Source of the DNA: an uncultured Sunxiuqinia sp.
GTDB taxonomy: Bacteria; Bacteroidota; Bacteroidia; Bacteroidales; Prolixibacteraceae
Assembly (NCBI RefSeq): GCF_963678245.1
Contig: NZ_OY782767.1
Span: 496,001 to 560,000 of the forward strand
Direction of reading: 5' to 3'
DNA length: 64,000 nt
The stretch's first letter is position 1; each line of letters opens with the position of its first letter. The notes beneath the pieces are model-generated. The model was not told where the DNA came from and searched no databases. It saw nothing but the letters and a program-made list of their open reading frames with translations. The position numbers and the translations under genes are program-made. Below are positions 1 to 64,000 of the stretch, one piece after another.

Positions 1-86
1 TGCTCATCTCGCGTATATTCATCAGCTTGTGCTGATAGGTACAGCAGTCCAAAAAACAGGAATAATAGTTTAAATTTCAGTTTCAT
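1..86 (-). CDS. Secreted protein of unknown function, 5' end only (partial)
   Basis: The first 28 or so codons of a minus-strand gene run off the left edge of the window. The translation opens with two Lys, then a hydrophobic stretch rich in Leu and Phe, and ends SAQADEYTRDE. This is a typical Sec signal peptide with likely cleavage after the Ala-Gln-Ala region. The ATG (86-84) lies inside the 3' end of the preceding anti-sigma-like gene, a 17-base overlap, so the two are probably translationally coupled and belong to one sigma/anti-sigma operon. Third genes in such operons often encode secreted or envelope proteins, but nothing visible identifies this one. Confidence 0.6.
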   Translation of the reverse strand, partial: MKLKFKLLFLFFGLLYLSAQADEYTRDE

Positions 87-624
87 TATGTGTCAGTTTT
101 TGTTGTTTTACTTCCTCTAGCTTGGTAATAATTATCTTGATCACGCTAAACTTCGCCTGGTAATATTCCAGCATCGCGTTAATCACCCGTTCATCATCCG
201 GATTTGCTTTTAGTTCTTTTTGAAGTTGGTTTTGCACCTGATCGAATTCTTGTATTTCATTTTCCATCATTTGCTGGTCAGCTTCCGAAATAAATCCTTC
301 CTGATTCAGCTTGTCCCATTTGTTCAAGCTCTGGTCGATTGATGAAGTGTAATAAAATTCTACCTCGCCATATTCTTTTGAAACCGATGCTAAAGTGGCT
401 TCCTGATTTTGTTCTGGTGTAAAATACAGTCGAAGTTGATTGCCCAAAAGTAGAGCAAAGATAACAGCAGCTGCTATTTGTAAGAACAATTTTCTATTCC
501 ATTTTTTCTGATGTCTGAATTCATGATCCAATTTGGCTTCAAACCGATCAAAATGTCCTTGCGGCGCATCATCCTCAAATGCTTCTCTGTTTTCCCGAAA
601 TATTTCTTCCAGTCTATCACTCAT
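70..624 (-). CDS. Putative membrane anti-sigma factor (single-pass)
   Basis: A 184-residue protein with an acidic and basic cytoplasmic N-terminus (about residues 1-45), one hydrophobic segment (about 46-66, LFLQIAAAVIFALLLG) and a helical, Glu/Gln-rich C-terminal domain predicted to lie in the periplasm. It directly follows the ECF sigma gene with an 11-base gap, the usual place for a cognate anti-sigma factor. The N-terminal FDRFEAKL-type segment resembles small Bacteroidota sigma-regulatory proteins, but no ZAS Cys/His motif is visible. The role is therefore inferred from topology and position: it would hold the upstream sigma factor at the membrane until an envelope signal arrives. The long C-terminal helical part could sense that signal. 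Confidence 0.65.
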   Translation of the reverse strand: MSDRLEEIFRENREAFEDDAPQGHFDRFEAKLDHEFRHQKKWNRKLFLQIAAAVIFALLLGNQLRLYFTPEQNQEATLASVSKEYGEVEFYYTSSIDQSLNKWDKLNQEGFISEADQQMMENEIQEFDQVQNQLQKELKANPDDERVINAMLEYYQAKFSVIKIIITKLEEVKQQKLTHNETEI

Positions 625-635
625 TGTTTTCGGTA

Positions 636-1196
636 TTAATTAATTGAAAATACTTCATCCTTTTTTAGATAATCACGTAACTTTCTTTTGGCCCGCAACA
701 ACTGGGAACGCGATGATGAATTACTAATGTTTAGTATTTCCGAAATTTCATCATGATCGTAGCCTTCCAATAAATACAAGCTTAGCACAACACGATACCC
801 ATCCGGAAGTTGGAAAATAGCTTGCTTTATTTTTTGCACATCCACTTCTTTGATTTCCATTAGTGGATTTTCAACCACTTCCTCGTTTATGCGTTCGTCC
901 AATTCTTCGAGCTGTACTTTTCTTTTTTTTAGATAATCTAACGAACGGTTTACGACAATCTTTTTCAGCCAGGCTCCAAAACTTACCTGGCCCGAGTAAG
1001 TTTTAATTTTTCTGAAGGCACTTAAAAACGCTTCCTGCATGATGTCCTCAGCTTCTGCTTCGTTGCCCACAATTCGTAAGCTGGTGTTGTACATCGATTT
1101 ATAGTACAACTTATAAAGCTGAAACTGTGCATCACGTTCTTCCGCTTTGCAACGGTCAATCACATCTTGATGGATATTTTTATAAAGAGCTTCCAA
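636..1196 (-). CDS. ECF-type RNA polymerase sigma factor
   Basis: A 186-residue sigma-70 family protein with only regions 2 and 4. Region 2 is seen at about residues 24-90 (LYYKSMYNTSLRIVGNEAEA, then EDIMQEAFLSAFRKI), and region 4 at about 125-178 (QLPDGYRVVLSLYLLEGY, then a helix-turn-helix with ISEILNISNSSSRSQLLRAK). The length is normal for the family. It should redirect RNA polymerase to a small stress or envelope regulon, under control of the downstream single-pass membrane protein. A candidate -7 box on this strand lies at 1295-1288 (TAATTTTG), about 90 bases upstream of the start. No good -33 element is visible there. Confidence 0.93.
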   Translation of the reverse strand: MEALYKNIHQDVIDRCKAEERDAQFQLYKLYYKSMYNTSLRIVGNEAEAEDIMQEAFLSAFRKIKTYSGQVSFGAWLKKIVVNRSLDYLKKRKVQLEELDERINEEVVENPLMEIKEVDVQKIKQAIFQLPDGYRVVLSLYLLEGYDHDEISEILNISNSSSRSQLLRAKRKLRDYLKKDEVFSIN

Positions 1197-1225
1197 GTGT
1201 TTTGTTGTTTCTGATTGAAAGACGA

Positions 1226-1317
1226 TCAGTAAAACAGCTTTGTTGCATTTGAGTGAATATTTTTCTGTATTCGTTTGAACATGACAACAAAATTATGAAT
1301 TATAATAGTTTTACTGA
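1226..1317. repeat. 10-bp inverted repeat in the divergent sigma/CDF promoter region
   Basis: TCAGTAAAAC at 1226-1235 is repeated exactly in inverted orientation (GTTTTACTGA) at 1308-1317, with 72 bases between. The pair lies between two divergently transcribed genes, the ECF sigma factor and the cation diffusion facilitator. It could be a two-site operator or a chance event in AT-rich DNA. Confidence 0.35.
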
Positions 1318-1328
1318 CTGTAAGAAAT

Positions 1329-1336
1329 TAGTTTTG
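1329..1336 (+). promoter_or_regulatory. Candidate -7 promoter box of the CDF transporter gene
   Basis: TAGTTTTG fits the Bacteroidota -7 consensus TAnnTTTG and lies 19 bases before the ATG at 1356, giving a very short leader. No clear TTTG is present at the -33 distance. Confidence 0.35.
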
Positions 1337-1355
1337 TAATAAATCACAACCAATT

Positions 1356-2216
1356 ATGGGACACGACCACACACATACACACAAACGATTGAAGATTACA
1401 ATCATCCTCAATGTCGTCATTACCTTGGCACAAATAATCGGAGGTATAATTTCAGGAAGTTTAGCTTTAATATCTGACGCTCTTCATAATTTAAGCGATG
1501 GTTTTGCTGTTGCGCTGGCTTATATTGCCGATCGCTTGGGCAATAAGGAAAAAACAGCTAAAAGTACGTTTGGGTATAAACGTGCTGAGATTCTGGCTGC
1601 CTTTATCAACGCCTTGATTCTGATTGCTATTTCATTTTACCTGATGGTTGAAGCTGTAAAACGTTATATTGATCCACAAGTAATTGACTTTAGATGGATG
1701 TTGTGGCTTGGACTTTTGGGGGTTGTTGCAAATGGATTTTCGGTTTTTTTATTGCACGGAGATCAGCATCATAGCTTGAATATAAAAGCAGCTTATCTGC
1801 ATTTGATGGGCGATGCCTTAACTTCCCTAGCAGTTATTGCAGGAGCGATATGTATCTGGCAATGGAACTGGGATTGGATTGATCCAACAGTGACTTTATT
1901 AATTAGTTTTTACCTGTTGTTTCACACTTATAAGCTATTAAAAGAATCAACTGAAATACTGATGCAATTTGCGCCACCCAACATTCTTCCCGAAGAAGTT
2001 GCTAAAAGGCTTTCGAAGCATCAATTGGTCAGCCAAATATACCATATTCATATTTGGCGATTAACCGATAAAACAGTTCACTTTGAAGCGCATGTGGTTT
2101 TAACTAACGATCAGAAAATATCGGAAACAAAACTGGTGAACGAAGATCTGTTCAAAATTCTCAAAGAGGAGTTTAATATTCAGCATATTACCTTGCAGTT
2201 TGAATGTGACGGATAG
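1356..2216 (+). CDS. Cation diffusion facilitator (Zn/Co/Cd-type metal exporter)
   Basis: A 286-residue inner-membrane antiporter that exports divalent metal (Zn, Cd, Co) from the cytoplasm in exchange for protons. It has a short His-rich N-terminus (GHDHTHTH), about six membrane segments and a C-terminal cytoplasmic domain. The two metal-site motifs are intact: H44-x3-D48 in TM2 (DALHNLSD) and H149-x3-D153 in TM5 (HLMGDALTS). The HxxxD pattern in TM2 is the zinc-type arrangement. The C-terminal domain (about 205-286) has the expected IYHIHIWRLT and HFEAHVVL strands of the dimerising metal-sensor fold. It stands alone on the plus strand, diverging from the sigma operon. Confidence 0.95.
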   Translation: MGHDHTHTHKRLKITIILNVVITLAQIIGGIISGSLALISDALHNLSDGFAVALAYIADRLGNKEKTAKSTFGYKRAEILAAFINALILIAISFYLMVEAVKRYIDPQVIDFRWMLWLGLLGVVANGFSVFLLHGDQHHSLNIKAAYLHLMGDALTSLAVIAGAICIWQWNWDWIDPTVTLLISFYLLFHTYKLLKESTEILMQFAPPNILPEEVAKRLSKHQLVSQIYHIHIWRLTDKTVHFEAHVVLTNDQKISETKLVNEDLFKILKEEFNIQHITLQFECDG

Positions 2217-2330
2217 AGAAACGTACTTGCATTTTTCAATATGACTTTCCGTATTTCTTTATTGTTGAAAGTCTTGCTTATTTTACATCTTATCACAATA
2301 AGGCTATATGCCGAAGGTGTTAAAACCTAT

Positions 2331-2350
2331 ACTCCCGCTTCGGTGGGAGT
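2331..2350 (+). terminator. Probable terminator of the CDF gene (UUCG tetraloop hairpin)
   Basis: ACTCCCGC and GTGGGAGT form an 8-bp stem with one G-U pair around a TTCG loop. It is followed by TGTTTATTTTAT, a T-rich but not continuous tail. It lies about 115 bases after the CDF stop codon. Confidence 0.5.
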
Positions 2351-2425
2351 TGTTTATTTTATAGCGTTTTCCCCGTCTCTCCAAGCTTGTTATTTTTTGT
2401 GTATTCGGTTATTGCGCTTTGCGCC

Positions 2426-2458
2426 TATTAAAGTAGTGTTTTGTTCACTACTTTAATA
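2426..2458. repeat. 13-bp perfect hairpin upstream of dinB
   Basis: TATTAAAGTAGTG (2426-2438) and CACTACTTTAATA (2446-2458) are exact inverted copies around a 7-base loop. No T-run follows on the plus strand; on the minus strand only ATT-rich sequence is present. It may be a protein-binding site or an RNA hairpin. It lies 134 bases upstream of the dinB -7 box. Confidence 0.55.
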
Positions 2459-2591
2459 AAAATATGGTCTTAAGTTCATGAATTAAGCGTTTTTCAGGAT
2501 AAACACTGCTATTTCTCATAGGAACTAAATAGTTATGATTAGTAGTCGTTGCGAAAAGTGAATGGATATGACAATTTTTAACGAATTTATC

Positions 2592-2599
2592 TACATTTG
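2592..2599 (+). promoter_or_regulatory. Candidate -7 promoter box of dinB
   Basis: TACATTTG matches TAnnTTTG exactly and lies 44 bases before the dinB ATG. The -33 region is only T-rich (around 2575-2579). The same TACATTTG box precedes the sulfur leader at 14825. Confidence 0.45.
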
Positions 2600-2643
2600 A
2601 ACTACAGAAAATTGCGTTTTAATCGTTCGCTTGTCGTTTAGTT

Positions 2644-3717
2644 ATGGAAACCTCTCAACGAAAAATTATACATATTGATATGGATGCTTTTTATGCATCG
2701 GTTGAGCAACGGGATGATCCTGATTTAAAAGGAAAGCCGGTTGTTGTGGGAGGCGATAGTACGCGGGGTGTTATTGCTGCTGCCAGTTATGAAGCGCGAC
2801 GCTATGGGGTGCGCTCGGCAATGTCGTCGGTTTTAGCAAAGCGTAAATGCCCTGATTTAATTTTTGTGCGGGGCAATTTTGACAAGTACAAAGCGGTGAG
2901 TCAGCAAATTCGTGATATCTTTTTTGAATATACCGATCTGGTGGAGCCTTTATCGTTAGATGAAGCCTTTCTTGATGTCACTTTTGCGAAGAAAGGAAAA
3001 CCATCGGCGACACTTATTGCCCGGGAGATTAAAAAGCGAATTAAAGAGGAAACGAACTTGACAGCTTCGGCTGGGGTCTCTTATTGCAAGTTTTTGGCTA
3101 AGATTGCTTCTGACGAAAACAAGCCGGATGGTATCTTTGTGATTACGGCTGAGGAAGCGGTGCCTTTTATCGAACAGCTGGAGGTTCGTAAGTTTTTTGG
3201 AGTTGGCAAGGTTACCGCGAAGAAAATGAATAATCAGGGCATTTATTTTGGTGCTGACTTAAAGCAGTTTGAGCTTCAGGAGCTGATTCGTCAGTTTGGT
3301 AAATCGGGTGCCTACTATTACAACATTGTACGGGGAATTGACGAGCGGCCGGTTGTTGCCACCCGTGAGCGAAAATCCTTAGGCACCGAGCGCACTTTTG
3401 GTCACGATTATTATTTGTTGAGGGATCTGGCTGAGCAGCTCGAAAAAATAGAAAGTGAGGTTTGGAATCGGCTTCAGCGAGCTAACATGCGAGGTAAAAC
3501 GTTAACCTTGAAAGTGAAATTCGCAGATTTCGAACAAATTACACGAAGCAAAACGCTTGATCGAAATATTGATTCTTTGACATTATTGCACCAACATGCT
3601 TTTCAGCTTTTAAAGCAAGAAGAACCTTTTATCAAAGCAGTCAGGTTACTTGGAGTAACCATTTCGAATTTTGAAGAACCCAAAAGGGGAGCTGTTCAAC
3701 TAACTATTGATTTTTAG
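2644..3717 (+). CDS. dinB: DNA polymerase IV (Y-family translesion polymerase)
   Basis: A 357-residue Y-family polymerase, close to the usual 350 residues, that copies past damaged bases with low fidelity. The N-terminal palm motif IIHIDMDAFYASVEQRDDP carries the first catalytic Asp residues (D12 and neighbours). The second catalytic cluster is SLDEAFLDVT at about residues 101-110. The steric and fingers segments (GVIAAASYEARRYGVRSAM) and the helix-hairpin-helix thumb (FFGVGKVTAKKMNNQGI) are present, and the little-finger domain runs to the end. No LexA-type operator was recognised upstream. The gene converges with the histidine kinase gene with only two bases between their stop codons. Confidence 0.96.
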   Translation: METSQRKIIHIDMDAFYASVEQRDDPDLKGKPVVVGGDSTRGVIAAASYEARRYGVRSAMSSVLAKRKCPDLIFVRGNFDKYKAVSQQIRDIFFEYTDLVEPLSLDEAFLDVTFAKKGKPSATLIAREIKKRIKEETNLTASAGVSYCKFLAKIASDENKPDGIFVITAEEAVPFIEQLEVRKFFGVGKVTAKKMNNQGIYFGADLKQFELQELIRQFGKSGAYYYNIVRGIDERPVVATRERKSLGTERTFGHDYYLLRDLAEQLEKIESEVWNRLQRANMRGKTLTLKVKFADFEQITRSKTLDRNIDSLTLLHQHAFQLLKQEEPFIKAVRLLGVTISNFEEPKRGAVQLTIDF

Positions 3718-3719
3718 GT

Positions 3720-6700
3720 TCATTGTTTGTTGAAAATTGCATTTGGCAGTTTAAAGTAGAACGTTGATCCTTGTTCTACTTCTGATTCGATCCATATCTC
3801 TCCCCTCAATAAATCGCAAATTTCCTTACATATTGCGAGTCCTAAGCCTACACCTTCATATTTTCGCGTACTGGTGTCGTCTATCTGCCGAAAGCGTTCA
3901 AAAATTAACTCTTGTTTATCTTTTGGAATTCCAATCCCGGTGTCTTTTACAAAAAAGATAAGATCCTTTCCATCAATTTTGCAGCTCATGGTAATACTTC
4001 CACTGTCAGTATATTTTACCGCATTGTTTAACAGGTTTGTTAATAACTGGGTTAGCTTTGTTTTATCCGCTTGAATTTGTAGCATGGAGTACCGCTTAAC
4101 ACAGTCATCAAACCGGGCTTCGATATGATTTTTATCTTTTTTGCTTAATTCACTTTCAAGGTAAAATCGTAATGATTTATAAAGGTCAGCCAGCGTAAAT
4201 AACTCTATTCGACGTGGAGCTTGTTTCGATTGTAGCATTGTTAGGTGAAAAATGGACTCAATAATTGAAAGTAGGTGGCTGCCACTATCAAAAATAATTT
4301 TTGCCATTTCAATCATTTCGCTTTTACTAATGGTTCCATCCATTAACTGACTAAATCCAATGATTGCATTTAGAGGAGTGCGCAATTCGTGAGACATCGT
4401 TGCCAAAAAAGCTGATTTTAAATGATCTGCTTGTTCTGCCTTTTCTTTGGCATTAATTAGCTGGATTTCTGTTTCTTTTTGCTCCGTTATATTAATGCCA
4501 ATTCCTCTTGCTCCAATAATTTCATTATTTTTATCATAAATCGGACGGGCAGAATTGCGTATCCAGATTAGCTCGTTGTTTTTTGTTTTTAACCGAAATT
4601 CGAAAGTAGGGATCACCTGATCGTTGATTAGATCGTTAAAGTTTACATTAATAGTGGGCAGGTCTTCGGGCAAAACAGCATCAGTAAACGGTTGCCCGAT
4701 GAATGAATTTACAGAATAGCCGCTTAAGGTTTCAAAGCTTGGACTCAAATAGCTGAAATCCCAGTTGCTATCAATTTCAAAAAAGATATCGTTGATGTTT
4801 TCAACCAGATTTTGGTATTTCTCGTGGCTACGTTTTAATTCATTGAGCGCATTAATTCTGACCGTAATATCCAAAAGCGAAGCGACAGACATTGTCGTGC
4901 CATCGATAATATGAATGCTCAGAAGGATATGGTGTTTTTTGTATTTTCGGTCAACCAGAGTGAATTCGTACTGGCTAGGGACTTTTTCTTCATTTTTCCT
5001 TCTTGTTTCATGGAAAAGCTGCATTCGTTGCAAATCTTCAGGAGAAACAAAATCTGTCCACTTCATTTTATTTTCGAGTTCGTCTTTGGAATAGCCGGTT
5101 AGCTCTTCCATTTTTTCGTTGCCCAGAAGTAGTGTTTTATCTTCATCGATAATACAGGTTGCTGTGCCGGTATTTTTAAAAATAGCTTTGTAAAGAATTT
5201 CACTTTGCTTGAGTGCATCCTCATTTTTTTTCTTCTCGGTGATGTCACGAGCAATCCCCAGCACACCAATCAGTTTTTCGGTACAATCCCGCATGGGCGT
5301 TTTTATTGTTTCTAGCAGGGCTTGGTGGTTGTCACTAGCAAAAGTGACCCATTCCAAATTCGTTTTAGGTTGATTAGCCCTCATTGCAGCTTGGTCGTTC
5401 TTTCTGAAAAAGTCAGCTAGTTCTTTATCAACAAAGTCATAATCTGTTTTACCCACAATATCTTTTTCCCTGGCACCAAAAAATTGTTCGAATTGATAGT
5501 TGCAATTCAAATAAACGCCATCGACATCCTTTAGCCAGACTAGATCAGGAATGGTTTCAATTACTGTTCGAAGGTGAATCCGTTCATTATTTATGGCTCG
5601 ACGAGTTTCCTTTTGTTGAGTGATGTCCGTCAAAACGCCAAGAATGACGGTACCTTTTGTTAGTTTGAGTATGTGGCCTGAAACAAGCGCATTTCGTACT
5701 TCTCTGCTTTTCAGACAAAAGTCGTATTCTTTATTTTTAACTGATCCGTCTCGCATCAAGAGCCGGATATATTCTTCTCTGTTTCTTAGATCAGCCCATA
5801 AACCAAGTTCGTTTGTTGTTTTATTCAAATACTCCTCTTTCTTCCATCCGGTAATTTGTTCGAAGCTGTCGTTTGCCTCAATAATTTTTCCGTCAAGAGC
5901 CGAGGTTAATATAATTACTGTAGGACTTGATTGAAAAGCTTTCTTAAATTTTTCTTCGCTTTCCAGTAGTGCTTGTTCTGCCTTTTTTCGCTCCGTAATA
6001 TCTATTATGTATCCTTCCAGAAATTCGATCTCATTATTTTTGTTTTCAACTCCGGTTCCTTGTTCCCAGAACCACCGTTCTTTTCCGTCTTTTGTAATTA
6101 TTCGATATTCGATCGTAAAACGGCTCTTTTTCGCTATGGCTTTGTTTATTTCTTCTTCAACATTTTCTCTGTCAGCAGGATGGATGAGATTTGCATAAGA
6201 AATTTTTTTATTGTTTATTAATTCTTCTGAACGGTATCCTGTCATTTCAAAAACAGTGTCGCTAATATAAGACATCATCCAGTTTTCATCTGCCAAACAT
6301 CGGTATACAATTCCTTTCAGGTTACCGATTAAAGTTGATAACCTTCGGTTGGCTTCCATCAACTTTTTATCCATTATTCTGCGATCGGTATTATTAATAA
6401 ACGAAATCAATATCCGGTTATAATTGTGCTGACCTGGTGTGCTAATCCATTTTAGGATATAATATTTTTTCTCACCATTGGGCAGTTTAAGTGAAATTTC
6501 GGTTCTGAAGCGAGCTGCCGTTTTTTGTATTGCTGAAAGTAAATCAACTATACTTTTAAAATTTTGGGCCTGATATATTTCAAAAAGACAGCTTAACTCG
6601 TCTTGTTTCTTACCAAATATTTCCCGGCTGAAATTTGACGATTCGGTATTAAAGTTTAAGATTTTTATACTTTTTAATAACTTGATGAAGTCTGCCTGAG

Positions 6701-7010
6701 AATTACTGAAATGGTTATGCAGATCAGTAATTCCTTTCAAATTTAATTCTTGAGTTTTTAAATAGGCCGGGCTAAAGTCAATTTCCCACACTGGAATTGC
6801 TAAATCATTAAAGCTATTGGAATGGTTTAATGCGGAAGTATCGACTGTTTTTTTGGCTGTGACGGGTATCTGTGTTTCTTTTTTCAATTGCTCTAGATGC
6901 GCTCTTAGTTGTGCATTTTTCGCTTGCTCTTCCTTCAATTGATTTTTCAGATTCTCTATTTCATCTTTTTTCGCAACCAATCTTGTGTCCTGTGGGTGGT
7001 TATCTTTCAT
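3720..7010 (-). CDS. Multi-PAS sensor histidine kinase
   Basis: A 1096-residue, apparently cytoplasmic kinase without a clear membrane segment. An N-terminal coiled coil (about 10-50) precedes a divergent PAS region and about five clear PAS or PAC modules, repeatedly ending in the typical GV(L)G(I)ARDITEKK or GIGINITEQKETE linkers. The HisKA phosphoacceptor is at about residue 872 (MSHELRTPLN). The ATPase domain shows the N-box (LLNNAVKYTDSGSI), G1 (DTGIGIPKDKQ), F-box (IFERFRQID) and G2 (GVGLGLAICKEI). There is no receiver domain and no response-regulator gene nearby, so the partner is unknown. Multiple PAS domains suggest sensing of redox, oxygen or small ligands, but no cofactor is assignable. 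Confidence 0.93.
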   Translation of the reverse strand: MKDNHPQDTRLVAKKDEIENLKNQLKEEQAKNAQLRAHLEQLKKETQIPVTAKKTVDTSALNHSNSFNDLAIPVWEIDFSPAYLKTQELNLKGITDLHNHFSNSQADFIKLLKSIKILNFNTESSNFSREIFGKKQDELSCLFEIYQAQNFKSIVDLLSAIQKTAARFRTEISLKLPNGEKKYYILKWISTPGQHNYNRILISFINNTDRRIMDKKLMEANRRLSTLIGNLKGIVYRCLADENWMMSYISDTVFEMTGYRSEELINNKKISYANLIHPADRENVEEEINKAIAKKSRFTIEYRIITKDGKERWFWEQGTGVENKNNEIEFLEGYIIDITERKKAEQALLESEEKFKKAFQSSPTVIILTSALDGKIIEANDSFEQITGWKKEEYLNKTTNELGLWADLRNREEYIRLLMRDGSVKNKEYDFCLKSREVRNALVSGHILKLTKGTVILGVLTDITQQKETRRAINNERIHLRTVIETIPDLVWLKDVDGVYLNCNYQFEQFFGAREKDIVGKTDYDFVDKELADFFRKNDQAAMRANQPKTNLEWVTFASDNHQALLETIKTPMRDCTEKLIGVLGIARDITEKKKNEDALKQSEILYKAIFKNTGTATCIIDEDKTLLLGNEKMEELTGYSKDELENKMKWTDFVSPEDLQRMQLFHETRRKNEEKVPSQYEFTLVDRKYKKHHILLSIHIIDGTTMSVASLLDITVRINALNELKRSHEKYQNLVENINDIFFEIDSNWDFSYLSPSFETLSGYSVNSFIGQPFTDAVLPEDLPTINVNFNDLINDQVIPTFEFRLKTKNNELIWIRNSARPIYDKNNEIIGARGIGINITEQKETEIQLINAKEKAEQADHLKSAFLATMSHELRTPLNAIIGFSQLMDGTISKSEMIEMAKIIFDSGSHLLSIIESIFHLTMLQSKQAPRRIELFTLADLYKSLRFYLESELSKKDKNHIEARFDDCVKRYSMLQIQADKTKLTQLLTNLLNNAVKYTDSGSITMSCKIDGKDLIFFVKDTGIGIPKDKQELIFERFRQIDDTSTRKYEGVGLGLAICKEICDLLRGEIWIESEVEQGSTFYFKLPNAIFNKQ

Positions 7011-7149
7011 AATCCTTCTCCTCTTTCCTGCCGTCCCTAATGTTTCACTTTGTGGAAGCCAAATTAGAAATAAATATTTAATTATCTATAAATATATGAT
7101 ATATTATTAGTTAACTAGTGCTTATTTGGATAATGTCAAAATGATTAAA

Positions 7150-8322
7150 TTATAATTTATACGATGTGAGTCTCGCGAGTGCCTCTTCATAAGCCTGTTC
7201 TATTTCCAGATAGCTGTCAATCGTTTCGTAGTAAAAGGCCAGCTCATTGAAATACTCAATTACCGACATTTGTCCCAATCGAAGCGCTTTGTCCAAAAAA
7301 GTAACATTAGCCGCATCTTCTAAAGTTAGTTTGTATTCTTGTCGAATCTGATCTAACTCCTGTACCTGGAAATATAATTTTTCTTTTTCGTTTGTCAGAA
7401 CAGCAATTCTTGATTTCAATTGTTGGGTTTCAAAATCGGCCTGAGCTCTGGCGTGTTGGATCTTGTTTTTATTTTTCCACAAGGGAAGGGACAGTCCTGC
7501 GTGCAGTCCTCTGTAAGTGCCATCCGGCTCTTTTTCTGCTTCATAGCCAATTTCAAATTCCGGAAGCCAGTTTTGCTTCGCCAATTGGATGTTCATCTCA
7601 GCAACTTGCTGCGCCTGGCTTAAATACCGGATCTCTGGTTTTAGTTGTTGGAACTCGACTAAAATGGTTTCCACGCTAGGTAGCACTAACTCAGGTACAT
7701 TCTGGATTTTCGGATCAATGGTGTCGGTTCCCGCAAAAAGCGTCAGGTCTTTTTGGGCATTGTCAATTTCTTTTAAAAGGATTTGGTAGTTGCTTTTGAT
7801 CTTCAGGTTTTGAATTTTTGCTTTGTTTAAATCCAGGATTGATGTGTTTCCTTTGTTGTAATTTGTTTGGTAAGATTGCAGCAGTTGCGTAGAATGTTCC
7901 AAACGTTTTTGGTACTCTTGCTTCTTTTTGAGCAGAAAAGCATAGTTATAAAATGATAGTTTGGCTTCCAGTAATTTATTCTGCCTAAAGACCTGATAAT
8001 CCAGTTCACTCAACTGACTTTGATTATTGGCCAGCTTTTTCTTAACAGAATACACGGTTGGAAACTCAAAAGCCTGACTAATTCCATACGTTGTTTTGAT
8101 GCCCATCTCGTCTTTACTTCCCGGAAAATAGCCATATTCAATCGAAGGGTTGTCAGGTGTTAATCTCATTTGGAAACCTGCTTTTTCGGCTTCCCGAAAC
8201 TGGCGTGCTGCAATCAGTTCTTGATTGTTTTGCTCAACTAGATCCAGAAATTCATCCAGCTTGGGTTGAGAAAATCCTACCAACGAAATACAGGTCAATA
8301 GTATGATATATGTAGTTTTCAT
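7150..8322 (-). CDS. TolC-family outer-membrane factor of heavy-metal efflux
   Basis: A 390-residue outer-membrane channel subunit with a signal peptide (MKTTYIILLTCISLVGFSQ) and two long alpha-helical coiled-coil halves typical of OEP/TolC proteins. It is rather short compared with the usual 410-470 residues, as is common for CzcC/CusC-like proteins of Bacteroidota. It is the last gene of the minus-strand operon with the RND pump and adaptor, which implies it forms the outer-membrane exit duct of the same tripartite efflux machine. The 99-base gap from the pump gene contains a 13-bp inverted repeat that may affect relative expression. Confidence 0.9.
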   Translation of the reverse strand: MKTTYIILLTCISLVGFSQPKLDEFLDLVEQNNQELIAARQFREAEKAGFQMRLTPDNPSIEYGYFPGSKDEMGIKTTYGISQAFEFPTVYSVKKKLANNQSQLSELDYQVFRQNKLLEAKLSFYNYAFLLKKKQEYQKRLEHSTQLLQSYQTNYNKGNTSILDLNKAKIQNLKIKSNYQILLKEIDNAQKDLTLFAGTDTIDPKIQNVPELVLPSVETILVEFQQLKPEIRYLSQAQQVAEMNIQLAKQNWLPEFEIGYEAEKEPDGTYRGLHAGLSLPLWKNKNKIQHARAQADFETQQLKSRIAVLTNEKEKLYFQVQELDQIRQEYKLTLEDAANVTFLDKALRLGQMSVIEYFNELAFYYETIDSYLEIEQAYEEALARLTSYKL

Positions 8323-8366
8323 ATAATTAAAGTTATTTATTTGTAAGGTTTCATATGGAGATCTCG

Positions 8367-8414
8367 ATGAAATTTAATCCTGTTTGTTTGTGAGAATCGC
8401 AGATTAAATTTCAT
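8367..8414. repeat. 13-bp perfect inverted repeat between the pump and TolC genes
   Basis: ATGAAATTTAATC (8367-8379) and GATTAAATTTCAT (8402-8414) are exact inverted copies separated by 22 bases. They fill the gap between the end of the RND pump gene (8422) and the start of the TolC gene (8322). No T-run follows on the minus strand, so it is not a simple terminator. It may be an mRNA stabilising hairpin or a protein-binding site. Confidence 0.55.
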
Positions 8415-8421
8415 GTGTTCG

Positions 8422-11400
8422 TTATTTTGCTTCTTGTCTTTTCTGAAATAAATAGTAAATTATTGGAACAACATAAATGTTCAATAGGGTTGAACTAAGC
8501 AATCCTCCAAGAATTACAATTGCCATTGGGCTCTGAATCTCATTTCCAGGTTTTTCCCCGGCCAGAGCAAGTGGAATTAATGCCAACGCAGCTGTCAAAG
8601 CTGTCATCAGGATTGGATTAAGACGATCAGCTGAACCATGCACAATTCGTTCTTTCAGGCTTTCAACCTGATTGCTTAACGATTGATACCTTGAAATGAG
8701 CAAAATACCATTGCGTGTTGCAATTCCGAAGAGGGTGATAAACCCGATGATTGATGGAATGCTGATAACACCAGAGGTCATCCAAATAGCAATTACGCCT
8801 CCAATTAATGCTAACGGAAGATTGATCAGAATAATCAAGGCTAGCCTGGTGTTTTTGAATTCGACATATAGCAGGATGAAAATGATGAGCAGGGCGCCAA
8901 GCGATGCAATCATCAAGGTACGCGAAGCATCTGCTTCACTCTCAAATTGCCCGCCATATTCGAGGTGATAATTCTCGGGTAGCTGGATGTTTTCATTAAT
9001 TTCCTTTTGGATATCATTGACAACACTTCGAACATCACGGTCGGCAACATTGACTGCCACGACAATTTTGCGCATCACATTTTCGCGGCCAATGGTGTTT
9101 GGTCCAAAAGTAGATTCAATGTCGGCCACATAATAAAGTGGTACTTTTTGTCCGTCCGGCGTGTCTATCAGCGCATTTCTGATAGCTTCAATATTATCTC
9201 GACTTTTGTCGTCAAACCTAAGAATCAAGTTGAACGCTTTTTCGTTGACAAATACATCAGAGATTTTTTCGCCACCAAATGCATATTCCATAAACTCGAG
9301 AAACTCATTTACAGAAATGCCATAGCGAGCAAGCATTTCGCGGTTCGGTTTGATCTGCAATTGTGGAATCTCAATTTGCTGCTCCACGGATAAATCACCA
9401 ATTCCCTTGACATCCTGTATGGTCTCTTTGATTTGGTTTGCCAATCGGAACATACTACTTAGTTCGGTTCCAAAAAGCTTAATGGCGATGTTGGTTTTTG
9501 AACCTGAAAGCATGGCATCAATCCTGTGGCTAATTGGCTGTCCAACTTCAACTGTAATCCCTTCAATCCGGTTGAGTTTATCGCGTACTTCATTCAAAAA
9601 GTCGGTTCTCGAACGATCGTCCAACTGATAAGGGGCATCGATCTCTGAAACATTGACACCAAAAGTATGCTCAGCCATCTCTGCACGTCCTGTTCTTCGG
9701 GCAATCGAAGTGATTTCTGGAATAGATAACAAGGCTTGTTCGGCCTGGACACCCAGTTTGTTGCTTTCTTCCAGGTTGATTCCGGGCATGGTTGTCGTAT
9801 TAATTGTAAGCGACCCTTCGTTGAATGGTGGCAGAAAACTCCGCCCAAAGCTGGTAACCAATAAGATTGAAAGAATGAACAACAGTCCGGAAATACTGAT
9901 GACTGCTTTTCGGTAGTGAATGGCTTGCCTCAATGTTTTGGTGTAGTAATTTTGTAAGAAGCGTTCCACCCCGCTTCCTTTTGCTTGCCTCTGAAGTCGT
10001 TTTTCGTTGGTCAGTAAAAAGCTGCTTAAAACGGGGATCACAGTTATTGCAACAAACAAGGACGCAAACAGCGAAACAATGTAAGCAGTCCCCAGTGGTT
10101 TAAGCATACGACCTTCCATGCCAGAAAGGAAAAACAGGGGTACAAAAGCGATGATGATAATCAAAGTGGCATTGAGAATGGATGCACGGATTTCAACCGA
10201 TGCTTCGTAGATCACGTTATAGAGCGGTCGCTTTTCTTTGTTGGGTAAACGACTGTTTTCGCGCAGACGTTTGTACACATTTTCAACATCAATAATCGCA
10301 TCATCAACTAGCGATCCGATGGCGATGGTCATTCCTCCCAATGTCATCGTATTGATGGAAATTCCGAGCCATTTCATGACCAAAACAGCTACCAGAAGGG
10401 AGAGAGGAATAGCAAGGACTGAAATGATCGTGGTGCGGTAGTTCATCAAAAAGACAAACAAGATAATCACAACAAACAATCCCCCTTCAAGCAGCGCTTT
10501 TTGAACATTATTTACCGATGTTTGGATAAATTTAGCCTGTTCAAAAATATCAGTGTGGATCTTCACATCTTTGGGAAGCATTTCTTTTAAATCATCCAGT
10601 GATGTTCTGATTTTTTCGCTTAAGTCCAGCGTGTTAATATTGGGCTGTTTGGTAACAGTCAGGATAACCGCTTTTTCTCCACGATAAGATCCGTCACCAA
10701 TCTTAGGTGCTGTGCCGATCTTTACGGTAGCTACATCATTCACCTTGATGGGATTACCGTCCTGCATTTTGATCAAAGTGTTGCCAATGTCTTCCAAGAC
10801 GTTGGTACGGGCTAATCCCCGGATAAGGTATTCTTGTCCGTGTTCATTTAGAAATCCTCCCGACACATTTTCGTTGGATGCCTGGCATGCTGCGATCAAC
10901 TCGTGAAAAGAAACATCATGAAACTTCAGTTTGAGCGGATCGGCCAGAATTTGAAACTCTTTTAAATCGCCTCCAATAATGGCTACCTGAGCTACTCCAC
11001 CCACCGAAAGTAGGCGAGGGCGAATATTCCAGTCAGCCAATGTTCGCAAGTCCATCGCTGAGGTTTCATCAGCCGTCAGGGCAATCATCATAATTTCACC
11101 CATGATGGATGATTGTGGGGCCAGGGTAGGAGAGCCCACCCCGACTGGCATGGCATCGGCAACGGTGGCTAGTTTTTCGCTTACAATCTGGCGGGCGTCG
11201 TAAATGTCCATGTCCCAGTCAAATTCAACCCAGACGATTGAAAAACCCATCGCTGAAGAGCTTCGGACCCTGCGGATATTTGTTGCTCCATTCACTGCTG
11301 TTTCAATGGGGAAGGTAACCAGCCGCTCAACCTCCTCCGGTGCCATTCCATGCGCTTCGGTTAGCACCACAACGGTTGGAGCGTTTAGATCAGGAAAAAC

Positions 11401-11511
11401 ATCCACTTCCATGTCGGTGGTTACATAAATTCCTGCACCAAGAATAAGGGTCGCCATGATCAGAATTACCAGCTTATTCTTCAGCGAATATTCAATAATT
11501 TTATTCAGCAT
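8422..11511 (-). CDS. Heavy-metal efflux RND pump (CusA/CzcA family)
   Basis: A 1029-residue inner-membrane proton-driven pump that moves metal ions into a trans-envelope duct. The architecture is the RND duplicate: a TM1 helix (LVILIMATLILGAGIYV), a periplasmic loop, TM2-6 with the TM4 motif GMTIAIGSLVDDAIIDVEN (about residues 392-410), a second large periplasmic loop, and TM8-12. The TM4 motif has Ala where CzcA-type zinc/cobalt pumps carry the first Asp, so it looks more like CusA-type copper/silver pumps. However, the Met triad of CusA is not clearly conserved in the second loop, so the metal remains uncertain. It is the middle gene of the operon, 20 bases downstream of the adaptor. Confidence 0.94.
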   Translation of the reverse strand: MLNKIIEYSLKNKLVILIMATLILGAGIYVTTDMEVDVFPDLNAPTVVVLTEAHGMAPEEVERLVTFPIETAVNGATNIRRVRSSSAMGFSIVWVEFDWDMDIYDARQIVSEKLATVADAMPVGVGSPTLAPQSSIMGEIMMIALTADETSAMDLRTLADWNIRPRLLSVGGVAQVAIIGGDLKEFQILADPLKLKFHDVSFHELIAACQASNENVSGGFLNEHGQEYLIRGLARTNVLEDIGNTLIKMQDGNPIKVNDVATVKIGTAPKIGDGSYRGEKAVILTVTKQPNINTLDLSEKIRTSLDDLKEMLPKDVKIHTDIFEQAKFIQTSVNNVQKALLEGGLFVVIILFVFLMNYRTTIISVLAIPLSLLVAVLVMKWLGISINTMTLGGMTIAIGSLVDDAIIDVENVYKRLRENSRLPNKEKRPLYNVIYEASVEIRASILNATLIIIIAFVPLFFLSGMEGRMLKPLGTAYIVSLFASLFVAITVIPVLSSFLLTNEKRLQRQAKGSGVERFLQNYYTKTLRQAIHYRKAVISISGLLFILSILLVTSFGRSFLPPFNEGSLTINTTTMPGINLEESNKLGVQAEQALLSIPEITSIARRTGRAEMAEHTFGVNVSEIDAPYQLDDRSRTDFLNEVRDKLNRIEGITVEVGQPISHRIDAMLSGSKTNIAIKLFGTELSSMFRLANQIKETIQDVKGIGDLSVEQQIEIPQLQIKPNREMLARYGISVNEFLEFMEYAFGGEKISDVFVNEKAFNLILRFDDKSRDNIEAIRNALIDTPDGQKVPLYYVADIESTFGPNTIGRENVMRKIVVAVNVADRDVRSVVNDIQKEINENIQLPENYHLEYGGQFESEADASRTLMIASLGALLIIFILLYVEFKNTRLALIILINLPLALIGGVIAIWMTSGVISIPSIIGFITLFGIATRNGILLISRYQSLSNQVESLKERIVHGSADRLNPILMTALTAALALIPLALAGEKPGNEIQSPMAIVILGGLLSSTLLNIYVVPIIYYLFQKRQEAK

Positions 11512-11531
11512 AACTGTTTTTTTTTGAAGAA

Positions 11532-12767
11532 TTAGTGTTGGTGGCTATGTGCCGGCAGTGTGCTCGACATAGAAGCTAATTTGATTAAATACGGATTTTT
11601 AGTTGCTACATGATCGCCTGCGTGAAGCCCCTCGGAAATGTGGTAATTTTCGCCGTCGTTGCAGTCAATGGTGACGTAGTGCTTTTCAAAACTGTCATCT
11701 TCTTCAGCAAAAACATAGTAACGGCCAGCTTCTTCAAGCAAAGCAGATTTGGGAACCACAATCGCATTCGGAATCTCCACTGTTTTCAGGTAAACTTCTA
11801 CAAATGATCCAGCCAAGAGGTTTCCTACATTATCGATTTCAAAATAGATCGGGGTGAATAGCGAATTGTCTCCGGTTGATTTGCCGTACGAAATTAATTT
11901 ACCGTTCAGCTCATTGGTTTTATGAAGTTTCTTGTCGTAGGTTGTGACGAAGTTGGCTGTTTTTATTCTGCTTAGCATCGGAAAGTAGCGTTGCGGAACA
12001 TCAGCCTTAATAACCAGACGCTTGTTTTTTGTGATTTTCAGAAGCGGTTGTCCGGTGGTCACGAACTGCCCCTCAGTTACAAAAACGTTTTTGATAAAAC
12101 CGCTGGTTGAAGCAGCCACCTTTTGTCCGCCAGCCGAATAGTTTTTACGAACAATTTCGTAACTATTCTTCGCTTTTTCGTAGGCCATTTTTATCTCGGC
12201 GAGTTCTCTGTCCGAGGTTATTTTATCTTCATTCAACAATTTGGCGCGTTCATAATTGGCTTCAGCTGTCTCAAAGGCTGATTTTGAGTCCATAAAAGTT
12301 GTCTCAATATTGTCGTGGATTAAGCCTTTGCCTGAAATCGTAATGAGCTTTTCACCTTCTCTGATTTTTTCTCCGGACATCAGTGTTTTATTGCCAAAAA
12401 CAACAACTCCATCGTGAACTGCAGTTAAGGTAATCTCATCGCCTTGAGCAGGCATTATTTTCCCGCTGGTGTGGATTACTTCTCTAAACATTTTTGGCTG
12501 TAATTCAACGATGCCGTATTTTAAGTCGTGAGTATGTTCTTCTTCACCGTCCTGGTGCTCTCCTTTGTGCAGGTGTTCATCTCCTTCGTGGTCATGGTCG
12601 TGCCCTTCCGCTAAAGGGTTGTGCGCATGCTCTTCGTGACTGTGCTCTGAATCTTCTTCATGTGCGTGATTGTGTTCCGCTTCATTCTGGTTATGTGTGC
12701 AGGCGATACCCCAAAGCAGGTAGCCAGACATTAAAAATGGTATAATAATCTTCTTCATGATTAACAT
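11532..12767 (-). CDS. RND periplasmic adaptor with His-rich N-terminus (CusB/CzcB type)
   Basis: A 411-residue membrane-fusion protein linking the RND pump to the TolC channel. The N-terminus is a lipoprotein signal (GYLLWGIAC, probable lipidated Cys at about 23). It is followed by a strikingly His/Glu/Asp-rich stretch (about residues 26-80, many HxH and HEE repeats) that should bind metal in the periplasm. The lipoyl/barrel-sandwich halves and alpha-hairpin follow (GIVELQPKMFREVI, GEKIREGEKLITISG), then the beta-barrel and membrane-proximal domains. The His tract suggests metal scavenging before transfer to the pump. The start could also be the in-frame ATG three codons later (12758). Confidence 0.93.
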   Translation of the reverse strand: MLIMKKIIIPFLMSGYLLWGIACTHNQNEAEHNHAHEEDSEHSHEEHAHNPLAEGHDHDHEGDEHLHKGEHQDGEEEHTHDLKYGIVELQPKMFREVIHTSGKIMPAQGDEITLTAVHDGVVVFGNKTLMSGEKIREGEKLITISGKGLIHDNIETTFMDSKSAFETAEANYERAKLLNEDKITSDRELAEIKMAYEKAKNSYEIVRKNYSAGGQKVAASTSGFIKNVFVTEGQFVTTGQPLLKITKNKRLVIKADVPQRYFPMLSRIKTANFVTTYDKKLHKTNELNGKLISYGKSTGDNSLFTPIYFEIDNVGNLLAGSFVEVYLKTVEIPNAIVVPKSALLEEAGRYYVFAEEDDSFEKHYVTIDCNDGENYHISEGLHAGDHVATKNPYLIKLASMSSTLPAHSHQH

Positions 12768-12776
12768 GTCAACTGG

Positions 12777-12796
12777 TTTTCAGCTAGTGCTGAAAA
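12777..12796 (-). repeat. 8-bp hairpin in the adaptor gene leader
   Basis: TTTTCAGC and GCTGAAAA flank a TAGT loop just upstream of the adaptor start. It lies in the transcript between the small His-rich gene and the adaptor gene, and lacks a terminator T-run on the minus strand. It may act in mRNA stability. Confidence 0.4.
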
Positions 12797-12831
12797 TGAT
12801 TAAAAATAGAATTAGAAAACTAAATTTGGAA

Positions 12832-13254
12832 TTAAGCTAAGGCCGGAGGGCCACGAAGCGAAGCGTGAGAATAAAAATCAAATTGGTAGTGATTAATCCA
12901 ATAATCTACATGTGTTATTTTTTCTTTGGGTTGAAGCAGATTCGCTAAAAAATTGTAGATGCAGATGGTATTGCTAATTGTTAATTTTGATAGGTTGGTG
13001 GTTGCTTCGGTGGAGAAATGACAAGCATGGCAATGCGTATTGTCGTGAGTTTCCTGGCACTGTGTTGTTGCCAATGTTTGATGCAAGTTAACTGATTGTT
13101 GAGTAACGCTTGTTAGCGTATTGTCGTGAGTGCATTCGTGCTCGCAGGTTGCAATACTAGCATGATGGTGATGAGGAATAACAGCATGTGCAATGATCAC
13201 CACTATGGCTATCCACATACAAAATGCTCCGATATGTTTAACCTTTTGAATCAT
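12832..13254 (-). CDS. Small His/Cys-rich envelope protein of the metal efflux operon
   Basis: The start is placed at the ATG at 13254 because a -7 box lies just upstream at 13279-13272, so a longer in-frame reading beginning at 13341 would not be transcribed. The 140-residue product has one hydrophobic N-terminal segment (MWIAIVVIIAHAVIP). This is followed by HHHH, a Cys/His cluster (CEHECTHD), and a second cluster (TQCQETHDNTHCHACHF). The C-terminus ends SLRGPPALA. This layout matches small uncharacterised Bacteroidota proteins found at the head of metal RND operons. A metal-binding, sensing or chaperone role in the periplasm is inferred from the Cys/His content and from its place as first gene of the operon. 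Confidence 0.8.
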   Translation of the reverse strand: MIQKVKHIGAFCMWIAIVVIIAHAVIPHHHHASIATCEHECTHDNTLTSVTQQSVNLHQTLATTQCQETHDNTHCHACHFSTEATTNLSKLTISNTICIYNFLANLLQPKEKITHVDYWINHYQFDFYSHASLRGPPALA

Positions 13255-13271
13255 TTCGACAATCTGGATAG

Positions 13272-13279
13272 CAAAAATA
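13272..13279 (-). promoter_or_regulatory. Candidate -7 promoter box of the metal efflux operon
   Basis: Read on the minus strand, 13279-13272 is TATTTTTG, an exact TAnnTTTG match 17 bases before the ATG at 13254. No -33 TTTG is seen at the usual distance. Confidence 0.45.
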
Positions 13280-13416
13280 CAATTTTCTATCAAACTTGAA
13301 ACTTTTAGATATTTATTGGTTGTTAATATTTTTAAACCCAAAAAAACTTCACCAAATAAATGATGAAGGTTGATGAATTCAGGGTTTGATTCGCGGACAA
13401 GCCGCGTAATATCGTA

Positions 13417-14354
13417 TTATTGTAGTAATTCGTAGTCGTGCATTTCTTTCATAAACGAAACAAAATCATCTTTCTTTTCCGAATCCATCCAGCCCATTGA
13501 ACTACGCGAATGCTCGTTTAAAGCCCCTGTAATCAGGTAAGGAACATGGTATCCCCAGTCAATTTTGTTATTCCAAGGCAATACTTGTTCCTGGATTGCT
13601 TTTAACAATGGCAACAATCGGTATTTGGGATTTTTCAAGAAAGCAACTAAGATTTCAATCGGGCAGTTTCCGGCACCACGTCCCATACCAAGCAAAGTAG
13701 CGTCCAGCATAGTTGCACCTTTCATGAGCGAGGTAATGGTATTACTCATAGTTAGTTGCATATTGTTGTGCGCATGAATTCCGATCACTTTCCCGGGCAA
13801 GGCTTTGATGTATTTTTCCCTCGACTCGCGGTACATACTTCCGAAGCTGTCTACCAAATAGAAAACAGGAACTCTTGACGCGGCAAAATCAGCTAATGCT
13901 TCATCCAAATCGTGTTCGCTGACTTTAGAAACAGCCATTAAATTGATTGTTGTTTCATAGCCTTTATCCATGCAGTGGTGTGCTAGTTCAATCGCTTTAT
14001 CCATTTGGTGTGCATAGCAGGCAGCACGAATTAAATCGATCAGGCTTTCGCTGGCTTGCGGGATGTCATCAAAGTCAATCCGTCCTATATCAGCTATCGC
14101 CGATAATTTCAGATTTGTATTATTATCACTGACAATGCGTCGTAAGTCTTTGTCGGCACAAAATTTCCATGGGTCAACTTCTTTGCGGTCAAAGGCTTTT
14201 TCGCTGCTCAGGTAACCAATCTCCATATAATCAACACCTGCTTCAACGCAAGCATCATAAACTCCTTTTACAAAGGCGTCATCAATTGCCACTTGTTCAT
14301 CAGTCCACCATCTCGAACGGTGCAGTCCAGTACTTTAATATCTTTTTTGTACAT
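13417..14354 (-). pseudogene. HMGL/DRE-TIM-type aldolase, frameshifted near its N-terminus
   Basis: The family start is the ATG at 14354, giving MYKKDIKVLDCTVRDGGLMN followed by KWQ. Its TVRDGG motif holds the catalytic Arg-Asp of HMG-CoA-lyase-like aldolases. After codon 23 the frame breaks. The rest of the protein (FVKGVYDACVEAGVDYMEIG onwards, to GWMDSEKKDDF and the end) lies one frame away. Adding one T to the CAATTG at 14288-14283 (making CAATTTG) would restore WQFDDAFVKG. The open part alone can start only at a GTG (14292) and would lack the catalytic TVRDGG motif. HIHAHNN-type metal ligands are present (IGIHAHNNMQ). It could be a genuine pseudogene or a one-base homopolymer error in the assembly. 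It follows chorismate mutase on the same strand with a 10-base gap. Confidence 0.8.
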
Positions 14355-14364
14355 TTATAAGTCT

Positions 14365-14661
14365 TTATGGTTTATTTTTCAAAAGTTTGAGTTCTCTTTC
14401 AATATTGTGCTGGACTAATTGTTTGAAAATATTTTCGATGAAGGCAGCATTCAATTGCAGATCGTTTGCCCATTCGCGTCGCTGGGCATAAACCTCTTTT
14501 TGGCGGTCTTCTGCAATTACTGAATCTTGATCGGTTTTGTATTTGACAATTTCTTCAATAAACTCCTGACGGTTGGCTAGTAGTTTGAGGATGGAGAGGT
14601 CAATATGATCAATCTCATTTCTAATGCCTTCTATTGTATTACACGCACTTGGTTTTTTCAT
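14365..14661 (-). CDS. AroQ-class chorismate mutase, PchB-like
   Basis: The start at 14661 gives a 98-residue protein. A -7 box immediately upstream (14688-14681) rules out the longer in-frame reading from 14739. It aligns without gaps, from memory, to Pseudomonas PchB (isochorismate-pyruvate lyase/chorismate mutase). It keeps the opening MKxPxxC, R14, R31 and K42, and the REWANDL-type helix. Position 90, Gln in PchB as I recall it, is Glu here (IERELKLL). The enzyme should convert chorismate to prephenate. A lyase activity is possible, but no isochorismate synthase gene is nearby. It forms a two-gene operon with the frameshifted aldolase. Confidence 0.9.
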   Translation of the reverse strand: MKKPSACNTIEGIRNEIDHIDLSILKLLANRQEFIEEIVKYKTDQDSVIAEDRQKEVYAQRREWANDLQLNAAFIENIFKQLVQHNIERELKLLKNKP

Positions 14662-14680
14662 TTTGTAAAATATTTCGGCG

Positions 14681-14688
14681 CAAAAATA
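14681..14688 (-). promoter_or_regulatory. Candidate -7 promoter box of the chorismate mutase gene
   Basis: On the minus strand 14688-14681 reads TATTTTTG, an exact TAnnTTTG match 19 bases before the ATG at 14661. A -33 TTTG at the right distance is not evident. Confidence 0.45.
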
Positions 14689-14800
14689 ACAATTTGAAGT
14701 TTTTAAGAAATAATTTACATTAATTTTAAATCGGAACAAATTAGAAATTAATCACTTATCTATCCTTATTTAGATTGAATAAAAAAAAGAAAGTATTTTC

Positions 14801-14832
14801 TTTGGCTTTTTTCAAATATGTATCTACATTTG
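14801..14832 (+). promoter_or_regulatory. Promoter of the sulfur-assimilation leader and operon
   Basis: TTTG at 14801-14804 and TACATTTG at 14825-14832 match the Bacteroidota -33 and -7 elements with a 20-base spacer. Transcription should begin near 14838, about 24 bases before the leader-peptide ATG. Confidence 0.7.
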
Positions 14833-14861
14833 AGTCGTTAAACAAACGCAAAATAGAATCG

Positions 14862-14963
14862 ATGAATTTAAGAACTTCTGTATATAAAATGATGTGTGTA
14901 ACATATAACATGATGATGTGTATGTGTTGTGGATTTTTTATGCCGAAGGGAATAAAGAGATGA
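14862..14963 (+). CDS. Met/Cys-rich leader peptide (putative attenuation leader)
   Basis: A 33-codon reading frame starts at the ATG at 14862, about 24 bases after the predicted transcription start. An in-frame start further upstream (14775) would lie before the promoter and is excluded. The peptide contains 8 Met (including the first) and 4 Cys, concentrated at residues 10-12 (MMC) and 17-23 (MMMCMCC), with M27 after them. Its stop codon (14961-14963) is 28 bases before a strong intrinsic terminator, which itself lies in front of genes for sulfite reduction and siroheme. This is the layout of a ribosome-mediated attenuator. When Cys-tRNA or Met-tRNA is scarce, the ribosome stalls on these codons and the terminator fails to form. 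The function is inferred from this arrangement. Confidence 0.75.
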   Translation: MNLRTSVYKMMCVTYNMMMCMCCGFFMPKGIKR

Positions 14964-14991
14964 AAATATAGTGTGATATAACAATCATAGT

Positions 14992-15024
14992 AAAGCCCTT
15001 CTGAAATTCAGAAGGGCTTTTTTT
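14992..15024 (+). terminator. Attenuator terminator in front of the sulfite-reductase operon
   Basis: AAAGCCCTTCTGAA and TTCAGAAGGGCTTT are exact inverted arms (14992-15005 and 15007-15020) with a T-run to 15024, so a stem of about 13 bp is possible. It lies between the leader peptide and the first structural gene (15056), where only regulated read-through makes sense. GAAGGG at 14945-14950, inside leader codons 28-30, could pair with CCCTTC at 14996-15001 and serve as a short antiterminator. Confidence 0.9.
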
Positions 15025-15055
15025 ATGGTTTTGGATAAAAAAATATCAATAGAGT

Positions 15056-15286
15056 ATGAGAGAAAAAGCATATCGCAGCGTCGTAAAAACAATTTCGTGG
15101 AGAATGGTTGGAACCATTGACACGATAATGATTGCATGGTTGGTTGTTGGAAAATTAGAGTATGCTGTGACCATTGGAGGTGTTGAGTTGTTTACAAAGA
15201 TGATCTTGTATTATTTCCACGAACGCACGTGGAATAAAGTTAAGTTCGGAAAAATTGATGACTCCGACATCGAATATCAAATTTAA
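15056..15286 (+). CDS. DUF2061 small membrane protein
   Basis: A 76-residue protein with an Arg/Lys-rich start (REKAYRSVVKTISWRMVGTI) and two hydrophobic segments. The ending is FHERTWNKVKFGKI, the conserved signature of the DUF2061 family. From memory, this family commonly accompanies or is fused to sulfate-activation proteins in bacteria, so its presence as first structural gene of a sulfite-reduction operon is in keeping, though its molecular role is unknown. It starts 31 bases after the attenuator T-run, and the next gene begins 5 bases after its stop. Confidence 0.9.
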   Translation: MREKAYRSVVKTISWRMVGTIDTIMIAWLVVGKLEYAVTIGGVELFTKMILYYFHERTWNKVKFGKIDDSDIEYQI

Positions 15287-15291
15287 AAGGC

Positions 15292-15759
15292 ATGGAAAAG
15301 AATTACCTACCTATTGCACTTAACATTGCCGGTGAAAAGATCCTGATCATCGGGGGAGATCAGTCGGCCTGGAACAAGATTAAGATTCTGAAGCGTTTTA
15401 ACGCTTATCTGGAAGTAATTGCGTTGGAAGTGTGTGATGATATTAAAAACAGCGATGTGCCTTACCAGGAAAAAGCTTATGAGAAAGGTGATTTGAATGG
15501 CTACCTGATGTTTTATTCCTGTACAAACAACCTTGAGCTGGATACTCAAATTGCGAAAGATGGACGCGAAGCGGGAGTGCTAGTCAATATTCATGATAAT
15601 CCGGCACTTTGCCAGTTTGTTTCACCAGCCATCTACCAAAACGAGAACATTCGGGTGGCCGTCAGCTCAAATGCGAAAGATGTTTATTCATCAATCAGAA
15701 TCAGAAACGAGATCAAAGAATTTTTAAAAACTAAAACAGATAAAGACCAGAAGAAATGA
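15292..15759 (+). CDS. Siroheme synthase N-terminal-type protein (precorrin-2 dehydrogenase/ferrochelatase)
   Basis: A 155-residue Met8/CysG-N-type protein that oxidises precorrin-2 with NAD and probably inserts iron to give siroheme. The N-terminus has the family start YLPIALNIAGEKILIIGGD, with the GG dinucleotide-binding turn. The segments VLVNIHDNPALCQFVSPAIY and IRVAVSSNAKDVYSSIRIRNEI match the conserved NVxDxxxxCxFxxPA and lower-domain motifs. The usual GGGxVA is changed to GGDQSA, so NAD binding may be somewhat altered. It lacks the methyltransferase half, which is supplied by the separate CobA gene at 20978. It overlaps cysJ by four bases (ATGA). Confidence 0.9.
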   Translation: MEKNYLPIALNIAGEKILIIGGDQSAWNKIKILKRFNAYLEVIALEVCDDIKNSDVPYQEKAYEKGDLNGYLMFYSCTNNLELDTQIAKDGREAGVLVNIHDNPALCQFVSPAIYQNENIRVAVSSNAKDVYSSIRIRNEIKEFLKTKTDKDQKK

Positions 15760-17549
15760 GTATTAAATTATCCCCATTGAATGAAGCTCAACTGAAAGCC
15801 TTGCAGGATCTGACGCAAGGTATTCAACCCGATCAGGTTACTTGGTTGAGTGGTTATTTTCAAGGATTAGTAGGAGCAGTCTCTGCTGGCGCAACACCCC
15901 AGGGTGTAGCAGTTGAGGCGGCAGCTGAATCAGCAGAAAAATTACCATTGACCATTTTGTATGGCACACATACAGGAAGAAGTGAAGCCTTGGCTAAGAC
16001 GCTTTGCGAAAAAGCAGTGTCTCAAAATATAACATGTGTTACCAAACCAATGGACGACTATAAACCAAAGCAATTGAAAGATGAAAAAAATGTGCTGGTT
16101 ATTGTTAGTACCCATGGGGAAGGAGAGCCACCGGAAATGGCTGAAGATTTTCACGAGTTTGTCACCGGCAAAAGAGTTCCAAAGCTTGGGGGTTTAAATT
16201 ATTCAGTTTTGGCTCTGGGTGATAAAAGCTATAAGCTTTTTTGCCAAACCGGAGTTGATATTGACGAGGCCTTTAAAAAAGCAGGAGCAAACGAATTGCT
16301 TCCAATTGTAAAATGTGACGTAGACTATGAGGAAGATGCCGCAAAATGGACAGATGGTGTGTTGATTGAATTGGGAAAGTTACAGCCCAAAGCTTCGTCA
16401 CAATCTCTTCAACCTACAGAAACGAAATCCGAAGAGAATCTCTATTCAAAGAAGAACCCATTTAAATCAACGGTGCTTGATAAAGTTCGCATAACCGGAC
16501 GTGACTCTGACAAAGAAGTGTACCACCTTGAATTGTCGCTTGAAGGTTCCGGTATAAAATATGAGCCGGGCGACGCTTTAGGCGTGATTGCGCAAAATCC
16601 ACCGCAGTTGGTGAAAGACATCATCAAATCGTTGGGCGTAATTAATAATGAGGTGGTGGAAACCCGAATCGGAAAATTGCAGTTCAATGAGGCATTGGAA
16701 CATCATTACGAAATTACTCTATTAACCCGGGATGTCATTCAAAAGTATGCTGAGAAAACCGGACAGAAAGAAGTTCAGGAGATTGTAGAGAATGAAGATA
16801 AGCTCGACCACTATTTATATGGACATGATGTGCTGGATTTATTGCATGAGTTTCCGGCAAAGTTGACCGCCACCGAATTTTTAGAAACTCTTCGTCCGCT
16901 TCCACCACGCTTGTATAGTATTTCCTCAAGTCTAGAGTCGGTTGAAGATGAAGTGCATATAACCGTTTCGCGTGTGCGTTACGAAAACAAGGGCCGGCAA
17001 CGTTATGGTGCTTGCTCAACATTTTTAGCCGATCGGTTAGAGGTGGATGAAACTGCTCTTATTTACATTGATAAAAATCCAAATTTCAGACTCGCTGAAA
17101 ATGGAAACCCGATCATTATGGTTGGAGCAGGAACCGGTATTGCTCCTTATCGTGCGTTCCTGCAACAACGTGAGGCTGCCAACCAAAAAGGTAAAAGCTG
17201 GTTGTTTTTTGGCGAGCGTCGCTTTTCGTCCGACTTTTTGTACCAGGTTGAATGGCAGAAATACTTGAAAAAAGGTTATCTAGAGAAAATTGATTTGGCA
17301 TTTTCGCGCGATCAGGAAGAAAAAATTTACGTTCAGGATAGACTGAAGCAACAGCAGGAGGAAGTGTTTAAATGGCTTGAAAATGGAGCGAGCTTTTACC
17401 TGTGTGGTGACATGAAATACATGGCTCGCGATGTTCAGGTTACCCTGTTAGACATTATTAAAACACAAGGCGGAATGACAGAGAAAAAAGCACGAGCCTA
17501 CTTTAAAAAACTGAAGAAAGAAAAACGCTTTATGGCTGATGTGTATTAG
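15756..17549 (+). CDS. cysJ: Assimilatory sulfite reductase (NADPH), flavoprotein subunit
   Basis: A 597-residue diflavin reductase carrying electrons from NADPH through FAD and FMN to the CysI hemoprotein. An N-terminal helical segment is followed by a flavodoxin domain (LTILYGTHTGRSEALAKTL at about 65-84; VIVSTHGEGEPPE; LALGDKSYKLFCQTG). The FAD domain has RLYSISSS and YGACSTFLADR, and the NADPH domain has MVGAGTGIAPYRAFLQQR and FYLCGDMKYMARDV. It ends in the family-typical MADVY. The length equals E. coli CysJ. It is followed by cysI after an 84-base spacer that holds a short direct repeat. Confidence 0.97.
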   Translation: MSIKLSPLNEAQLKALQDLTQGIQPDQVTWLSGYFQGLVGAVSAGATPQGVAVEAAAESAEKLPLTILYGTHTGRSEALAKTLCEKAVSQNITCVTKPMDDYKPKQLKDEKNVLVIVSTHGEGEPPEMAEDFHEFVTGKRVPKLGGLNYSVLALGDKSYKLFCQTGVDIDEAFKKAGANELLPIVKCDVDYEEDAAKWTDGVLIELGKLQPKASSQSLQPTETKSEENLYSKKNPFKSTVLDKVRITGRDSDKEVYHLELSLEGSGIKYEPGDALGVIAQNPPQLVKDIIKSLGVINNEVVETRIGKLQFNEALEHHYEITLLTRDVIQKYAEKTGQKEVQEIVENEDKLDHYLYGHDVLDLLHEFPAKLTATEFLETLRPLPPRLYSISSSLESVEDEVHITVSRVRYENKGRQRYGACSTFLADRLEVDETALIYIDKNPNFRLAENGNPIIMVGAGTGIAPYRAFLQQREAANQKGKSWLFFGERRFSSDFLYQVEWQKYLKKGYLEKIDLAFSRDQEEKIYVQDRLKQQQEEVFKWLENGASFYLCGDMKYMARDVQVTLLDIIKTQGGMTEKKARAYFKKLKKEKRFMADVY

Positions 17550-17568
17550 GATGGCTGTAGTTGAGAAT

Positions 17569-17592
17569 ACAGAGTCAAGAACACAGAGTCAA
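17569..17592 (+). repeat. Short direct repeat in the cysJ-cysI spacer
   Basis: ACAGAGTCAA occurs at 17569-17578 and again at 17583-17592, a 14-base period, in a purine-rich 84-base spacer inside an otherwise tightly packed operon. I see no hairpin or reading frame in it. Confidence 0.5.
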
Positions 17593-17633
17593 AAATTGAG
17601 AAGAAAGAATAAGGAACAAAGAATTTAAAAGAT

Positions 17634-19331
17634 ATGAGCGAAGTAATAGATTGGAGCACATTAAGTGTGGTTGAAAAAATTAAATATGACAGCAACTACC
17701 TAAGGGGAACGCTCGAAGAAAGCCTGGCAGATCCGGTAACCGGAGCAATTGCTGATGATGATACGCAGGTTTCAAAATTTCATGGTATTTATCAGCAACA
17801 TGATCGGGACTTGGAGAAGGAGCGAAAGCGTCAGAAACTGGAACCGGCATATTCATTTTTGATTCGTGTTCGACTTCCGGGAGGCGTTACCACGAGTAAA
17901 CAATGGTTGCAAATGGATAAGCTGGCCGATACACATGCCAATGGCACACTAAAGTTGACTACACGTCAGGCGTTTCAGTTACACGGTGTTATTAAAACCA
18001 AGTTGAAGGCAACGATTCAGGGAATAAACAAAGGCTTGTTGGACACGATTGCAGCTTGTGGTGATGTGAATAGAAATGTGATGTCACACGCCAATCCGGG
18101 TGAGTCGGATCTGCATGCAACGGTTTACAAATTAGCTGATGATATTTCGGCCCATTTAACGCCGCGCACAACTGCCTATCACGAAATTTGGCTCGACCAA
18201 AAAAAGGTAGCTGACAGTAAGCATGAAGTTGAGCCGATTTACGGTGTTCGTTACCTGCCGCGTAAGTTTAAAATTGGTGTGGCTATTCCTCCTTATAACG
18301 ATATTGATATTTTCTCACAGGATTTGGGATTTATCGCTATCGAAGAAAAAGGAAAACTAGTCGGTTATAATGTAACCGCCGGCGGTGGTTTTGGATCGAC
18401 TTTTGGCATACCGGAAGCCTATCCTCGCTTGGCTGATGTGATTGGTTTTTGTACGCCCGAACAGGCAGTTGACGTGGCTGAGAAGGTGGTTTTAGTACAA
18501 AAGGATAACGGAAATCGACAGAACCGGAAGCAAGCTCGTTTAAAATACACGATTGATCGTTTAGGACTGGATTGGTTTAAGGCCGAAGTCAACAAGTACC
18601 TAGGGTACGAACTACAGCCAGCTAAACCTTTTACGTTTACCCGAAATGGCGATCGTTATGGATGGAAAAAAGGAGCTGATCGCAAATGGAGCCTGAATTT
18701 GTTTATCGAGGGCGGACGTGTAAAAGACACCGACTCGTTAAAATTGAAAACAGCTTTGCGCGAAGTTGCTGAAAACATTGAAGACGCTCAGTTCATTTTA
18801 ACCGGAAACCAAAATTTGGTAATTGGCAACACCACCGAAAAAGATAAAGTCAGCCGTATTCTCAAAAAGTACGGCGTGTGGCCGGTTCAATTATCAGGCT
18901 TACGTCAAAACACAATTGCCTGTGTTGCGCTAAATACCTGTAGCTTGGCTTTTGCCGAAGCAGAACGCTACTTACCAACAATGGTTGGCAAAATCGAATC
19001 TATTTTAGAAGAGCACGATCTTTTAAAACAAGAGATTGTTATAAGAATGACAGGCTGCCCCAATGGTTGTGGACGCCCTTACTTGGCCGAGATTGGTTTT
19101 ATCGGAAAATCGCTCGGACATTACAACCTCTATTTGGGAGGGAATTTCAACGGAACAAGATTGAATACCCTTTACAAAGAAACTCTTTCGGAAGAAGAAA
19201 TACTGAACGAACTGCGCCCCATTATTGCAGACTATGCTAAAAACAGGAATAAAGGAGAAGGTTTTGGTGATTTCGTTATCCGGAAAGAATACGTGAAAGA
19301 AACAAAAGAAGGAAGAGATTTTAGACATTGA
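17634..19331 (+). CDS. cysI: Assimilatory sulfite reductase hemoprotein subunit
   Basis: A 565-residue siroheme/[4Fe-4S] enzyme that reduces sulfite to sulfide with six electrons from CysJ. The two duplicated ferredoxin-like and core domains are complete. The cluster/siroheme ligands are visible as CVALNTC (about residues 430-436) and [10 protein letters not shown] (about 475-484), giving the four Cys. The sulfite-binding basic patch includes [11 protein letters not shown] and NVMSHANPG-type segments. The length is close to E. coli CysI (570). The gene ends four bases before hemD. Confidence 0.97.
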
Positions 19332-19335
19332 AAAT

Positions 19336-20076
19336 ATGGAATTACCGGCAATATTTGTAGGAAAAAAACTATCAGCCCTAACTCGCAAATGGCTGATTAG
19401 CGAACAAATTCGTTTTATTGAGCAACCTCTGGTTCGAATCAATTACCGTAAACCCGACATCCGTTTTTTTGAACATTTGCGGGATGTCGATAAAAAGTGG
19501 GTAGTAACCAGTTCGTACGCTGCGCATTGGCTCTCACGTTTTGCTAATAAAATAGGAATGAAAAAGGATGACGTGGTGTATTGCCTTTCAGAAAAGCAGG
19601 AAGGCATTTTGTCTAGGTGTGGTGTAAAAGTATTGCGCCCGGTCTCACCCAATGCTTATTCGTTGGCCGAGCTGATTATAGCACAAGATAATGGAACAAA
19701 AGTGATCTATCTGAGAGGGAATAAATCGCTTAATCAATTGCCTGAATTGATTGATGGTCATAATGTTAATTGGCAGTCGGTTGAGGTCTATAAAAACACG
19801 TCCGTAGAAATTTTATTGAACGAAGTGTTTGACGGGTACTTATTTTTTAACGAAAGCGATGTTAAAAGCTATAAGGCATCGGGAAACTTTCCTGCGCCTA
19901 AGGCACCGGTTTTAGCGAACGGAGACCGTACAGCACAGGCTGCCTGGGCCGAATTTCCTAATTTGGTGCTGGAATCTTCGGAACAAGAAGAACTTTCGTT
20001 TGTGAAATATGCGATTAAGCGAATCACCGAAAAGTTAAATGAGCCGAAGCCCAAACACAATATTATCATAGAGTAA
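19336..20076 (+). CDS. hemD: Uroporphyrinogen-III synthase
   Basis: A 246-residue two-lobed protein whose sequence (QIRFIEQPLVRINYR near the start; VSPNAYSLAELI and IIYLRGNKSLNQLPELI-like segments later) fits the weakly conserved HemD family. It closes and inverts hydroxymethylbilane to uroporphyrinogen III, the precursor for CobA. Its position between the siroheme-dependent CysI and the SDR/CobA genes supports the call and shows that precursor supply is bundled with sulfite reduction. The start lies four bases after the cysI stop. Confidence 0.82.
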   Translation: MELPAIFVGKKLSALTRKWLISEQIRFIEQPLVRINYRKPDIRFFEHLRDVDKKWVVTSSYAAHWLSRFANKIGMKKDDVVYCLSEKQEGILSRCGVKVLRPVSPNAYSLAELIIAQDNGTKVIYLRGNKSLNQLPELIDGHNVNWQSVEVYKNTSVEILLNEVFDGYLFFNESDVKSYKASGNFPAPKAPVLANGDRTAQAAWAEFPNLVLESSEQEELSFVKYAIKRITEKLNEPKPKHNIIIE

Positions 20077-20086
20077 TACAATTAAA

Positions 20087-20917
20087 ATGAAACGAATTTC
20101 CATACTCGGATGTGGTTGGTTGGGGTTTCCCTTGGCCGAGAAGCTTTTGGCGAAAGGTTTTCAGGTGAAAGGATCGGTAACGACCCGGTCGAAATTGAAA
20201 AAAATGGCTTCTGCCGGAATTGAGCCTTATCGACTGGTTTTAGATGCTGATAAGGTTCTATTAAAGAATCCTTCGTTTTTTGATACCGATTTGGTTATTG
20301 TTGCAATTCCTCCACGGCGGGTAGAATTTATTGATACGATTTTTCCGGCTCAAATTAAACAGTTAGTGGGCTTTTTAGAGGAGTACAAAGTCCCACGTGT
20401 ACTGTTTGTTTCGTCCACTTCGGTTTATAATGAATTGGATGGGAGAGTAGCTGAAGAGGACGTTTTACTTCCTGATAAGCCGTCGGGTAAAGCCTTGGTT
20501 TTATCAGAATACCTATTAACCCAGAATCCGAACTTTGAAGCGACCGTTTTGCGTTTTGGGGGACTGATTGGGGCTGACCGGAATCCGGCTCGATTTTTAA
20601 GCCGAAAGAAAAAGGCAATTAGCGGAACCAAACCTGTCAATCTGATTCATTTGGATGATTGTTTACAGATTATCATTAAAATCATTGATGATGAAGTTTG
20701 GGGAGAAACGTTCAATGCTTGCAGTCCGATTCATCCTACTCGTCAGGAGTTTTACGAGCGGGCGTCAGCCGTTTCCGGGATTCTAGCTCCACCGTTTAAT
20801 AATGAAAAATCGCCTTTTAAGTTGGTTGATAGTAGTAAATTAATTCGGATGTTGAATTACCAATTCAAATTTCCCAGTCCTATGGATTATCTCGGAACGG
20901 TTAATCATGAATTGTAA
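20087..20917 (+). CDS. NAD(P)-dependent epimerase/SDR-like protein (YeeZ type)
   Basis: A 276-residue Rossmann-fold protein. The N-terminus ISILGCGWLGFPLAEKLLAK is the nucleotide-binding motif, and RVLFVSSTSVYNELDGRVAE with a Ser-x-Tyr resembles the extended SDR active site, though the usual YxxxK Lys is not evident. The segments LRFGGLIGADRNPARFLS and LIHLDDCLQIIIKII match YeeZ-like proteins. Substrate and reaction are unknown. It lies 10 bases after hemD and 60 bases before cobA, so it is presumably cotranscribed with the siroheme genes. Confidence 0.85.
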   Translation: MKRISILGCGWLGFPLAEKLLAKGFQVKGSVTTRSKLKKMASAGIEPYRLVLDADKVLLKNPSFFDTDLVIVAIPPRRVEFIDTIFPAQIKQLVGFLEEYKVPRVLFVSSTSVYNELDGRVAEEDVLLPDKPSGKALVLSEYLLTQNPNFEATVLRFGGLIGADRNPARFLSRKKKAISGTKPVNLIHLDDCLQIIIKIIDDEVWGETFNACSPIHPTRQEFYERASAVSGILAPPFNNEKSPFKLVDSSKLIRMLNYQFKFPSPMDYLGTVNHEL

Positions 20918-20977
20918 GATCAGCGTATCGAATATCAATTAGCGAATTATTATAAACCAATTTGTACAACTTCGTAA

Positions 20978-21769
20978 ATGTCAGAATCCACCGAACATAT
21001 TAAAGGCACTCAGCCTGTAAATAAGCACGCTCACCTTATTTCGATTGTTGGTGCCGGACCGGGCGATCCCGAATTGCTCACGGTGCGTGCTGTTCGGCGA
21101 CTGGAGCAGGCTGATGTAATTTTGTATGATGCGTTACATGGCACCGAAATATTAGAAGCTGCCAACCCAAATGCCGAACGAATTTATGCCGGCAAACATT
21201 ATCAAGATGGACAGCATCAAACCGAGAGGCAGGATCATATTCACAGTCGCCTGAAGCAATTTGCCAATGAAGGCAAACGCGTGGTGCGATTAAAGGCAGG
21301 CGATCCATTTATTTTTGGTCGTGGAGCCGAGGAGCTTGCGTTTTGTTTGCAGGAGAACCTAAATGTTGAGGTGGTACCGGGAATTACTGCCGGACTAGCT
21401 GCAGCCACTTGTTTTCATATTCCGGTAACCTTGCGGAATGCCAATAGTATGGCCATGTTTTATACCGGACATAAACGGAGAGGTGGTTTTGAAAATATTG
21501 ATGAGGTGGCTTCGGTGATTAAAGCGAATGCACCTGTTATGGTTTATATGGGATTGAAAAACCTCACTCTTCTTTCTAAAGAATTATTAACTCGCGACGT
21601 CACCGCTGAAGCTCCGATGCAAATTGTCAGCCGGGTTGGTCACCCTGATCAGCAACTGTTTACATCATCATTGGGTGAGATTGAAAACTACCTAACGACT
21701 GTCGATCCACCCATGCCGTCTGTTATTATTATCGGCACGCGAGCTCATCAGGTGAGTTCGCATGTATGA
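20978..21769 (+). CDS. cobA: Uroporphyrinogen-III C-methyltransferase
   Basis: A 263-residue SAM-dependent enzyme that methylates uroporphyrinogen III at C2 and C7 to precorrin-2. The family motifs are complete: VGAGPGDPELLTVRAVRRL (about 25-43), the VRLKAGDPFIFGRGAEE loop (about 105-121), VVPGITAGLAAATCFHIP, and the C-terminal PMPSVIIIGTRA. It works with the stand-alone dehydrogenase/ferrochelatase at 15292 to make siroheme for CysI; in enterobacteria the two activities are fused in CysG. Last gene of the sulfite-reductase operon. Confidence 0.95.
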   Translation: MSESTEHIKGTQPVNKHAHLISIVGAGPGDPELLTVRAVRRLEQADVILYDALHGTEILEAANPNAERIYAGKHYQDGQHQTERQDHIHSRLKQFANEGKRVVRLKAGDPFIFGRGAEELAFCLQENLNVEVVPGITAGLAAATCFHIPVTLRNANSMAMFYTGHKRRGGFENIDEVASVIKANAPVMVYMGLKNLTLLSKELLTRDVTAEAPMQIVSRVGHPDQQLFTSSLGEIENYLTTVDPPMPSVIIIGTRAHQVSSHV

Positions 21770-21858
21770 GTTTGACTTTTTTAAGACTCCTTCGTCCTTT
21801 TTTTTGAACTGTTCAATGCTTCAGTCTGTTTAACTGCTGGAAATAAAATAGTCAAAAT

Positions 21859-24630
21859 ATGGATTCTGTTTTCGAACAAGTAAAACAAGCGCTTGGAAAA
21901 CCTTACAATGATCTTAATTTTTTGCTGCAAAGCTTTGCCGAGGTTCTTACGGAAAGTGGCGCGCAGGAAATAGTTCCTCATATTCCCTGGATCAATTCAA
22001 ATCAAAAGCCTCCGAAAGATGTATTGCTGAGTAGTGATTATATCCACATGTTGTCGATGTGTTTTCAGTTACTGAATCTCGTTGAGGTAAATGGAGCAGT
22101 GCAAAGTCGTCGGGCAAAAGAAGAAGAGGACATGAGCAAGGTAAATGGCTTGTGGACTACTAATTTCAAGATGCTTAAGGAAAAAGGAATTGACGAAAAA
22201 CAGATTTTGGCCGTACTTCCCAACATCATGATTGAGCCTGTATTGACAGCACATCCCACCGAAGCAAAACGTTCGGTTGTTTTACAGGAATACCGAAAGC
22301 TATACTTGCTTTTGGTGAAGCGCGAAAATCAGATGTACACGCGCATCGAGCAGGGCGATATTCGCAATGAAATTAAGCAGATATTGCATCGCTTGTGGAA
22401 TATTGGTGAGATTTATATTGAAAAACCGCACATTGAATCAGAGCTGGACAACATCTTACACTATCTGACGAATGTGCTGCCCGAGGTTGTTGTACTGTTG
22501 GATAAACGTCTGAGACAAGCCTGGAAGGAATCTGAATTCGATGAAAGTTTGTTGAATAATATGGAGCTGTTACCGGGTTTGTCCTTTGGTAATTGGGTTG
22601 GTGGAGATCGCGATGGACACCCCTTGGTTACCGCCGAAACAACAAAAATGACGCTTAATAAACTTCGTGTCCATGCTTTTATAATTGTCCGTCAGGAACT
22701 GCTTCTTTTAGCTCATAAACTGAGCATTTATATTGATAGTACGGAGGTTTCCTCGTCGTTTGTCGATCGGGTACAGCAGATGGCGAAAGAGTTGGAACGC
22801 TCGGGTGAGTTGGTTCTGGAAGAGCACAGTAGTGAAATTTTTAAAGCCTACGTGTTACTTTTGTTGAATAAAATACCAATCAACCAAAGTCAGGAACATA
22901 CATTGGAACTTGAAAACAGACCAACCAGCTACCAAAATTCTGATCAGTTAATACAAGATCTGGATGTCTTGTTTATTGAGCTACAAAATCGTGGATTACA
23001 TGAAATTGCGCAGGTTGATGTTGGACGATGTAAGCGACTATTAAAGGTTTTTGGTTTTCATTTGGCTCAATTGGATATCCGCCAGAACAGCGAATATCAT
23101 GAGAAAGCATTGTCACAACTTGTTTTATCCTCATTGGGGCAGAATGAAGGTAGCCTGCTAATTGCTTCGCAGGCTGCCAAACGCACTTTTTTGGATGCCG
23201 AATTAAAGGTCAATCGTCCGTTTTTGGTCGATCATGCTGAGGCTGGCGAAGAAGCTCGTAATGTGATTGAAAGCATGCAGGTAGTAAGCAACCACATTGA
23301 GAAATACAGCACCCGCTCATTGGGCAAGCTTATTATAAGCATGACTCGGAACGCAGAGGATTTGCTAACCGTTTACCTGTTCATGCGAGAAGCTGGAATG
23401 ACCCTGAAATATGGTGATTTATTGGGAGCCAAATTGCCTGTCGTGCCTTTATTCGAAACTATTGAAGACTTATTAGCCAGCCCCGAAATTCTGGATGACT
23501 ATCTCAGTCATCCGGTGGTCATCAACAGTTTGAAATATCAACAGAAGCGGGATCAGGCAGATAATCTCTATCAGGATGTGATGATAGGTTACAGCGATAG
23601 CAATAAGGATGGTGGAATTCTGGCAAGCTCCTGGTTTTTACATGAAGCGCAGCAACGACTTTCCGAAATTGGGAAAAAGCATGGTGTTCTCATTCGCTTT
23701 TTTCATGGAACCGGAGGAAGTATCAGCCGAGGAGCCGGTCCGTCGCATTGGTTTGTGAAAACATTGCCGCATGGGGCAATCAATGGGAAATTGCGGATTA
23801 CTGAGCAGGGGGAAACCATCGAGCGCAAGTATGCCAATAAAATGAATGCTGCTTATAATTTGGAGTTGATGTTGGCAAGTGTTACTGCTCAAACCATATT
23901 GCATGCGAATCAGTCGGTAGAAAGTGAGGAGGTTGCTGGATTATTTCATCAGTTAGGAATTCGTGGTCGGGAGTTTTATCGCGATTTAATTAGTGACCCC
24001 GATTTTATACACTTTTTTGCTGAAGCGACACCAATTGATGTGATCGAATCCAGCAAGATTGGCTCACGTCCGGCGCGGCGAACCGGAAAACGGACAATGG
24101 ATGACCTACGTGCTATTCCCTGGGTTTTTAGTTGGGCGCAATCTCGGTTCAATATTACCAGCTGGTATGGTGTAGGTTCAACTTTAAATGAGCTGAAAAC
24201 CCAAAAGACAGATGAATATGAGAAATTGCTGAAACTAGTCAAGTATGATCCATTTGTACGATATGTAATAACAAATCTCGATTCGAGTATTGCAGCAACT
24301 GACGAACAGATTATGAATAAGTATGCTGCTTTAGTAGAAGATGAAACGATTCGGGAGCGGATGATGAACAAGATTCGGAAAGAGTTCGATTTAACAAAGG
24401 CCATGTTGGGCGATATGCTTCAAAAACCATTTAAGGAAAGACGTAAAAATCATTATTATTCAACAATTTTGCGTGCTGAAGCGATGAATAATTTGCATGA
24501 TGCTCAAATTGAACTATTGAAAAAATGGCGGAGTAGCAGAAAAAATCAATCTAAAGATGAGTCAGAACATTTGTTTGCATTGCTTCAGTGTGTGAATGCC
24601 ATTGCAAATGCATTAGGAACAACCGGATAA
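21859..24630 (+). CDS. ppc: Phosphoenolpyruvate carboxylase
   Basis: A 923-residue enzyme, slightly longer than the 883 of E. coli, that carboxylates PEP with bicarbonate to oxaloacetate for anaplerosis or fermentative succinate formation. The catalytic His motif is VLTAHPTEAKR (about residue 133). Other signatures are GNWVGGDRDGHP, the MIGYSDSNKDGG loop, FHGTGGSISRGAGP with the bicarbonate/PEP-binding Arg/His, and RPARRTGKRTMDDLRAIPWV. The C-terminus ends ANALGTTG rather than the usual NTG; the allosteric tail is similar. It begins 89 bases after cobA and is followed after 10 bases by an LCIB-like gene, which suggests cotranscription. Confidence 0.97.
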   Translation: MDSVFEQVKQALGKPYNDLNFLLQSFAEVLTESGAQEIVPHIPWINSNQKPPKDVLLSSDYIHMLSMCFQLLNLVEVNGAVQSRRAKEEEDMSKVNGLWTTNFKMLKEKGIDEKQILAVLPNIMIEPVLTAHPTEAKRSVVLQEYRKLYLLLVKRENQMYTRIEQGDIRNEIKQILHRLWNIGEIYIEKPHIESELDNILHYLTNVLPEVVVLLDKRLRQAWKESEFDESLLNNMELLPGLSFGNWVGGDRDGHPLVTAETTKMTLNKLRVHAFIIVRQELLLLAHKLSIYIDSTEVSSSFVDRVQQMAKELERSGELVLEEHSSEIFKAYVLLLLNKIPINQSQEHTLELENRPTSYQNSDQLIQDLDVLFIELQNRGLHEIAQVDVGRCKRLLKVFGFHLAQLDIRQNSEYHEKALSQLVLSSLGQNEGSLLIASQAAKRTFLDAELKVNRPFLVDHAEAGEEARNVIESMQVVSNHIEKYSTRSLGKLIISMTRNAEDLLTVYLFMREAGMTLKYGDLLGAKLPVVPLFETIEDLLASPEILDDYLSHPVVINSLKYQQKRDQADNLYQDVMIGYSDSNKDGGILASSWFLHEAQQRLSEIGKKHGVLIRFFHGTGGSISRGAGPSHWFVKTLPHGAINGKLRITEQGETIERKYANKMNAAYNLELMLASVTAQTILHANQSVESEEVAGLFHQLGIRGREFYRDLISDPDFIHFFAEATPIDVIESSKIGSRPARRTGKRTMDDLRAIPWVFSWAQSRFNITSWYGVGSTLNELKTQKTDEYEKLLKLVKYDPFVRYVITNLDSSIAATDEQIMNKYAALVEDETIRERMMNKIRKEFDLTKAMLGDMLQKPFKERRKNHYYSTILRAEAMNNLHDAQIELLKKWRSSRKNQSKDESEHLFALLQCVNAIANALGTTG

Positions 24631-24640
24631 TAAATAAAGT

Positions 24641-25333
24641 ATGAGTACAGTTGAAGATCGAATAAAAGCACTTTTCCCAGATGCAGCACCTTACGATCAG
24701 GTGTTGGATGAATACTATCAGCGAATGATTCATGAGTTCGGATTGGAGATCGAAAATACCATTGCTGCAGTTTCGTTGTGTCCCGATGAATTGAATAACG
24801 TAGTCATTGAAAAAGTTCGCAGCTATTTTAATAATGTGTTTTTAATTGGAGGATTGGCCGGATATCCGTTTACCGGAATTACTGGCTTCAATGCTTTCGG
24901 CGATCATATCCCCGATGATGGAACTGCTTTTGTTTTTTTTGGACCACACTTAGCTATCGATGAAAAAAGCCTTGGGTTTGTTCATCGGCATGGGCAAAAG
25001 CGCGATACCTTGTCGTGCGGTGCCGCTTTTGGAGCCTACCGAAGCCTGCTAAAACACGAAGGCACTCCTGATCAGATTGATCCCAACGATTATCAACAGG
25101 GACGAATTCAACAAATGCTGGCTCCAATGCTTGATCAGATTCCCAAAAAACAGCCAGAACCCAAGGTTATGGACATTTTGTTCGATGAGAGTCATGATTT
25201 TATTGTTACCCAGTCGAAAAGGATTAAAGAGCTTTTTAAAGCTAACAAAGTTATTTTAATGGGTGCTTTTGTAATTAATACGCCGCTGGATATGTCAGAT
25301 TATTTATGGGTGAAGTATTTCGAAGAACTCTAA
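24641..25333 (+). CDS. LCIB-family (limiting-CO2-inducible B) beta-carbonic-anhydrase-like protein
   Basis: A 230-residue soluble protein resembling the algal LCIB/LCIC fold, a distant beta-carbonic anhydrase. The hallmark block is LIGGLAGYPFTGITGFNAF (about 68-86), followed by HIPDDG, FFGPHLAIDE and SCGAAFGAY. The likely zinc ligands, taken from the family pattern as I remember it, are C47 (SLCPDE), H103 and C126, and all are present. This suggests an active hydratase rather than a degenerate relative. It starts 10 bases after ppc, whose substrate is bicarbonate. The inferred role is to convert CO2 to bicarbonate, or balance the two, for PEP carboxylase. Confidence 0.85.
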   Translation: MSTVEDRIKALFPDAAPYDQVLDEYYQRMIHEFGLEIENTIAAVSLCPDELNNVVIEKVRSYFNNVFLIGGLAGYPFTGITGFNAFGDHIPDDGTAFVFFGPHLAIDEKSLGFVHRHGQKRDTLSCGAAFGAYRSLLKHEGTPDQIDPNDYQQGRIQQMLAPMLDQIPKKQPEPKVMDILFDESHDFIVTQSKRIKELFKANKVILMGAFVINTPLDMSDYLWVKYFEEL

Positions 25334-25347
25334 GATGCCAGTATTTA

Positions 25348-26451
25348 TCAGTTGCTGGCTTCTTTCATTTTAATCATTTCATATTTTTCGGAAAGGTAGG
25401 GATAGTCCCAGCACCCCATTCGATGATATAAGTAGCCACCAAATCCTTTTTTGTAAATATGTACACCATGCAAGGGATGCATTCGATCTAAATTGGGAGC
25501 TGATCCAAACATATCATATTCTGTACAGCCCCATTTTTTAGCTACCCGTATTGCCTCCCATTGAAGAGCATAACTTGCCATAAGGTTGTTTTTATCGGTC
25601 GATGAAGCTCCGTACAGGTAGGTCCCCCGGTTTTTAGACAATACTAAAAACATCGATGCTAAAAATTCCCCATCGAAGTCAGCCATCAACATCTTAATGT
25701 TAACCCCATTTTCACGATTGTCCTGATTTCTGAAAATATTGGCAAAGTATTCTTCGCTTTGTAGCGGGATATTATGCCGTATCGCCGTGTCGGAGTATAG
25801 TTTGTACCAATCGCAAATATGCTCGATACCATATTCTTTTATCGAAATACCCTGCTTATTGGCTCGCCTGATGTTATAGCGGGTATTGTATCTCATATTA
25901 CTCAGTAGCTCAGCTTCAGTTTTATCCAAATTTAAAAGAAAGGTATTTTTGGGTAATATATCGACAGGGCTTTTGCGTAAGTTCCACGTATTTGTTTTGT
26001 AGTTTATCCTGAATTCCTGAATGTTGCTTTCTGGTGGTCCTTGCCAAAAATCAGGATTGCTGAAGTAGTCTGATTCCTGCGACCACTGGTTCTGCCACAT
26101 TAAATCATAACGGATGAAAATGCAATTTGTGGGTAAATGGCTTCTAAGTAATTCAGATAATTTCTCAAGAAATACACCTTGATTTTCAAAGGTGGGTTCC
26201 AATTTGGGACCATACGGAACGTAGGCAAAACAATGAGTTTCATTGATGTACTTTATCAGAACCAATACATCTTCCTTTATTCTTTCATCCGCACTTTTTG
26301 CCGGATTTAATAACTTCTTTGACACATTTATTTCGAAACCTTTGGGTTGAAATCCCTGATCACCTTTTACCCGCCCCCAAAATGGTGTTTGTGGGAGTAT
26401 GTTAGTCGGTTTTATGGCTTCAATCTCTTTTCTCGCTAGCCTGCAGCTCAT
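25348..26451 (-). CDS. FemAB-family (peptidoglycan bridge-type) aminoacyltransferase-like protein
   Basis: A 367-residue double-GNAT-fold protein of the FemX/FemAB type. Key family segments are LPQTPFWGRVKGDQGF near the N-terminus, CFAYVPYGPKLEP, a central LSNMRYNTRYNIRRANKQG basic motif, and the C-terminal TYLYGASSTDKNN, ALQWEAIRVAKKWGCTEYDM, FGSAP and HIYKKGFGG signatures. Family members use aminoacyl-tRNA to add amino acids to lipid-linked peptidoglycan precursors; in Bacteroidota the true substrate is usually unknown. It converges with the LCIB-like gene. A -7 box lies 13 bases before its ATG. Confidence 0.88.
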   Translation of the reverse strand: MSCRLARKEIEAIKPTNILPQTPFWGRVKGDQGFQPKGFEINVSKKLLNPAKSADERIKEDVLVLIKYINETHCFAYVPYGPKLEPTFENQGVFLEKLSELLRSHLPTNCIFIRYDLMWQNQWSQESDYFSNPDFWQGPPESNIQEFRINYKTNTWNLRKSPVDILPKNTFLLNLDKTEAELLSNMRYNTRYNIRRANKQGISIKEYGIEHICDWYKLYSDTAIRHNIPLQSEEYFANIFRNQDNRENGVNIKMLMADFDGEFLASMFLVLSKNRGTYLYGASSTDKNNLMASYALQWEAIRVAKKWGCTEYDMFGSAPNLDRMHPLHGVHIYKKGFGGYLYHRMGCWDYPYLSEKYEMIKMKEASN

Positions 26452-26464
26452 TTGCTTTTTTTTG

Positions 26465-26472
26465 CAAAAATA
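26465..26472 (-). promoter_or_regulatory. Candidate -7 promoter box of the FemAB-type gene
   Basis: Minus-strand 26472-26465 reads TATTTTTG, an exact TAnnTTTG match. The ATG follows 13 bases later, implying a nearly leaderless transcript. Confidence 0.45.
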
Positions 26473-26820
26473 TGAAAAGGTGATAGCTGTGCAAATTTCT
26501 ATGCAGAGGAGTTTAAATTACGTTTTTTTTGAATCAATAAAGTCGGTTCCCTAAAAAAGCTGACAGCAATATATGGAGAAGAAATTCTCTCGTCCCGTTG
26601 TTAAGTTTTTGTTAATGAGTATATTTCCAGGCTCCGGCTGTCACATTTTAAAACTAATCAGCAAAAAATATTTGAGGAAGTGATAACAAAATACCAGCTT
26701 ATTGTAACCGCAAAGCACGAATCAGCTGGCATACCAATTGTTTTTTGTGTAATCACAACAAAAAGGGATAGGAGAAAAATATATGACTGTAATCAGATCA
26801 AATATCACTATTAAAGGGGA

Positions 26821-26851
26821 TTGCCTGTTGACACGTGAAAACCTATTTTTG
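26821..26851 (+). promoter_or_regulatory. Candidate promoter of the feo operon
   Basis: TTG at 26821-26823 and TATTTTTG at 26844-26851 are spaced by 20 bases, matching Bacteroidota -33/-7 elements. The predicted leader to the feoA ATG (26942) is about 85 bases. Confidence 0.5.
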
Positions 26852-26941
26852 TGTTAATTGTCGAAAGGAAAAGTACAGGTATACTTAATCGTGTGAGTCT
26901 GTAAGTTGCATTTGGAATATATAAAGAAGGGAAATCGTAAG

Positions 26942-27196
26942 ATGTTAGAAGAGTTGAAAACCAATATCATTAATACAATTGTTAATCTTAAGCCGGGAGA
27001 AATAGGTATTATAACGAATTTTTCGGTTGAGCATATTCCCGTAAAATTACAGGAAATGGGATGTTTGCCAGGTAATGAAGTGCGGCTTATTCAGGTTGCC
27101 CCGTTTAATGATCCGTTGTTTTTAAATGTAAACGGCAATTTTTTAGCTATCCGTAAAGAGACCGCTGAGTTGATCGAAATTTCAAAAGTTGCGTAA
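26942..27196 (+). CDS. feoA: Ferrous iron transport protein A
   Basis: The start is placed at the ATG at 26942, preceded by AAGAAGGG; an upstream in-frame TTG (26906) is less likely. The 84-residue product is a small SH3-like cytosolic protein. Typical FeoA features are the opening LKPGEIGIITNF, the VKLQEMGCLPGNEVRLI block and PLFLNVNGNFLAIRKETAEL. It is thought to bind or regulate FeoB. The gene ends six bases before feoB. Confidence 0.93.
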   Translation: MLEELKTNIINTIVNLKPGEIGIITNFSVEHIPVKLQEMGCLPGNEVRLIQVAPFNDPLFLNVNGNFLAIRKETAELIEISKVA

Positions 27197-27202
27197 AAGT
27201 GC

Positions 27203-29299
27203 ATGGGCAAAACAATCAATGTTGCATTAATTGGAAATCCGAACACCGGTAAAACTTCAATTTTCAATTTACTTACTGGCTTAAAACAGAAGGTCGGCAA
27301 TTATCCGGGTATCACCGTTGAGAAAAAAGAAGGATTCAGCAAACTTCCTAACGGAGATAAGGCTCACGTTATAGATTTGCCTGGGACGTACAGTTTAAAC
27401 GCCTCGTCGGCCGATGAACAGTTGGTTGTTGAATTACTTCTTAATCCGGAAAGCCAGGATTATCCTGATTTAGCCGTTGTGGTGACTGACGTGGAGAATC
27501 TGAAACGAAATCTGTTACTTTTCACTCAAATTAAAGATTTAAATGTTCCGACAGTTCTTGTCATTAATATGGCTGATCAGATTGAAAGACGGGGAATCTC
27601 GCTTAATATCGCTTTGTTGGAAAAGAATTTGAATACAAAAATTGTACTTGTTAGCTCAAGGAAGAACGTTGGCATTGAGCAACTCAAAGAAACAATCGCA
27701 AATTATAAGCAATTGAATACCGCCGGGTGTGTAGATCTTCGAAAGATTGATCCAGGCTATTTCGCGAAACTGGAAGATGCTTATCGGGGAGAAGACTTGT
27801 ATCAACTTTGGTTGGTTGTTTCGCAGGGGGAGCCTTTGCTGAAAATTAATAAAAATCTACTTCCGGTTAACGATTATTCAGAAAGAAATACGTCAGAGAT
27901 AAAACGCTTACAGCAAAAGGAAACCATTGAACGGTACTTGTTTATCAATAGAATTCTGAAGAAAGCCTACACTGTTGATATCACTAAGGCAAAGGACTGG
28001 CGTGGAGTCCTGGATCGTATTTTAACCCACAAATTATGGGGCTATGTTGTTTTTTTTATGATTATGTTGTTGATGTTTCAGGCCATCTACAATTGGAGCA
28101 GCATTCCGATGGATTTTATCGATCAGTCGTTTTCTCGTTTTAGCGAATGGACAAAAAATACATTGCCTGCCGGAGCATTGACCGATTTGTTATCAGAAGG
28201 AGTGATTCCGGGAGTTGGAGGAATTGTCATTTTTGTACCACAAATCGCTTTTCTATTTTTATTTATTTCAATTTTGGAAGAAAGTGGCTATATGAGCCGA
28301 ATCGTCTTTTTAATGGATCGGGTGATGCGCCGTTTTGGATTAAGCGGAAAAAGTGTTGTACCCCTGATTTCCGGAACAGCATGCGCAATTCCGGCCGTCA
28401 TGGCATCTCGAAATATTGAAAATTGGAAAGAACGGCTGATTACCATTCTGGTTACTCCATTTACTACTTGCTCGGCACGTCTCCCGGTTTATCTGATCAT
28501 TATCGCATTGGTAATCCCCGACCAAACCGTTCTCGGGTTCAACGTACAGGGGTTGATTCTGATGGGCTTGTACGTGTTAGGATTCGGCATGGCTGTTTTT
28601 GCGGCATTTGTTCTTAATAAGGTGATTAAAAACCGCTCACGTACTTTCTTTGTGATTGAGATGCCGGGATACAAATTGCCCTTGTTGAAGAATGTGCTTT
28701 ATACGGTTATCGAAAAAACCAAAAGCTTTGTGCTTGTTGCCGGAAAGATAATTTTAGCCATTTCAATTGTGCTGTGGTTTTTAGCCTCCAACGGCTATTC
28801 TGATGAATTTCATCATGCCGAAGAAATTGTGCGTAGTCAATCACAAAGTGCCCAACTCTCGGAGCCTGATATTGAGACTGCTATTGCTTCGTATCAGTTA
28901 AGACACTCGTATATTGGTACTGTTGGCCGAGCTATCGAACCGGCAATTCGCCCCTTAGGGTATGATTGGAAGATTGGAATTGCTTTGATTAGTTCTTTTG
29001 CTGCACGCGAAGTTTTTGTAGGAACTTTAGCAACGATTTACAGTGTTGGAAACGACGAAGAAGCAACCATCAAACAACGCATGTCGGAAGATGTTAACCA
29101 GAGAACCGGGCGTAAGCTATTTAATTTCCCAACCGGAATTTCACTGCTTCTTTTTTATGCTTTTGCATTGCAATGCATGAGTACGATTGCCATCGTGAAA
29201 AAAGAAACTAATGGCTGGAAATGGCCTCTTATCCAGCTCGGATTTATGAGTGGCTTTGCCTATATCATTTCCATGATCGCATATCAGCTGTTGGCATAA
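27203..29299 (+). CDS. feoB: Ferrous iron transporter B
   Basis: A 698-residue inner-membrane Fe(II) permease with an N-terminal GTPase domain. G1 is ALIGNPNTGKTSIFNLLTG (about 7-25), G2 and G3 are NYPGITVEKKEG and DLPGTYSLNA, and G4 is NMAD in place of NKxD, as is common in FeoB. The membrane region (about 280-698) has the two gate segments with VVPLISGTACAIPAVMASR (about 395) and the second Cys-containing repeat near the C-terminus (FALQCMSTIAIVKKET). It imports ferrous iron under reducing conditions, consistent with the anaerobic-type redox genes elsewhere in the window. Confidence 0.97.
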   Translation: MGKTINVALIGNPNTGKTSIFNLLTGLKQKVGNYPGITVEKKEGFSKLPNGDKAHVIDLPGTYSLNASSADEQLVVELLLNPESQDYPDLAVVVTDVENLKRNLLLFTQIKDLNVPTVLVINMADQIERRGISLNIALLEKNLNTKIVLVSSRKNVGIEQLKETIANYKQLNTAGCVDLRKIDPGYFAKLEDAYRGEDLYQLWLVVSQGEPLLKINKNLLPVNDYSERNTSEIKRLQQKETIERYLFINRILKKAYTVDITKAKDWRGVLDRILTHKLWGYVVFFMIMLLMFQAIYNWSSIPMDFIDQSFSRFSEWTKNTLPAGALTDLLSEGVIPGVGGIVIFVPQIAFLFLFISILEESGYMSRIVFLMDRVMRRFGLSGKSVVPLISGTACAIPAVMASRNIENWKERLITILVTPFTTCSARLPVYLIIIALVIPDQTVLGFNVQGLILMGLYVLGFGMAVFAAFVLNKVIKNRSRTFFVIEMPGYKLPLLKNVLYTVIEKTKSFVLVAGKIILAISIVLWFLASNGYSDEFHHAEEIVRSQSQSAQLSEPDIETAIASYQLRHSYIGTVGRAIEPAIRPLGYDWKIGIALISSFAAREVFVGTLATIYSVGNDEEATIKQRMSEDVNQRTGRKLFNFPTGISLLLFYAFALQCMSTIAIVKKETNGWKWPLIQLGFMSGFAYIISMIAYQLLA

Positions 29300-29318
29300 T
29301 TGTTGGGAGATGTAAACT

Positions 29319-29447
29319 ATGGCACTATTTCAGGACATACTCGTATATTTAATGGTTGCAGCAGCCCTTTTTTTTCTGATTAAAAAGTATTTTTTTAAGA
29401 ATAAGAGTAATTCATGTAGCGACGACAAATGTGGCGGGTGCGGCTGA
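29319..29447 (+). CDS. FeoB-associated Cys-rich membrane protein
   Basis: A 42-residue gene starting 20 bases after feoB. One hydrophobic helix (ILVYLMVAAALFFLIKKYFF) is followed by a Lys/Asn linker and a C-terminal Cys cluster, SCSDDKCGGCG. This is the layout of the small FeoB-associated Cys-rich proteins that follow feoB in many Bacteroidota. It may help assemble or regulate the transporter or bind Fe(II) at the membrane face. The call rests on position and the C-x4-C-x2-C pattern. Confidence 0.85.
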   Translation: MALFQDILVYLMVAAALFFLIKKYFFKNKSNSCSDDKCGGCG

Positions 29448-29582
29448 ATTGGAAAAAAGACGAACCGATCTGTGTATTTAATTACGTCTTTCATAAGTTC
29501 CTAACTAGAAATAAGCGAAGTTGACTTTTTGGCGATATCAAATGAAGAAGAAGAGCTTTCTGTTTGAATGCAGTTTCAGCCT

Positions 29583-29613
29583 TTTGTCGTTCAGTTAAAT
29601 TAACCTATTTTCG
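29583..29613 (+). promoter_or_regulatory. Candidate promoter of the pectin-locus ECF sigma gene
   Basis: TTTG at 29583-29586 and TATTTTCG at 29606-29613 are spaced by 19 bases. The -7 box has one change from TAnnTTTG. The ATG follows 18 bases later. Confidence 0.5.
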
Positions 29614-29631
29614 AACTCTTGTTTTTGGCGG

Positions 29632-30222
29632 ATGCAAAAAATTGAAAATATTAACGAACGTACTTTGATTGAGCGATTTAAGGTTGGTGATGAAGCTGCC
29701 TTTGAGTTGCTGTTTCGTTTTTATTACGCTGGATTGGTTTTGTACGCGAATCAAATAATTTTAAATAGAGCTGATTCCGAGGAGATTGTTCAGGACTTTT
29801 TTGTTCGCTTATGGGAAGACCGATTGAAAATCAATATTACTGATTCGTTAAAACCTTATCTGTTTACATGTATTAAAAATAAAGCCTTTAACTATCTGAA
29901 AAGTGTGGGCATTAAGGAAAAGGTTCATCAGTACATTAAGGAACAGGTGGAGGAGGATATTCTTTATGATCCAGACATCTATATTTCGGAAGAACTGCAG
30001 GGGGAAATAAAGAGAGCAATAGAAAAATTGCCAGAGCGCTGTCGCGAAGTATTTATGAAAAGTCGTTTTAAAGGAGATTCCAACGATGAAATAGCCAACG
30101 AACTTAATATTTCTAAGAGAACCGTTGAAACTCAGATTAGTAAGGCTTTGCGAATACTTCGGGTCGAACTAAAAGAATACGTTGAACTACTCGTTTTACT
30201 CGGGATTCTAAAAAACTTTTAA
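29632..30222 (+). CDS. ECF sigma factor of the pectin utilisation locus
   Basis: A 196-residue FecI-like sigma factor. Region 2 covers about residues 22-90 (FRFYYAGLVLYANQIILNRA, then EEIVQDFFVRLWEDR). Region 4 is at about 120-175 (IEKLPERCREVFMKSRFKGD, EIANELNISKRTVETQISKA). It is followed after 92 bases by the FecR-type anti-sigma gene and then by SusC/SusD. In such systems the SusC STN domain signals through FecR to release the sigma factor when the glycan is bound, so this protein should control transcription from 31446 on. Confidence 0.95.
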   Translation: MQKIENINERTLIERFKVGDEAAFELLFRFYYAGLVLYANQIILNRADSEEIVQDFFVRLWEDRLKINITDSLKPYLFTCIKNKAFNYLKSVGIKEKVHQYIKEQVEEDILYDPDIYISEELQGEIKRAIEKLPERCREVFMKSRFKGDSNDEIANELNISKRTVETQISKALRILRVELKEYVELLVLLGILKNF

Positions 30223-30314
30223 AAAAAATAACATTTGTGTACGTGTGTGCATCTTTTCATTTGTATTAATTGGTGGAGGAGTAAATTTTTGTTTACTTGA
30301 AACCTAACTGATCA

Positions 30315-31304
30315 ATGAGAAAGAAGAATTCTTTACTTACGAACCAAAAATATGAACGTTCTGTTCAGGAGCATGCCAAACTTTCAGATGAAGACAAGCT
30401 CATACAAGCTCATTTGTTGTATTTGCAGAAAGACGAAATAGATACTGATAGAGCATATTCCTTTGTGAAAAAACAGATTCGAAAAGGCCGAAGAGTTTTC
30501 CGACTATACCAGCAATTCAATCGTGTTGCTGCGATTCTTATTCTACCATTATTGTTGTTATCTGCATGGGCTTTGGTACGAATTTTTGATCAGCCAGCTG
30601 ATTTTACAGAACAACCATTTGTACAATCGGTACAAGAGGTTCTATGTCCGGTAGGAACCCGCTCAAAGGTAATATTGCCAGATGGTTCTAAAGTTTGGCT
30701 CAATGCAGGAACAACACTTAAATATAATTTACCGTTTTCATCAACCAACCGAAACATTGAACTTCATGGAGAAGCATTTTTGGATGTCGCAAAAATGGAA
30801 AATTCTGAGTTTAAGATTTATTCTAACAATGTTGAGGTAGTCGTTCATGGAACTCAGTTTAATTTTCGATCATATCACCTCGATGATCGGGTAGAAGTTT
30901 GCTTAGTCGAAGGAAGTATTGATTTGAATATTCATGGAGAAGATAAAAGTTTAAAACAAGCTAAGCTAAAACCTGGAGACCACTTAAGTTATAATAAAGA
31001 GAAAAAATCGACTGAACTAATTAGTCAAGACCTGAACAAGTTTATTGCTTGGCGAAAAGGTTTGTTGGTATTTGATGATGCTCCATTAGTAGAAGTTGCC
31101 AGAGAATTGGAACGTTGGTACGGAGTTGACGTTGAAATTGCAGATGAGAGTTTATTGTCTTTTCGCTATACGACAACTTTTGAAGATGAATCGATCCAAC
31201 AAGTTGTCGACTTGCTTGAGTTGAGTTCATCAATGAAAGTTGAGTATTTACCAAAATCAGAAGTAGATTTAGCCAAATCAAAGGTCATATTTAAAAGGAA
31301 ATAA
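30315..31304 (+). CDS. FecR-family anti-sigma factor
   Basis: A 329-residue inner-membrane protein with a cytoplasmic N-terminal region (about 1-75), one transmembrane helix (AAILILPLLLLSAWALV, about 78-95) and a periplasmic FecR domain. The FecR core is clear: VLCPVGTRSKVILPDGSKVW, LNAGTTLKYNLPF, IELHGEAFLDVAKMENSEF, and VVVHGTQFNFRSY followed by VEVCLVEGSIDLN. The C-terminal DUF4974-like region (LLVFDDAPLVEVARELERWY) presumably contacts the STN domain of SusC. It keeps the upstream sigma factor inactive until the outer-membrane transporter binds substrate. Confidence 0.95.
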   Translation: MRKKNSLLTNQKYERSVQEHAKLSDEDKLIQAHLLYLQKDEIDTDRAYSFVKKQIRKGRRVFRLYQQFNRVAAILILPLLLLSAWALVRIFDQPADFTEQPFVQSVQEVLCPVGTRSKVILPDGSKVWLNAGTTLKYNLPFSSTNRNIELHGEAFLDVAKMENSEFKIYSNNVEVVVHGTQFNFRSYHLDDRVEVCLVEGSIDLNIHGEDKSLKQAKLKPGDHLSYNKEKKSTELISQDLNKFIAWRKGLLVFDDAPLVEVARELERWYGVDVEIADESLLSFRYTTTFEDESIQQVVDLLELSSSMKVEYLPKSEVDLAKSKVIFKRK

Positions 31305-31366
31305 TTGATTTCTATACTCGAAATCGATGATCGGAATTTGTGAATTGAGAAAAGAAGAATAAAAAA

Positions 31367-31388
31367 GGGAAGTGCAGCAACACTTCCC
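31367..31388. repeat. 8-bp hairpin in the SusC leader
   Basis: GGGAAGTG and CACTTCCC form a perfect stem around a CAGCAA loop, 58 bases before the SusC start. On the plus strand it is followed by C-rich then AT-rich sequence, not a T-run; on the minus strand it is followed by six T. It may be an mRNA stability element or mark the end of the anti-sigma transcript. Confidence 0.5.
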
Positions 31389-31445
31389 CCCGATTTAAAT
31401 AAAAACTTAATGTTCAAATGTTAAATTTAAAATCAGTGCTAATTT

Positions 31446-34400
31446 ATGAAAAAAAACATTGCTAACTTATATCCCGTTTTTCGGAGATATAAAAAAACCT
31501 TATCAATTATGCGTAATGTACTATTGATTGTATTGGTGACGACTTTTCAAACGTTTGCGGTAGAAACCTATTCTCAAACAGCAAAGTTAAACCTTGAACT
31601 TAAAAATACGTCTTTAAAGGATGTATTGGCGAAAATTGAAGAACAGTCTAACTATTATTTTTTATACAATGGTGAGTTAATTGATGTTGATCGTAAGATC
31701 GATTTATCAATTCAAAATAAGGATGTCGAAACTGTTCTTGATGAAATATTTGATGATTCAAATGTAAGTGTTCTGGTAAAAGAGCGCCATATCATTCTAA
31801 CTCCTGTAAATAAAGTTAGTCAACAAGAAGTGTCCATATCAGGAGTTGTCACTGATGGTAGTGGTGTTCCACTTCCTGGTGTAACAGTAGTTGTGAAAGG
31901 TACTGCCATCGGAACGATTACTGATTTTGACGGGAAGTACAACATAACAAATGTCCCGGGTGATGGTACCCTGGTATTTTCATTCGTTGGAATGAAGAGC
32001 TCGGAAGTGCTTGTTAATGGACAATCAAGCATAAATGTGACTCTGGAAGAAGAGACTATTGGTTTGGAAGAAGTGGTCGCTATTGGATATGGTGTGGTAA
32101 AAAAGAAAGACCTTACCGGTGCGGTTTCTTCAGTTAAAACAGAAGAATTAAAACAAAACCCGGTTACGAATGTCGCGCAGGCTCTGCAAGGTAAATTGTC
32201 CGGAGTTTCTGTTACTTCACAGGATGGCAGACCAGGTGCTGATGTGAATATCCGGATTCGTGGTGGGGGATCTATCACCCAATCTAATGATCCCTTGATT
32301 GTTGTTGACGGTGTTCCAGGAGGATCTTTAAATGATATTCCCGCAGATCAGATTGAGTCAATCGATGTGTTGAAAGATGCTTCTTCAACTGCAATTTATG
32401 GGTCTAGGGGGGCAAATGGAGTAATCCTTGTAACTACAAAAGGTCTAAATACGAAAGTAGGAAATACAAAAATTTCTTATAGTGGTTATGTTCAGTCAAA
32501 AGAAGCTGCTAAAACTAATGATGTTTTGAGTGCTCAGGATTATATTCTTCATCAATGGAGTTATATGACAGCTATGGGTGGTAATGCTCCAGATGCGATG
32601 GCAAGCTACTACGGTTTGGGGGCTGAATACGGTAATCATTATGCAGACTACGCAAGTGTTCCAGTTCATAATTATACTAATGACCTGTTACGCTCTGCAA
32701 TGACACAGGTGCACAACGTTAGTGTTTCAAGTGCTACTGACAAAACAACGATCGCTTTTAATGCGAATATGGTTGATGACGAGGGTATTAAAATTAAATC
32801 TGGTTACAAGCGTTACAATGCATCTTTGAAATTGGAACATGAGTTGTACGATGATGTGAAAATTGGTTTTAATATTAGCTATGTACAGTCAGAAACAGAA
32901 GGGCGAGAAAGTATTACAAACGGGCGAGGAACATTATTGTCTAGTGCTTATTTGTTTAGTCCAATTGATTCTGAATATATCAAGGGACATGGCGATCTTA
33001 CACAAGCACCAGGGTTTGGTAATGGTGATGTGAACTTAGATTCAACTTACGATCCCTATAAAAGAACAATGGATATTGAAAATGTAAACTTGTATAATAG
33101 GTTCTCTGGTATTGGTTATATCAATTGGGATATTATACAAGGCTTGACTTTTAGAACTGAACTTGCGGCAAACAGAAAACACGGTGAAGATCAGTATTAC
33201 GATGCTGGTGTTGCATTTGCTGATGATAATAACAGAATTCAGGATAGAGAGGCTCGGTTGACAACTCAAAGAGGCTATGGGTATCGTTCAGCAACAACAT
33301 TGAACTGGGAGGTTCAAAATATGGGAGCAGATCACAGAATGTCCGTATTGGGTGGATTTGAATTAAGTAAATCACAATCTACCAGTACTAGAATTTATGG
33401 TAAAGGTTACCCCGCGAATTTTGACTTTAAGACTGCGATGGCGAAAATTCAATTTGCTCGGCTATCAAGTTATGATGCTGAAAATGATCTTTATCCGATT
33501 GCAAAATCAAATTTTGATTTTTATAATAGTGTTGGTGTTGCATCAACCACAACTTCTGCTTTTGGTCGATTCAATTATTCATATAAAGGACGTTACCTTT
33601 TTACGGCCACTATGCGTGCAGATGGATCATCGAAATTTGCGCCAAACCATCGTTGGGGCTATTTCCCTGCTGGTGCTTTTGCTTGGAGAGTTATTGAAGA
33701 GCCATTTTTAGAAGGTACAAGAAATTGGCTAGACAACTTAAAGCTGCGTCTGTCTATTGGTTCTGCTGGAGCTGATAATATTCCTTACGATGCATGGAAC
33801 GCTCTTTATGATGTCAACTTTTCTGACAATGGTGTCATTACTTACGATCCAAAAGGGGTTTTGCCAAATCCTGATCTGAAGTGGGAGACAACTATTTCAA
33901 GAAACATTGGTATTGATTACAGTGTATTCAACAGGGTCTACGGATCTCTTGAAGTGTATTGGAATAACACGAAAGATTTGTTGGGAGAAGTTCCGGTTAA
34001 TCCAACTACCGGATTTACTACTCAGTTCCAGAATATTGGTAAGACATCCAATAAAGGAATTGAATTCTCACTAGCAGCTGATATTATTCGCAAGAAGGAT
34101 TTTAACTTAAGTGTTAATGCAACCTATAATTACAATAAAAACAATATTGAAGAATTGGCGGAAGGCATTATTACTGACTATGGAACAGATTGGAATTCAA
34201 ATTCTACCTATCCAAGAAAAGAATTCTTATTTAAAGAAGGAACTCCTGTTGGTACTGTGATTGGATATGAATATGATGGATTCTATTCTACTGATGACTT
34301 TAACTATGATGCAGCTTCCGGACAATATACATTGAAGGATGGAGTGCCTGCCTATGATGGTTTTAACCAAACTGGTAATTACCCTAACCCATTTAGCGTT

Positions 34401-35087
34401 GTAAACAGTTCTGGAGATAATATCAGCGCACAAATTTTTCCGGGTGCATTGAAAATCAAAGATACAGATGGTGATGGATCGATTACCCCGGATGACGCCA
34501 CCGAGCTAGGAGAGATTGTGCCACGCCATACAGGAGGATTCGGATTGAGTGCCTACTACAAAGGAATTGATTTCAGTGCTAATTTCACATATGCACTTGG
34601 TGGCCACGTATATAACATCGCGAAGCTTTTAAACACAACTGGTAGAAAAGACGATGGATTTGGATCAAACAGATATGCTTTTATAAGTGATGCATACAAA
34701 ATTTATGATGTTAATACATCTGGTGACCTTGTTGCCATTACTGATCCTGATGCATTGGACGCGCTAAATGCAAATGCGCAATATCACTTACCATACCATG
34801 AATTTGGATTGACTCTTTCAGAATGGTTTGAAAAGTCTGATTACCTGCGTTTGAATACCCTGACTGTTGGTTATTCGTTGCCAAAAATGACAACAAAAAG
34901 CGTAGGTATCGAGAAACTAAGAGTCTATTTTACTGGAGGTAATCTATTAACTATTACTGGTTATTCAGGTCTTGATCCTGAGGTTAACACTCGTGAAACT
35001 TCAAGTGCATATCCAACTCCAGGACTTGATTTTGGAGCTTACCCAAGATCCAGAACCTATACGTTTGGACTAAGTGTTGATTTTTAA
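31446..35087 (+). CDS. SusC/RagA-type TonB-linked outer-membrane transporter with STN domain
   Basis: A 1213-residue 22-strand barrel that imports oligosaccharides using TonB energy. The N-terminus has a long signal segment, then an STN domain (about 50-115; LKNTSLKDVLAKIEEQSNYY) for trans-envelope signalling. A CarboxypepD-like domain follows (SISGVVTDGSGVPLPGVTVV, about 129-205) and then the TonB box region EEVVAIGYGVVKKKDLTGAV. The plug motif is NVAQALQGKLSGVSV, with IDVLKDASSTAIYGSRGANG, and the barrel runs to GLSVDF. The STN domain pairs it with the upstream FecR/ECF genes. It works with the SusD lipoprotein to bind and import pectin fragments, a substrate inferred from neighbouring enzymes. 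Confidence 0.97.
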   Translation: MKKNIANLYPVFRRYKKTLSIMRNVLLIVLVTTFQTFAVETYSQTAKLNLELKNTSLKDVLAKIEEQSNYYFLYNGELIDVDRKIDLSIQNKDVETVLDEIFDDSNVSVLVKERHIILTPVNKVSQQEVSISGVVTDGSGVPLPGVTVVVKGTAIGTITDFDGKYNITNVPGDGTLVFSFVGMKSSEVLVNGQSSINVTLEEETIGLEEVVAIGYGVVKKKDLTGAVSSVKTEELKQNPVTNVAQALQGKLSGVSVTSQDGRPGADVNIRIRGGGSITQSNDPLIVVDGVPGGSLNDIPADQIESIDVLKDASSTAIYGSRGANGVILVTTKGLNTKVGNTKISYSGYVQSKEAAKTNDVLSAQDYILHQWSYMTAMGGNAPDAMASYYGLGAEYGNHYADYASVPVHNYTNDLLRSAMTQVHNVSVSSATDKTTIAFNANMVDDEGIKIKSGYKRYNASLKLEHELYDDVKIGFNISYVQSETEGRESITNGRGTLLSSAYLFSPIDSEYIKGHGDLTQAPGFGNGDVNLDSTYDPYKRTMDIENVNLYNRFSGIGYINWDIIQGLTFRTELAANRKHGEDQYYDAGVAFADDNNRIQDREARLTTQRGYGYRSATTLNWEVQNMGADHRMSVLGGFELSKSQSTSTRIYGKGYPANFDFKTAMAKIQFARLSSYDAENDLYPIAKSNFDFYNSVGVASTTTSAFGRFNYSYKGRYLFTATMRADGSSKFAPNHRWGYFPAGAFAWRVIEEPFLEGTRNWLDNLKLRLSIGSAGADNIPYDAWNALYDVNFSDNGVITYDPKGVLPNPDLKWETTISRNIGIDYSVFNRVYGSLEVYWNNTKDLLGEVPVNPTTGFTTQFQNIGKTSNKGIEFSLAADIIRKKDFNLSVNATYNYNKNNIEELAEGIITDYGTDWNSNSTYPRKEFLFKEGTPVGTVIGYEYDGFYSTDDFNYDAASGQYTLKDGVPAYDGFNQTGNYPNPFSVVNSSGDNISAQIFPGALKIKDTDGDGSITPDDATELGEIVPRHTGGFGLSAYYKGIDFSANFTYALGGHVYNIAKLLNTTGRKDDGFGSNRYAFISDAYKIYDVNTSGDLVAITDPDALDALNANAQYHLPYHEFGLTLSEWFEKSDYLRLNTLTVGYSLPKMTTKSVGIEKLRVYFTGGNLLTITGYSGLDPEVNTRETSSAYPTPGLDFGAYPRSRTYTFGLSVDF

Positions 35088-35114
35088 TTTTAATCAAAAG
35101 AAAAATATTAAAAC

Positions 35115-37244
35115 ATGATGAAAAATATATTGTATTTATTTATGTTCATAGGAACAATGCTCGCATTTACATCGTGCAGCGATTACCTAGAACAATCTTC
35201 GTTATCTGACACTGACATCGAGTTTGTGCTTTCTGATCCGGGCGGTGCTACAGCTTACTTGGATGGAGCTTATGAAGTGTGGAGAGACAGCCGAATTCAT
35301 TCTAACGGGTTGTTTTATTCTTTAACCGTTTGTAGTTCTGATGCAGAAAGACATCCTGAGAAGTATACTTCTCAGGAACGTCATATTCCTGAAAATTTAT
35401 ATGATGGAGGAACATCCGGATTCAATATCGATTTTGGCGATCCAGCATGGGACAAAGCGTATGATATTATTGCCAGATGTAATATTCTGATCTCTAATTA
35501 CGAGGCGACAGATTTGTATAAAGAATGGTTGACTAATGGTGAGCCAACGGATTTATCGAATATTTATGGGCAAGCCGTTGCTTTAAGAGCAACCATTTAC
35601 TATGAACTTTGTCGTTATTACGGCGATGTGCCTCACCAAATTTCAAATTTAGAGATTGACTCAACATTAACTTCAAGAGATGAAATCTACGAATACCAGA
35701 TTCAGAAGCTTGAAGAGGTAATCCCATTGATGTTCCGTGCTGGAGAGAATCAATTCTCTTCAAAAACAAGAATGACACGTACATATGCTGAAGGACTTGT
35801 AGGTCGGTTATGTTTGTTTGCTGGTGGTTATGCCACTCGTCGTACGGATTTAGGTGCCGATTTCTATAGAGATTTAGATGGAAATACTCTTTCGTTCGAG
35901 CAAATTGGTAGTGAATACAGTGGGGGCGTATACACTCGTCGTACTGATTACATGCAATTTTATCAAAAGGCGAAGAAGTATTTAACAGATCTTATAGCTA
36001 ATCCAGGATCGGCTCAATTGATTTCAAGTGACCCACGCGGGATTGGTCCTAATGGAGAAGAATTTGGAAATCCATTTCAATATGTATTTCAGCAAATGCT
36101 TGACTTAACTATATCAACAGAGTCTGTTTATGAGATTGCTGAAACGCAAGGTGTAAATTCAGAACGACCATATGCATTTGGTCGTCCATCCGGTGGTGGT
36201 GGTTCTAATGCGTATCCATGTAAGAGCTATGGACAAGCCAGAATTCACCCAACGTACTATTATGGTGACTTTGATCCGTATGATTTAAGACGTGATGTTA
36301 CCGTTGCTGTTACTGCAAGTCAAGGCAATGGGAGAGAAACATTGTTGAGCTTAGAGCCAGGAAGTAAAACCAATGGTGGTCTTGCTTTAAATAAATGGGA
36401 TGAAAACCGCATGAACCCTCCTTACTATCAAAAGCAACGCAAGTCGGGAGTTAATAACCCCTATATGCGTATGACTGATGTTGTTTTAATGCTTGCCGAA
36501 GTGTATGCAGTGTTGGGAGAAGAAGGTAATGCCAAAGCAGAATTGATGAAAGTTCGTAGTCGCGCATTTCCTGAAGATATGCAAACTGAGAAAGTTACTA
36601 ACTACATCAATAGCTTATCCGGTGATGCTTTGTTAGATGCCATACTTACAGAAAGAAAACTGGAGTTTGGTGGTGAAGGTCTTCGCAAATGGGATATGAT
36701 CAGGAATGGTAAGTTCCCTGAAATGATTGCTGAGTTGCGGACTAATCTTTCGGACATGATTTCTGGTTTGGAAAATAAGGGGTACTATGAATTTTCTAAT
36801 GGTAACGTTATTTCAAGCTATGTTTGGACCAAAGAAGTGGACGCAAAATCAATGTATGGACACCGCCTAACAACCGAAGCTCCTGACGCAAATGATCCTG
36901 TTTTATTTCCCGGATGGAGAGGTCAGTATAACGACTGGGGAAATGTTGGAGGAACTGGCGTAGGTGCTGATTACAAAGGTGACTTTGCAACAAATACTGC
37001 CATTAGGGGATTATTTACCCATATTGATCCTGATGGCCCCGAAGCCGCAGCTCTTGAAACTGATGGCTACATCAAGCAGAAATGGGGACAATGGTTAGTT
37101 GAATACAAAGAAGAATATTCCGATTTTGTTTTTGTAGGTTACCGACCAGAGACAGCTCCAATATACTTGATACCAATGAATGCTCAAACGATTGCTACTT
37201 CAAACGGATTAATAACCAACGGATATGGTTTTGATCAACAATAA
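35115..37244 (+). CDS. SusD/RagB-type glycan-binding lipoprotein
   Basis: A 709-residue surface lipoprotein, longer than typical SusD (500-600), with a lipobox (MLAFTSCSDYLEQ, lipidated Cys at about 20). The N-terminal TPR-like helices include WDKAYDIIARCNILISN and IYGQAVALRATIYYELCRYY with GDVP, the SusD hallmark. The C-terminal NNPYMRMTDVVLMLAEVYAV and LLDAILTERKLEFGGEGLRK, WDMIRNGKFPE, are also typical. It caps the SusC transporter and binds the glycan. The extra length lies mainly in the C-terminal 150 residues. It starts 27 bases after susC and is followed by a strong terminator. Confidence 0.96.
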   Translation: MMKNILYLFMFIGTMLAFTSCSDYLEQSSLSDTDIEFVLSDPGGATAYLDGAYEVWRDSRIHSNGLFYSLTVCSSDAERHPEKYTSQERHIPENLYDGGTSGFNIDFGDPAWDKAYDIIARCNILISNYEATDLYKEWLTNGEPTDLSNIYGQAVALRATIYYELCRYYGDVPHQISNLEIDSTLTSRDEIYEYQIQKLEEVIPLMFRAGENQFSSKTRMTRTYAEGLVGRLCLFAGGYATRRTDLGADFYRDLDGNTLSFEQIGSEYSGGVYTRRTDYMQFYQKAKKYLTDLIANPGSAQLISSDPRGIGPNGEEFGNPFQYVFQQMLDLTISTESVYEIAETQGVNSERPYAFGRPSGGGGSNAYPCKSYGQARIHPTYYYGDFDPYDLRRDVTVAVTASQGNGRETLLSLEPGSKTNGGLALNKWDENRMNPPYYQKQRKSGVNNPYMRMTDVVLMLAEVYAVLGEEGNAKAELMKVRSRAFPEDMQTEKVTNYINSLSGDALLDAILTERKLEFGGEGLRKWDMIRNGKFPEMIAELRTNLSDMISGLENKGYYEFSNGNVISSYVWTKEVDAKSMYGHRLTTEAPDANDPVLFPGWRGQYNDWGNVGGTGVGADYKGDFATNTAIRGLFTHIDPDGPEAAALETDGYIKQKWGQWLVEYKEEYSDFVFVGYRPETAPIYLIPMNAQTIATSNGLITNGYGFDQQ

Positions 37245-37265
37245 ATAACAATTGACATAATACTG

Positions 37266-37298
37266 AAAATCCGTCAGAAATTCTGACGGATTTTTTTT
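37266..37298 (+). terminator. Intrinsic terminator after susD
   Basis: AAAATCCGTCAGAA and TTCTGACGGATTTT are exact arms (37266-37279 and 37281-37294) followed by T to 37298. It separates the highly expressed SusC/D pair from the enzyme genes and may lower expression of the latter by partial termination. Confidence 0.93.
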
Positions 37299-37351
37299 AA
37301 TGAATCAATAAAAACGTATTAACTTTCTATGCAAAGAACCAAACCTAATTG

Positions 37352-38056
37352 ATGAATAAAACTAACATGAACCGATTATCTCAAAGCTATCTTATTCTAA
37401 CTATTATTTTTGCTATTACGCCTCCAACGTATTCTCAAGCCCAAAGCAATTCTATGGTCAATGGTTCCGAACTAAGTTGGAATATGGCTGACCTTCTTAA
37501 AGCTGATTTTTCACTTGTTACCATTTGGGGATCTCCCGAGACAATCAAAAGCCCCTTTGGTAGAGCAGTATTTTTTGATGGGGTTGATGATGCGATTTTT
37601 TTATACCCTCTACCATTGTCCAATTTATCCAGCTATACCGTCGAAGCAATATTTAAACCTTCTAGTAAAAGTAATTTTGAGCAGCGGTTTGTACATATTG
37701 GTGAGGGTTCTGATAACCGAATGCTATTTGAAATTCGTGCTACGGAAACTGACTGGTATTTTGATGCCTACCTGAAGAGTGGTAAAGACGATATTGCATT
37801 AATTGACCCAAATATATTACATCCAATCGATCAGTGGTATCATGTGGCTTTAGTGGTGAACAAGGGGCAACTGACCACCTACGTCAATCATGATAAAGAA
37901 TTGCAAGGGAAAATCGAAATGGTGCCTATAGTCTCAGGGCAAACCTCCATCGGAGTTCGACAAAACAAAGTTTCCTGGTTTAAGGGAGCTATATATAAAG
38001 TTCGAATAAGCCCTCATGTATTAAGCCCAGAAGACTTCTTGTCAATCGATAGGTGA
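37352..38056 (+). CDS. LamG/concanavalin-like secreted domain protein
   Basis: A 234-residue protein with a signal peptide (SYLILTIIFAITPPTYSQAQ). The rest is one concanavalin-A-like LamG domain (FFDGVDDAIFLYPLPLSN, YTVEAIFKPSS, WYHVALVVNKGQLTTYVNHD, GAIYKVRISPHVLSPEDF). It has no catalytic module. Such stand-alone LamG proteins in polysaccharide loci are probably carbohydrate-binding, but this is not shown. The chosen ATG follows an in-frame TTG by one codon. It lies after the susD terminator, as first of the enzyme gene set. Confidence 0.85.
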   Translation: MNKTNMNRLSQSYLILTIIFAITPPTYSQAQSNSMVNGSELSWNMADLLKADFSLVTIWGSPETIKSPFGRAVFFDGVDDAIFLYPLPLSNLSSYTVEAIFKPSSKSNFEQRFVHIGEGSDNRMLFEIRATETDWYFDAYLKSGKDDIALIDPNILHPIDQWYHVALVVNKGQLTTYVNHDKELQGKIEMVPIVSGQTSIGVRQNKVSWFKGAIYKVRISPHVLSPEDFLSIDR

Positions 38057-38101
38057 CCAGATTTTTAAATAAGCTAAACTATACAACCTTAAACTACCGA
38101 T

Positions 38102-39691
38102 ATGAACACTAAAAAAATATATGCGGTAATTGCATTCGTTCTGTTGACTGCATTTCAATTAGTAACAGCCCAAAACACTAAAATAAAAGAACAAATAGAG
38201 TTAACCATGCTAAACGCGACCCGCTTTATGGTTGACGAAGTAAGTTATAATGGTGGATATGTATGGTACTATCTACCCGATTTTTCTCGCCGTTGGGGTG
38301 AAATGGAGGCCTACAAAACCATGATTTGGGTCCAAAGTCCTGGAACCGTGACGATGGGGGATTCCTTTCTGGATGCTTACGAAATAACAGGCGATTCGTA
38401 TTATTATGAAGCCGCAAAGAAAGTTGCAGCAGCTCTTGTTTGGGGACAGAGCCATCAAGGAGGATGGAATTACATGATTGATTTTGGGGGCGACCGTTCG
38501 CTGAAAAAATGGTATAACACCATTGGTAAAAATGGCTGGCGGCTCGAAGAATTTCAACATTACTACGGCAACAGTACGTTCGACGATGGAGTGACCTCCG
38601 GAGCAGCCCGATATTTGCTTCGTATGTACATGACCAAGCTCGACCCCACCTATAAACCAGCTCTAGATAAGGCGATCAATTTTATTCTTAAAAGCCAATA
38701 TCCCTTGGGGGGCTGGCCGCAAAGATATCCGTTGAAATTTGATTATAGTAAAAATGGAAATCCGGACTATTCATCCTATTATACGCTCAATGATGATGTG
38801 ACCTGGGACAATATCCAGTTTCTGATTCAAAGTTATGTACTGCTAGGAGAACAACGATTTTTAGATCCGATCAGGCGGGCAATGAATTTTTATCTTGTTG
38901 CTCAGGATGGCAGCGGTGGTTGGAGTCAACAACTCAACATGGAGCTGAAAGCTGCAAGCGCAAGGACCTATGAGCCGGCAGGTCTTTTGCCTTCGGCGAC
39001 GTTTAAAAACTGCATGCTTCTTCTCAAGTTTTATGAATTTTCCGGCGAAAGAAAATTTTTACTCGCAATTCCACCAGCTATTGAGTGGCTCGAACAGAAC
39101 CAACTTCCTGAAGATCAAACGCTGGAAGGAAAATATACACATCCTGCTTTTATCGATCCCGAAACTGGTGATCCCATTTATGTGCATCGTACAGGTTCCA
39201 ATGTAAAATACGGGCACTATTATACCGACCAAAATGATGAAAAGTTGTTGCGCCATTATGGTGGGAAAACCTACATTCCTCTTGATTTTTTAAAGGAGGA
39301 ATACAAAAGAATCGCTTCTTTATCGCCTGATGAAGCCATTGCGAACTCGCCACTAAATGAATCAGGAGAATATGGGATTGAGATTTTGAAAGGCTTAACG
39401 GAACAAAGAAGTATTAGAGATCGCAACGGTTCATTGAAAAAACGCGTTGATGAAATTATTCAGTCGTTGGATAATGAAGGCCGATGGTTAGTAGAACACG
39501 CAATGGTAAGCCATCCGTACATTGGAGAAGGTCAGAAGATAAAGCAAACAGACGAATTTCGGTCCACGATGGTTGGCGATGACTCGGATACTTCCCCTTA
39601 TCTTGATGAGACTGATCAAATGTATATTTCAACACGCCAATACATTCGGAATATGGAATTGTTGATGGAGTACCTTAAAAAAGAGAATTGA
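38102..39691 (+). CDS. Pectate lyase-like protein (PL10-type alpha/alpha toroid), divergent
   Basis: A 529-residue secreted protein with a signal peptide (MNTKKIYAVIAFVLLTAFQL ending VTAQ). Repeated Trp/Gly helical-barrel segments resemble PL10 pectate lyases: QSHQGGWNYMIDFGG, SQYPLGGWPQRYPLKFDY, YYTLNDDVTWDNIQFL, and GGWSQQLNMELKAASARTYE with PAGLLPS. It lacks the WTRYYELET and FCDR block seen in the classical PL10 at 49057, and carries its own C-terminal 150 residues. It would cleave polygalacturonate or a related uronate chain by beta-elimination, but the divergence leaves the exact substrate open. It overlaps the next gene by one base (TGATG). Confidence 0.82.
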   Translation: MNTKKIYAVIAFVLLTAFQLVTAQNTKIKEQIELTMLNATRFMVDEVSYNGGYVWYYLPDFSRRWGEMEAYKTMIWVQSPGTVTMGDSFLDAYEITGDSYYYEAAKKVAAALVWGQSHQGGWNYMIDFGGDRSLKKWYNTIGKNGWRLEEFQHYYGNSTFDDGVTSGAARYLLRMYMTKLDPTYKPALDKAINFILKSQYPLGGWPQRYPLKFDYSKNGNPDYSSYYTLNDDVTWDNIQFLIQSYVLLGEQRFLDPIRRAMNFYLVAQDGSGGWSQQLNMELKAASARTYEPAGLLPSATFKNCMLLLKFYEFSGERKFLLAIPPAIEWLEQNQLPEDQTLEGKYTHPAFIDPETGDPIYVHRTGSNVKYGHYYTDQNDEKLLRHYGGKTYIPLDFLKEEYKRIASLSPDEAIANSPLNESGEYGIEILKGLTEQRSIRDRNGSLKKRVDEIIQSLDNEGRWLVEHAMVSHPYIGEGQKIKQTDEFRSTMVGDDSDTSPYLDETDQMYISTRQYIRNMELLMEYLKKEN

Positions 39692-42255
39692 TGAAACGAG
39701 TATCTAAAATTTTGTGTGCCTTGCTAAAGAGTTTAATAACAATAGCTTTGATGGGGGGTGTTTTTATGTCATACACTCAGGAAAAGGTGAATTCGCTAAA
39801 CCCCAATTTGCATTTTGGCGGCGATTATATCGTCTATAAAGGCGATAAAATACAACTAAACGAGCATGCTTTCTACGTTGATGGACAACTCAGTGAAAAA
39901 GAAGCCGGGCAATCTCCCTTCGTTTTTAATTCGTTTACCGAAGCTGTAAAATACCTGTCTGATGGGACCGAAGACAAACCAATGACTTTATATATTGCTC
40001 CTTGGGTTTATTGGGTTGATAATCCTGATGATCCAGCAATCAGGTATCCCGAATCTGGACAGCACACCCCTTTTGGAATGGAATTGTCATGTGAATGGCT
40101 GACATTTTTTGGTTTGGCGGATAATCCATATCACGTTATTTTGGCTTCCAATCGTGGACAAACCATGGGGGCGAAAGGAAACTTCACCATGTTCAATATT
40201 AAAGGAGACGGACTCTACGTTGAAAACATCACCTTTGGAAATTATTGTAATATCGATTTGGTTTATCCGCTCAATCCGGAATTGAACCGAGAGAAACGGG
40301 GCTCCGCCATTGTGCAGGCACAACTTGTTTTTTCTGATGGTGACAAAGTTGTCGCTCGGAATACAAATTTCATCAGCCGACTGAATCTTGGGCCTTTTTG
40401 GGGAAGCAAGCGCACGTTGTTTGATCGTTGCCATTTTGAGTCAACCGATGATGCGTTGAATGGAAGAGCCCTTTATCTGGACTGTACGTTTGATTTTTAC
40501 AGCGGTAACCCTTTTTGGGGAACTTCCGGTACAGGAGCTGTTTTTCTGAATTGCGATATTACTTCTTTTACTCGTGGTAGTCAATATTTTACCAAAAGTG
40601 GTGGACTGATTGCTGCGGTCGATACCCGTTTCCACTCCGAAACGCTCTCATCTTTGGGCTGGCAAGATCAACCTGCCTTGGAAGCACGCAATTACCAATA
40701 CAATATTCGTCTAAATAGTATATCAGTTCTTCTGAGTCAACAGCATCCTTACGCAACTGTTGATATGACGAACAAACCTGTTTTGAATGCCTATCGTTTT
40801 GTACATGATGAAAAAGTCATTTACAATACCTACAACTTGCTTCGGGGAAATGATGATTGGGATCCGATGGACGTAAAAGGATTGGTTGAAAACGCGGAGA
40901 AAGAAAATGGTCAGGATTATACCGATTTACCGACTCAACTTATAATCAAACCAACAAGAGATACGCTGGAAACAGCGACAGATAGCCTGACTTTAACTAC
41001 TACAATCAACAAATTTGGAAACTACGAATTAAAGGAAGATATCAATGTAAACTGGTCGGTGGCTTCTGATTTAAGAGAGTTTGTTAAATTGCAGGATAAG
41101 GGCGACGGCACCTGTTTGGTAATCCCAACAAATGAAAGTGATGAAACCCGCGAAGTGATTATAACAGCGTTAACAGACTCAGGTCTGGAGGCTGCGTCTG
41201 TTTTATACATCACTCCATCGTTTCTTTCTCCTCCTGATTTTATTGAACTACCACAGATTCAGAATTCTGGAAAAGGACAGTTAAACGTGCGTTACGAACT
41301 GGACATGAACTATGACGATCAGTCTTTGGTGAGTTGGTATCGATGCACTGATTCCAATGGTTCGAATCCGATTGAGGTAGTGGTTTCCCGTTTTAACACG
41401 CCGCTAAAAACTTATACCCTCAGTACGGGAGACGTGGGCTACTTTATTATGGCCAGCGTTTCGCCAAAACATTTGCGCTGTGACCTGGGAGCCGAAAAGA
41501 CAACGATTTTCTCTGAAAAAATAACTACAAATGATGTAAAGAACGATCCCATGGTTCTCACTCCGGATCTTGAACACATGTCAACGGACTATCAACCCAA
41601 AATAATTCCAGGTTTTTGGGCTCTCGATAGTTATGCTCCCGCCGACACACACGACTTTAATTGGCAAGCTGACAATAGAAAAAATCCATGGTATTATGGA
41701 TCTGGAGTAAATGGTGCTGCTAACGATACCGGTTTTGTGCAAGCTACAAAGGGGGCACGGATACGTTATCAACCGGTTGGTGAAAACTTTGGAGATATGA
41801 GGGTTCGTTTTCTTGCTGTTCCGGCAAAAACAGCAGGTCAAGGATTTAGCAGTGCTAGGGCGCAATACATGGATATTGGCTTAAAAATGGATCTGAAAAA
41901 AATGAACGGTTATGCGCTGCGACTGATTAGAACGACGAAATATAGCGATGCCACAGATTTTATTTTAATGAAATACGAAGATGGTGTTGCCAAAGCGATT
42001 AGCGAGCCTGTATCTGCATCATGTTATCGACCAAAATGCCTGATAAGTGCTGAAATAAAGGGTAATAGATTAGTTGTACATGCTGAAAATACCGGGGTGT
42101 ATTTTACTGCTCATGATGGCGGTCAGGTTAAACGAGTAGTTGATATGGAAGCCGAAATTGAACTATCACCGTTTGGTGGATTTAGTATTCAACATACCGG
42201 TAGCATTGGTAGCGGAGCAACCCTGATTAAAGATTTAAAAATTGAATGGTTTTAG
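39691..42255 (+). CDS. Pectinesterase-like right-handed beta-helix protein with C-terminal beta-domain
   Basis: An 854-residue secreted protein. The first 420 residues form a right-handed beta-helix. The block DDALNGRALYLDCTFDFYSG followed by AVFLNCDI parallels the pectin methylesterase (CE8) pattern QDTL...DC...VDFIFG...AVFxNC. It therefore keeps the second Asp (FDF for VDF), with Asp replacing Gln at the preceding site. The middle part (about 420-600) has Ig-like strands (LIIKPTRDTLETATDSLTL). The C-terminal 220 residues look like a concanavalin-type binding domain (GFWALDSYAPADTHDFNWQA). It may demethylate pectin ahead of the lyases, but the active site is not certain. A TTG one codon upstream is not preferred. 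Confidence 0.7.
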   Translation: MKRVSKILCALLKSLITIALMGGVFMSYTQEKVNSLNPNLHFGGDYIVYKGDKIQLNEHAFYVDGQLSEKEAGQSPFVFNSFTEAVKYLSDGTEDKPMTLYIAPWVYWVDNPDDPAIRYPESGQHTPFGMELSCEWLTFFGLADNPYHVILASNRGQTMGAKGNFTMFNIKGDGLYVENITFGNYCNIDLVYPLNPELNREKRGSAIVQAQLVFSDGDKVVARNTNFISRLNLGPFWGSKRTLFDRCHFESTDDALNGRALYLDCTFDFYSGNPFWGTSGTGAVFLNCDITSFTRGSQYFTKSGGLIAAVDTRFHSETLSSLGWQDQPALEARNYQYNIRLNSISVLLSQQHPYATVDMTNKPVLNAYRFVHDEKVIYNTYNLLRGNDDWDPMDVKGLVENAEKENGQDYTDLPTQLIIKPTRDTLETATDSLTLTTTINKFGNYELKEDINVNWSVASDLREFVKLQDKGDGTCLVIPTNESDETREVIITALTDSGLEAASVLYITPSFLSPPDFIELPQIQNSGKGQLNVRYELDMNYDDQSLVSWYRCTDSNGSNPIEVVVSRFNTPLKTYTLSTGDVGYFIMASVSPKHLRCDLGAEKTTIFSEKITTNDVKNDPMVLTPDLEHMSTDYQPKIIPGFWALDSYAPADTHDFNWQADNRKNPWYYGSGVNGAANDTGFVQATKGARIRYQPVGENFGDMRVRFLAVPAKTAGQGFSSARAQYMDIGLKMDLKKMNGYALRLIRTTKYSDATDFILMKYEDGVAKAISEPVSASCYRPKCLISAEIKGNRLVVHAENTGVYFTAHDGGQVKRVVDMEAEIELSPFGGFSIQHTGSIGSGATLIKDLKIEWF

Positions 42256-42286
42256 TCTATCCAACCTGACATAAAAATCGAATAAA

Positions 42287-45200
42287 ATGAAACAAAAAAC
42301 CGGAAAACTCCTATTATTAATTCTATTTTTAATGCACGTCATTGATCAATCAGGATTTGCTCATTTTAAAACAACTTCTGATTCTCCGATTCATATTACG
42401 TCGGATGGAAAGTTGGAGTATAAATTAAATGAAAAGGGAGATCGGGTGCCCGACTTTTCCTATTGTGGATTTAATGCTTCGGAAAGTTCCATTCCTAATG
42501 TTCCTGTAAAAGTTATCGTGCCGTCATCTGAACAGGATGCTACGGTATTAATTCAGTCTGCCATTGACTATGTCTCTGCTTTACCGATTGACGAAAACGG
42601 TTTTCGCGGAACAGTTCTTTTGGAAAAAGGTACTTACCATATTGAAGGGAGCCTGAAAATTAGAGCTTCAGGTGTAGTGTTAAGAGGGAGTGGTTCTCAG
42701 GAGGACGGGACAACTTTATTAGGAGCAGGAGTTGGTCGCGAAACCTTAATTCAGGTTGTAGGGATAGATAACAAGCACGGGCTTGACACAACGGAATTGG
42801 CAAATCGCTATTTCCCGGTTAATACCAGTGAGTTGTCTTTTGAAGATGGTCATGCTTTTAAAGTTGGAGACCGTGTTGTTGTTAACAGACCTTCAACCCA
42901 AAAATGGATTGAAAGTATTGGAGCTGATAAAATTGGGATTTATGTGGATTATCCGCTGACTAAATGGGATGCAGGCGATTTCGATTTAAATTGGGATCGA
43001 ACGGTTGTCGGTGTCACTTCAAACTCAATTCAACTAGATGCTCCATTAACCAATTCGATTGATCCTCAATTTGGTGGCGGGAAAGTAATCAAATATGAAT
43101 GGGAAGGCCGAATCAGTCATGTCGGAATTGAGAACTTGCGATGTGTTTCAGCGTTCGACGAGTCCAATAAAAAGGATGAAAATCATCGTTGGATGGCCAT
43201 CACAATGGAGAATATTCAAGATGGATGGGTGCGTAGAGTCGTGGCTGAGAACTTTGTGAGTTCGGTGGTGGCAATTTGGGAAACAGCTAGCCGCGTTACG
43301 GTTGAAGACTGCAAGTCGCTCTCTCCGGTTGGTGAGATTGGTAACTACAGACGGTATGCATTTCAAACCTTAGGACAGCAAATACTTTTTCAGCGCTGTT
43401 ATGCCGAATATGCCTATCATGCTTTTTCAGTAGGGTTTACGACTCCCGGACCAAATGCTTTTGTGCAATGTTATTCCTATCTACCTTACAATTTCAGTGG
43501 AGTCGTTGGTGGTTGGTCATCGGGTATTTTGTTCGATAAAATGACGATTGACGGAGGCAACATCAATTTCGCCTTTCGCGATGTCGATGGGCAGGGTGGT
43601 GGATGGGCTGCTGCCAACTCACTTTGCTGGCAATGCCGGGCAGCTCAAATTCATTTAGATGCTCCTCCGCAAGCTCAAAACTGGGCTTTCGCAAGCTGGG
43701 CGCAAGGTTATGGTAGCGGGCATCATGAGTTACAACATACCTTCGTGAAACCGGAAAGCATTTATTATGCGCAACTCGAAGCCCGAACCGGTAAAAAGTC
43801 GAAAGAGGAGCAAAAGATATTGGTTTACGATTCCGGAGAAACAACAGCCCCAACTCCCGAATTGTCTGCAAGAAACAGTGAACGATCGAAAATTCCGGAT
43901 CTGACAATGGATGGGTGGATTGATCAAATGATAGAAAAGTATCATATTCAAAACTATGTTTCATTGGATAAACGTTGGACAAAAAGCAACGGCAAAGAAT
44001 GGGATGATTCTGACAAACCAGCAATTTCGGCATCAATTACAAATGGATGGATTACCATTGCGGGCGAAGTTGCAACAGGAGGGAGAGACCGCACATCGCT
44101 TTGGCGCGGATCAACACGTCCGAGCTACGTAAAAAAAGCTATTCCAAATTTAACTCGTTTTGTTCCCGGTCGGTATGGACGAGGGTTAACTGATCAGATC
44201 GACACGCTGGTTTTAGATATGCAAAGGGCCGGGACGCTCGTTCTGATGCATTATCCGAGCTTATGGTACGAACGCCGTCGCGATGATCATGCCCGCACGC
44301 GAAGAGCAGATGCGGATGTCTGGGCTCCGTTTTTTGAACAACCTTTTAGCCGAAGTGGCCTTGGCGAAGCCTTCGATCGCCTGAGCAAATACGACTTGAA
44401 CAAATGGAACCCCTGGTACTGGATGCGACTCAAAAGATTTGCAGATTTGGCTGATCAAAATGGATTGCTCTTCATTCAGGAACATTACCTGCAGCACAAC
44501 ATTATTGAAGAAGGGGCTCATTGGGTTGATTACCCATGGCGATCGGCAAATAATATCAATGAACTGGGCTTTGCTGAAAATCCGCATTATGCAGGCGATA
44601 AACGCGTTTACATGGCCGAGGAGTTTTACGATACAACCCATGTGGTTCGTAAAAAATATCATAAGCAATATATCCGTAAAAGCCTAGATGAATTTAAAAA
44701 CAATACGAACGTGATTCATCATTTGGGCTTGGAATACACCGGTCCGTTGCATTTTGTTGAGTTTTGGCTGGATGTTATTGCGGAGTGGGAAAAGGAGAAT
44801 AACCAAGATGTGCTCGTTATGCTTCCAGGAACAAAGGATGTACAGGATGCGATTTTAGCAGATTCGAAACGCTCAAAAATTGTTGATATTGTAGATGTCA
44901 TTCAATGGCAATATCGGGATGATGGTAGTTTGTATGCACCGATGGGAGGCGTAAGTTTGGCGCCTCGTCAATATCTGAGGATTATGGATGTCGGTGAAAC
45001 TTCATTTGATCAGATCTACCGCGCTGTAAGTGAATTCAGATGTTTGTATCCGTCCAAAGCGATCGTGTATTCGCGAAGACATAATAAACTGGAGAATTGG
45101 GCCGTCTTTCTGGGAGGAGGCTCTTTAGAGATGATCTCTGTGACCGATGATTCTTTCTTGAAAAACGCCATTGAAATGAGCCCTTTGGCGAACAAAAAAG

Positions 45201-45433
45201 ATGATGTTGCTCAATATGCGCTAGGCAAAAAAGGGGCAGGCTACATTGTTTATAGTAAGTCTACATATCTGCAAATTGATTTAACAGATGACTCAACGAC
45301 TTATCTCGTTAATTGGGTCAATCCTCTGACAGGTGAATTACTGAAAAGTAAAACGGAGATTACAGGCGGAAAGATGATCACCTTAAAAGCTCCTTTTAAA
45401 GGGGACGCTGTTTGTTGGCTGAAAATGAAATAA
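42287..45433 (+). CDS. Large secreted beta-helix plus glycosidase-like fusion (DUF6298-like)
   Basis: A 1048-residue secreted protein. Residues about 40-500 form a pectate-lyase-like beta-helix (VLLEKGTYHIEGSLKIRASG, GVVLRGSGSQEDGTTL, HVGIENLRC, VEDCKSLSPVGEIGN). About 540-1048 is a second domain beginning MDGWIDQMIEKYHIQ, with NPWYWMRLKRFADLADQNGL, LFIQEHYLQHN and LVMLPGTKDVQDAI. These resemble a TIM-barrel glycoside hydrolase without a family I can name with certainty; it may correspond to DUF6298. The arrangement suggests one polypeptide that binds or cleaves the pectin backbone and a side chain. No catalytic pair can be proven from sequence alone. Confidence 0.72.
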   Translation: MKQKTGKLLLLILFLMHVIDQSGFAHFKTTSDSPIHITSDGKLEYKLNEKGDRVPDFSYCGFNASESSIPNVPVKVIVPSSEQDATVLIQSAIDYVSALPIDENGFRGTVLLEKGTYHIEGSLKIRASGVVLRGSGSQEDGTTLLGAGVGRETLIQVVGIDNKHGLDTTELANRYFPVNTSELSFEDGHAFKVGDRVVVNRPSTQKWIESIGADKIGIYVDYPLTKWDAGDFDLNWDRTVVGVTSNSIQLDAPLTNSIDPQFGGGKVIKYEWEGRISHVGIENLRCVSAFDESNKKDENHRWMAITMENIQDGWVRRVVAENFVSSVVAIWETASRVTVEDCKSLSPVGEIGNYRRYAFQTLGQQILFQRCYAEYAYHAFSVGFTTPGPNAFVQCYSYLPYNFSGVVGGWSSGILFDKMTIDGGNINFAFRDVDGQGGGWAAANSLCWQCRAAQIHLDAPPQAQNWAFASWAQGYGSGHHELQHTFVKPESIYYAQLEARTGKKSKEEQKILVYDSGETTAPTPELSARNSERSKIPDLTMDGWIDQMIEKYHIQNYVSLDKRWTKSNGKEWDDSDKPAISASITNGWITIAGEVATGGRDRTSLWRGSTRPSYVKKAIPNLTRFVPGRYGRGLTDQIDTLVLDMQRAGTLVLMHYPSLWYERRRDDHARTRRADADVWAPFFEQPFSRSGLGEAFDRLSKYDLNKWNPWYWMRLKRFADLADQNGLLFIQEHYLQHNIIEEGAHWVDYPWRSANNINELGFAENPHYAGDKRVYMAEEFYDTTHVVRKKYHKQYIRKSLDEFKNNTNVIHHLGLEYTGPLHFVEFWLDVIAEWEKENNQDVLVMLPGTKDVQDAILADSKRSKIVDIVDVIQWQYRDDGSLYAPMGGVSLAPRQYLRIMDVGETSFDQIYRAVSEFRCLYPSKAIVYSRRHNKLENWAVFLGGGSLEMISVTDDSFLKNAIEMSPLANKKDDVAQYALGKKGAGYIVYSKSTYLQIDLTDDSTTYLVNWVNPLTGELLKSKTEITGGKMITLKAPFKGDAVCWLKMK

Positions 45434-45452
45434 CACATACTAAATCATCATC

Positions 45453-47450
45453 ATGAATAGAAGAATTCAGCTTGAAAAACTAATTGTCGTTTTGATCATT
45501 ATAGGCGGGTTTGCCTTAAATGTAAGAGGGCAAGCAAGATTCAATTCGCTTCCATGGCGAATGAGTACAGCATACAATAAATATCTGATACGTGAAGTTC
45601 ATCGTCAATATTCAGGTCGGGAACTTCATTTTAGAGAGGCGTCTGCATCAAAGGCTTCTATGATTAAATATCGGGATGAATGTATTGAACGATACAAAAA
45701 AATTATTGGCAATTTTCCTGAGAAGGCAGCTTTAAACGCCCAAATTATAGGAAGCTCACAGTATGATGGTTTTCGTATTGAAAAAATCATCTTTGAAAGT
45801 ATTCCCAATCGATTTGTAACCGCCAATATGTATTTGCCAGATGGTGATGGCCCATTTGCGGCGGTGGTTAAACTTTGTGGTCATGGATTGGGCGGTAAAA
45901 TACCTGCATCGCAAGCAGCTATCCTTTGTGCTAGGAATGGAATTGCCACCTTGGTTGTCGATCCGATTGGTCAGGGCGAGCGAATACAGTTTGTGGATGC
46001 AGACAGCAAGGCACAAACGCGTGGTGCAACAACCGAACATACCTTGCTGAACAGTGGAGCCAATTTACTGGGGGCCAGCCTGGCAGCTTATGAGTTTTGG
46101 GATAATCACAGGGCCGTCGATTACTTGGTTAGCCGCACTGATATTGATAAAACACGGATTGGTGCGTTTGGTAGTTCGGGTGGCGGCACTCAAACCAGTT
46201 ACCTGGTTGGGCTGGACGACCGTATTCAGGTTGCTACTGTTTGCAGCTACTTCTCAAAAAGAGAAAGGGTGTTGGAGTTGGATGGCCCATCCGACGGATG
46301 TCAGCACATTCCATACGAAGGAAGGGAACAATTGGAAATCGCTGACTTTGTGTTGATGATGGCTCCAAAGCCGGTTCTCATTATGTCGGGGAAATATGAT
46401 TTTGTTGACTACTGGGGAGCCACTCAAGCGTTTGATGAACTCAAATTAGCCTATACTGCGCTGGAAGTTCCTGAAAAAGTTAGTTTATTTACAATTGAAA
46501 ACGGACATGGAATGCCAAAACCCAAGCGAGAAGCAATGGTTAGCTGGTTTCGCCGATGGATGTTTCAGGATACGATAGCGGTGAAAGAGACTGATCAGCC
46601 CAATATTCCCGCGGCTGATTTACAATGCACTCCGACAGGGCAAGTTATCACTTCCATCTCTGGCAATGTCTCCATTCCTGAATATCATTTAAAGTTGGCC
46701 AACGAATATGAGGCTGAGCGAGACGATTTTCTTCAGAAATATAATGCAGAAGTCAGTCAAAAGGTAATGGAAATCCTCGGCATCAGTTTGCCCAATGAAG
46801 AAATTGAGGTGGAACAAACCGGCTTGATTAATAGTCGAAATTACGATCTGATCAAGTATCAGATTGTGCGTAGAGGGCAAATGCCTATTCCTTGCATCGT
46901 TGTTAAACCCGAAACAATAGATCCGGAAAGTCCGGTTGTTCTTTATTTGAACGAAGGGGGTAAAAATGAAATTTTGAGCGATGAAACCACCCTCAGTTCA
47001 TTTGTCAATCAACATCAGATATTGATATGTGCTGATTTGCGTGGATTTGGCGAAACTGCCGATCCTCTTTCTTTAAACGATACAAAATACTGGAATCGCG
47101 AATATCGAAATGCGATGACTAGCATGCATATTGGCAAGCCAATTGTTGGTCAGCGAGTAATTGACATTTTCTCATTGCTTGATTTTTGCAAGTCTAACTC
47201 TTTGTTGGCCAGTCATCCGGTTCAGCTAAAAGCGAATGGAGGCTACGGGCCTGCTGCTATTCATGCAACGTTTCTTGATTCGCGAATTGAAAATACTGAG
47301 GTGTTTAGATCGGTGAAATCATATGTTGAATATCTTGAAAATACAATGCAACGCGATGTTTATTCAAATGTTTTATATGGTGTTTTGAACTACTATGATT
47401 TAGCTGATTTGATTAAGCTCTCGGGCGGACGAACCAGGTTTATTGATTGA
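45453..47450 (+). CDS. Secreted tandem alpha/beta-hydrolase (acetyl esterase-like)
   Basis: A 665-residue secreted protein with two alpha/beta-hydrolase domains. The first (about 50-380) has the complete catalytic set: nucleophile in IGAFGSSGGGTQ (S242), acid in SGKYDFVDYWG (about D315) and His in ENGHGMPK (about 351). The second (about 430-660) shows the strands VVLYLNEGG and LICADLRGFGETADP. Its nucleophile elbow reads KANGGYGPAAIHA (about residue 593), with no Ser, so it is probably inactive. The family resembles acetyl xylan/pectin esterases. In this locus it would remove acetyl or other esters that block the lyases. Confidence 0.85.
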   Translation: MNRRIQLEKLIVVLIIIGGFALNVRGQARFNSLPWRMSTAYNKYLIREVHRQYSGRELHFREASASKASMIKYRDECIERYKKIIGNFPEKAALNAQIIGSSQYDGFRIEKIIFESIPNRFVTANMYLPDGDGPFAAVVKLCGHGLGGKIPASQAAILCARNGIATLVVDPIGQGERIQFVDADSKAQTRGATTEHTLLNSGANLLGASLAAYEFWDNHRAVDYLVSRTDIDKTRIGAFGSSGGGTQTSYLVGLDDRIQVATVCSYFSKRERVLELDGPSDGCQHIPYEGREQLEIADFVLMMAPKPVLIMSGKYDFVDYWGATQAFDELKLAYTALEVPEKVSLFTIENGHGMPKPKREAMVSWFRRWMFQDTIAVKETDQPNIPAADLQCTPTGQVITSISGNVSIPEYHLKLANEYEAERDDFLQKYNAEVSQKVMEILGISLPNEEIEVEQTGLINSRNYDLIKYQIVRRGQMPIPCIVVKPETIDPESPVVLYLNEGGKNEILSDETTLSSFVNQHQILICADLRGFGETADPLSLNDTKYWNREYRNAMTSMHIGKPIVGQRVIDIFSLLDFCKSNSLLASHPVQLKANGGYGPAAIHATFLDSRIENTEVFRSVKSYVEYLENTMQRDVYSNVLYGVLNYYDLADLIKLSGGRTRFID

Positions 47451-47521
47451 CGGACATAAACGTCGAATCGTTATCACGACTATTAGATGATTAAAAAAAA
47501 CAAAAATTAAACCTTGGTAAA

Positions 47522-49045
47522 ATGAAATGGAATACACTTTTACTTCTGGTAGCATTGATGGGGACTTTCTTATTTTGCAGTCAGTCAACTCAAAAGGAAA
47601 AGAATGATCAAATGGAAGAGGGGAGTTATTACGAAAATCCGGTTTTAGGAGGTGATTATCCTGATCCGTCAGTTGTTCGGGTGGGCGATGATTTTTACAT
47701 GACTCATTCATCATTTGATTATTATCCGGGATTGTTAGTCTGGCATTCAACAGATCTGATTCATTGGAAAAGAATCAGTCATGCGCTGACAGCATATGTC
47801 GGCTCTGTTTGGGCTCCGGATTTAATAGAGCATGAGGGCAAATATTATATCTACTTTCCAGCAGGTGGAACGAACTGGGTAGTTACAGCATCTTCGCCCG
47901 AAGGTCCGTGGTCTGAACCAATCGACTTAAAATTGCCGGGCTTTATTGATCCGGGTCATGTTGTCGGACCAGATGGCAATCGTTATTTATGTCTATCGAA
48001 AGGGTATGTTGTAAAACTGACAGATAATGGTTTAGCAACCGAGGGTGATCCGGTACATAATTATGACGGATGGGAATTTCCCGCCAGTTGGAGTACCGAG
48101 TGCTTTTGCCTGGAGTCTCCGAAATCAACGGTGAAAGATGGTTATTATCATTTAATTACCGCCGAAGGAGGAACTGCCGGTCCTGCAACTTCACACATGG
48201 TTGTTTCTGCTCGCGCCAAATCTCCTTTTGGACCATTCGAAAATTCACCGTATAATCCAATTGCGCATACTGAAAGTCGGTCAGAAAGATGGTGGAGCCA
48301 GGGACATGGCACATTAGTTGACGATGCTGAAGGAAATTGGTGGATGATATATCATGGCTACGAAAAGCACTTTCATACATTGGGCCGTCAAACACTTATG
48401 CTACCTATTGAATGGACGGAGGACAATTGGTTTCGAGTTCCGGAAGGTGTAAATAGTGCCGATAAAATTCAACTACCGGCCGGTGACGAATCAGCAGATG
48501 GAACAGGGTTGTCTGATGATTTTAATCGTGATACACTCGGCTTACAATGGCAGTTTTTTAAGTTGTATGAGCCTGGTCGTGTTCGCTTGCTTGGTGGTGA
48601 ACTGGTATTGAGAGCAGCAGGTAATTCCTTTGATGAGAGTTCGCCATTGTTGGTCAATTCATCCGATCGTAAATATGAGGTTCAGGTTGAATACACGATT
48701 GATGAAGGTGTAACTGCTGGCCTTTGCTTGTTTTATAATGAGAAAGGAAATATGCGTATTGCTGTGAATGAAGATCGATTTACGGTTTACAATCAGAGAA
48801 ATGCAAAAATACGAGAAGAGAACACCTTGGGGAATCATGGTTATTTGAGAATCCTATTTGATGAAAATGAAGTCAGCTTTTATTTCAGTGCTGATGGGCA
48901 GCAATGGAACAGAGTTGAGCGTACCCTTGAAGTCAGCGGTTTCAACCACAACGTATTTGGCGAGTTTCTTAGCCTTCGTGCCGGATTATATGCATTTGGC
49001 AAAGGTCAGGTACGTTTTGATAATTTTATTTATAACCAACTATAA
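47522..49045 (+). CDS. GH43-family glycosidase (arabinosidase/xylosidase type)
   Basis: A 507-residue five-bladed beta-propeller enzyme with a likely lipoprotein signal (ALMGTFLFCSQS). The catalytic residues fit the GH43 pattern: general base in GGDYPDPSVVRVGDDFYMT (about D46), pKa-modulating Asp in GFIDPGHVVGPDG, and acid Glu in STECFCLESP or TAEGGTAGP. The C-terminal 200 residues are a concanavalin-like domain (FNRDTLGLQWQFFKL, VEYTIDEGVTAGLCLFY) common in GH43 xylosidases. It probably trims arabinose or xylose from pectin side chains; the exact sugar is not determinable. Confidence 0.92.
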   Translation: MKWNTLLLLVALMGTFLFCSQSTQKEKNDQMEEGSYYENPVLGGDYPDPSVVRVGDDFYMTHSSFDYYPGLLVWHSTDLIHWKRISHALTAYVGSVWAPDLIEHEGKYYIYFPAGGTNWVVTASSPEGPWSEPIDLKLPGFIDPGHVVGPDGNRYLCLSKGYVVKLTDNGLATEGDPVHNYDGWEFPASWSTECFCLESPKSTVKDGYYHLITAEGGTAGPATSHMVVSARAKSPFGPFENSPYNPIAHTESRSERWWSQGHGTLVDDAEGNWWMIYHGYEKHFHTLGRQTLMLPIEWTEDNWFRVPEGVNSADKIQLPAGDESADGTGLSDDFNRDTLGLQWQFFKLYEPGRVRLLGGELVLRAAGNSFDESSPLLVNSSDRKYEVQVEYTIDEGVTAGLCLFYNEKGNMRIAVNEDRFTVYNQRNAKIREENTLGNHGYLRILFDENEVSFYFSADGQQWNRVERTLEVSGFNHNVFGEFLSLRAGLYAFGKGQVRFDNFIYNQL

Positions 49046-49056
49046 GAGTTTGAAAT

Positions 49057-50229
49057 ATGAAAGTTGTTTTGGTTTTTCTATTATTAATTGGGAGTTTATC
49101 TTACGCATCAAAACAGGATAAAAATGAAAAAGGGGCCTTTGATCTGCTTCCTTTTCGAAGCAGCAGCGGTCATTGGTACGGTATAAAAGATAAAGAAAAC
49201 ATCATTAATCCGTTGCCTGACCAGAAACGGTACGACGATATTCAAATTACAGAGATTGCTGATAATATGCTGCTTTATCAGCGTGAAAACGGTGGATGGC
49301 CTAAAAATTACGATATGCAGGCTATTTTAACAGAAGAACAAAAACACCGCTTGTTGGAAACCAAGGATGAACTCCACACGACATTCGACAATGGAACATC
49401 GTATACGCAGGTCGATTATTTGGCTAAAGTTTATACGGCAACAGAAATAAAAAAATATAAAGAGGCTTGTATAGATGGGTTTCAATTTATTTTGGATGCG
49501 CAATACGATAATGGGGGCTGGCCTCAGTATTATCCTTTGCAAGATAATTATAGCCGCCATATTACCTTTAACGATGGCGCATACCTTGGAATTATGAACC
49601 TTTTAAAGAAGGTGGTCAATGATAACTCCGATTTCGAGTTTATCGAAGGAGCAATGAGGAAACAGATTGAAACAGCTTATAAAAAGGGGCTTGAATGTAT
49701 TTTGGATTGTCAGATTGTTGATCAGGGCAGGTTGACGGCCTGGTGCCAGCAGCATGACGAGGTGACCCTCGAACCTGCATGGGCAAGGGCTTTTGAACCA
49801 CCATCCATTTGCAATGGTGAAAGTGTTTCGATTGTTCTTTTGCTAATGGATATTGAAAATCCGGATCAGGAAGTTATCAATGCAATTCAAGGTGCTGTAA
49901 AATGGTTTGCCGATTCTAAAATATATAATACACGTGTTGAAACATTCGATGCCCCCGCGATGGAATCAAAATACAAAACGATTACGAAAGATCGAAGAGT
50001 GGTTCATGATCCCACTGCTCCGCCTATTTGGACACGCTATTACGAGTTGGAAACAGAGCGACCTTTGTTTTGCGATCGAAATAGTGAATTTCTTTATTCC
50101 ATGGCTGAGGTAAGTCGCGAACGACGTGTTGGATACGCGTGGTATATCGATGCACCACAACGTGCGTTAAACAAGTATCCGAAATGGCTTGAGCGAGTAA
50201 GAAATGCCGAAAATGTGCTAGAGGAATAA
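49057..50229 (+). CDS. Pectate lyase, PL10 family
   Basis: A 390-residue secreted enzyme with signal peptide MKVVLVFLLLIGSLSYAS. Strong PL10 signatures are NGGWPKNYDMQ, TFDNGTSYTQVDYLAKVY, NGGWPQYYPLQDNYSRHITF with NDGAY, TAWCQQHDEVTLEPAWARAF with EPPS, and WTRYYELETERPLFCDRNSE. The complete set and typical length indicate an active calcium-dependent lyase cleaving polygalacturonate by beta-elimination. It is the last gene of the pectin locus, 11 bases after the GH43 gene, and is followed by a terminator. Confidence 0.94.
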   Translation: MKVVLVFLLLIGSLSYASKQDKNEKGAFDLLPFRSSSGHWYGIKDKENIINPLPDQKRYDDIQITEIADNMLLYQRENGGWPKNYDMQAILTEEQKHRLLETKDELHTTFDNGTSYTQVDYLAKVYTATEIKKYKEACIDGFQFILDAQYDNGGWPQYYPLQDNYSRHITFNDGAYLGIMNLLKKVVNDNSDFEFIEGAMRKQIETAYKKGLECILDCQIVDQGRLTAWCQQHDEVTLEPAWARAFEPPSICNGESVSIVLLLMDIENPDQEVINAIQGAVKWFADSKIYNTRVETFDAPAMESKYKTITKDRRVVHDPTAPPIWTRYYELETERPLFCDRNSEFLYSMAEVSRERRVGYAWYIDAPQRALNKYPKWLERVRNAENVLEE

Positions 50230-50307
50230 ATCTGGAGTGTTATTTTTTTTATAATGCCATTTATTGAGAGGGATTGATAATTGACATTTCTCAATAGTGA
50301 ATAATTA

Positions 50308-50339
50308 AAGTTCATCCGATTCAGGGTGAACTTTTTTTT
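50308..50339 (+). terminator. Intrinsic terminator of the pectin locus
   Basis: AAGTTCATCC (50308-50317) and GGGTGAACTT (50324-50333) form a 10-bp stem with one G-U pair, followed by T to 50339. It marks the boundary between the pectin locus and the redox cluster. Confidence 0.88.
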
Positions 50340-50383
50340 GTACGCTGATAATAAGTCATATAGTTGATTTAAAGAAACATAAT

Positions 50384-50397
50384 ACTTGTTAACAAGT
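50384..50397. promoter_or_regulatory. 14-bp perfect palindrome, candidate operator of the redox cluster
   Basis: ACTTGTTAACAAGT is a perfect dyad, located about 60 bases before the -7 box of the first PQQ-like gene. Its size and place suggest a transcription-factor site. No regulator gene is adjacent. Confidence 0.45.
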
Positions 50398-50457
50398 GTA
50401 ACTATTTAGAACCTTGTTAAATTCAACCTATGTATGTGTAATCTGGCTTTTCCTTAA

Positions 50458-50465
50458 TAAATTTG
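50458..50465 (+). promoter_or_regulatory. Candidate -7 promoter box of the redox cluster
   Basis: TAAATTTG matches TAnnTTTG exactly and lies 29 bases before the ATG at 50495. A -33 element is not clear. Confidence 0.5.
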
Positions 50466-50494
50466 GAATCAATTGAAAAACCAACTTTTAAACA

Positions 50495-51709
50495 ATGAAA
50501 AATCAACTAGCAGTACTTTTTATTTTGTTTCTTTTCAATCTTTCCTGTTTTGCTCAACAGCCGACTCAATGGCGTGGGGAAAATTCGGAAGCTAAATACC
50601 CAGCTCCTAATTTATTGTCAGAATGGCCTGCTGAAGGCCCCGAAGTTCTTTGGCATTACGACGAGCTGGGCGATGGCTTTTCCAGTCCTGTTTTTGTGAA
50701 TAATAAAATATACTGCACCGGTATGGAAGTTGAAATTGGCTATTTAAATATTTTCAGTGAAGACGGAGCTTTTCTGAAAAAGATCAAATATGGGAAAGAG
50801 TTTGATGTCAGTTATCCGGGCTCACGTCCTACACCAACCATTGTGGACGATTTGGCATATATTTCATCGGGCTACGGTGAATTGGTTTGTCTGGACTTAA
50901 ATTCAGGAGAAATCAAATGGAGCAAAAAGATTGACGATGATTTTGGTTCCGAAAATCTTCGTTTTGGTTTTACTGAGTCTGTTGTTGTTGACGGAGAGAA
51001 AGTATATTTCACGCCCGGTGGAGAAGAATTCAATATGGTTGCCTTGAACCGTATGAATGGAGATTTGATTTGGAAAAGCGCTGGAAAAGGTAAACTTTCA
51101 GCTTATTGTACGCCGAAATTGGTCAAGTTGTCTCAACGTCAGATTCTGGTGACTCACACCGGAGATCAGATTGTTGCTTTTGATACAAATAATGGGGAAT
51201 TTTTATGGAGTTACCCTCACCCTAATCAATACAATATCCACCCAAATACACCAATTTACGAAAACGGAGCACTTTTTTGCTTTAGCGGTTACGGACAGGG
51301 ATGTGTTAAATTGTCTCTAAGTGAAGACGGATCGTCTGTTACCAAAGCGTGGAGTACGGAGAAGATGGACAACCAGATGGGAGGAGCTATGATTGTTGAT
51401 GGCTATGTTTACGGATCCGGTCATAAGTCACGTGGATGGTATTGTCTGTATTACCAAACAGGTGAAGAAAAATGGAATTCAACAGAAATTGGGAATGGCG
51501 TAATAATTATGGCTGCCGATAAATTCATTTTATATTCGGATCGCGGCCAACTGGCATTGGTTAATCCAAGTACTGAGAAACTAGATCTAATTTCTGAAAC
51601 TAAAGTTGAGCTTGGGTCGGCACAACATTGGGCTCATCCGGTGGTACATAATGGCATTTTGTATGTTCGGCATGGAAAATCGCTCATAGCCTATAAAATA
51701 TCCGCGTAG
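50495..51709 (+). CDS. Secreted PQQ-like beta-propeller protein 1
   Basis: A 404-residue protein with a signal peptide (FILFLFNLSCFAQQ) and a PQQ/BamB-like eight-bladed propeller. The Trp-docking repeats are evident (GSGHKSRGWYCLYYQTGEEK; LVCLDLNSGEIKWSKKI; MVALNRMNGDLIWKSAGKG). It opens with TQWRGENSEAKYPAPN and ends HWAHPVVHNGILYVRHGKSL, an ending shared with the next gene. Such propellers in Bacteroidota are often called PQQ-binding-like, but no PQQ-enzyme active-site Cys pair or calcium ligands are seen. It is therefore a structural relative of unknown ligand. Confidence 0.88.
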   Translation: MKNQLAVLFILFLFNLSCFAQQPTQWRGENSEAKYPAPNLLSEWPAEGPEVLWHYDELGDGFSSPVFVNNKIYCTGMEVEIGYLNIFSEDGAFLKKIKYGKEFDVSYPGSRPTPTIVDDLAYISSGYGELVCLDLNSGEIKWSKKIDDDFGSENLRFGFTESVVVDGEKVYFTPGGEEFNMVALNRMNGDLIWKSAGKGKLSAYCTPKLVKLSQRQILVTHTGDQIVAFDTNNGEFLWSYPHPNQYNIHPNTPIYENGALFCFSGYGQGCVKLSLSEDGSSVTKAWSTEKMDNQMGGAMIVDGYVYGSGHKSRGWYCLYYQTGEEKWNSTEIGNGVIIMAADKFILYSDRGQLALVNPSTEKLDLISETKVELGSAQHWAHPVVHNGILYVRHGKSLIAYKISA

Positions 51710-51894
51710 CCTTTCTGGTATGGAGTACTAGTTTAACCAAGTAAAATAAAGCAAAAAGACAGATGAAACGACCATGATCAAAATTTCGCTCACACAGGAG
51801 GATAATTAATTGGGAGTTCCATGCGTCGTGTACGAAATAAAAGCACTACAGTGAAGTACGGAAGTTGCACGAACTTAAATTGAAAAATATAAAC

Positions 51895-53142
51895 ATGAAA
51901 AAAATAGTCCTCATTCAATTAATTCTATGTTTTGGCTTGTTGGTGAACGCGCAGATTTTTCAATTTCGAGGTTCGAACCGAGATGGCAAATTTACCGATA
52001 CTGAGCTTTTGAAAGAATGGCCCGAAGCAGGCCCCGATTTGCTGCTGGAATTTGAAGGAATAGGAAAAGGATTCTCTTCGGCCGTTTCTAATGGAGAATA
52101 CATTTATGTCTCGGGTATGATTGATACGCTGGACTACCTGACCTGTATCGATTTTGAAGGCAATCAGAAATGGCAGGTAGCCTATGGTGAATCCTGGAAA
52201 AAATCATTTCCAGACACAAGAAGTACGCCAACTATAGAAGGCGATCGTATTTACGCAATTAGTGGGATCGGCGAGCTGGTTTGTTTGAATGCTGAAACCG
52301 GAGAGATTAACTGGAAAGTGAATGTCGATCGCGATTATTACTCAGAATGGCACATTTGGGGCGTTTCTGAATCTCCCCTGGTTGTTGATGATAAAGTGAT
52401 TTGTACGCCGGGTGGAAATGAAACTTCTGTTGTTGCTTTTGATAAAATAACAGGCGAAGAGGTATGGAAAACAGAAAGTGTTGGTGGACAAAGGGCTTAT
52501 GCGTCGGCAACGACATACAATTACAACGGCCAACAGTATGTATTAGCAGTTACCGCTACCCACCTCATCATGTTAGATCCGTCAACTGGCGAAGTGAAAA
52601 TAACTTACAAATACTATGAGCACGATAAGTGGTCAGATCAACCAGGCCTGATTTGGACGAATGTTCCCCTGTCTAAAAACAATGAGATATTCTTGTCGAT
52701 GGGCTACGATTATCCAGCTAAAATGCTCAGGATAAACGCAGAGGCATCGGATTTTGAGGAAGTGTATACCGACACCATTTTTGATAATCACCACCATGGA
52801 ATGATCGAACTGGATGGTTTTATCTATGGATCAAACTGGGAAAATAACCGAAAGGGAAACTGGCTATGTAAAAATTGGGATACCGGAGAACTTACTTACG
52901 ATACGACCTGGCACACCAAAGGCGCATTGATTTATGCCGATGGTTTGCTGTACATTTATGAAGAACAACGTGGAAATGTGGCGCTGGTAAAACCGGATCC
53001 TGCAGGTTTTGATGTCATCAGTTCCTTCAGGATTGAGAAAGGAGCCGGTCCGCATTGGGCTCATCCTTTCATCAACGATGGCAAGCTTTTTCTGCGTCAT
53101 GGCAATGTATTGATGGTTTATAATATAAAAGCTGAAGTGTGA
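51895..53142 (+). CDS. Secreted PQQ-like beta-propeller protein 2
   Basis: A 415-residue paralogue of the preceding protein, with the start placed at the ATG at 51895 before a clear signal peptide (MKKIVLIQLILCFGLLVNAQ). It shares FQFRGSNRDGKF near the N-terminus, LVCLNAETGEINWKVNVD, TPGGNETSVVAFDKITGEEV and the ending PHWAHPFINDGKLFLRHGN. The two genes look like a tandem duplication that has diverged widely. Its function is unknown beyond a presumed periplasmic role next to the Fe-S proteins. It overlaps the third propeller gene by four bases, so the two are probably translated together. Confidence 0.88.
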   Translation: MKKIVLIQLILCFGLLVNAQIFQFRGSNRDGKFTDTELLKEWPEAGPDLLLEFEGIGKGFSSAVSNGEYIYVSGMIDTLDYLTCIDFEGNQKWQVAYGESWKKSFPDTRSTPTIEGDRIYAISGIGELVCLNAETGEINWKVNVDRDYYSEWHIWGVSESPLVVDDKVICTPGGNETSVVAFDKITGEEVWKTESVGGQRAYASATTYNYNGQQYVLAVTATHLIMLDPSTGEVKITYKYYEHDKWSDQPGLIWTNVPLSKNNEIFLSMGYDYPAKMLRINAEASDFEEVYTDTIFDNHHHGMIELDGFIYGSNWENNRKGNWLCKNWDTGELTYDTTWHTKGALIYADGLLYIYEEQRGNVALVKPDPAGFDVISSFRIEKGAGPHWAHPFINDGKLFLRHGNVLMVYNIKAEV

Positions 53143-54560
53143 AGCGAATTTTGATAAATTCTTTGGTTGGTTTGGTGGCGATAGTTGGACTAACGGCGTT
53201 TGTTTTTTGGTTGTCAAAAGATCCGACAGACGATCTTCAGGTAAGCATGCCTGGTGCTGATAACCGGCAGGCCGGAAGTTTGATCAAGGAGATTATCCGC
53301 ATCGGAGAAAATTTCAACTTTTTTGGACACGATGCCCCGGAAATGGATGGCACTTGGCCTCGATTTCGGGGAGAAAATTTTGATAATATCGTTTCTGAAA
53401 AGCAAAACCTGAAAGATTCGTGGACACCCGAAGAGCCGGAAGTGTTATGGACATTAGAGTTGGGCGAAGGGCATGCCGGCCCTGCAATTTACAAAGGGGA
53501 AGTCTATTTGCTTGATTATGATGAAGAAGCACGCGAAGATGCACTCCGCTGCTTTTCATTAGCTGATGGACAGGAAATTTGGCGACGCTCTTACGGTGTG
53601 CATGTGAAACGAAATCATGGAATGTCCCGCACAGTTCCAACGGTCACTGAAGATTATGTGATCACGATCGGCCCGCGTTGTCATGTGATGTGTGTTGAGC
53701 GTGAATCGGGCAATTTCGTTTGGGGCTTGGATATCGTGAAAGAATACGGAACGGAAATCCCACAGTGGTACACCGCACAATGTCCGTTGGTTGATGGAGA
53801 TCAGGTTATTTTGGCTCCCGGGGGAAGTACCATTATGATGGCTGTTGATATTCATTCGGGTGAGAAATTGTGGGAATGTCCAAATACCATGAAGTGGAAG
53901 ATGTCGCATTCATCGATCGTTCCAATGAATTTTAATGGCAGAAGAATGTATGTGTATAGCGCTGATGGAGGCGTTTGCGGAATCGCTGCCGACGGTGAGG
54001 ATGAAGGAACTGTTTTATGGCAATCCAATGCCTGGAACCATTCCGTGGTAGCTCCTTCGCCGGTTGTTTTCGACGATGGACGTATTTTTCTGACAGCAGG
54101 ATATGGAGCTGGTGGCATGATGATTCGTATTGTTCCTCAAGGAGACCAATTCGAAGTAGAAGTTTTAGCCGAATATAAAGCCAAAGAGGGGCTAGCGAGT
54201 GAACAACAAACACCGATCGTTTGGCAAGGGCATCTGTTTGGAATTTTGCCCAAAGATGGTGGAGCTAACCGTAATCAGCTGGTTTGTGTTAGCCCCGATG
54301 ATGTGAAGACAATGGTGTGGACTTCTGGTAAAGAAGCTCGGTTTGGATTAGGACCATACATTATTGCTGACGAGAAAATGTACATTCTGGATGATGATGG
54401 CACACTGACGATGATAAAACCGGATACATCACGATATATTCAATTGGCACAAAAAAAGATTTTGGATGGACATGATGCCTGGGGACCGTTGGCAATTGCA
54501 GATGGTCGACTCTTGATGCGTGATGCAAAAACGATGGTTTGCCTAGATATTGCGGAGTAG
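53139..54560 (+). CDS. Membrane-anchored PQQ-like beta-propeller protein 3
   Basis: A 473-residue propeller protein beginning with GTG, overlapping the previous stop by four bases (GTGA). An N-terminal helix (INSLVGLVAIVGLTAFVFWL) anchors it in the membrane. It then has a linker and the common WPRFRGENFDNIVSE entry motif, GHAGPAIYKGEVYLLDYDEE, MSRTVPTVTEDYVITIGPRC and the final DGHDAWGPLAIADGRLLMRD. It may present the propeller at the outer face of the inner membrane, near the Fe-S proteins encoded downstream. The DUF559 island begins six bases after its stop codon. Confidence 0.88.
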   Translation: MKRILINSLVGLVAIVGLTAFVFWLSKDPTDDLQVSMPGADNRQAGSLIKEIIRIGENFNFFGHDAPEMDGTWPRFRGENFDNIVSEKQNLKDSWTPEEPEVLWTLELGEGHAGPAIYKGEVYLLDYDEEAREDALRCFSLADGQEIWRRSYGVHVKRNHGMSRTVPTVTEDYVITIGPRCHVMCVERESGNFVWGLDIVKEYGTEIPQWYTAQCPLVDGDQVILAPGGSTIMMAVDIHSGEKLWECPNTMKWKMSHSSIVPMNFNGRRMYVYSADGGVCGIAADGEDEGTVLWQSNAWNHSVVAPSPVVFDDGRIFLTAGYGAGGMMIRIVPQGDQFEVEVLAEYKAKEGLASEQQTPIVWQGHLFGILPKDGGANRNQLVCVSPDDVKTMVWTSGKEARFGLGPYIIADEKMYILDDDGTLTMIKPDTSRYIQLAQKKILDGHDAWGPLAIADGRLLMRDAKTMVCLDIAE

Positions 54561-54566
54561 TTTTTT

Positions 54567-54589
54567 ACCCCAAACCCCTGAAGGGGCTT
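54567..54589 (+). repeat. Left inverted repeat of the DUF559 island
   Basis: This arm (ACCCCAAACCCCTGAAGGGG plus CTT) matches the reverse complement of 55043-55068 at all 23 positions, with three one-base gaps. It contains its own short hairpin, CCCC-TGAA-GGGG. It starts six bases after the preceding stop codon. Confidence 0.85.
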
Positions 54590-54600
54590 AAATAAAAAGG

Positions 54601-55014
54601 ATGAATATAAGTGATAATGTTTCGATGTTTTATAACGCTAAGCCTCATATATTTGAAAGAGCCAAGGCTTTGAGGAAATGTATGACTGGTTCGGAACAAA
54701 AGCTTTGGGAGTATTTACGGGGAAGAAAGGTAGGAAATCATCGCTTTCGTGCGCAGCATCCGATTAATATCTTTATTGCGGATTTTTATTGTCATGAGTT
54801 GAAATTGATCATAGAAGTAGATGGAGGTATTCACAGGTCAAAAGAGAATGCAGAATATGATTTGGGAAGAGAAGCAGAGCTGAATGAATGGGGAATAAAA
54901 GTCATTCGATTTACAAATGACGAAATTGAAATGAAAATTTCTGATGTATTGAAGAAAATTGAGGCGATCTGTAAAAGGCGAAAAGTTGAACGATTAAAAA
55001 CAGATTCAATATAA
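54601..55014 (+). CDS. DUF559 endonuclease-like protein, island gene
   Basis: A 137-residue PD-(D/E)XK-superfamily protein of the DUF559 (Vsr-like) type. The hallmark segments are LRKCMTGSEQKLWEYLRGRK, NHRFRAQHPINIFIADFYCH and KLIIEVDGGIHRSKENAEYD, with the acidic residues in IADF and EVD in catalytic positions. It is unrelated to the surrounding redox genes, has the same orientation, and is bracketed by inverted repeats 54567-54589 and 55043-55068. This strongly suggests it arrived as a unit. Such genes recur in Bacteroidota genomes, yet no activity is known to me. It may be a homing-type or repeat-mobilising nuclease. Confidence 0.9.
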   Translation: MNISDNVSMFYNAKPHIFERAKALRKCMTGSEQKLWEYLRGRKVGNHRFRAQHPINIFIADFYCHELKLIIEVDGGIHRSKENAEYDLGREAELNEWGIKVIRFTNDEIEMKISDVLKKIEAICKRRKVERLKTDSI

Positions 55015-55042
55015 GCTGAACCTTAAGTTCGATGCAGGCCGA

Positions 55043-55068
55043 AAGTCCCCTTCAGGGGATTTAGGGGT
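55043..55068 (-). repeat. Right inverted repeat of the DUF559 island
   Basis: Read on the minus strand it is ACCCCTAAATCCCCTGAAGG followed by GGACTT, the inverted copy of 54567-54589 with three one-base insertions. It includes the hairpin CCCC-TTCA-GGGG on the plus strand and lies 28 bases after the DUF559 stop. Confidence 0.85.
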
Positions 55069-55093
55069 GAAATTGCGAATATGTTAGTGACAC

Positions 55094-56062
55094 ATGAAAT
55101 ATAAAAAGCTGATTAATTTGATTTTAGTGCTAATGGCAGTAGCTATTGCAGCTATCATTGCTCGTGATTTTGTAGTCAACCGGGGTGGAAAGAATATTGA
55201 AAACCCGTATGCTTTTGATGTTAGTGAGTATACTAAGGTAGACGCTTCTGAAATAATTTATCAGGAAGAGAAGGTGTTGCAATTGAAGGTTGATGAACCA
55301 AAAGGAATTGATTTTTATAATGAAGCTATTTATGTGATAGCAGACAGCAGCTTACTGAAATTGAATCAGCAAGGGCAATTGCTTCAGGAGATTCTGCTGG
55401 GCGATGAACCGACTGCAATTAATGCTGGATCGCAAGTTTGGCTGGCTTTTAAAAATCAAATAGTTTGTATCGACGAGAATGGTAAGGAACTACAACGTTG
55501 GCCTGATTTCGGCCCTCGCTCGGTCGTTACTTCTCTGGTTGTTTCACCCGACTATGTTTATGTCGCCGACGCCGGAAATCGCTTGGTGTATCAATTTTCA
55601 CGTGATGGCAAACTAATTCGGGAAATTGGAGCCAAAGATGAGCAAAAAGCTGTTCCGGGCTTTATTATTCCCAGTCCGTATTTCGATGTCGATTTAAATG
55701 AAGATGGTTACCTCTGGGCAGTCGATCCCGGACGCCATAGCTTGGAAAATTTCAATGCGGATGGTTCGTTACGAACATCCTGGACGATTTCATCAGTAAA
55801 AATAGAAGGGTTTAGCGGGTGTTGCAACCCGGCTCACATGTCTATCATGTCCGAAGATAAATTCGTAACCAGCGAGAAAGGAATTGTGCGGGTGAAAATT
55901 TACGATCAACATGGAGAATACCTGGGAGTAGTGGCTACAGCAAATCAGTTTAACGAGGTTTCCCATGCTCCTGATGTTTGTGTGTCTGATGATGGAAAAG
56001 TGATTTTGTTGGACTTTGACAGGAAGCAAGTACGTCTGTTTAACCCAAAAGAAAGCAATTGA
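55094..56062 (+). CDS. Membrane-anchored NHL/six-bladed beta-propeller protein
   Basis: A 322-residue protein with an N-terminal anchor (LINLILVLMAVAIAAIIARD) and a periplasmic propeller with NHL-like repeats (GIDFYNEAIYVIADSSLLKL; LVVSPDYVYVADAGNRLVYQ; VDLNEDGYLWAVDPGRHSLE; VCVSDDGKVILLDFDRKQVR). A Cys pair occurs in FSGCCNPAHMSI, a motif often seen in NHL proteins from redox loci, which might bind metal or heme-like groups, but no CxxCH is present. Its role is presumably scaffold or ligand binding for the adjacent Fe-S proteins. It overlaps the following small gene by one base. Confidence 0.85.
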   Translation: MKYKKLINLILVLMAVAIAAIIARDFVVNRGGKNIENPYAFDVSEYTKVDASEIIYQEEKVLQLKVDEPKGIDFYNEAIYVIADSSLLKLNQQGQLLQEILLGDEPTAINAGSQVWLAFKNQIVCIDENGKELQRWPDFGPRSVVTSLVVSPDYVYVADAGNRLVYQFSRDGKLIREIGAKDEQKAVPGFIIPSPYFDVDLNEDGYLWAVDPGRHSLENFNADGSLRTSWTISSVKIEGFSGCCNPAHMSIMSEDKFVTSEKGIVRVKIYDQHGEYLGVVATANQFNEVSHAPDVCVSDDGKVILLDFDRKQVRLFNPKESN

Positions 56063-56256
56063 TGGATAGAAAAGAGTTTATTAAAAAAAGCTTGCGGCTA
56101 GGCGTTTTAACAGGAATTATTGGAGGCTCGGTCTTTTTAATCAAGCGCAATAAGATTGATTTTACTTGTTCGGTTGATGGCGTCTGCAAATCATGCTCGT
56201 TATTCACTGGTTGTGATTTGGATAAAGTGAAACAAAGCAGAAACGATGAGCGATAA
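56062..56256 (+). CDS. Small membrane-anchored Cys-rich protein
   Basis: A 64-residue protein starting at the ATG that overlaps the preceding stop (TGATG). The N-terminus, MDRKEFIKKSLRLGVLTG, resembles a Tat-like signal with Arg-Lys in place of Arg-Arg, followed by a short hydrophobic stretch. The C-terminal half has four Cys (DFTCSVDGVCKSCSLFTGC), enough to ligate a metal or one Fe-S cluster. The next gene starts 11 bases before its stop, which shows tight coupling. No family name is known to me. It is probably an accessory electron carrier or assembly factor for the adjacent ferredoxin. Confidence 0.75.
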   Translation: MDRKEFIKKSLRLGVLTGIIGGSVFLIKRNKIDFTCSVDGVCKSCSLFTGCDLDKVKQSRNDER

Positions 56257-56842
56257 AAAAGATAGTAACCAAACCAACAGGCGCGAATTTATTCAAAAAG
56301 GGATGCGACTGACTTTGGGCGCATCACTGGCCGGAGTGGCTGGTTTTGCTGCGTTAAAAGTCAGTGCCGATGATTATGTGTGGCAGCTCGATCCGTTTAA
56401 ATGCGTGTACTGCGGTCGGTGTGCTGACTACTGTGTGGTGACACCTTCCGCTGTGAAATGTGTTCATGCTTTCGATTTGTGTGGTTACTGCGACTTGTGT
56501 GGTGGCTATCTCAAACCGGATGCTAATGCCCGGTCTACAGCAGCAGAAAATCAGCTTTGTCCAACGGCAGCTATCAAGCGTAAGTTTGTGGAAGATCCTT
56601 ATTTTGAATATGAGATTGATGAAGAATTATGCATTGGATGTGCTAAATGTGTGGAAGGTTGCACATCGTTTGGAAATGGTTCGCTGCATTTGCAAGTGCG
56701 TCATGATTTATGCGTGAATTGTAATGAATGTTCCATTGCCCGGGTATGTCCGGCTGATGCTTTCGAGCGGGTGCCAGCCAGCCAACCATACAAAATAAAG
56801 GGTGACTTTACGAACAAGGATGACAACAACAAGCCAGCTTAA
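56246..56842 (+). CDS. Tat-exported polyferredoxin (4Fe-4S)
   Basis: A 198-residue iron-sulfur protein with a Tat-type signal (NRREFIQKGMRLTLGASLAG). Its mature part has four Cys groups: CVYCGRCADYC, CVHAFDLCGYCDLC, CIGCAKCVEGC and CVNCNECSIARVCP. These could hold three or four [4Fe-4S] clusters, as in NapG-like periplasmic ferredoxins. The neighbouring NapH-like membrane protein fits a NapGH-type module that accepts quinol electrons or passes them to periplasmic partners. The third and fourth groups are close to classical ferredoxin spacing. It overlaps both neighbours. Confidence 0.9.
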   Translation: MSDKKDSNQTNRREFIQKGMRLTLGASLAGVAGFAALKVSADDYVWQLDPFKCVYCGRCADYCVVTPSAVKCVHAFDLCGYCDLCGGYLKPDANARSTAAENQLCPTAAIKRKFVEDPYFEYEIDEELCIGCAKCVEGCTSFGNGSLHLQVRHDLCVNCNECSIARVCPADAFERVPASQPYKIKGDFTNKDDNNKPA

Positions 56843-56855
56843 ACCGACAAAACGA

Positions 56856-58109
56856 ATGAACCGAACCGCTAAAATATTTTTTTCAATTTCTGCTTTAATA
56901 CTGAGCATTCCGGTCTGGGCGCAACAGCGTTTTCCAAAACCGGAATTTGAAACCGGCTATGTACAGCCGTCCACAACGCAGGCAGCTCCGCGAGCTTTAT
57001 TTTTGGAGTATCTGGATGTGTTTGTTTTAATCGCAGCGTTGGTGATTGCCACCTGGTTTGTAGTTAAAAAGCGTTCGCGTAGGGGGGTGATGTGGACCTC
57101 TGTTTTTGCCTTACTTTATTTTGGTTTTTTTCGCGAAGGATGCATTTGCGCCATTGGAGCGATTCAAAATGTCACACTCGCCATTTTTGATCCTACGTAT
57201 GTTTTGCCATTTACAGCGTTGGCCTTTTTTGTCATTCCGTTGGTCGTAACGCTTTTCTACGGAAGGACTTTTTGTGCTGCTGTCTGTCCGTTGGGGGCTA
57301 TTCAGGATTTAGTCGCTTTTCGACCGATTGAGATTCCCAAATGGCTGCAAAAAATATTGGGGATGATTCCCTACTTATATCTGGGCTTAGCTATTTTATA
57401 TGCCGCAACCCGGTCTGAGTTTTTAATCTGCCGATATGATCCGTTTGTTGGTATCTTTCGCTTCGATGCTGAATTTCAAATGTTACTGCTTGGCGGACTA
57501 TTTTTACTTGTAGGAATTTTTGTTGCCCGTCCTTATTGCCGCTTTTTCTGTCCTTACGGCGTGCTGCTTGGGTGGATGTCAACGTTCTCCCAAAAGCACA
57601 TGAGCATAACCCCGTCCAACTGTATTCAGTGTAAGTTGTGTGCCAACTCATGTCCTTATGGAGTCATTGAAAAACCGGAGGAAGAACAAGGAAACCGGCG
57701 ATCAAATGTACAACGGCTAATGACTTACTTGTTTTTTATTCCACTGTGGATCGGAATTGGAGGTTTGGCCGGATCAATGTTGCACGGGCCGTTATCCAAA
57801 TTCAACTCGAAAGTTTATTTGGCAGAACAGCTAGTGGAAAACCCGGAATTGAAGAACGATCCCAACTATATTGATGCCCGTGCTTTTGTACAATCCGGCG
57901 AATCAATGGACGAACTTGTAAAAGAAGCCAGGGAAATTAGAAGTCAATTTTACTGGGGAGGTTGGATTTTGGGAGGATTTATGGGCTTGGTTGTTGGACT
58001 GACCCTTTTAAAACTGGCTTCGCATAGAAACCGTCATGACTATGAACCCGATAAAACCAATTGCTTAAGTTGTGGACGATGTATGGATTATTGCCCGGTG
58101 AAGAACTAA
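56856..58109 (+). CDS. NapH-like membrane 4Fe-4S protein
   Basis: An integral membrane protein of about 417 residues from the ATG at 56856, which precedes a signal-like segment (IFFSISALILSIPVWAQQ). Starts at 56802 (GTG) or 56820 (ATG) are also in frame. About five further helices carry the NapH/NosR-type Cys motifs: REGCICAIGAIQN, GRTFCAAVCPLGAIQD, ARPYCRFFCPYGVLLGW, and then ferredoxin motifs CIQCKLCANSCPYGV and, at the C-terminus, CLSCGRCMDYCPV. It should shuttle electrons across or along the inner membrane between quinol, the periplasmic ferredoxin upstream and cytosolic partners downstream. Confidence 0.9.
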   Translation: MNRTAKIFFSISALILSIPVWAQQRFPKPEFETGYVQPSTTQAAPRALFLEYLDVFVLIAALVIATWFVVKKRSRRGVMWTSVFALLYFGFFREGCICAIGAIQNVTLAIFDPTYVLPFTALAFFVIPLVVTLFYGRTFCAAVCPLGAIQDLVAFRPIEIPKWLQKILGMIPYLYLGLAILYAATRSEFLICRYDPFVGIFRFDAEFQMLLLGGLFLLVGIFVARPYCRFFCPYGVLLGWMSTFSQKHMSITPSNCIQCKLCANSCPYGVIEKPEEEQGNRRSNVQRLMTYLFFIPLWIGIGGLAGSMLHGPLSKFNSKVYLAEQLVENPELKNDPNYIDARAFVQSGESMDELVKEAREIRSQFYWGGWILGGFMGLVVGLTLLKLASHRNRHDYEPDKTNCLSCGRCMDYCPVKN

Positions 58110-58125
58110 ATCGATAGAAAATAAA

Positions 58126-60021
58126 ATGAATTGGACGATTAACGATAAAATGAACTTGGCGAAAGGTATCACCTGGATTGCCGCTCTTTTTAGTTTGGTG
58201 GTTAGCTTGATGCTAATTGCCAATTACCTGCAATTAGAAAGCGTAGACCCATTGGAAAGTCCGGCTTTGCAAACCTTGGTTGAACAGCTGCATGATCATC
58301 CGAATGACGAAGTATTGAAGGAAAATATCCGGGCACTGGACCTGCTGATTCGGAAGGCGTATTTCACCAGTCAGTGGCAAATTCGGACAGGTGCCTACCT
58401 GTTAATATTTAGTGTGCTTGTGTTTGTGTTGGCAATCCGTTATCAAAAATCGCTTCGCTCCGGGCTGGAAGAATTGGAAAGCATTGAAAAGGACGCTTTT
58501 CTGGACAAACAGTTAGCACGAAAGTGGTTGGTTTATTCAGGCTTGGGACTTTTTGTTTTCGCTCTGCTGGCGGGCTTCTTGTCAAATGATTTGTTAGACT
58601 CGTATGAACCGAAAGGTGCCTTAGCGGATAATCAGGCTGCATCAAATGTTGAGGTTATCGATGTTCAACCAGTGGCAGTTGCTGAGCAAGCCGAAGTTGA
58701 AACAGCAACAAAAGAAAAACAAGTTGAAGCAATACCTGAAGAAGAGGTCAGCAATAGTCAAACTGATCATGATTCTCAACAAGATAATTCCCAACCTGAA
58801 ATAGCGAAAAAGGAAGAACCGAAAGCACAGGTAGCCCAAACCCCTGCAAAATCGGCTGTTCCGACTGAAGAAGAATTTCGGGAGAACTATCCATTTTTTC
58901 GGGGACCGGATGGCAATGGAATCACTTACAAAACAAATGTGCCAGACAAATTTGACGCTGCGGCAGGAGAGAATGTGCTTTGGAAAGTTCAGGTTCCTAA
59001 ACATGGCTACAATTCTCCCATTGTTTGGGGAGACAAGTTATTTGTTTCAGGGGCTGATAAAGAAGCCCGCGAAGTGTATTGTTACGATACAAAAAACGGT
59101 GATTTGTTATGGCAAGCTAAGGCTGACCAAATTTCAGGATCACCGGCAAAAATGCCGAGTGTGACGGAAGATACCGGATTGGCTGCTTCAACAATGGCAA
59201 CCAATGGCAATGCTGTTTTTGCCATTTTCGGAACCGGTGATTTAATCGCACTCGATTTTGAAGGCAAGCGGTTGTGGGCCAAAAATCTGGGTGTCCCCGA
59301 TAACCACTATGGTCATTCGTCATCGCTCATCATCTATAAGGACAAGCTCATTGTTCAGTATGACACCAATCGTGGCTCTAAAGTGATGGCGCTAAACACG
59401 GCTGACGGCTCTGCTCAATGGGAAACCGTGCGCGATGTGCGAATTTCCTGGGCTTCGCCGGTGTTGGCTGATGTTGATGGGCAAGCACAGCTAATTTTGA
59501 ATGCTGAACCATTGGTTGCAGGTTATGATCCGGAAACCGGAAAGGAATTATGGACAGTGGAATGCATGATGGGTGAAGTTGGCCCATCGGTTGGCTATTC
59601 AGACGGAATGGTTTATGCGGCCAATGAATATGCGACTTTAGCGGCCATTAAAGTGGGGGAGCAGGCTGAAATCGTTTGGGAAGACAGCGAGTATCTGCCG
59701 GAAGTTGCCAGTCCGTTAGCGGCTGATGGCTTTTTAATTATTGCCACAAGCTATGGAGTCGTGGCTTGTTATGATGCCAAAGATGGTGCCAAATACTGGG
59801 AGCAGGAGTATGGCGATGGTATTTACGCTTCGCCTGTTTATGCTGATGGGAACGTCTACCTGATGGACATGGGGGGTGATTTACATGTCTTCAAACTAGG
59901 AAAAGAGTTTCAGTTAGTAGCAGAATCGTCTTTAGGCGAGCGGTCGGTTTGCTCGCCGGTTTTTGCTCAAGGGAAAATGTTTTTACGCGGATTTAATCAT
60001 TTGTATTGCATTGGAAATTAA
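58126..60021 (+). CDS. PQQ-like beta-propeller protein 4 with three membrane helices
   Basis: A 631-residue protein. The first 190 residues hold three membrane helices (ITWIAALFSLVVSLMLIANY, GAYLLIFSVLVFVLAI, GLGLFVFALLAGFL). A low-complexity Glu/Gln/Lys/Ala linker follows (about 195-275). The propeller starts at YPFFRGPDGNGITY, the same entry motif as the three propellers upstream, with VYCYDTKNGDLLWQAKADQI, LGVPDNHYGHSSSLIIY and VYLMDMGGDLHVFKLGKEF. It therefore places a propeller in the periplasm at the end of a flexible stalk. It begins 16 bases after the NapH-like gene, so they are probably a functional pair. Confidence 0.9.
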   Translation: MNWTINDKMNLAKGITWIAALFSLVVSLMLIANYLQLESVDPLESPALQTLVEQLHDHPNDEVLKENIRALDLLIRKAYFTSQWQIRTGAYLLIFSVLVFVLAIRYQKSLRSGLEELESIEKDAFLDKQLARKWLVYSGLGLFVFALLAGFLSNDLLDSYEPKGALADNQAASNVEVIDVQPVAVAEQAEVETATKEKQVEAIPEEEVSNSQTDHDSQQDNSQPEIAKKEEPKAQVAQTPAKSAVPTEEEFRENYPFFRGPDGNGITYKTNVPDKFDAAAGENVLWKVQVPKHGYNSPIVWGDKLFVSGADKEAREVYCYDTKNGDLLWQAKADQISGSPAKMPSVTEDTGLAASTMATNGNAVFAIFGTGDLIALDFEGKRLWAKNLGVPDNHYGHSSSLIIYKDKLIVQYDTNRGSKVMALNTADGSAQWETVRDVRISWASPVLADVDGQAQLILNAEPLVAGYDPETGKELWTVECMMGEVGPSVGYSDGMVYAANEYATLAAIKVGEQAEIVWEDSEYLPEVASPLAADGFLIIATSYGVVACYDAKDGAKYWEQEYGDGIYASPVYADGNVYLMDMGGDLHVFKLGKEFQLVAESSLGERSVCSPVFAQGKMFLRGFNHLYCIGN

Positions 60022-60025
60022 AGGA

Positions 60026-62380
60026 ATGACAGAGGAAATTAAACATATCATTACTCAGGTTGACCAGATTGTTCAGCAGAAAGGAAAGACGAAAGGCTCG
60101 TTAATTCCAATTTTGCAGGCCATTCAGGACCAATACAACTACCTGCCGGAAGAAGCCTTGCGACACGTTTGCGAGACAACTGAGATTACCCCTGAAAATA
60201 TCACAGGAGTAGCCAGTTTTTATTCTCAATTTCGAATGCAGCCGGCCGGACAACATATGGTGAAAGTTTGTGTGGGAACAGCTTGCCATGTAAAAGGAGC
60301 AATGCAGGTATATGATGCTTTTAAGCGACATTTTAACCTGAATGGCAATGAAGAGACTGATGCAGAAGGAAAATATACACTTGAAAAAGTTTCTTGTCTC
60401 GGGTGTTGCACGTTGGCTCCCGTTGTGCAAGTCGATGATATTACATATGGGCACGTGACAACCGACAAAGTAGATTCAGTTCTTCACGATTTTGAAAGCC
60501 AGGTTGGGAAAGTTGGAAAAAAAGGCAAGTACAGAAATGCCGATGGAAGTGAGTTTCAAGGGGAGATTCGAATTGGGCTGGGCTCCTGTTGCGTGGCCAG
60601 TGGAAGCGAAGAAGTTAAGACGGAAATTGAGCAGACGATTGAAAATACGGGGATAAACCTGCAACTAAAAAACGTGGGCTGTGTGGGCATGTGTCACCAG
60701 GTGCCACTGGTTGAAGTGATTGATGAAAACAAACAACACAAGTTATATGCTAGAGTTAAACCCAATGAAATAGCTGATATTGTCAATACCCATTTTAAAT
60801 CAAAAAGCCTGATCGGACGGGTTAAAAACAGAGCATTTAGCTTTCTGGAAAAAGTACAAACCGATGAAGTTTGGGAAGGTGTTGATCGTTATGCGATTGA
60901 CGTGCGAGATGAAATGGTGTCCAGTTTTTTAGATCGGCAGTTACCCATTGCTACTGAACATCGAGGAGTAATTAATCCGCTGGACATGGATGAATATCGA
61001 AGTTTTGGTGGATTCGAGGCGTTAAAAACAGTCTTGAGTATGGATCGGCATGAGCTCATACAAATAGTAAAAGACAGTGGTTTGCGTGGTCGGGGCGGAG
61101 CAGGCTTTTTAACCGGGTTGAAATGGGAGTTGGTGGAGAAGGAACACGGCGAAAAGAAATATCTCATTTGCAATGGCGATGAAGGAGACCCCGGAGCGTT
61201 TATGGATCGGATGCTGTTGGAATCGTACCCATACCGGGTGATTGAAGGTATGTTGATTGCAGCCAGGGCAGTGCAGGCCACCGATGGTTATTTCTATATT
61301 CGGGCGGAGTATCCGCTTGCAGTTACAAGAATTAGGCAAGCCCTGATTAATTGCCGGGAGCAAAATCTACTGGGTGAAAATATTTTAGGCTCCACCTTTA
61401 ATTTTGATATTCAAATCTATGAGGGAGCCGGAGCTTTTGTGTGCGGAGAGGAAACCGCTTTGATGGCTTCCATTGAGGGGAATCGTGGTTTTCCGACCAT
61501 TCGTCCGCCATTTCCCGCACAAAAAGGATTGTGGGGGCAGCCAACCCTGATCAACAATACAGAAACATTCGCGCAGGTTTCCTATATTATCCGAAATGGA
61601 AAGGAGCATTTTGGAGGCATTGGAACTGATGCCTCTAAGGGAACAAAAGTATTTTCACTAACCGGAAAGGTAAATCGTGGCGGACTGATTGAAGTGCCAA
61701 TGGGAATTACCATTCGTCAGATTGTGGAGGATATTGGTGGCGGCGTACAAAACGGTAAAAAATTCAAAGCGGTGCAAGTTGGAGGGCCATCCGGAGGTTG
61801 TATTCCGGCATCGTTATATGACACGCCAATTGATTATCAATCGTTGATTGAAGTGGGAGCAATGATGGGATCCGGTGGTTTGGTGGTGCTGGATGAAGAT
61901 GACTGCATGGTGGATATTGCCCGTTATTTTCTTTCGTTTACGCAAGAAGAATCCTGCGGAAAGTGCACTTTTTGCCGGGTAGGAACCAAACGTATGTTGG
62001 ATATTCTGAATAAGATTACCACTGGAAAAGGAACCCAAAAAGACTTGGAGGAACTGAGGTATTTAGCTGACTGGACCAAAAAAGGAAGTTTGTGTAACCT
62101 GGGAAAATCGGCACCAAATCCGATTATTACTACTTTACGCTATTTTTCTGATGAATATGAAGCTCACATTGAGGGGCGATGTCCGTCAGGGAAATGTGCC
62201 GAAATGATTAGCTATTCTATCAACGACGAATGTATCGGCTGTACGAAATGCGCACAAAAATGCCCGGTTGAGGCCATCAAATTTGAGCCCCATAAAAAGC
62301 ATTCGGTCAATATGGAATTGTGTATTAAATGTGATGCTTGCCGGCAAGTATGCCCGGTTGATGCAGTTATCGTAGAGTAA
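60026..62380 (+). CDS. NuoE-NuoF/HydB-type fusion, NADH-oxidising flavo-iron-sulfur protein
   Basis: The start is the ATG at 60026; a longer reading from 59963 would overlap the preceding gene and adds no family sequence. The 784-residue product joins several modules. NuoE-type [2Fe-2S] (about 1-155) has C82, C87, C124 and C128. A second thioredoxin-like [2Fe-2S] domain (about 185-265) has SCCVASG and GCVGMC. NuoF (about 285-690) has GRGGAGFLTGLKW for FMN, CNGDEGDPGAFMDR for NADH, EGAGAFVCGEETALM and ESCGKCTFCRVGTKRM for [4Fe-4S]. A C-terminal 2[4Fe-4S] ferredoxin has CIGCTKCAQKCPVEAI and CIKCDACRQVCPVDAV. It should exchange electrons between NADH and ferredoxin or the FAD protein that follows. 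Confidence 0.93.
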   Translation: MTEEIKHIITQVDQIVQQKGKTKGSLIPILQAIQDQYNYLPEEALRHVCETTEITPENITGVASFYSQFRMQPAGQHMVKVCVGTACHVKGAMQVYDAFKRHFNLNGNEETDAEGKYTLEKVSCLGCCTLAPVVQVDDITYGHVTTDKVDSVLHDFESQVGKVGKKGKYRNADGSEFQGEIRIGLGSCCVASGSEEVKTEIEQTIENTGINLQLKNVGCVGMCHQVPLVEVIDENKQHKLYARVKPNEIADIVNTHFKSKSLIGRVKNRAFSFLEKVQTDEVWEGVDRYAIDVRDEMVSSFLDRQLPIATEHRGVINPLDMDEYRSFGGFEALKTVLSMDRHELIQIVKDSGLRGRGGAGFLTGLKWELVEKEHGEKKYLICNGDEGDPGAFMDRMLLESYPYRVIEGMLIAARAVQATDGYFYIRAEYPLAVTRIRQALINCREQNLLGENILGSTFNFDIQIYEGAGAFVCGEETALMASIEGNRGFPTIRPPFPAQKGLWGQPTLINNTETFAQVSYIIRNGKEHFGGIGTDASKGTKVFSLTGKVNRGGLIEVPMGITIRQIVEDIGGGVQNGKKFKAVQVGGPSGGCIPASLYDTPIDYQSLIEVGAMMGSGGLVVLDEDDCMVDIARYFLSFTQEESCGKCTFCRVGTKRMLDILNKITTGKGTQKDLEELRYLADWTKKGSLCNLGKSAPNPIITTLRYFSDEYEAHIEGRCPSGKCAEMISYSINDECIGCTKCAQKCPVEAIKFEPHKKHSVNMELCIKCDACRQVCPVDAVIVE

Positions 62381-62415
62381 ATGTCTGAACTGAGATTTTA
62401 TGGATTACTGGGATT
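62381..62415 (+). repeat. Left inverted repeat of the GxxExxY island
   Basis: This arm starts on the base after the NuoEF stop codon. Its reverse complement matches the right arm at 62849-62883 in about 25 of 32 hand-aligned positions, notably AAATCT..GTTC.GAC at the outer end and AATCC...TAATC inside. Confidence 0.65.
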
Positions 62416-62461
62416 AATGGGTTTAAGATGATTGGAGGAAATACTTTATAAAATAGAATAA

Positions 62462-62866
62462 ATGAAATATGAAGAGTTGACCCATAAAATTATTGGATGC
62501 GCCATGAGAGTGCATTCGGCTTTGGGAAATGGTTTTCAGGAAGTCATTTATCAAAGAGCCTTGGAAATTGAAATGGCAGATTGTGGCATTCCTTTTTCCA
62601 GGGAGTACGAGATGCCTGTTTTTTATAAAAACCAGCAAATAGGAACAAGACGGGTTGATTTTTTGATTGAAGGAAAGATATCTGTAGAATTGAAAGCGAT
62701 TATTCACTTGAAGGATGTTCATTTAGCACAAGCCATTAATTATCTCGAAGCCTACGATTTGGAAGTTGGGCTGCTTGTCAACTTTGGAGCAAGAAGTTTG
62801 GATTTTAAACGGCTCGTCAATAAAAAGTTTAACCAAAAGAATCAAGGAAATCCTTTAATCAATTAA
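62462..62866 (+). CDS. GxxExxY protein (PD-(D/E)XK nuclease-like), island gene
   Basis: A 134-residue protein whose name-giving motif is GFQEVIY in SALGNGFQEVIYQRALEIEM (about 20-39). The nuclease-like core is RRVDFLIEGKISVELKA (D and ExK), followed by HLAQAINYLEAYDLEVGLLV and NFGARSLDFKRLVNKKF. It has no functional link to the redox genes and lies in the same orientation between the NuoEF fusion and the FAD protein. Its last five codons (NPLIN) and stop lie inside the right inverted-repeat arm, so gene and repeat must have moved or evolved as one unit. No biochemical role is known to me. Confidence 0.9.
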   Translation: MKYEELTHKIIGCAMRVHSALGNGFQEVIYQRALEIEMADCGIPFSREYEMPVFYKNQQIGTRRVDFLIEGKISVELKAIIHLKDVHLAQAINYLEAYDLEVGLLVNFGARSLDFKRLVNKKFNQKNQGNPLIN

Positions 62867-62883
62867 ATCTTGGTTCTGACGAT
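62849..62883 (-). repeat. Right inverted repeat of the GxxExxY island
   Basis: Inverted imperfect copy of 62381-62415. The arm overlaps the last five codons and the stop codon of the GxxExxY gene and ends 40 bases before the next ATG. Confidence 0.65.
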
Positions 62884-62923
62884 TAATCGAATAATCGAAC
62901 TTGTAATCCGTAACCTTTTTACA

Positions 62924-64000
62924 ATGATCAAACTAAAAATAAATAACCAAGCCATAGAAGTTTCGGAAGGTACTACACTTTTAGAAGCGGCCCGGAAACT
63001 GGAGATCGACATTCCAACGATGTGTCATCTGGAGGGAACGGGGCATTTTACCTCATGTATGGTGTGTTTAGTGAAAGATGTACGCAATGGAAAGTTGATG
63101 GCTTCATGCTCAATGCCGGCGATGGATGGAATGGAAATTATAACGGACGATGCAGAATGCAGTGAATCGCGAAAGGCCTCACTGGAATTGCTGTTGAGTG
63201 AGCACGTGGGCGATTGCGAGGCGCCCTGCCAGTTGGTATGTCCGGCACACATGAATATTCCATTGATGAACCGCCTGATAGCTTCTGGCAATTATGCAAA
63301 AGCTATAGAAGTGGTGAATCGCGATATTGCACTGCCTGCTATTTTAGGTCGAATCTGTCCTGCTCCTTGCGAAGCGGGATGTCGGAGAAAGCAAGTTGAT
63401 GATCCGGTTTCGATTTGCCTGTTAAAAGGTTTTGCTGCTGATCAGGAATTGGAAAAAGGGATTGCTCCTCTGGTTCAACTGAAAGAAAAATCGGGTAAAC
63501 AAGTGGCGATTGTTGGTGCTGGGCCAGCCGGATTAGCAGCGGCTTTCTATCTGAATAGAACAGGACATGAGGTGGTCCTTTTTGAGAAAAATGAAAAAGC
63601 TGGCGGTGAGCTATTGGAAATAGAGGAATCTGTTCTGCCAACCAAAATCAGAGAAGCTGAAATCAGCGCTATTTTGAATTCATCAATTCATATTAAATAT
63701 AATTCAGTAATTGATCAGGTACAATTTGAGAAATTGCAAGAGGACTATGATGCGGTAATAATAGCTGCGGGAGGTTCAACTGATCAATGGAAATATTATG
63801 GACTATCTTTTTCTAAAACAGGTGTCGAAGTCGACAAAGCAACTTATCAAACGTCCATCGAAAACGTATTTGCCATCGGTAACGCGCTACGTCCGTCTAA
63901 GTTAGCGGTTCGTTCGGTTGGGCAGGGCAAAGAACTGGCTTTTGTATTGGATAAGCTTTTCCAAACAGGGGAGCTAAAAGCTTATCCCAGCCGTTTTAAT
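62924..64000 (+). CDS. 2Fe-2S/FAD oxidoreductase (GltD/HydA-N-like), partial, lacking the NAD(P) domain
   Basis: Open to the window end (359 codons, no stop). The N-terminus is a [2Fe-2S] domain with C34, C45, C48 and C62, then a NuoG-type HVGDCEAPCQLVC cluster. A GltD-type Fe-S helical domain follows (ASGNYAKAIEVVNRDIALPA, LGRICPAPCEAGCRRK). The FAD Rossmann motif is VAIVGAGPAGLAAAFY (about 194-209). Only about 115 residues later comes the closing ENVFAIGNA (about 314-321). In GltD-type proteins a second NAD(P)-binding Rossmann domain lies between these two, and it is absent here. Electrons would therefore come from the NuoEF fusion, not directly from NAD(P)H. The C-terminal part is unseen. 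Confidence 0.88.
   Translation, partial: MIKLKINNQAIEVSEGTTLLEAARKLEIDIPTMCHLEGTGHFTSCMVCLVKDVRNGKLMASCSMPAMDGMEIITDDAECSESRKASLELLLSEHVGDCEAPCQLVCPAHMNIPLMNRLIASGNYAKAIEVVNRDIALPAILGRICPAPCEAGCRRKQVDDPVSICLLKGFAADQELEKGIAPLVQLKEKSGKQVAIVGAGPAGLAAAFYLNRTGHEVVLFEKNEKAGGELLEIEESVLPTKIREAEISAILNSSIHIKYNSVIDQVQFEKLQEDYDAVIIAAGGSTDQWKYYGLSFSKTGVEVDKATYQTSIENVFAIGNALRPSKLAVRSVGQGKELAFVLDKLFQTGELKAYPSRFN

Follow-up and report, generated by a model that had tools for sequence, protein, structure and literature searches.

The window, a 64,000-nt stretch of a contig from an uncultured Sunxiuqinia sp., carries a promoter-proximal short frame rich in Met and Cys codons, an intrinsic terminator and then the genes for sulfite reduction, and this arrangement is very probably a ribosome-mediated attenuator of transcription, apparently of the type with four regions, that senses cysteine, and possibly methionine. 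The initial annotation had read the leader and terminator as an attenuator from the window, and homologous units in related genomes, a kept spacing between codons and RNA arm, and covariation in two alternative helices all support that reading. The features are listed in Table 1.

Table 1. Leader region and downstream operon (positions in the window).
Feature	Position	Strand	Basis or remark
Putative Bacteroidota-type promoter	14801–14832	+	TTTG 14801–14804, 20 nt, TACATTTG 14825–14832; read directly
Leader peptide gene, MNLRTSVYKMMCVTYNMMMCMCCGFFMPKGIKR, 33 codons, then stop	14862–14963	+	Sequence and homologues
Candidate region 1, CTTCTG, leader codons 5–7	14875–14880	+	Can pair with antiterminator arm
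Second small Met/Cys group, MMC	14889–14897	+
Putative regulatory codons 17–23, MMMCMCC	14910–14930	+
Predicted antiterminator arm CCGAAGGG, leader codons 28–30	14943–14950	+	CAGAAGGG in nearest relative
Inner helix, predicted within antiterminator loop	14969–14992	+	Folds
Terminator 5' arm, common to terminator and antiterminator	14992–15004	+	Folds, covariation, terminator scan
Terminator 3' arm (15008–15020) and T run	15008–15024	+	Sequence, covariation, terminator scan
DUF2061 membrane protein, first gene past attenuator	15056–15286	+	Pfam PF09834
Siroheme synthase N-terminal (precorrin-2 dehydrogenase) domain protein	15292–15759	+	TIGR01470 above cut-off; PF13241
cysJ, assimilatory NADPH sulfite reductase flavoprotein	15756–17549	+	NCBIfam TIGR01931 above cut-off
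cysI, assimilatory NADPH sulfite reductase hemoprotein	17634–19331	+	NCBIfam TIGR02041 above cut-off
HemD-like uroporphyrinogen-III synthase	19336–20076	+	PF02602
NAD(P)-binding epimerase-like protein	20087–20917	+	Also adjoins cysI in many relatives
Uroporphyrinogen-III C-methyltransferase (siroheme branch)	20978–21769	+	TIGR01469 above cut-off

The TTTG-20-TACATTTG sequence, which we take to be of the Bacteroidota promoter type, stands 29 nt upstream of the leader ATG. With 8 Met codons and 4 Cys codons, the leader frame is rich in codons for what the operon helps to make: cysteine is built from the sulfide yielded by CysJI, and methionine is built from cysteine. In Met/Cys density it ranks first among the 526 ATG frames of 15–70 aa in the window. 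An ATG frame of that length with at least four Cys and six Met, on either strand, arose in 1 of 20,000 dinucleotide shuffles of positions 14740–15055, and a Met/Cys run of seven with at least three Cys in none of 20,000. The terminator, which begins 28 nt past the stop codon and lies between the leader and the first gene, is a 13-bp hairpin, its loop 3 nt long, with a T run (14992–15020; folding energy −20.0 kcal/mol), and it was the sole site in a terminator scan of 14740–15300 (one found versus 0.2 expected in shuffles). The nearest listed gene upstream of the leader is on the opposite strand, so the operon appears to contain this terminator within its 5' region. Within the arm, GAAGGG (14945–14950) is complementary to the terminator 5' arm and pairs with 14996–15001. 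The promoter, the 33-codon frame, which is far from chance in shuffles, the 13–14 bp terminator with its T run 28 bases past the stop, and the GAAGGG in codons 28–30 are all where the initial annotation had placed them. An Rfam scan of the window returned zero families at gathering score, neither SAM/S-box nor any other known riboswitch among them.

Pfam matches in the operon are to DUF2061, an NAD-binding protein of the siroheme-synthase type, HemD and tetrapyrrole methylase and, judged by its protein families, the operon is one for assimilatory sulfite reduction plus siroheme cofactor supply. The genome falls in the genus Sunxiuqinia of the family Prolixibacteraceae, and the nearest named relative of the window is Sunxiuqinia indica, of the same family, which has an identical DUF2061 protein and a leader with 4 residue differences. 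Elsewhere in the window, the span 21859–25333 encodes a phosphoenolpyruvate carboxylase and, after 10 nt, an LCIB-type carbonic anhydrase, a pair that would fit local bicarbonate supply. On the minus strand at 8422–13341 are RND-type efflux-like genes (an inner-membrane protein and a His-rich adaptor) and a gene for a small His/Cys-rich protein, as judged from translations only.

For comparison, leader-terminator units were collected from related loci. An initial 54 records became 59 (56 with a terminator) after two were rejected as false, L028 on the reverse strand and L035, a short frame with only a poor hairpin, and seven were added. When rebuilt with a better terminator detector the set held 65, and removal of L234, the hairpin of which was unconvincing, left 64. 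These 64 units are distinct, yet some are near-identical, and the filter used in the rebuilding missed known leaders, including those of G018, G019, G020, G036, G044, G073 and the second copy in G009. Leader length ranges from 26 to 39 residues, with 2–9 Cys (mean 4.11) and, excluding the start, 2–8 Met (mean 5.30). A TAnnTTTG sequence occurs 12–90 nt 5' of the leader ATG in 54 of the 64, and the terminator stem begins 23–39 nt past the leader stop. An arm, mostly CAGAAGG, stands between the last Cys codon of the core and the terminator and is complementary to the terminator 5' arm; the helix that the two can form is 8–11 bp long in 60 units and 5–6 bp in 4. This complementarity exceeds that of shuffles (p ≤ 0.05) in 58 of 64, the remainder being L157 (0.412), the second unit of L081 (0.179), L005 (0.159), L024 (0.113), L060 (0.063) and the second unit of L096 (0.056).

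The position of the arm is regular. It lies within the leader frame and begins 10–25 nt before the stop codon in 61 of 64 units and, counted from the first base of the last core Cys codon, starts at 13–17 nt in 45 and at 11–19 nt in 55. With that codon in the A site, the front of the ribosome should, from the footprint size we assume, end at the start of the arm. By the same assumed footprint, a ribosome that waits at the regulatory codons should leave the arm exposed, and one at the stop should cover it. Conservation is of this distance, while the intervening sequence varies, as do the order and length of the Met/Cys run (CMMCMCC, MCMCMCMC, MCCCMCC, CCCMCM); Cys codons are TGT in 219 cases and TGC in 44. 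In the leader alignment few residues outside the Met/Cys core are conserved. An alignment of upstream regions from related genomes had been put forward in the initial annotation as the way to check its proposal, and what it reveals is a Met/Cys run kept amid varied residues, a terminator at a constant position and a covarying arm.

Pair counts were made on 59 aligned units, leaving out three without CAGAAGG (L157 and the second units of L081 and L096) and two duplicate segments; in rows L207 and L081 the alignment is plainly off at the arm, which weighs against the antiterminator pairing. Cells of the antiterminator helix were paired in 95.9% of cases, 5 of 9 pairs had changes in both partners, and sliding the partner by 1–3 columns lowered pairing to 38–57%. 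The corresponding values for the terminator helix were 98.8%, 6 of 10 pairs and 47–62%. In the shuffle control for the antiterminator, 3 of 500 shuffles had at least as many doubly changed pairs as were observed, and 2 of 500 at least as many types; for the terminator, the observed doubly changed pairs were reached in 0 of 500, and a slide of −2 gave 27 doubly changed cells versus 33 observed. These counts ignore phylogeny, and by inspection there were at least three separate changes (in genus g2, in the Marinifilum/Labilibaculum pair and in G334). The base 5' of CAG illustrates the pattern, being G opposite C or T after CTTCTG and T opposite A or G (40, 2, 0 and 13 in a table of 55 rows, with pairing broken in 2), and in Labilibaculum CAAAAAGG is opposite CCTTTTTG. 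Because one arm is common to helices 2:3 (antiterminator) and 3:4 (terminator), it seems that the two alternative structures have both been kept. Predicted folds agree: when the terminator 3' arm is absent, all 64 units have a minimum free energy structure in which the arm is paired to the terminator 5' arm (median z −2.9; z ≤ −1.5 in 63 of 64). Covariation in both helices and the folds point to an antiterminator that is mutually exclusive with the terminator.

Codon usage also sets the arm apart from the rest of the leader. Arm codons are CAG 52 times versus CAA 3 times and AAG 42 times versus AAA 2 times, the counts outside the arm being AAA 97, AAG 22, CAA 14 and CAG 4, and in G046 and G111 the arm is in a different frame. 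Ahead of the arm, substitutions in 18 leader pairs fall on codon positions 1, 2 and 3 in the numbers 73, 70 and 76, with no third-position excess, and codon changes there comprise 20 synonymous and 118 others; such an even spread would be usual for a leader peptide and is no proof of translation. Within the Met/Cys core, 7 synonymous and 22 other codon changes represent a modest excess over a null synonymous fraction of 0.105. A count of closed other frames is biased because the leaders were picked as open frames.

The antiterminator of the window is weaker than most. Its pairing is 6 bp, among the weakest arms of the set, because the arm reads CCGAAGGG where that of S. indica, with 8 bp, has CAGAAGGG, and the predicted antiterminator energies are −12.3 kcal/mol in the window versus −16.5 in S. 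indica. The 6-bp pairing had been named as the weakest point of the proposal; that stands for the window but not as a general weakness, since relatives mostly have 8–11 bp. The weakness is, from the aligned arms, a property of the window strain and not of its relatives, and the window unit may, with its shorter antiterminator, respond less strongly.

A candidate for region 1 is found near the leader start. In 32 of 64 leaders, versus 1.5% of shuffles, the first 36 nt contain the motif CTTCTG, which begins at leader nucleotide 14 in most leaders that have it, and the leader-start stretch pairs with the arm above shuffles (p ≤ 0.05) in 40 of 64. A Ser near position 6 is almost invariant in the aligned leaders, its codons lying within CTTCTG. 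Region 1 pairs with the arm over 8 bp in S. indica; in the window, where the arm has changed, it does so over only 4 bp, a value within chance (p 0.176). At the flank of helix 1:2 the next outward base is mismatched in 16 of 36, with no clear covariation. Region 1 can complete a classical four-region layout of 1:2, 2:3 and 3:4, a suggestion with weaker support than the other helices have.

Within the family, sulfite reductase is present in 80 of 140 genomes. Among these 80, the leader precedes the enzyme genes or is otherwise present in 63, and is absent from 13 that are readable, while the other 4 end at a contig edge: in G007 and G016 the sequence begins with the siroheme/cysJ genes or just ahead of them, and in G023 and G117 it begins within the enzyme. 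The 63 were summed by hand from 46 profile-matched genomes that also have the enzyme and 17 read from loci (G037, G039, G041, G043, G046, G054, G061, G065, G066, G069, G071, G077, G108, G110, G111, G113 and G114). A search with the leader profile by itself matched 48 of 140 genomes, in 10 of 23 genera, a count that is too low because G037 and G061, the leaders of which are inside the profile, went unreported. The leader was not found, with two filters of which the second was looser, in 12 genomes of genus g10 (among G080–G095) and in G027. Operons without the frame had been named beforehand as evidence that would speak against an attenuator, and they do occur, in these 13 of 80 genomes; their sulfite reductases are 59–62% identical and their gene order is different, cysJ leading and the siroheme gene following cysI.

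The link to the operon does not depend on its first gene. The leader is found in six operons that have no DUF2061 before the siroheme gene (G046, G108, G110, G111, G120 and G132), in two with an inserted gene resembling glutamyl-tRNA reductase (G062 and G131) and more than 2 kb upstream of DUF2061 in G113 and G114; in G022 the leader and enzyme are on separate contigs. DUF2061 is present in G109, and G018 has a matching stretch. By gene content, the leader is associated with the cysJI/siroheme operon even where DUF2061 is absent. Among 30 fetched DUF2061 loci, 28 have a Met/Cys leader within 420 nt; of the other two, L010 has its leader about 1 kb upstream and L023 (G019) has a leader with one Cys. 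In a named set of 80 DUF2061 loci, 23 have a true leader within 420 nt and 26 bear one of the 64 units, and the leader-bearing genera include Sunxiuqinia, Mangrovibacterium, Draconibacterium, Maribellus, Marinifilum and Labilibaculum.

Further afield, the leader profile matched its own genome plus two weak matches in 393 genomes of the order and plus three in 395 of the phylum, weak negatives because the G334 unit escaped the profile even though G334 is part of the order sample. No terminator-bearing leader before sulfur genes was seen in L034, L036, L037 or L038. Frames listed for the DUF2061 loci of Flavobacteriales (600 nt) and Campylobacterota (420 nt) include no Met/Cys leader, and flagged frames in L094, L108 and L145 were judged not to be leaders. 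In the genome of the window itself, the profile (E up to 10) gave no second Met/Cys leader, and none is near its two PAPS-reductase-domain loci.

Several variants of the unit were found. In the Marinifilaceae, Labilibaculum (L096:3590–4000) and Marinifilum (L081:3600–4000) have two units in series before DUF2061, the second leader of each ending in Pro-Pro-stop and having its arm, a short one (5–6 bp), just past the stop. In G077 (L157) the core ends in five Cys and one Met and the arm begins at the stop codon, and G334, of a different family, has its own arm/terminator pair. A Met-rich core with a single Cys (MYMCMW or MDMCMW) is present in G018, G019, G020 and the second operon copy of G009; such leaders, at L148 (about 1502–1605, plus strand), L155 (about 1718–1822, plus strand) and L200 (about 980–1085, reverse), retain the arm and terminator, and these cores suggest that Met may be a second signal. 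Three genomes from two additional families have frames with Cys runs (CCCMCS..CCC, GCCSCCCCS) directly before DUF2061/siroheme/cysJI genes (L230:1128–1238 and L238:855–953, both plus strand, and L234, reverse strand), with no convincing intrinsic terminator after the frames at these three loci, and L231 has a Cys-rich frame before cysJ, also without a convincing one. The genome of the window has, in addition, a histidine leader, MYNKLGHYGHHHNNLFIGRP, before hisG (L246:1208–1270, plus strand; G000:C4), followed by a terminator the 5' arm of which can, by eye, pair with the last leader codons. A leader-peptide attenuator of such a build therefore likely serves another amino acid in the same organism.

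The leader, arm, terminator, spacing, covariation of 2:3 and 3:4, and link to cysJI are features of the sequences themselves, and the events that they would allow can be modelled on the classical attenuators, including translation of the leader, stalling according to amino-acid supply, the change in termination and the role of region 1. Transcription would start shortly 5' of the leader, and a ribosome would follow on the leader frame. If charged tRNA-Cys (perhaps tRNA-Met) were scarce, the ribosome would wait in the Met/Cys run, between regions 1 and 2, leaving free the arm (region 2, CAGAAGG, about 15 nt past the last core Cys codon). Region 2 could then pair with region 3, the terminator 5' arm, so that 3:4 would be blocked and the siroheme/cysJI operon transcribed. 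When Cys is plentiful, the ribosome would reach the stop and cover the arm, the hairpin with its U run would form, and transcription would end; were there no translation, pairing of 1:2 would also favour the terminator. Cysteine is favoured as the main signal because the last Cys codon sets the spacing and the more distant leaders are Cys-rich, and methionine, kept in the core, may also be sensed. A wider reading, which we hold tentatively and at somewhat below even chances, would have assimilatory sulfite reduction controlled across the Prolixibacteraceae by a dual Cys/Met attenuator that has diverged or re-arisen in other families (G334, the Marinifilaceae tandems and the terminator-less Cys-run leaders of families f65 and f38), the tandems being two serial checkpoints that sharpen the response.

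Other explanations of the same features were weighed. A leader peptide could act on translation or via Rho, a mode proposed for actinobacterial cysteine leaders, rather than via an intrinsic terminator, as might be supposed from the frames without a convincing terminator before cysJI-type operons (L230, L234, L238) and before cysJ (L231), and from the actinobacterial cys leaders, which lack obvious terminators in the portion of the source drawn on (PMC1262725). In the window and the other 63 units, however, a stable T-run hairpin 23–39 nt past the stop covaries, and so does its mutually exclusive partner helix, which makes action through Rho or translation improbable. An untranslated RNA element, riboswitch-like or bound by a protein, would account for the constraint on the arm and terminator at the RNA level and for the even spread of pre-arm substitutions over codon positions, the Met/Cys codons then being accidental TGT/ATG repeats. 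Against this, no Rfam family matches the window at gathering score, TGT and TGC are both used, the run varies in order and length, what is kept is the distance from last Cys to arm and not the sequence between, and hisG is preceded by a histidine unit that is built alike; we consider such an element very improbable.

Met/Cys clusters can bind copper, and metal-efflux-like genes, judged from translations, lie about 3 kb off on the opposite strand, which would suit a Met/Cys-rich microprotein acting in trans in metal binding or redox sensing beside an incidental terminator. Yet few residues outside the core are kept, and the best of these at the N-terminus, the Ser, coincides with CTTCTG; the leader travels with cysJI; the arm is conserved as RNA, and in two leaders in another frame; and a peptide of 26–39 residues would still be largely within the ribosome at the time of the decision. 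A function for the peptide in trans is on these points extremely improbable, and a ribosome-mediated attenuator is the reading we prefer.

If so, a complete Cys/Met version with covarying helices would explain the control of sulfite reduction in many Prolixibacteraceae. The unit would offer a reporter for charged tRNA-Cys and a test of the closeness of transcription and translation in Bacteroidota, and the tandem pairs would permit a direct test of two serial attenuators.

Ribosome-mediated attenuators are classically those of the trp, his, thr, phe and ilv operons. Polycysteine leaderless short ORFs of mycobacteria were reportedly described by Canestrari and co-workers in 2020. The papers cited below were drawn on in part, and statements on them apply to those parts. 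In mycobacteria, short frames rich in Cys codons precede cysteine and sulfur genes (Shell et al. 2015, PMC4633059), and the polycysteine case of M. smegmatis has been termed translation attenuation (PMC13236596). The unit described here likewise has a Cys-rich short frame before sulfur genes but, unlike the mycobacterial uORFs as given there, begins with an untranslated 5' lead and combines an intrinsic terminator with an antiterminator that covaries, and the phylum and leader sequence differ; with its upstream promoter-like sequence and terminator, the window does not represent a leaderless Cys run of the mycobacterial kind. Candidate cys leaders of Actinobacteria have runs of Cys codons near the stop and stand before cys operons (Seliverstov et al. 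2005, PMC1262725); the same text reports no conserved terminator and a mode of regulation unknown to its authors. Cys runs are common to those leaders and the window unit, and in this comparison only the latter has a terminator. The metL leader of Streptomyces lividans mixes Met and Cys codons and ends in CMCRRMCAF, and it precedes a methionine transporter, without a typical intrinsic terminator (PMC8079986). It shares the Met/Cys mix with the window leader, while the target gene and terminator differ.

In Flavobacterium psychrophilum, leader-peptide attenuation has been inferred in general terms for amino-acid operons, with a structured 5' element before hisG (PMC9723704); section 19 of that paper contains no Cys/Met or sulfite-reductase case. 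Across the surveyed parts of PMC1262725, PMC2965389, PMC4633059, PMC8079986, PMC13236596, PMC7366714, PMC4833913 and PMC9723704, Cys leaders are those of actinobacteria, and a literature search, with most subscription journals and supplements outside its range, returned no Cys/Met transcription attenuator in Bacteroidota. As far as can be read from its sequence, the unit resembles the classical attenuators in its codons for the end product, its regions 2–4 with a candidate for region 1, its exclusive antiterminator and terminator and its stop near the arm. It differs from them in its signal (Cys, with Met), in its target (sulfite reduction and siroheme), in its occurrence in Bacteroidota and in the tandem arrangement of Marinifilum and Labilibaculum. 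The class of attenuator is a known one, and what appears to be new is the combination, in Bacteroidota, of a Cys/Met signal and all the parts of such a unit, together with the tandem forms.
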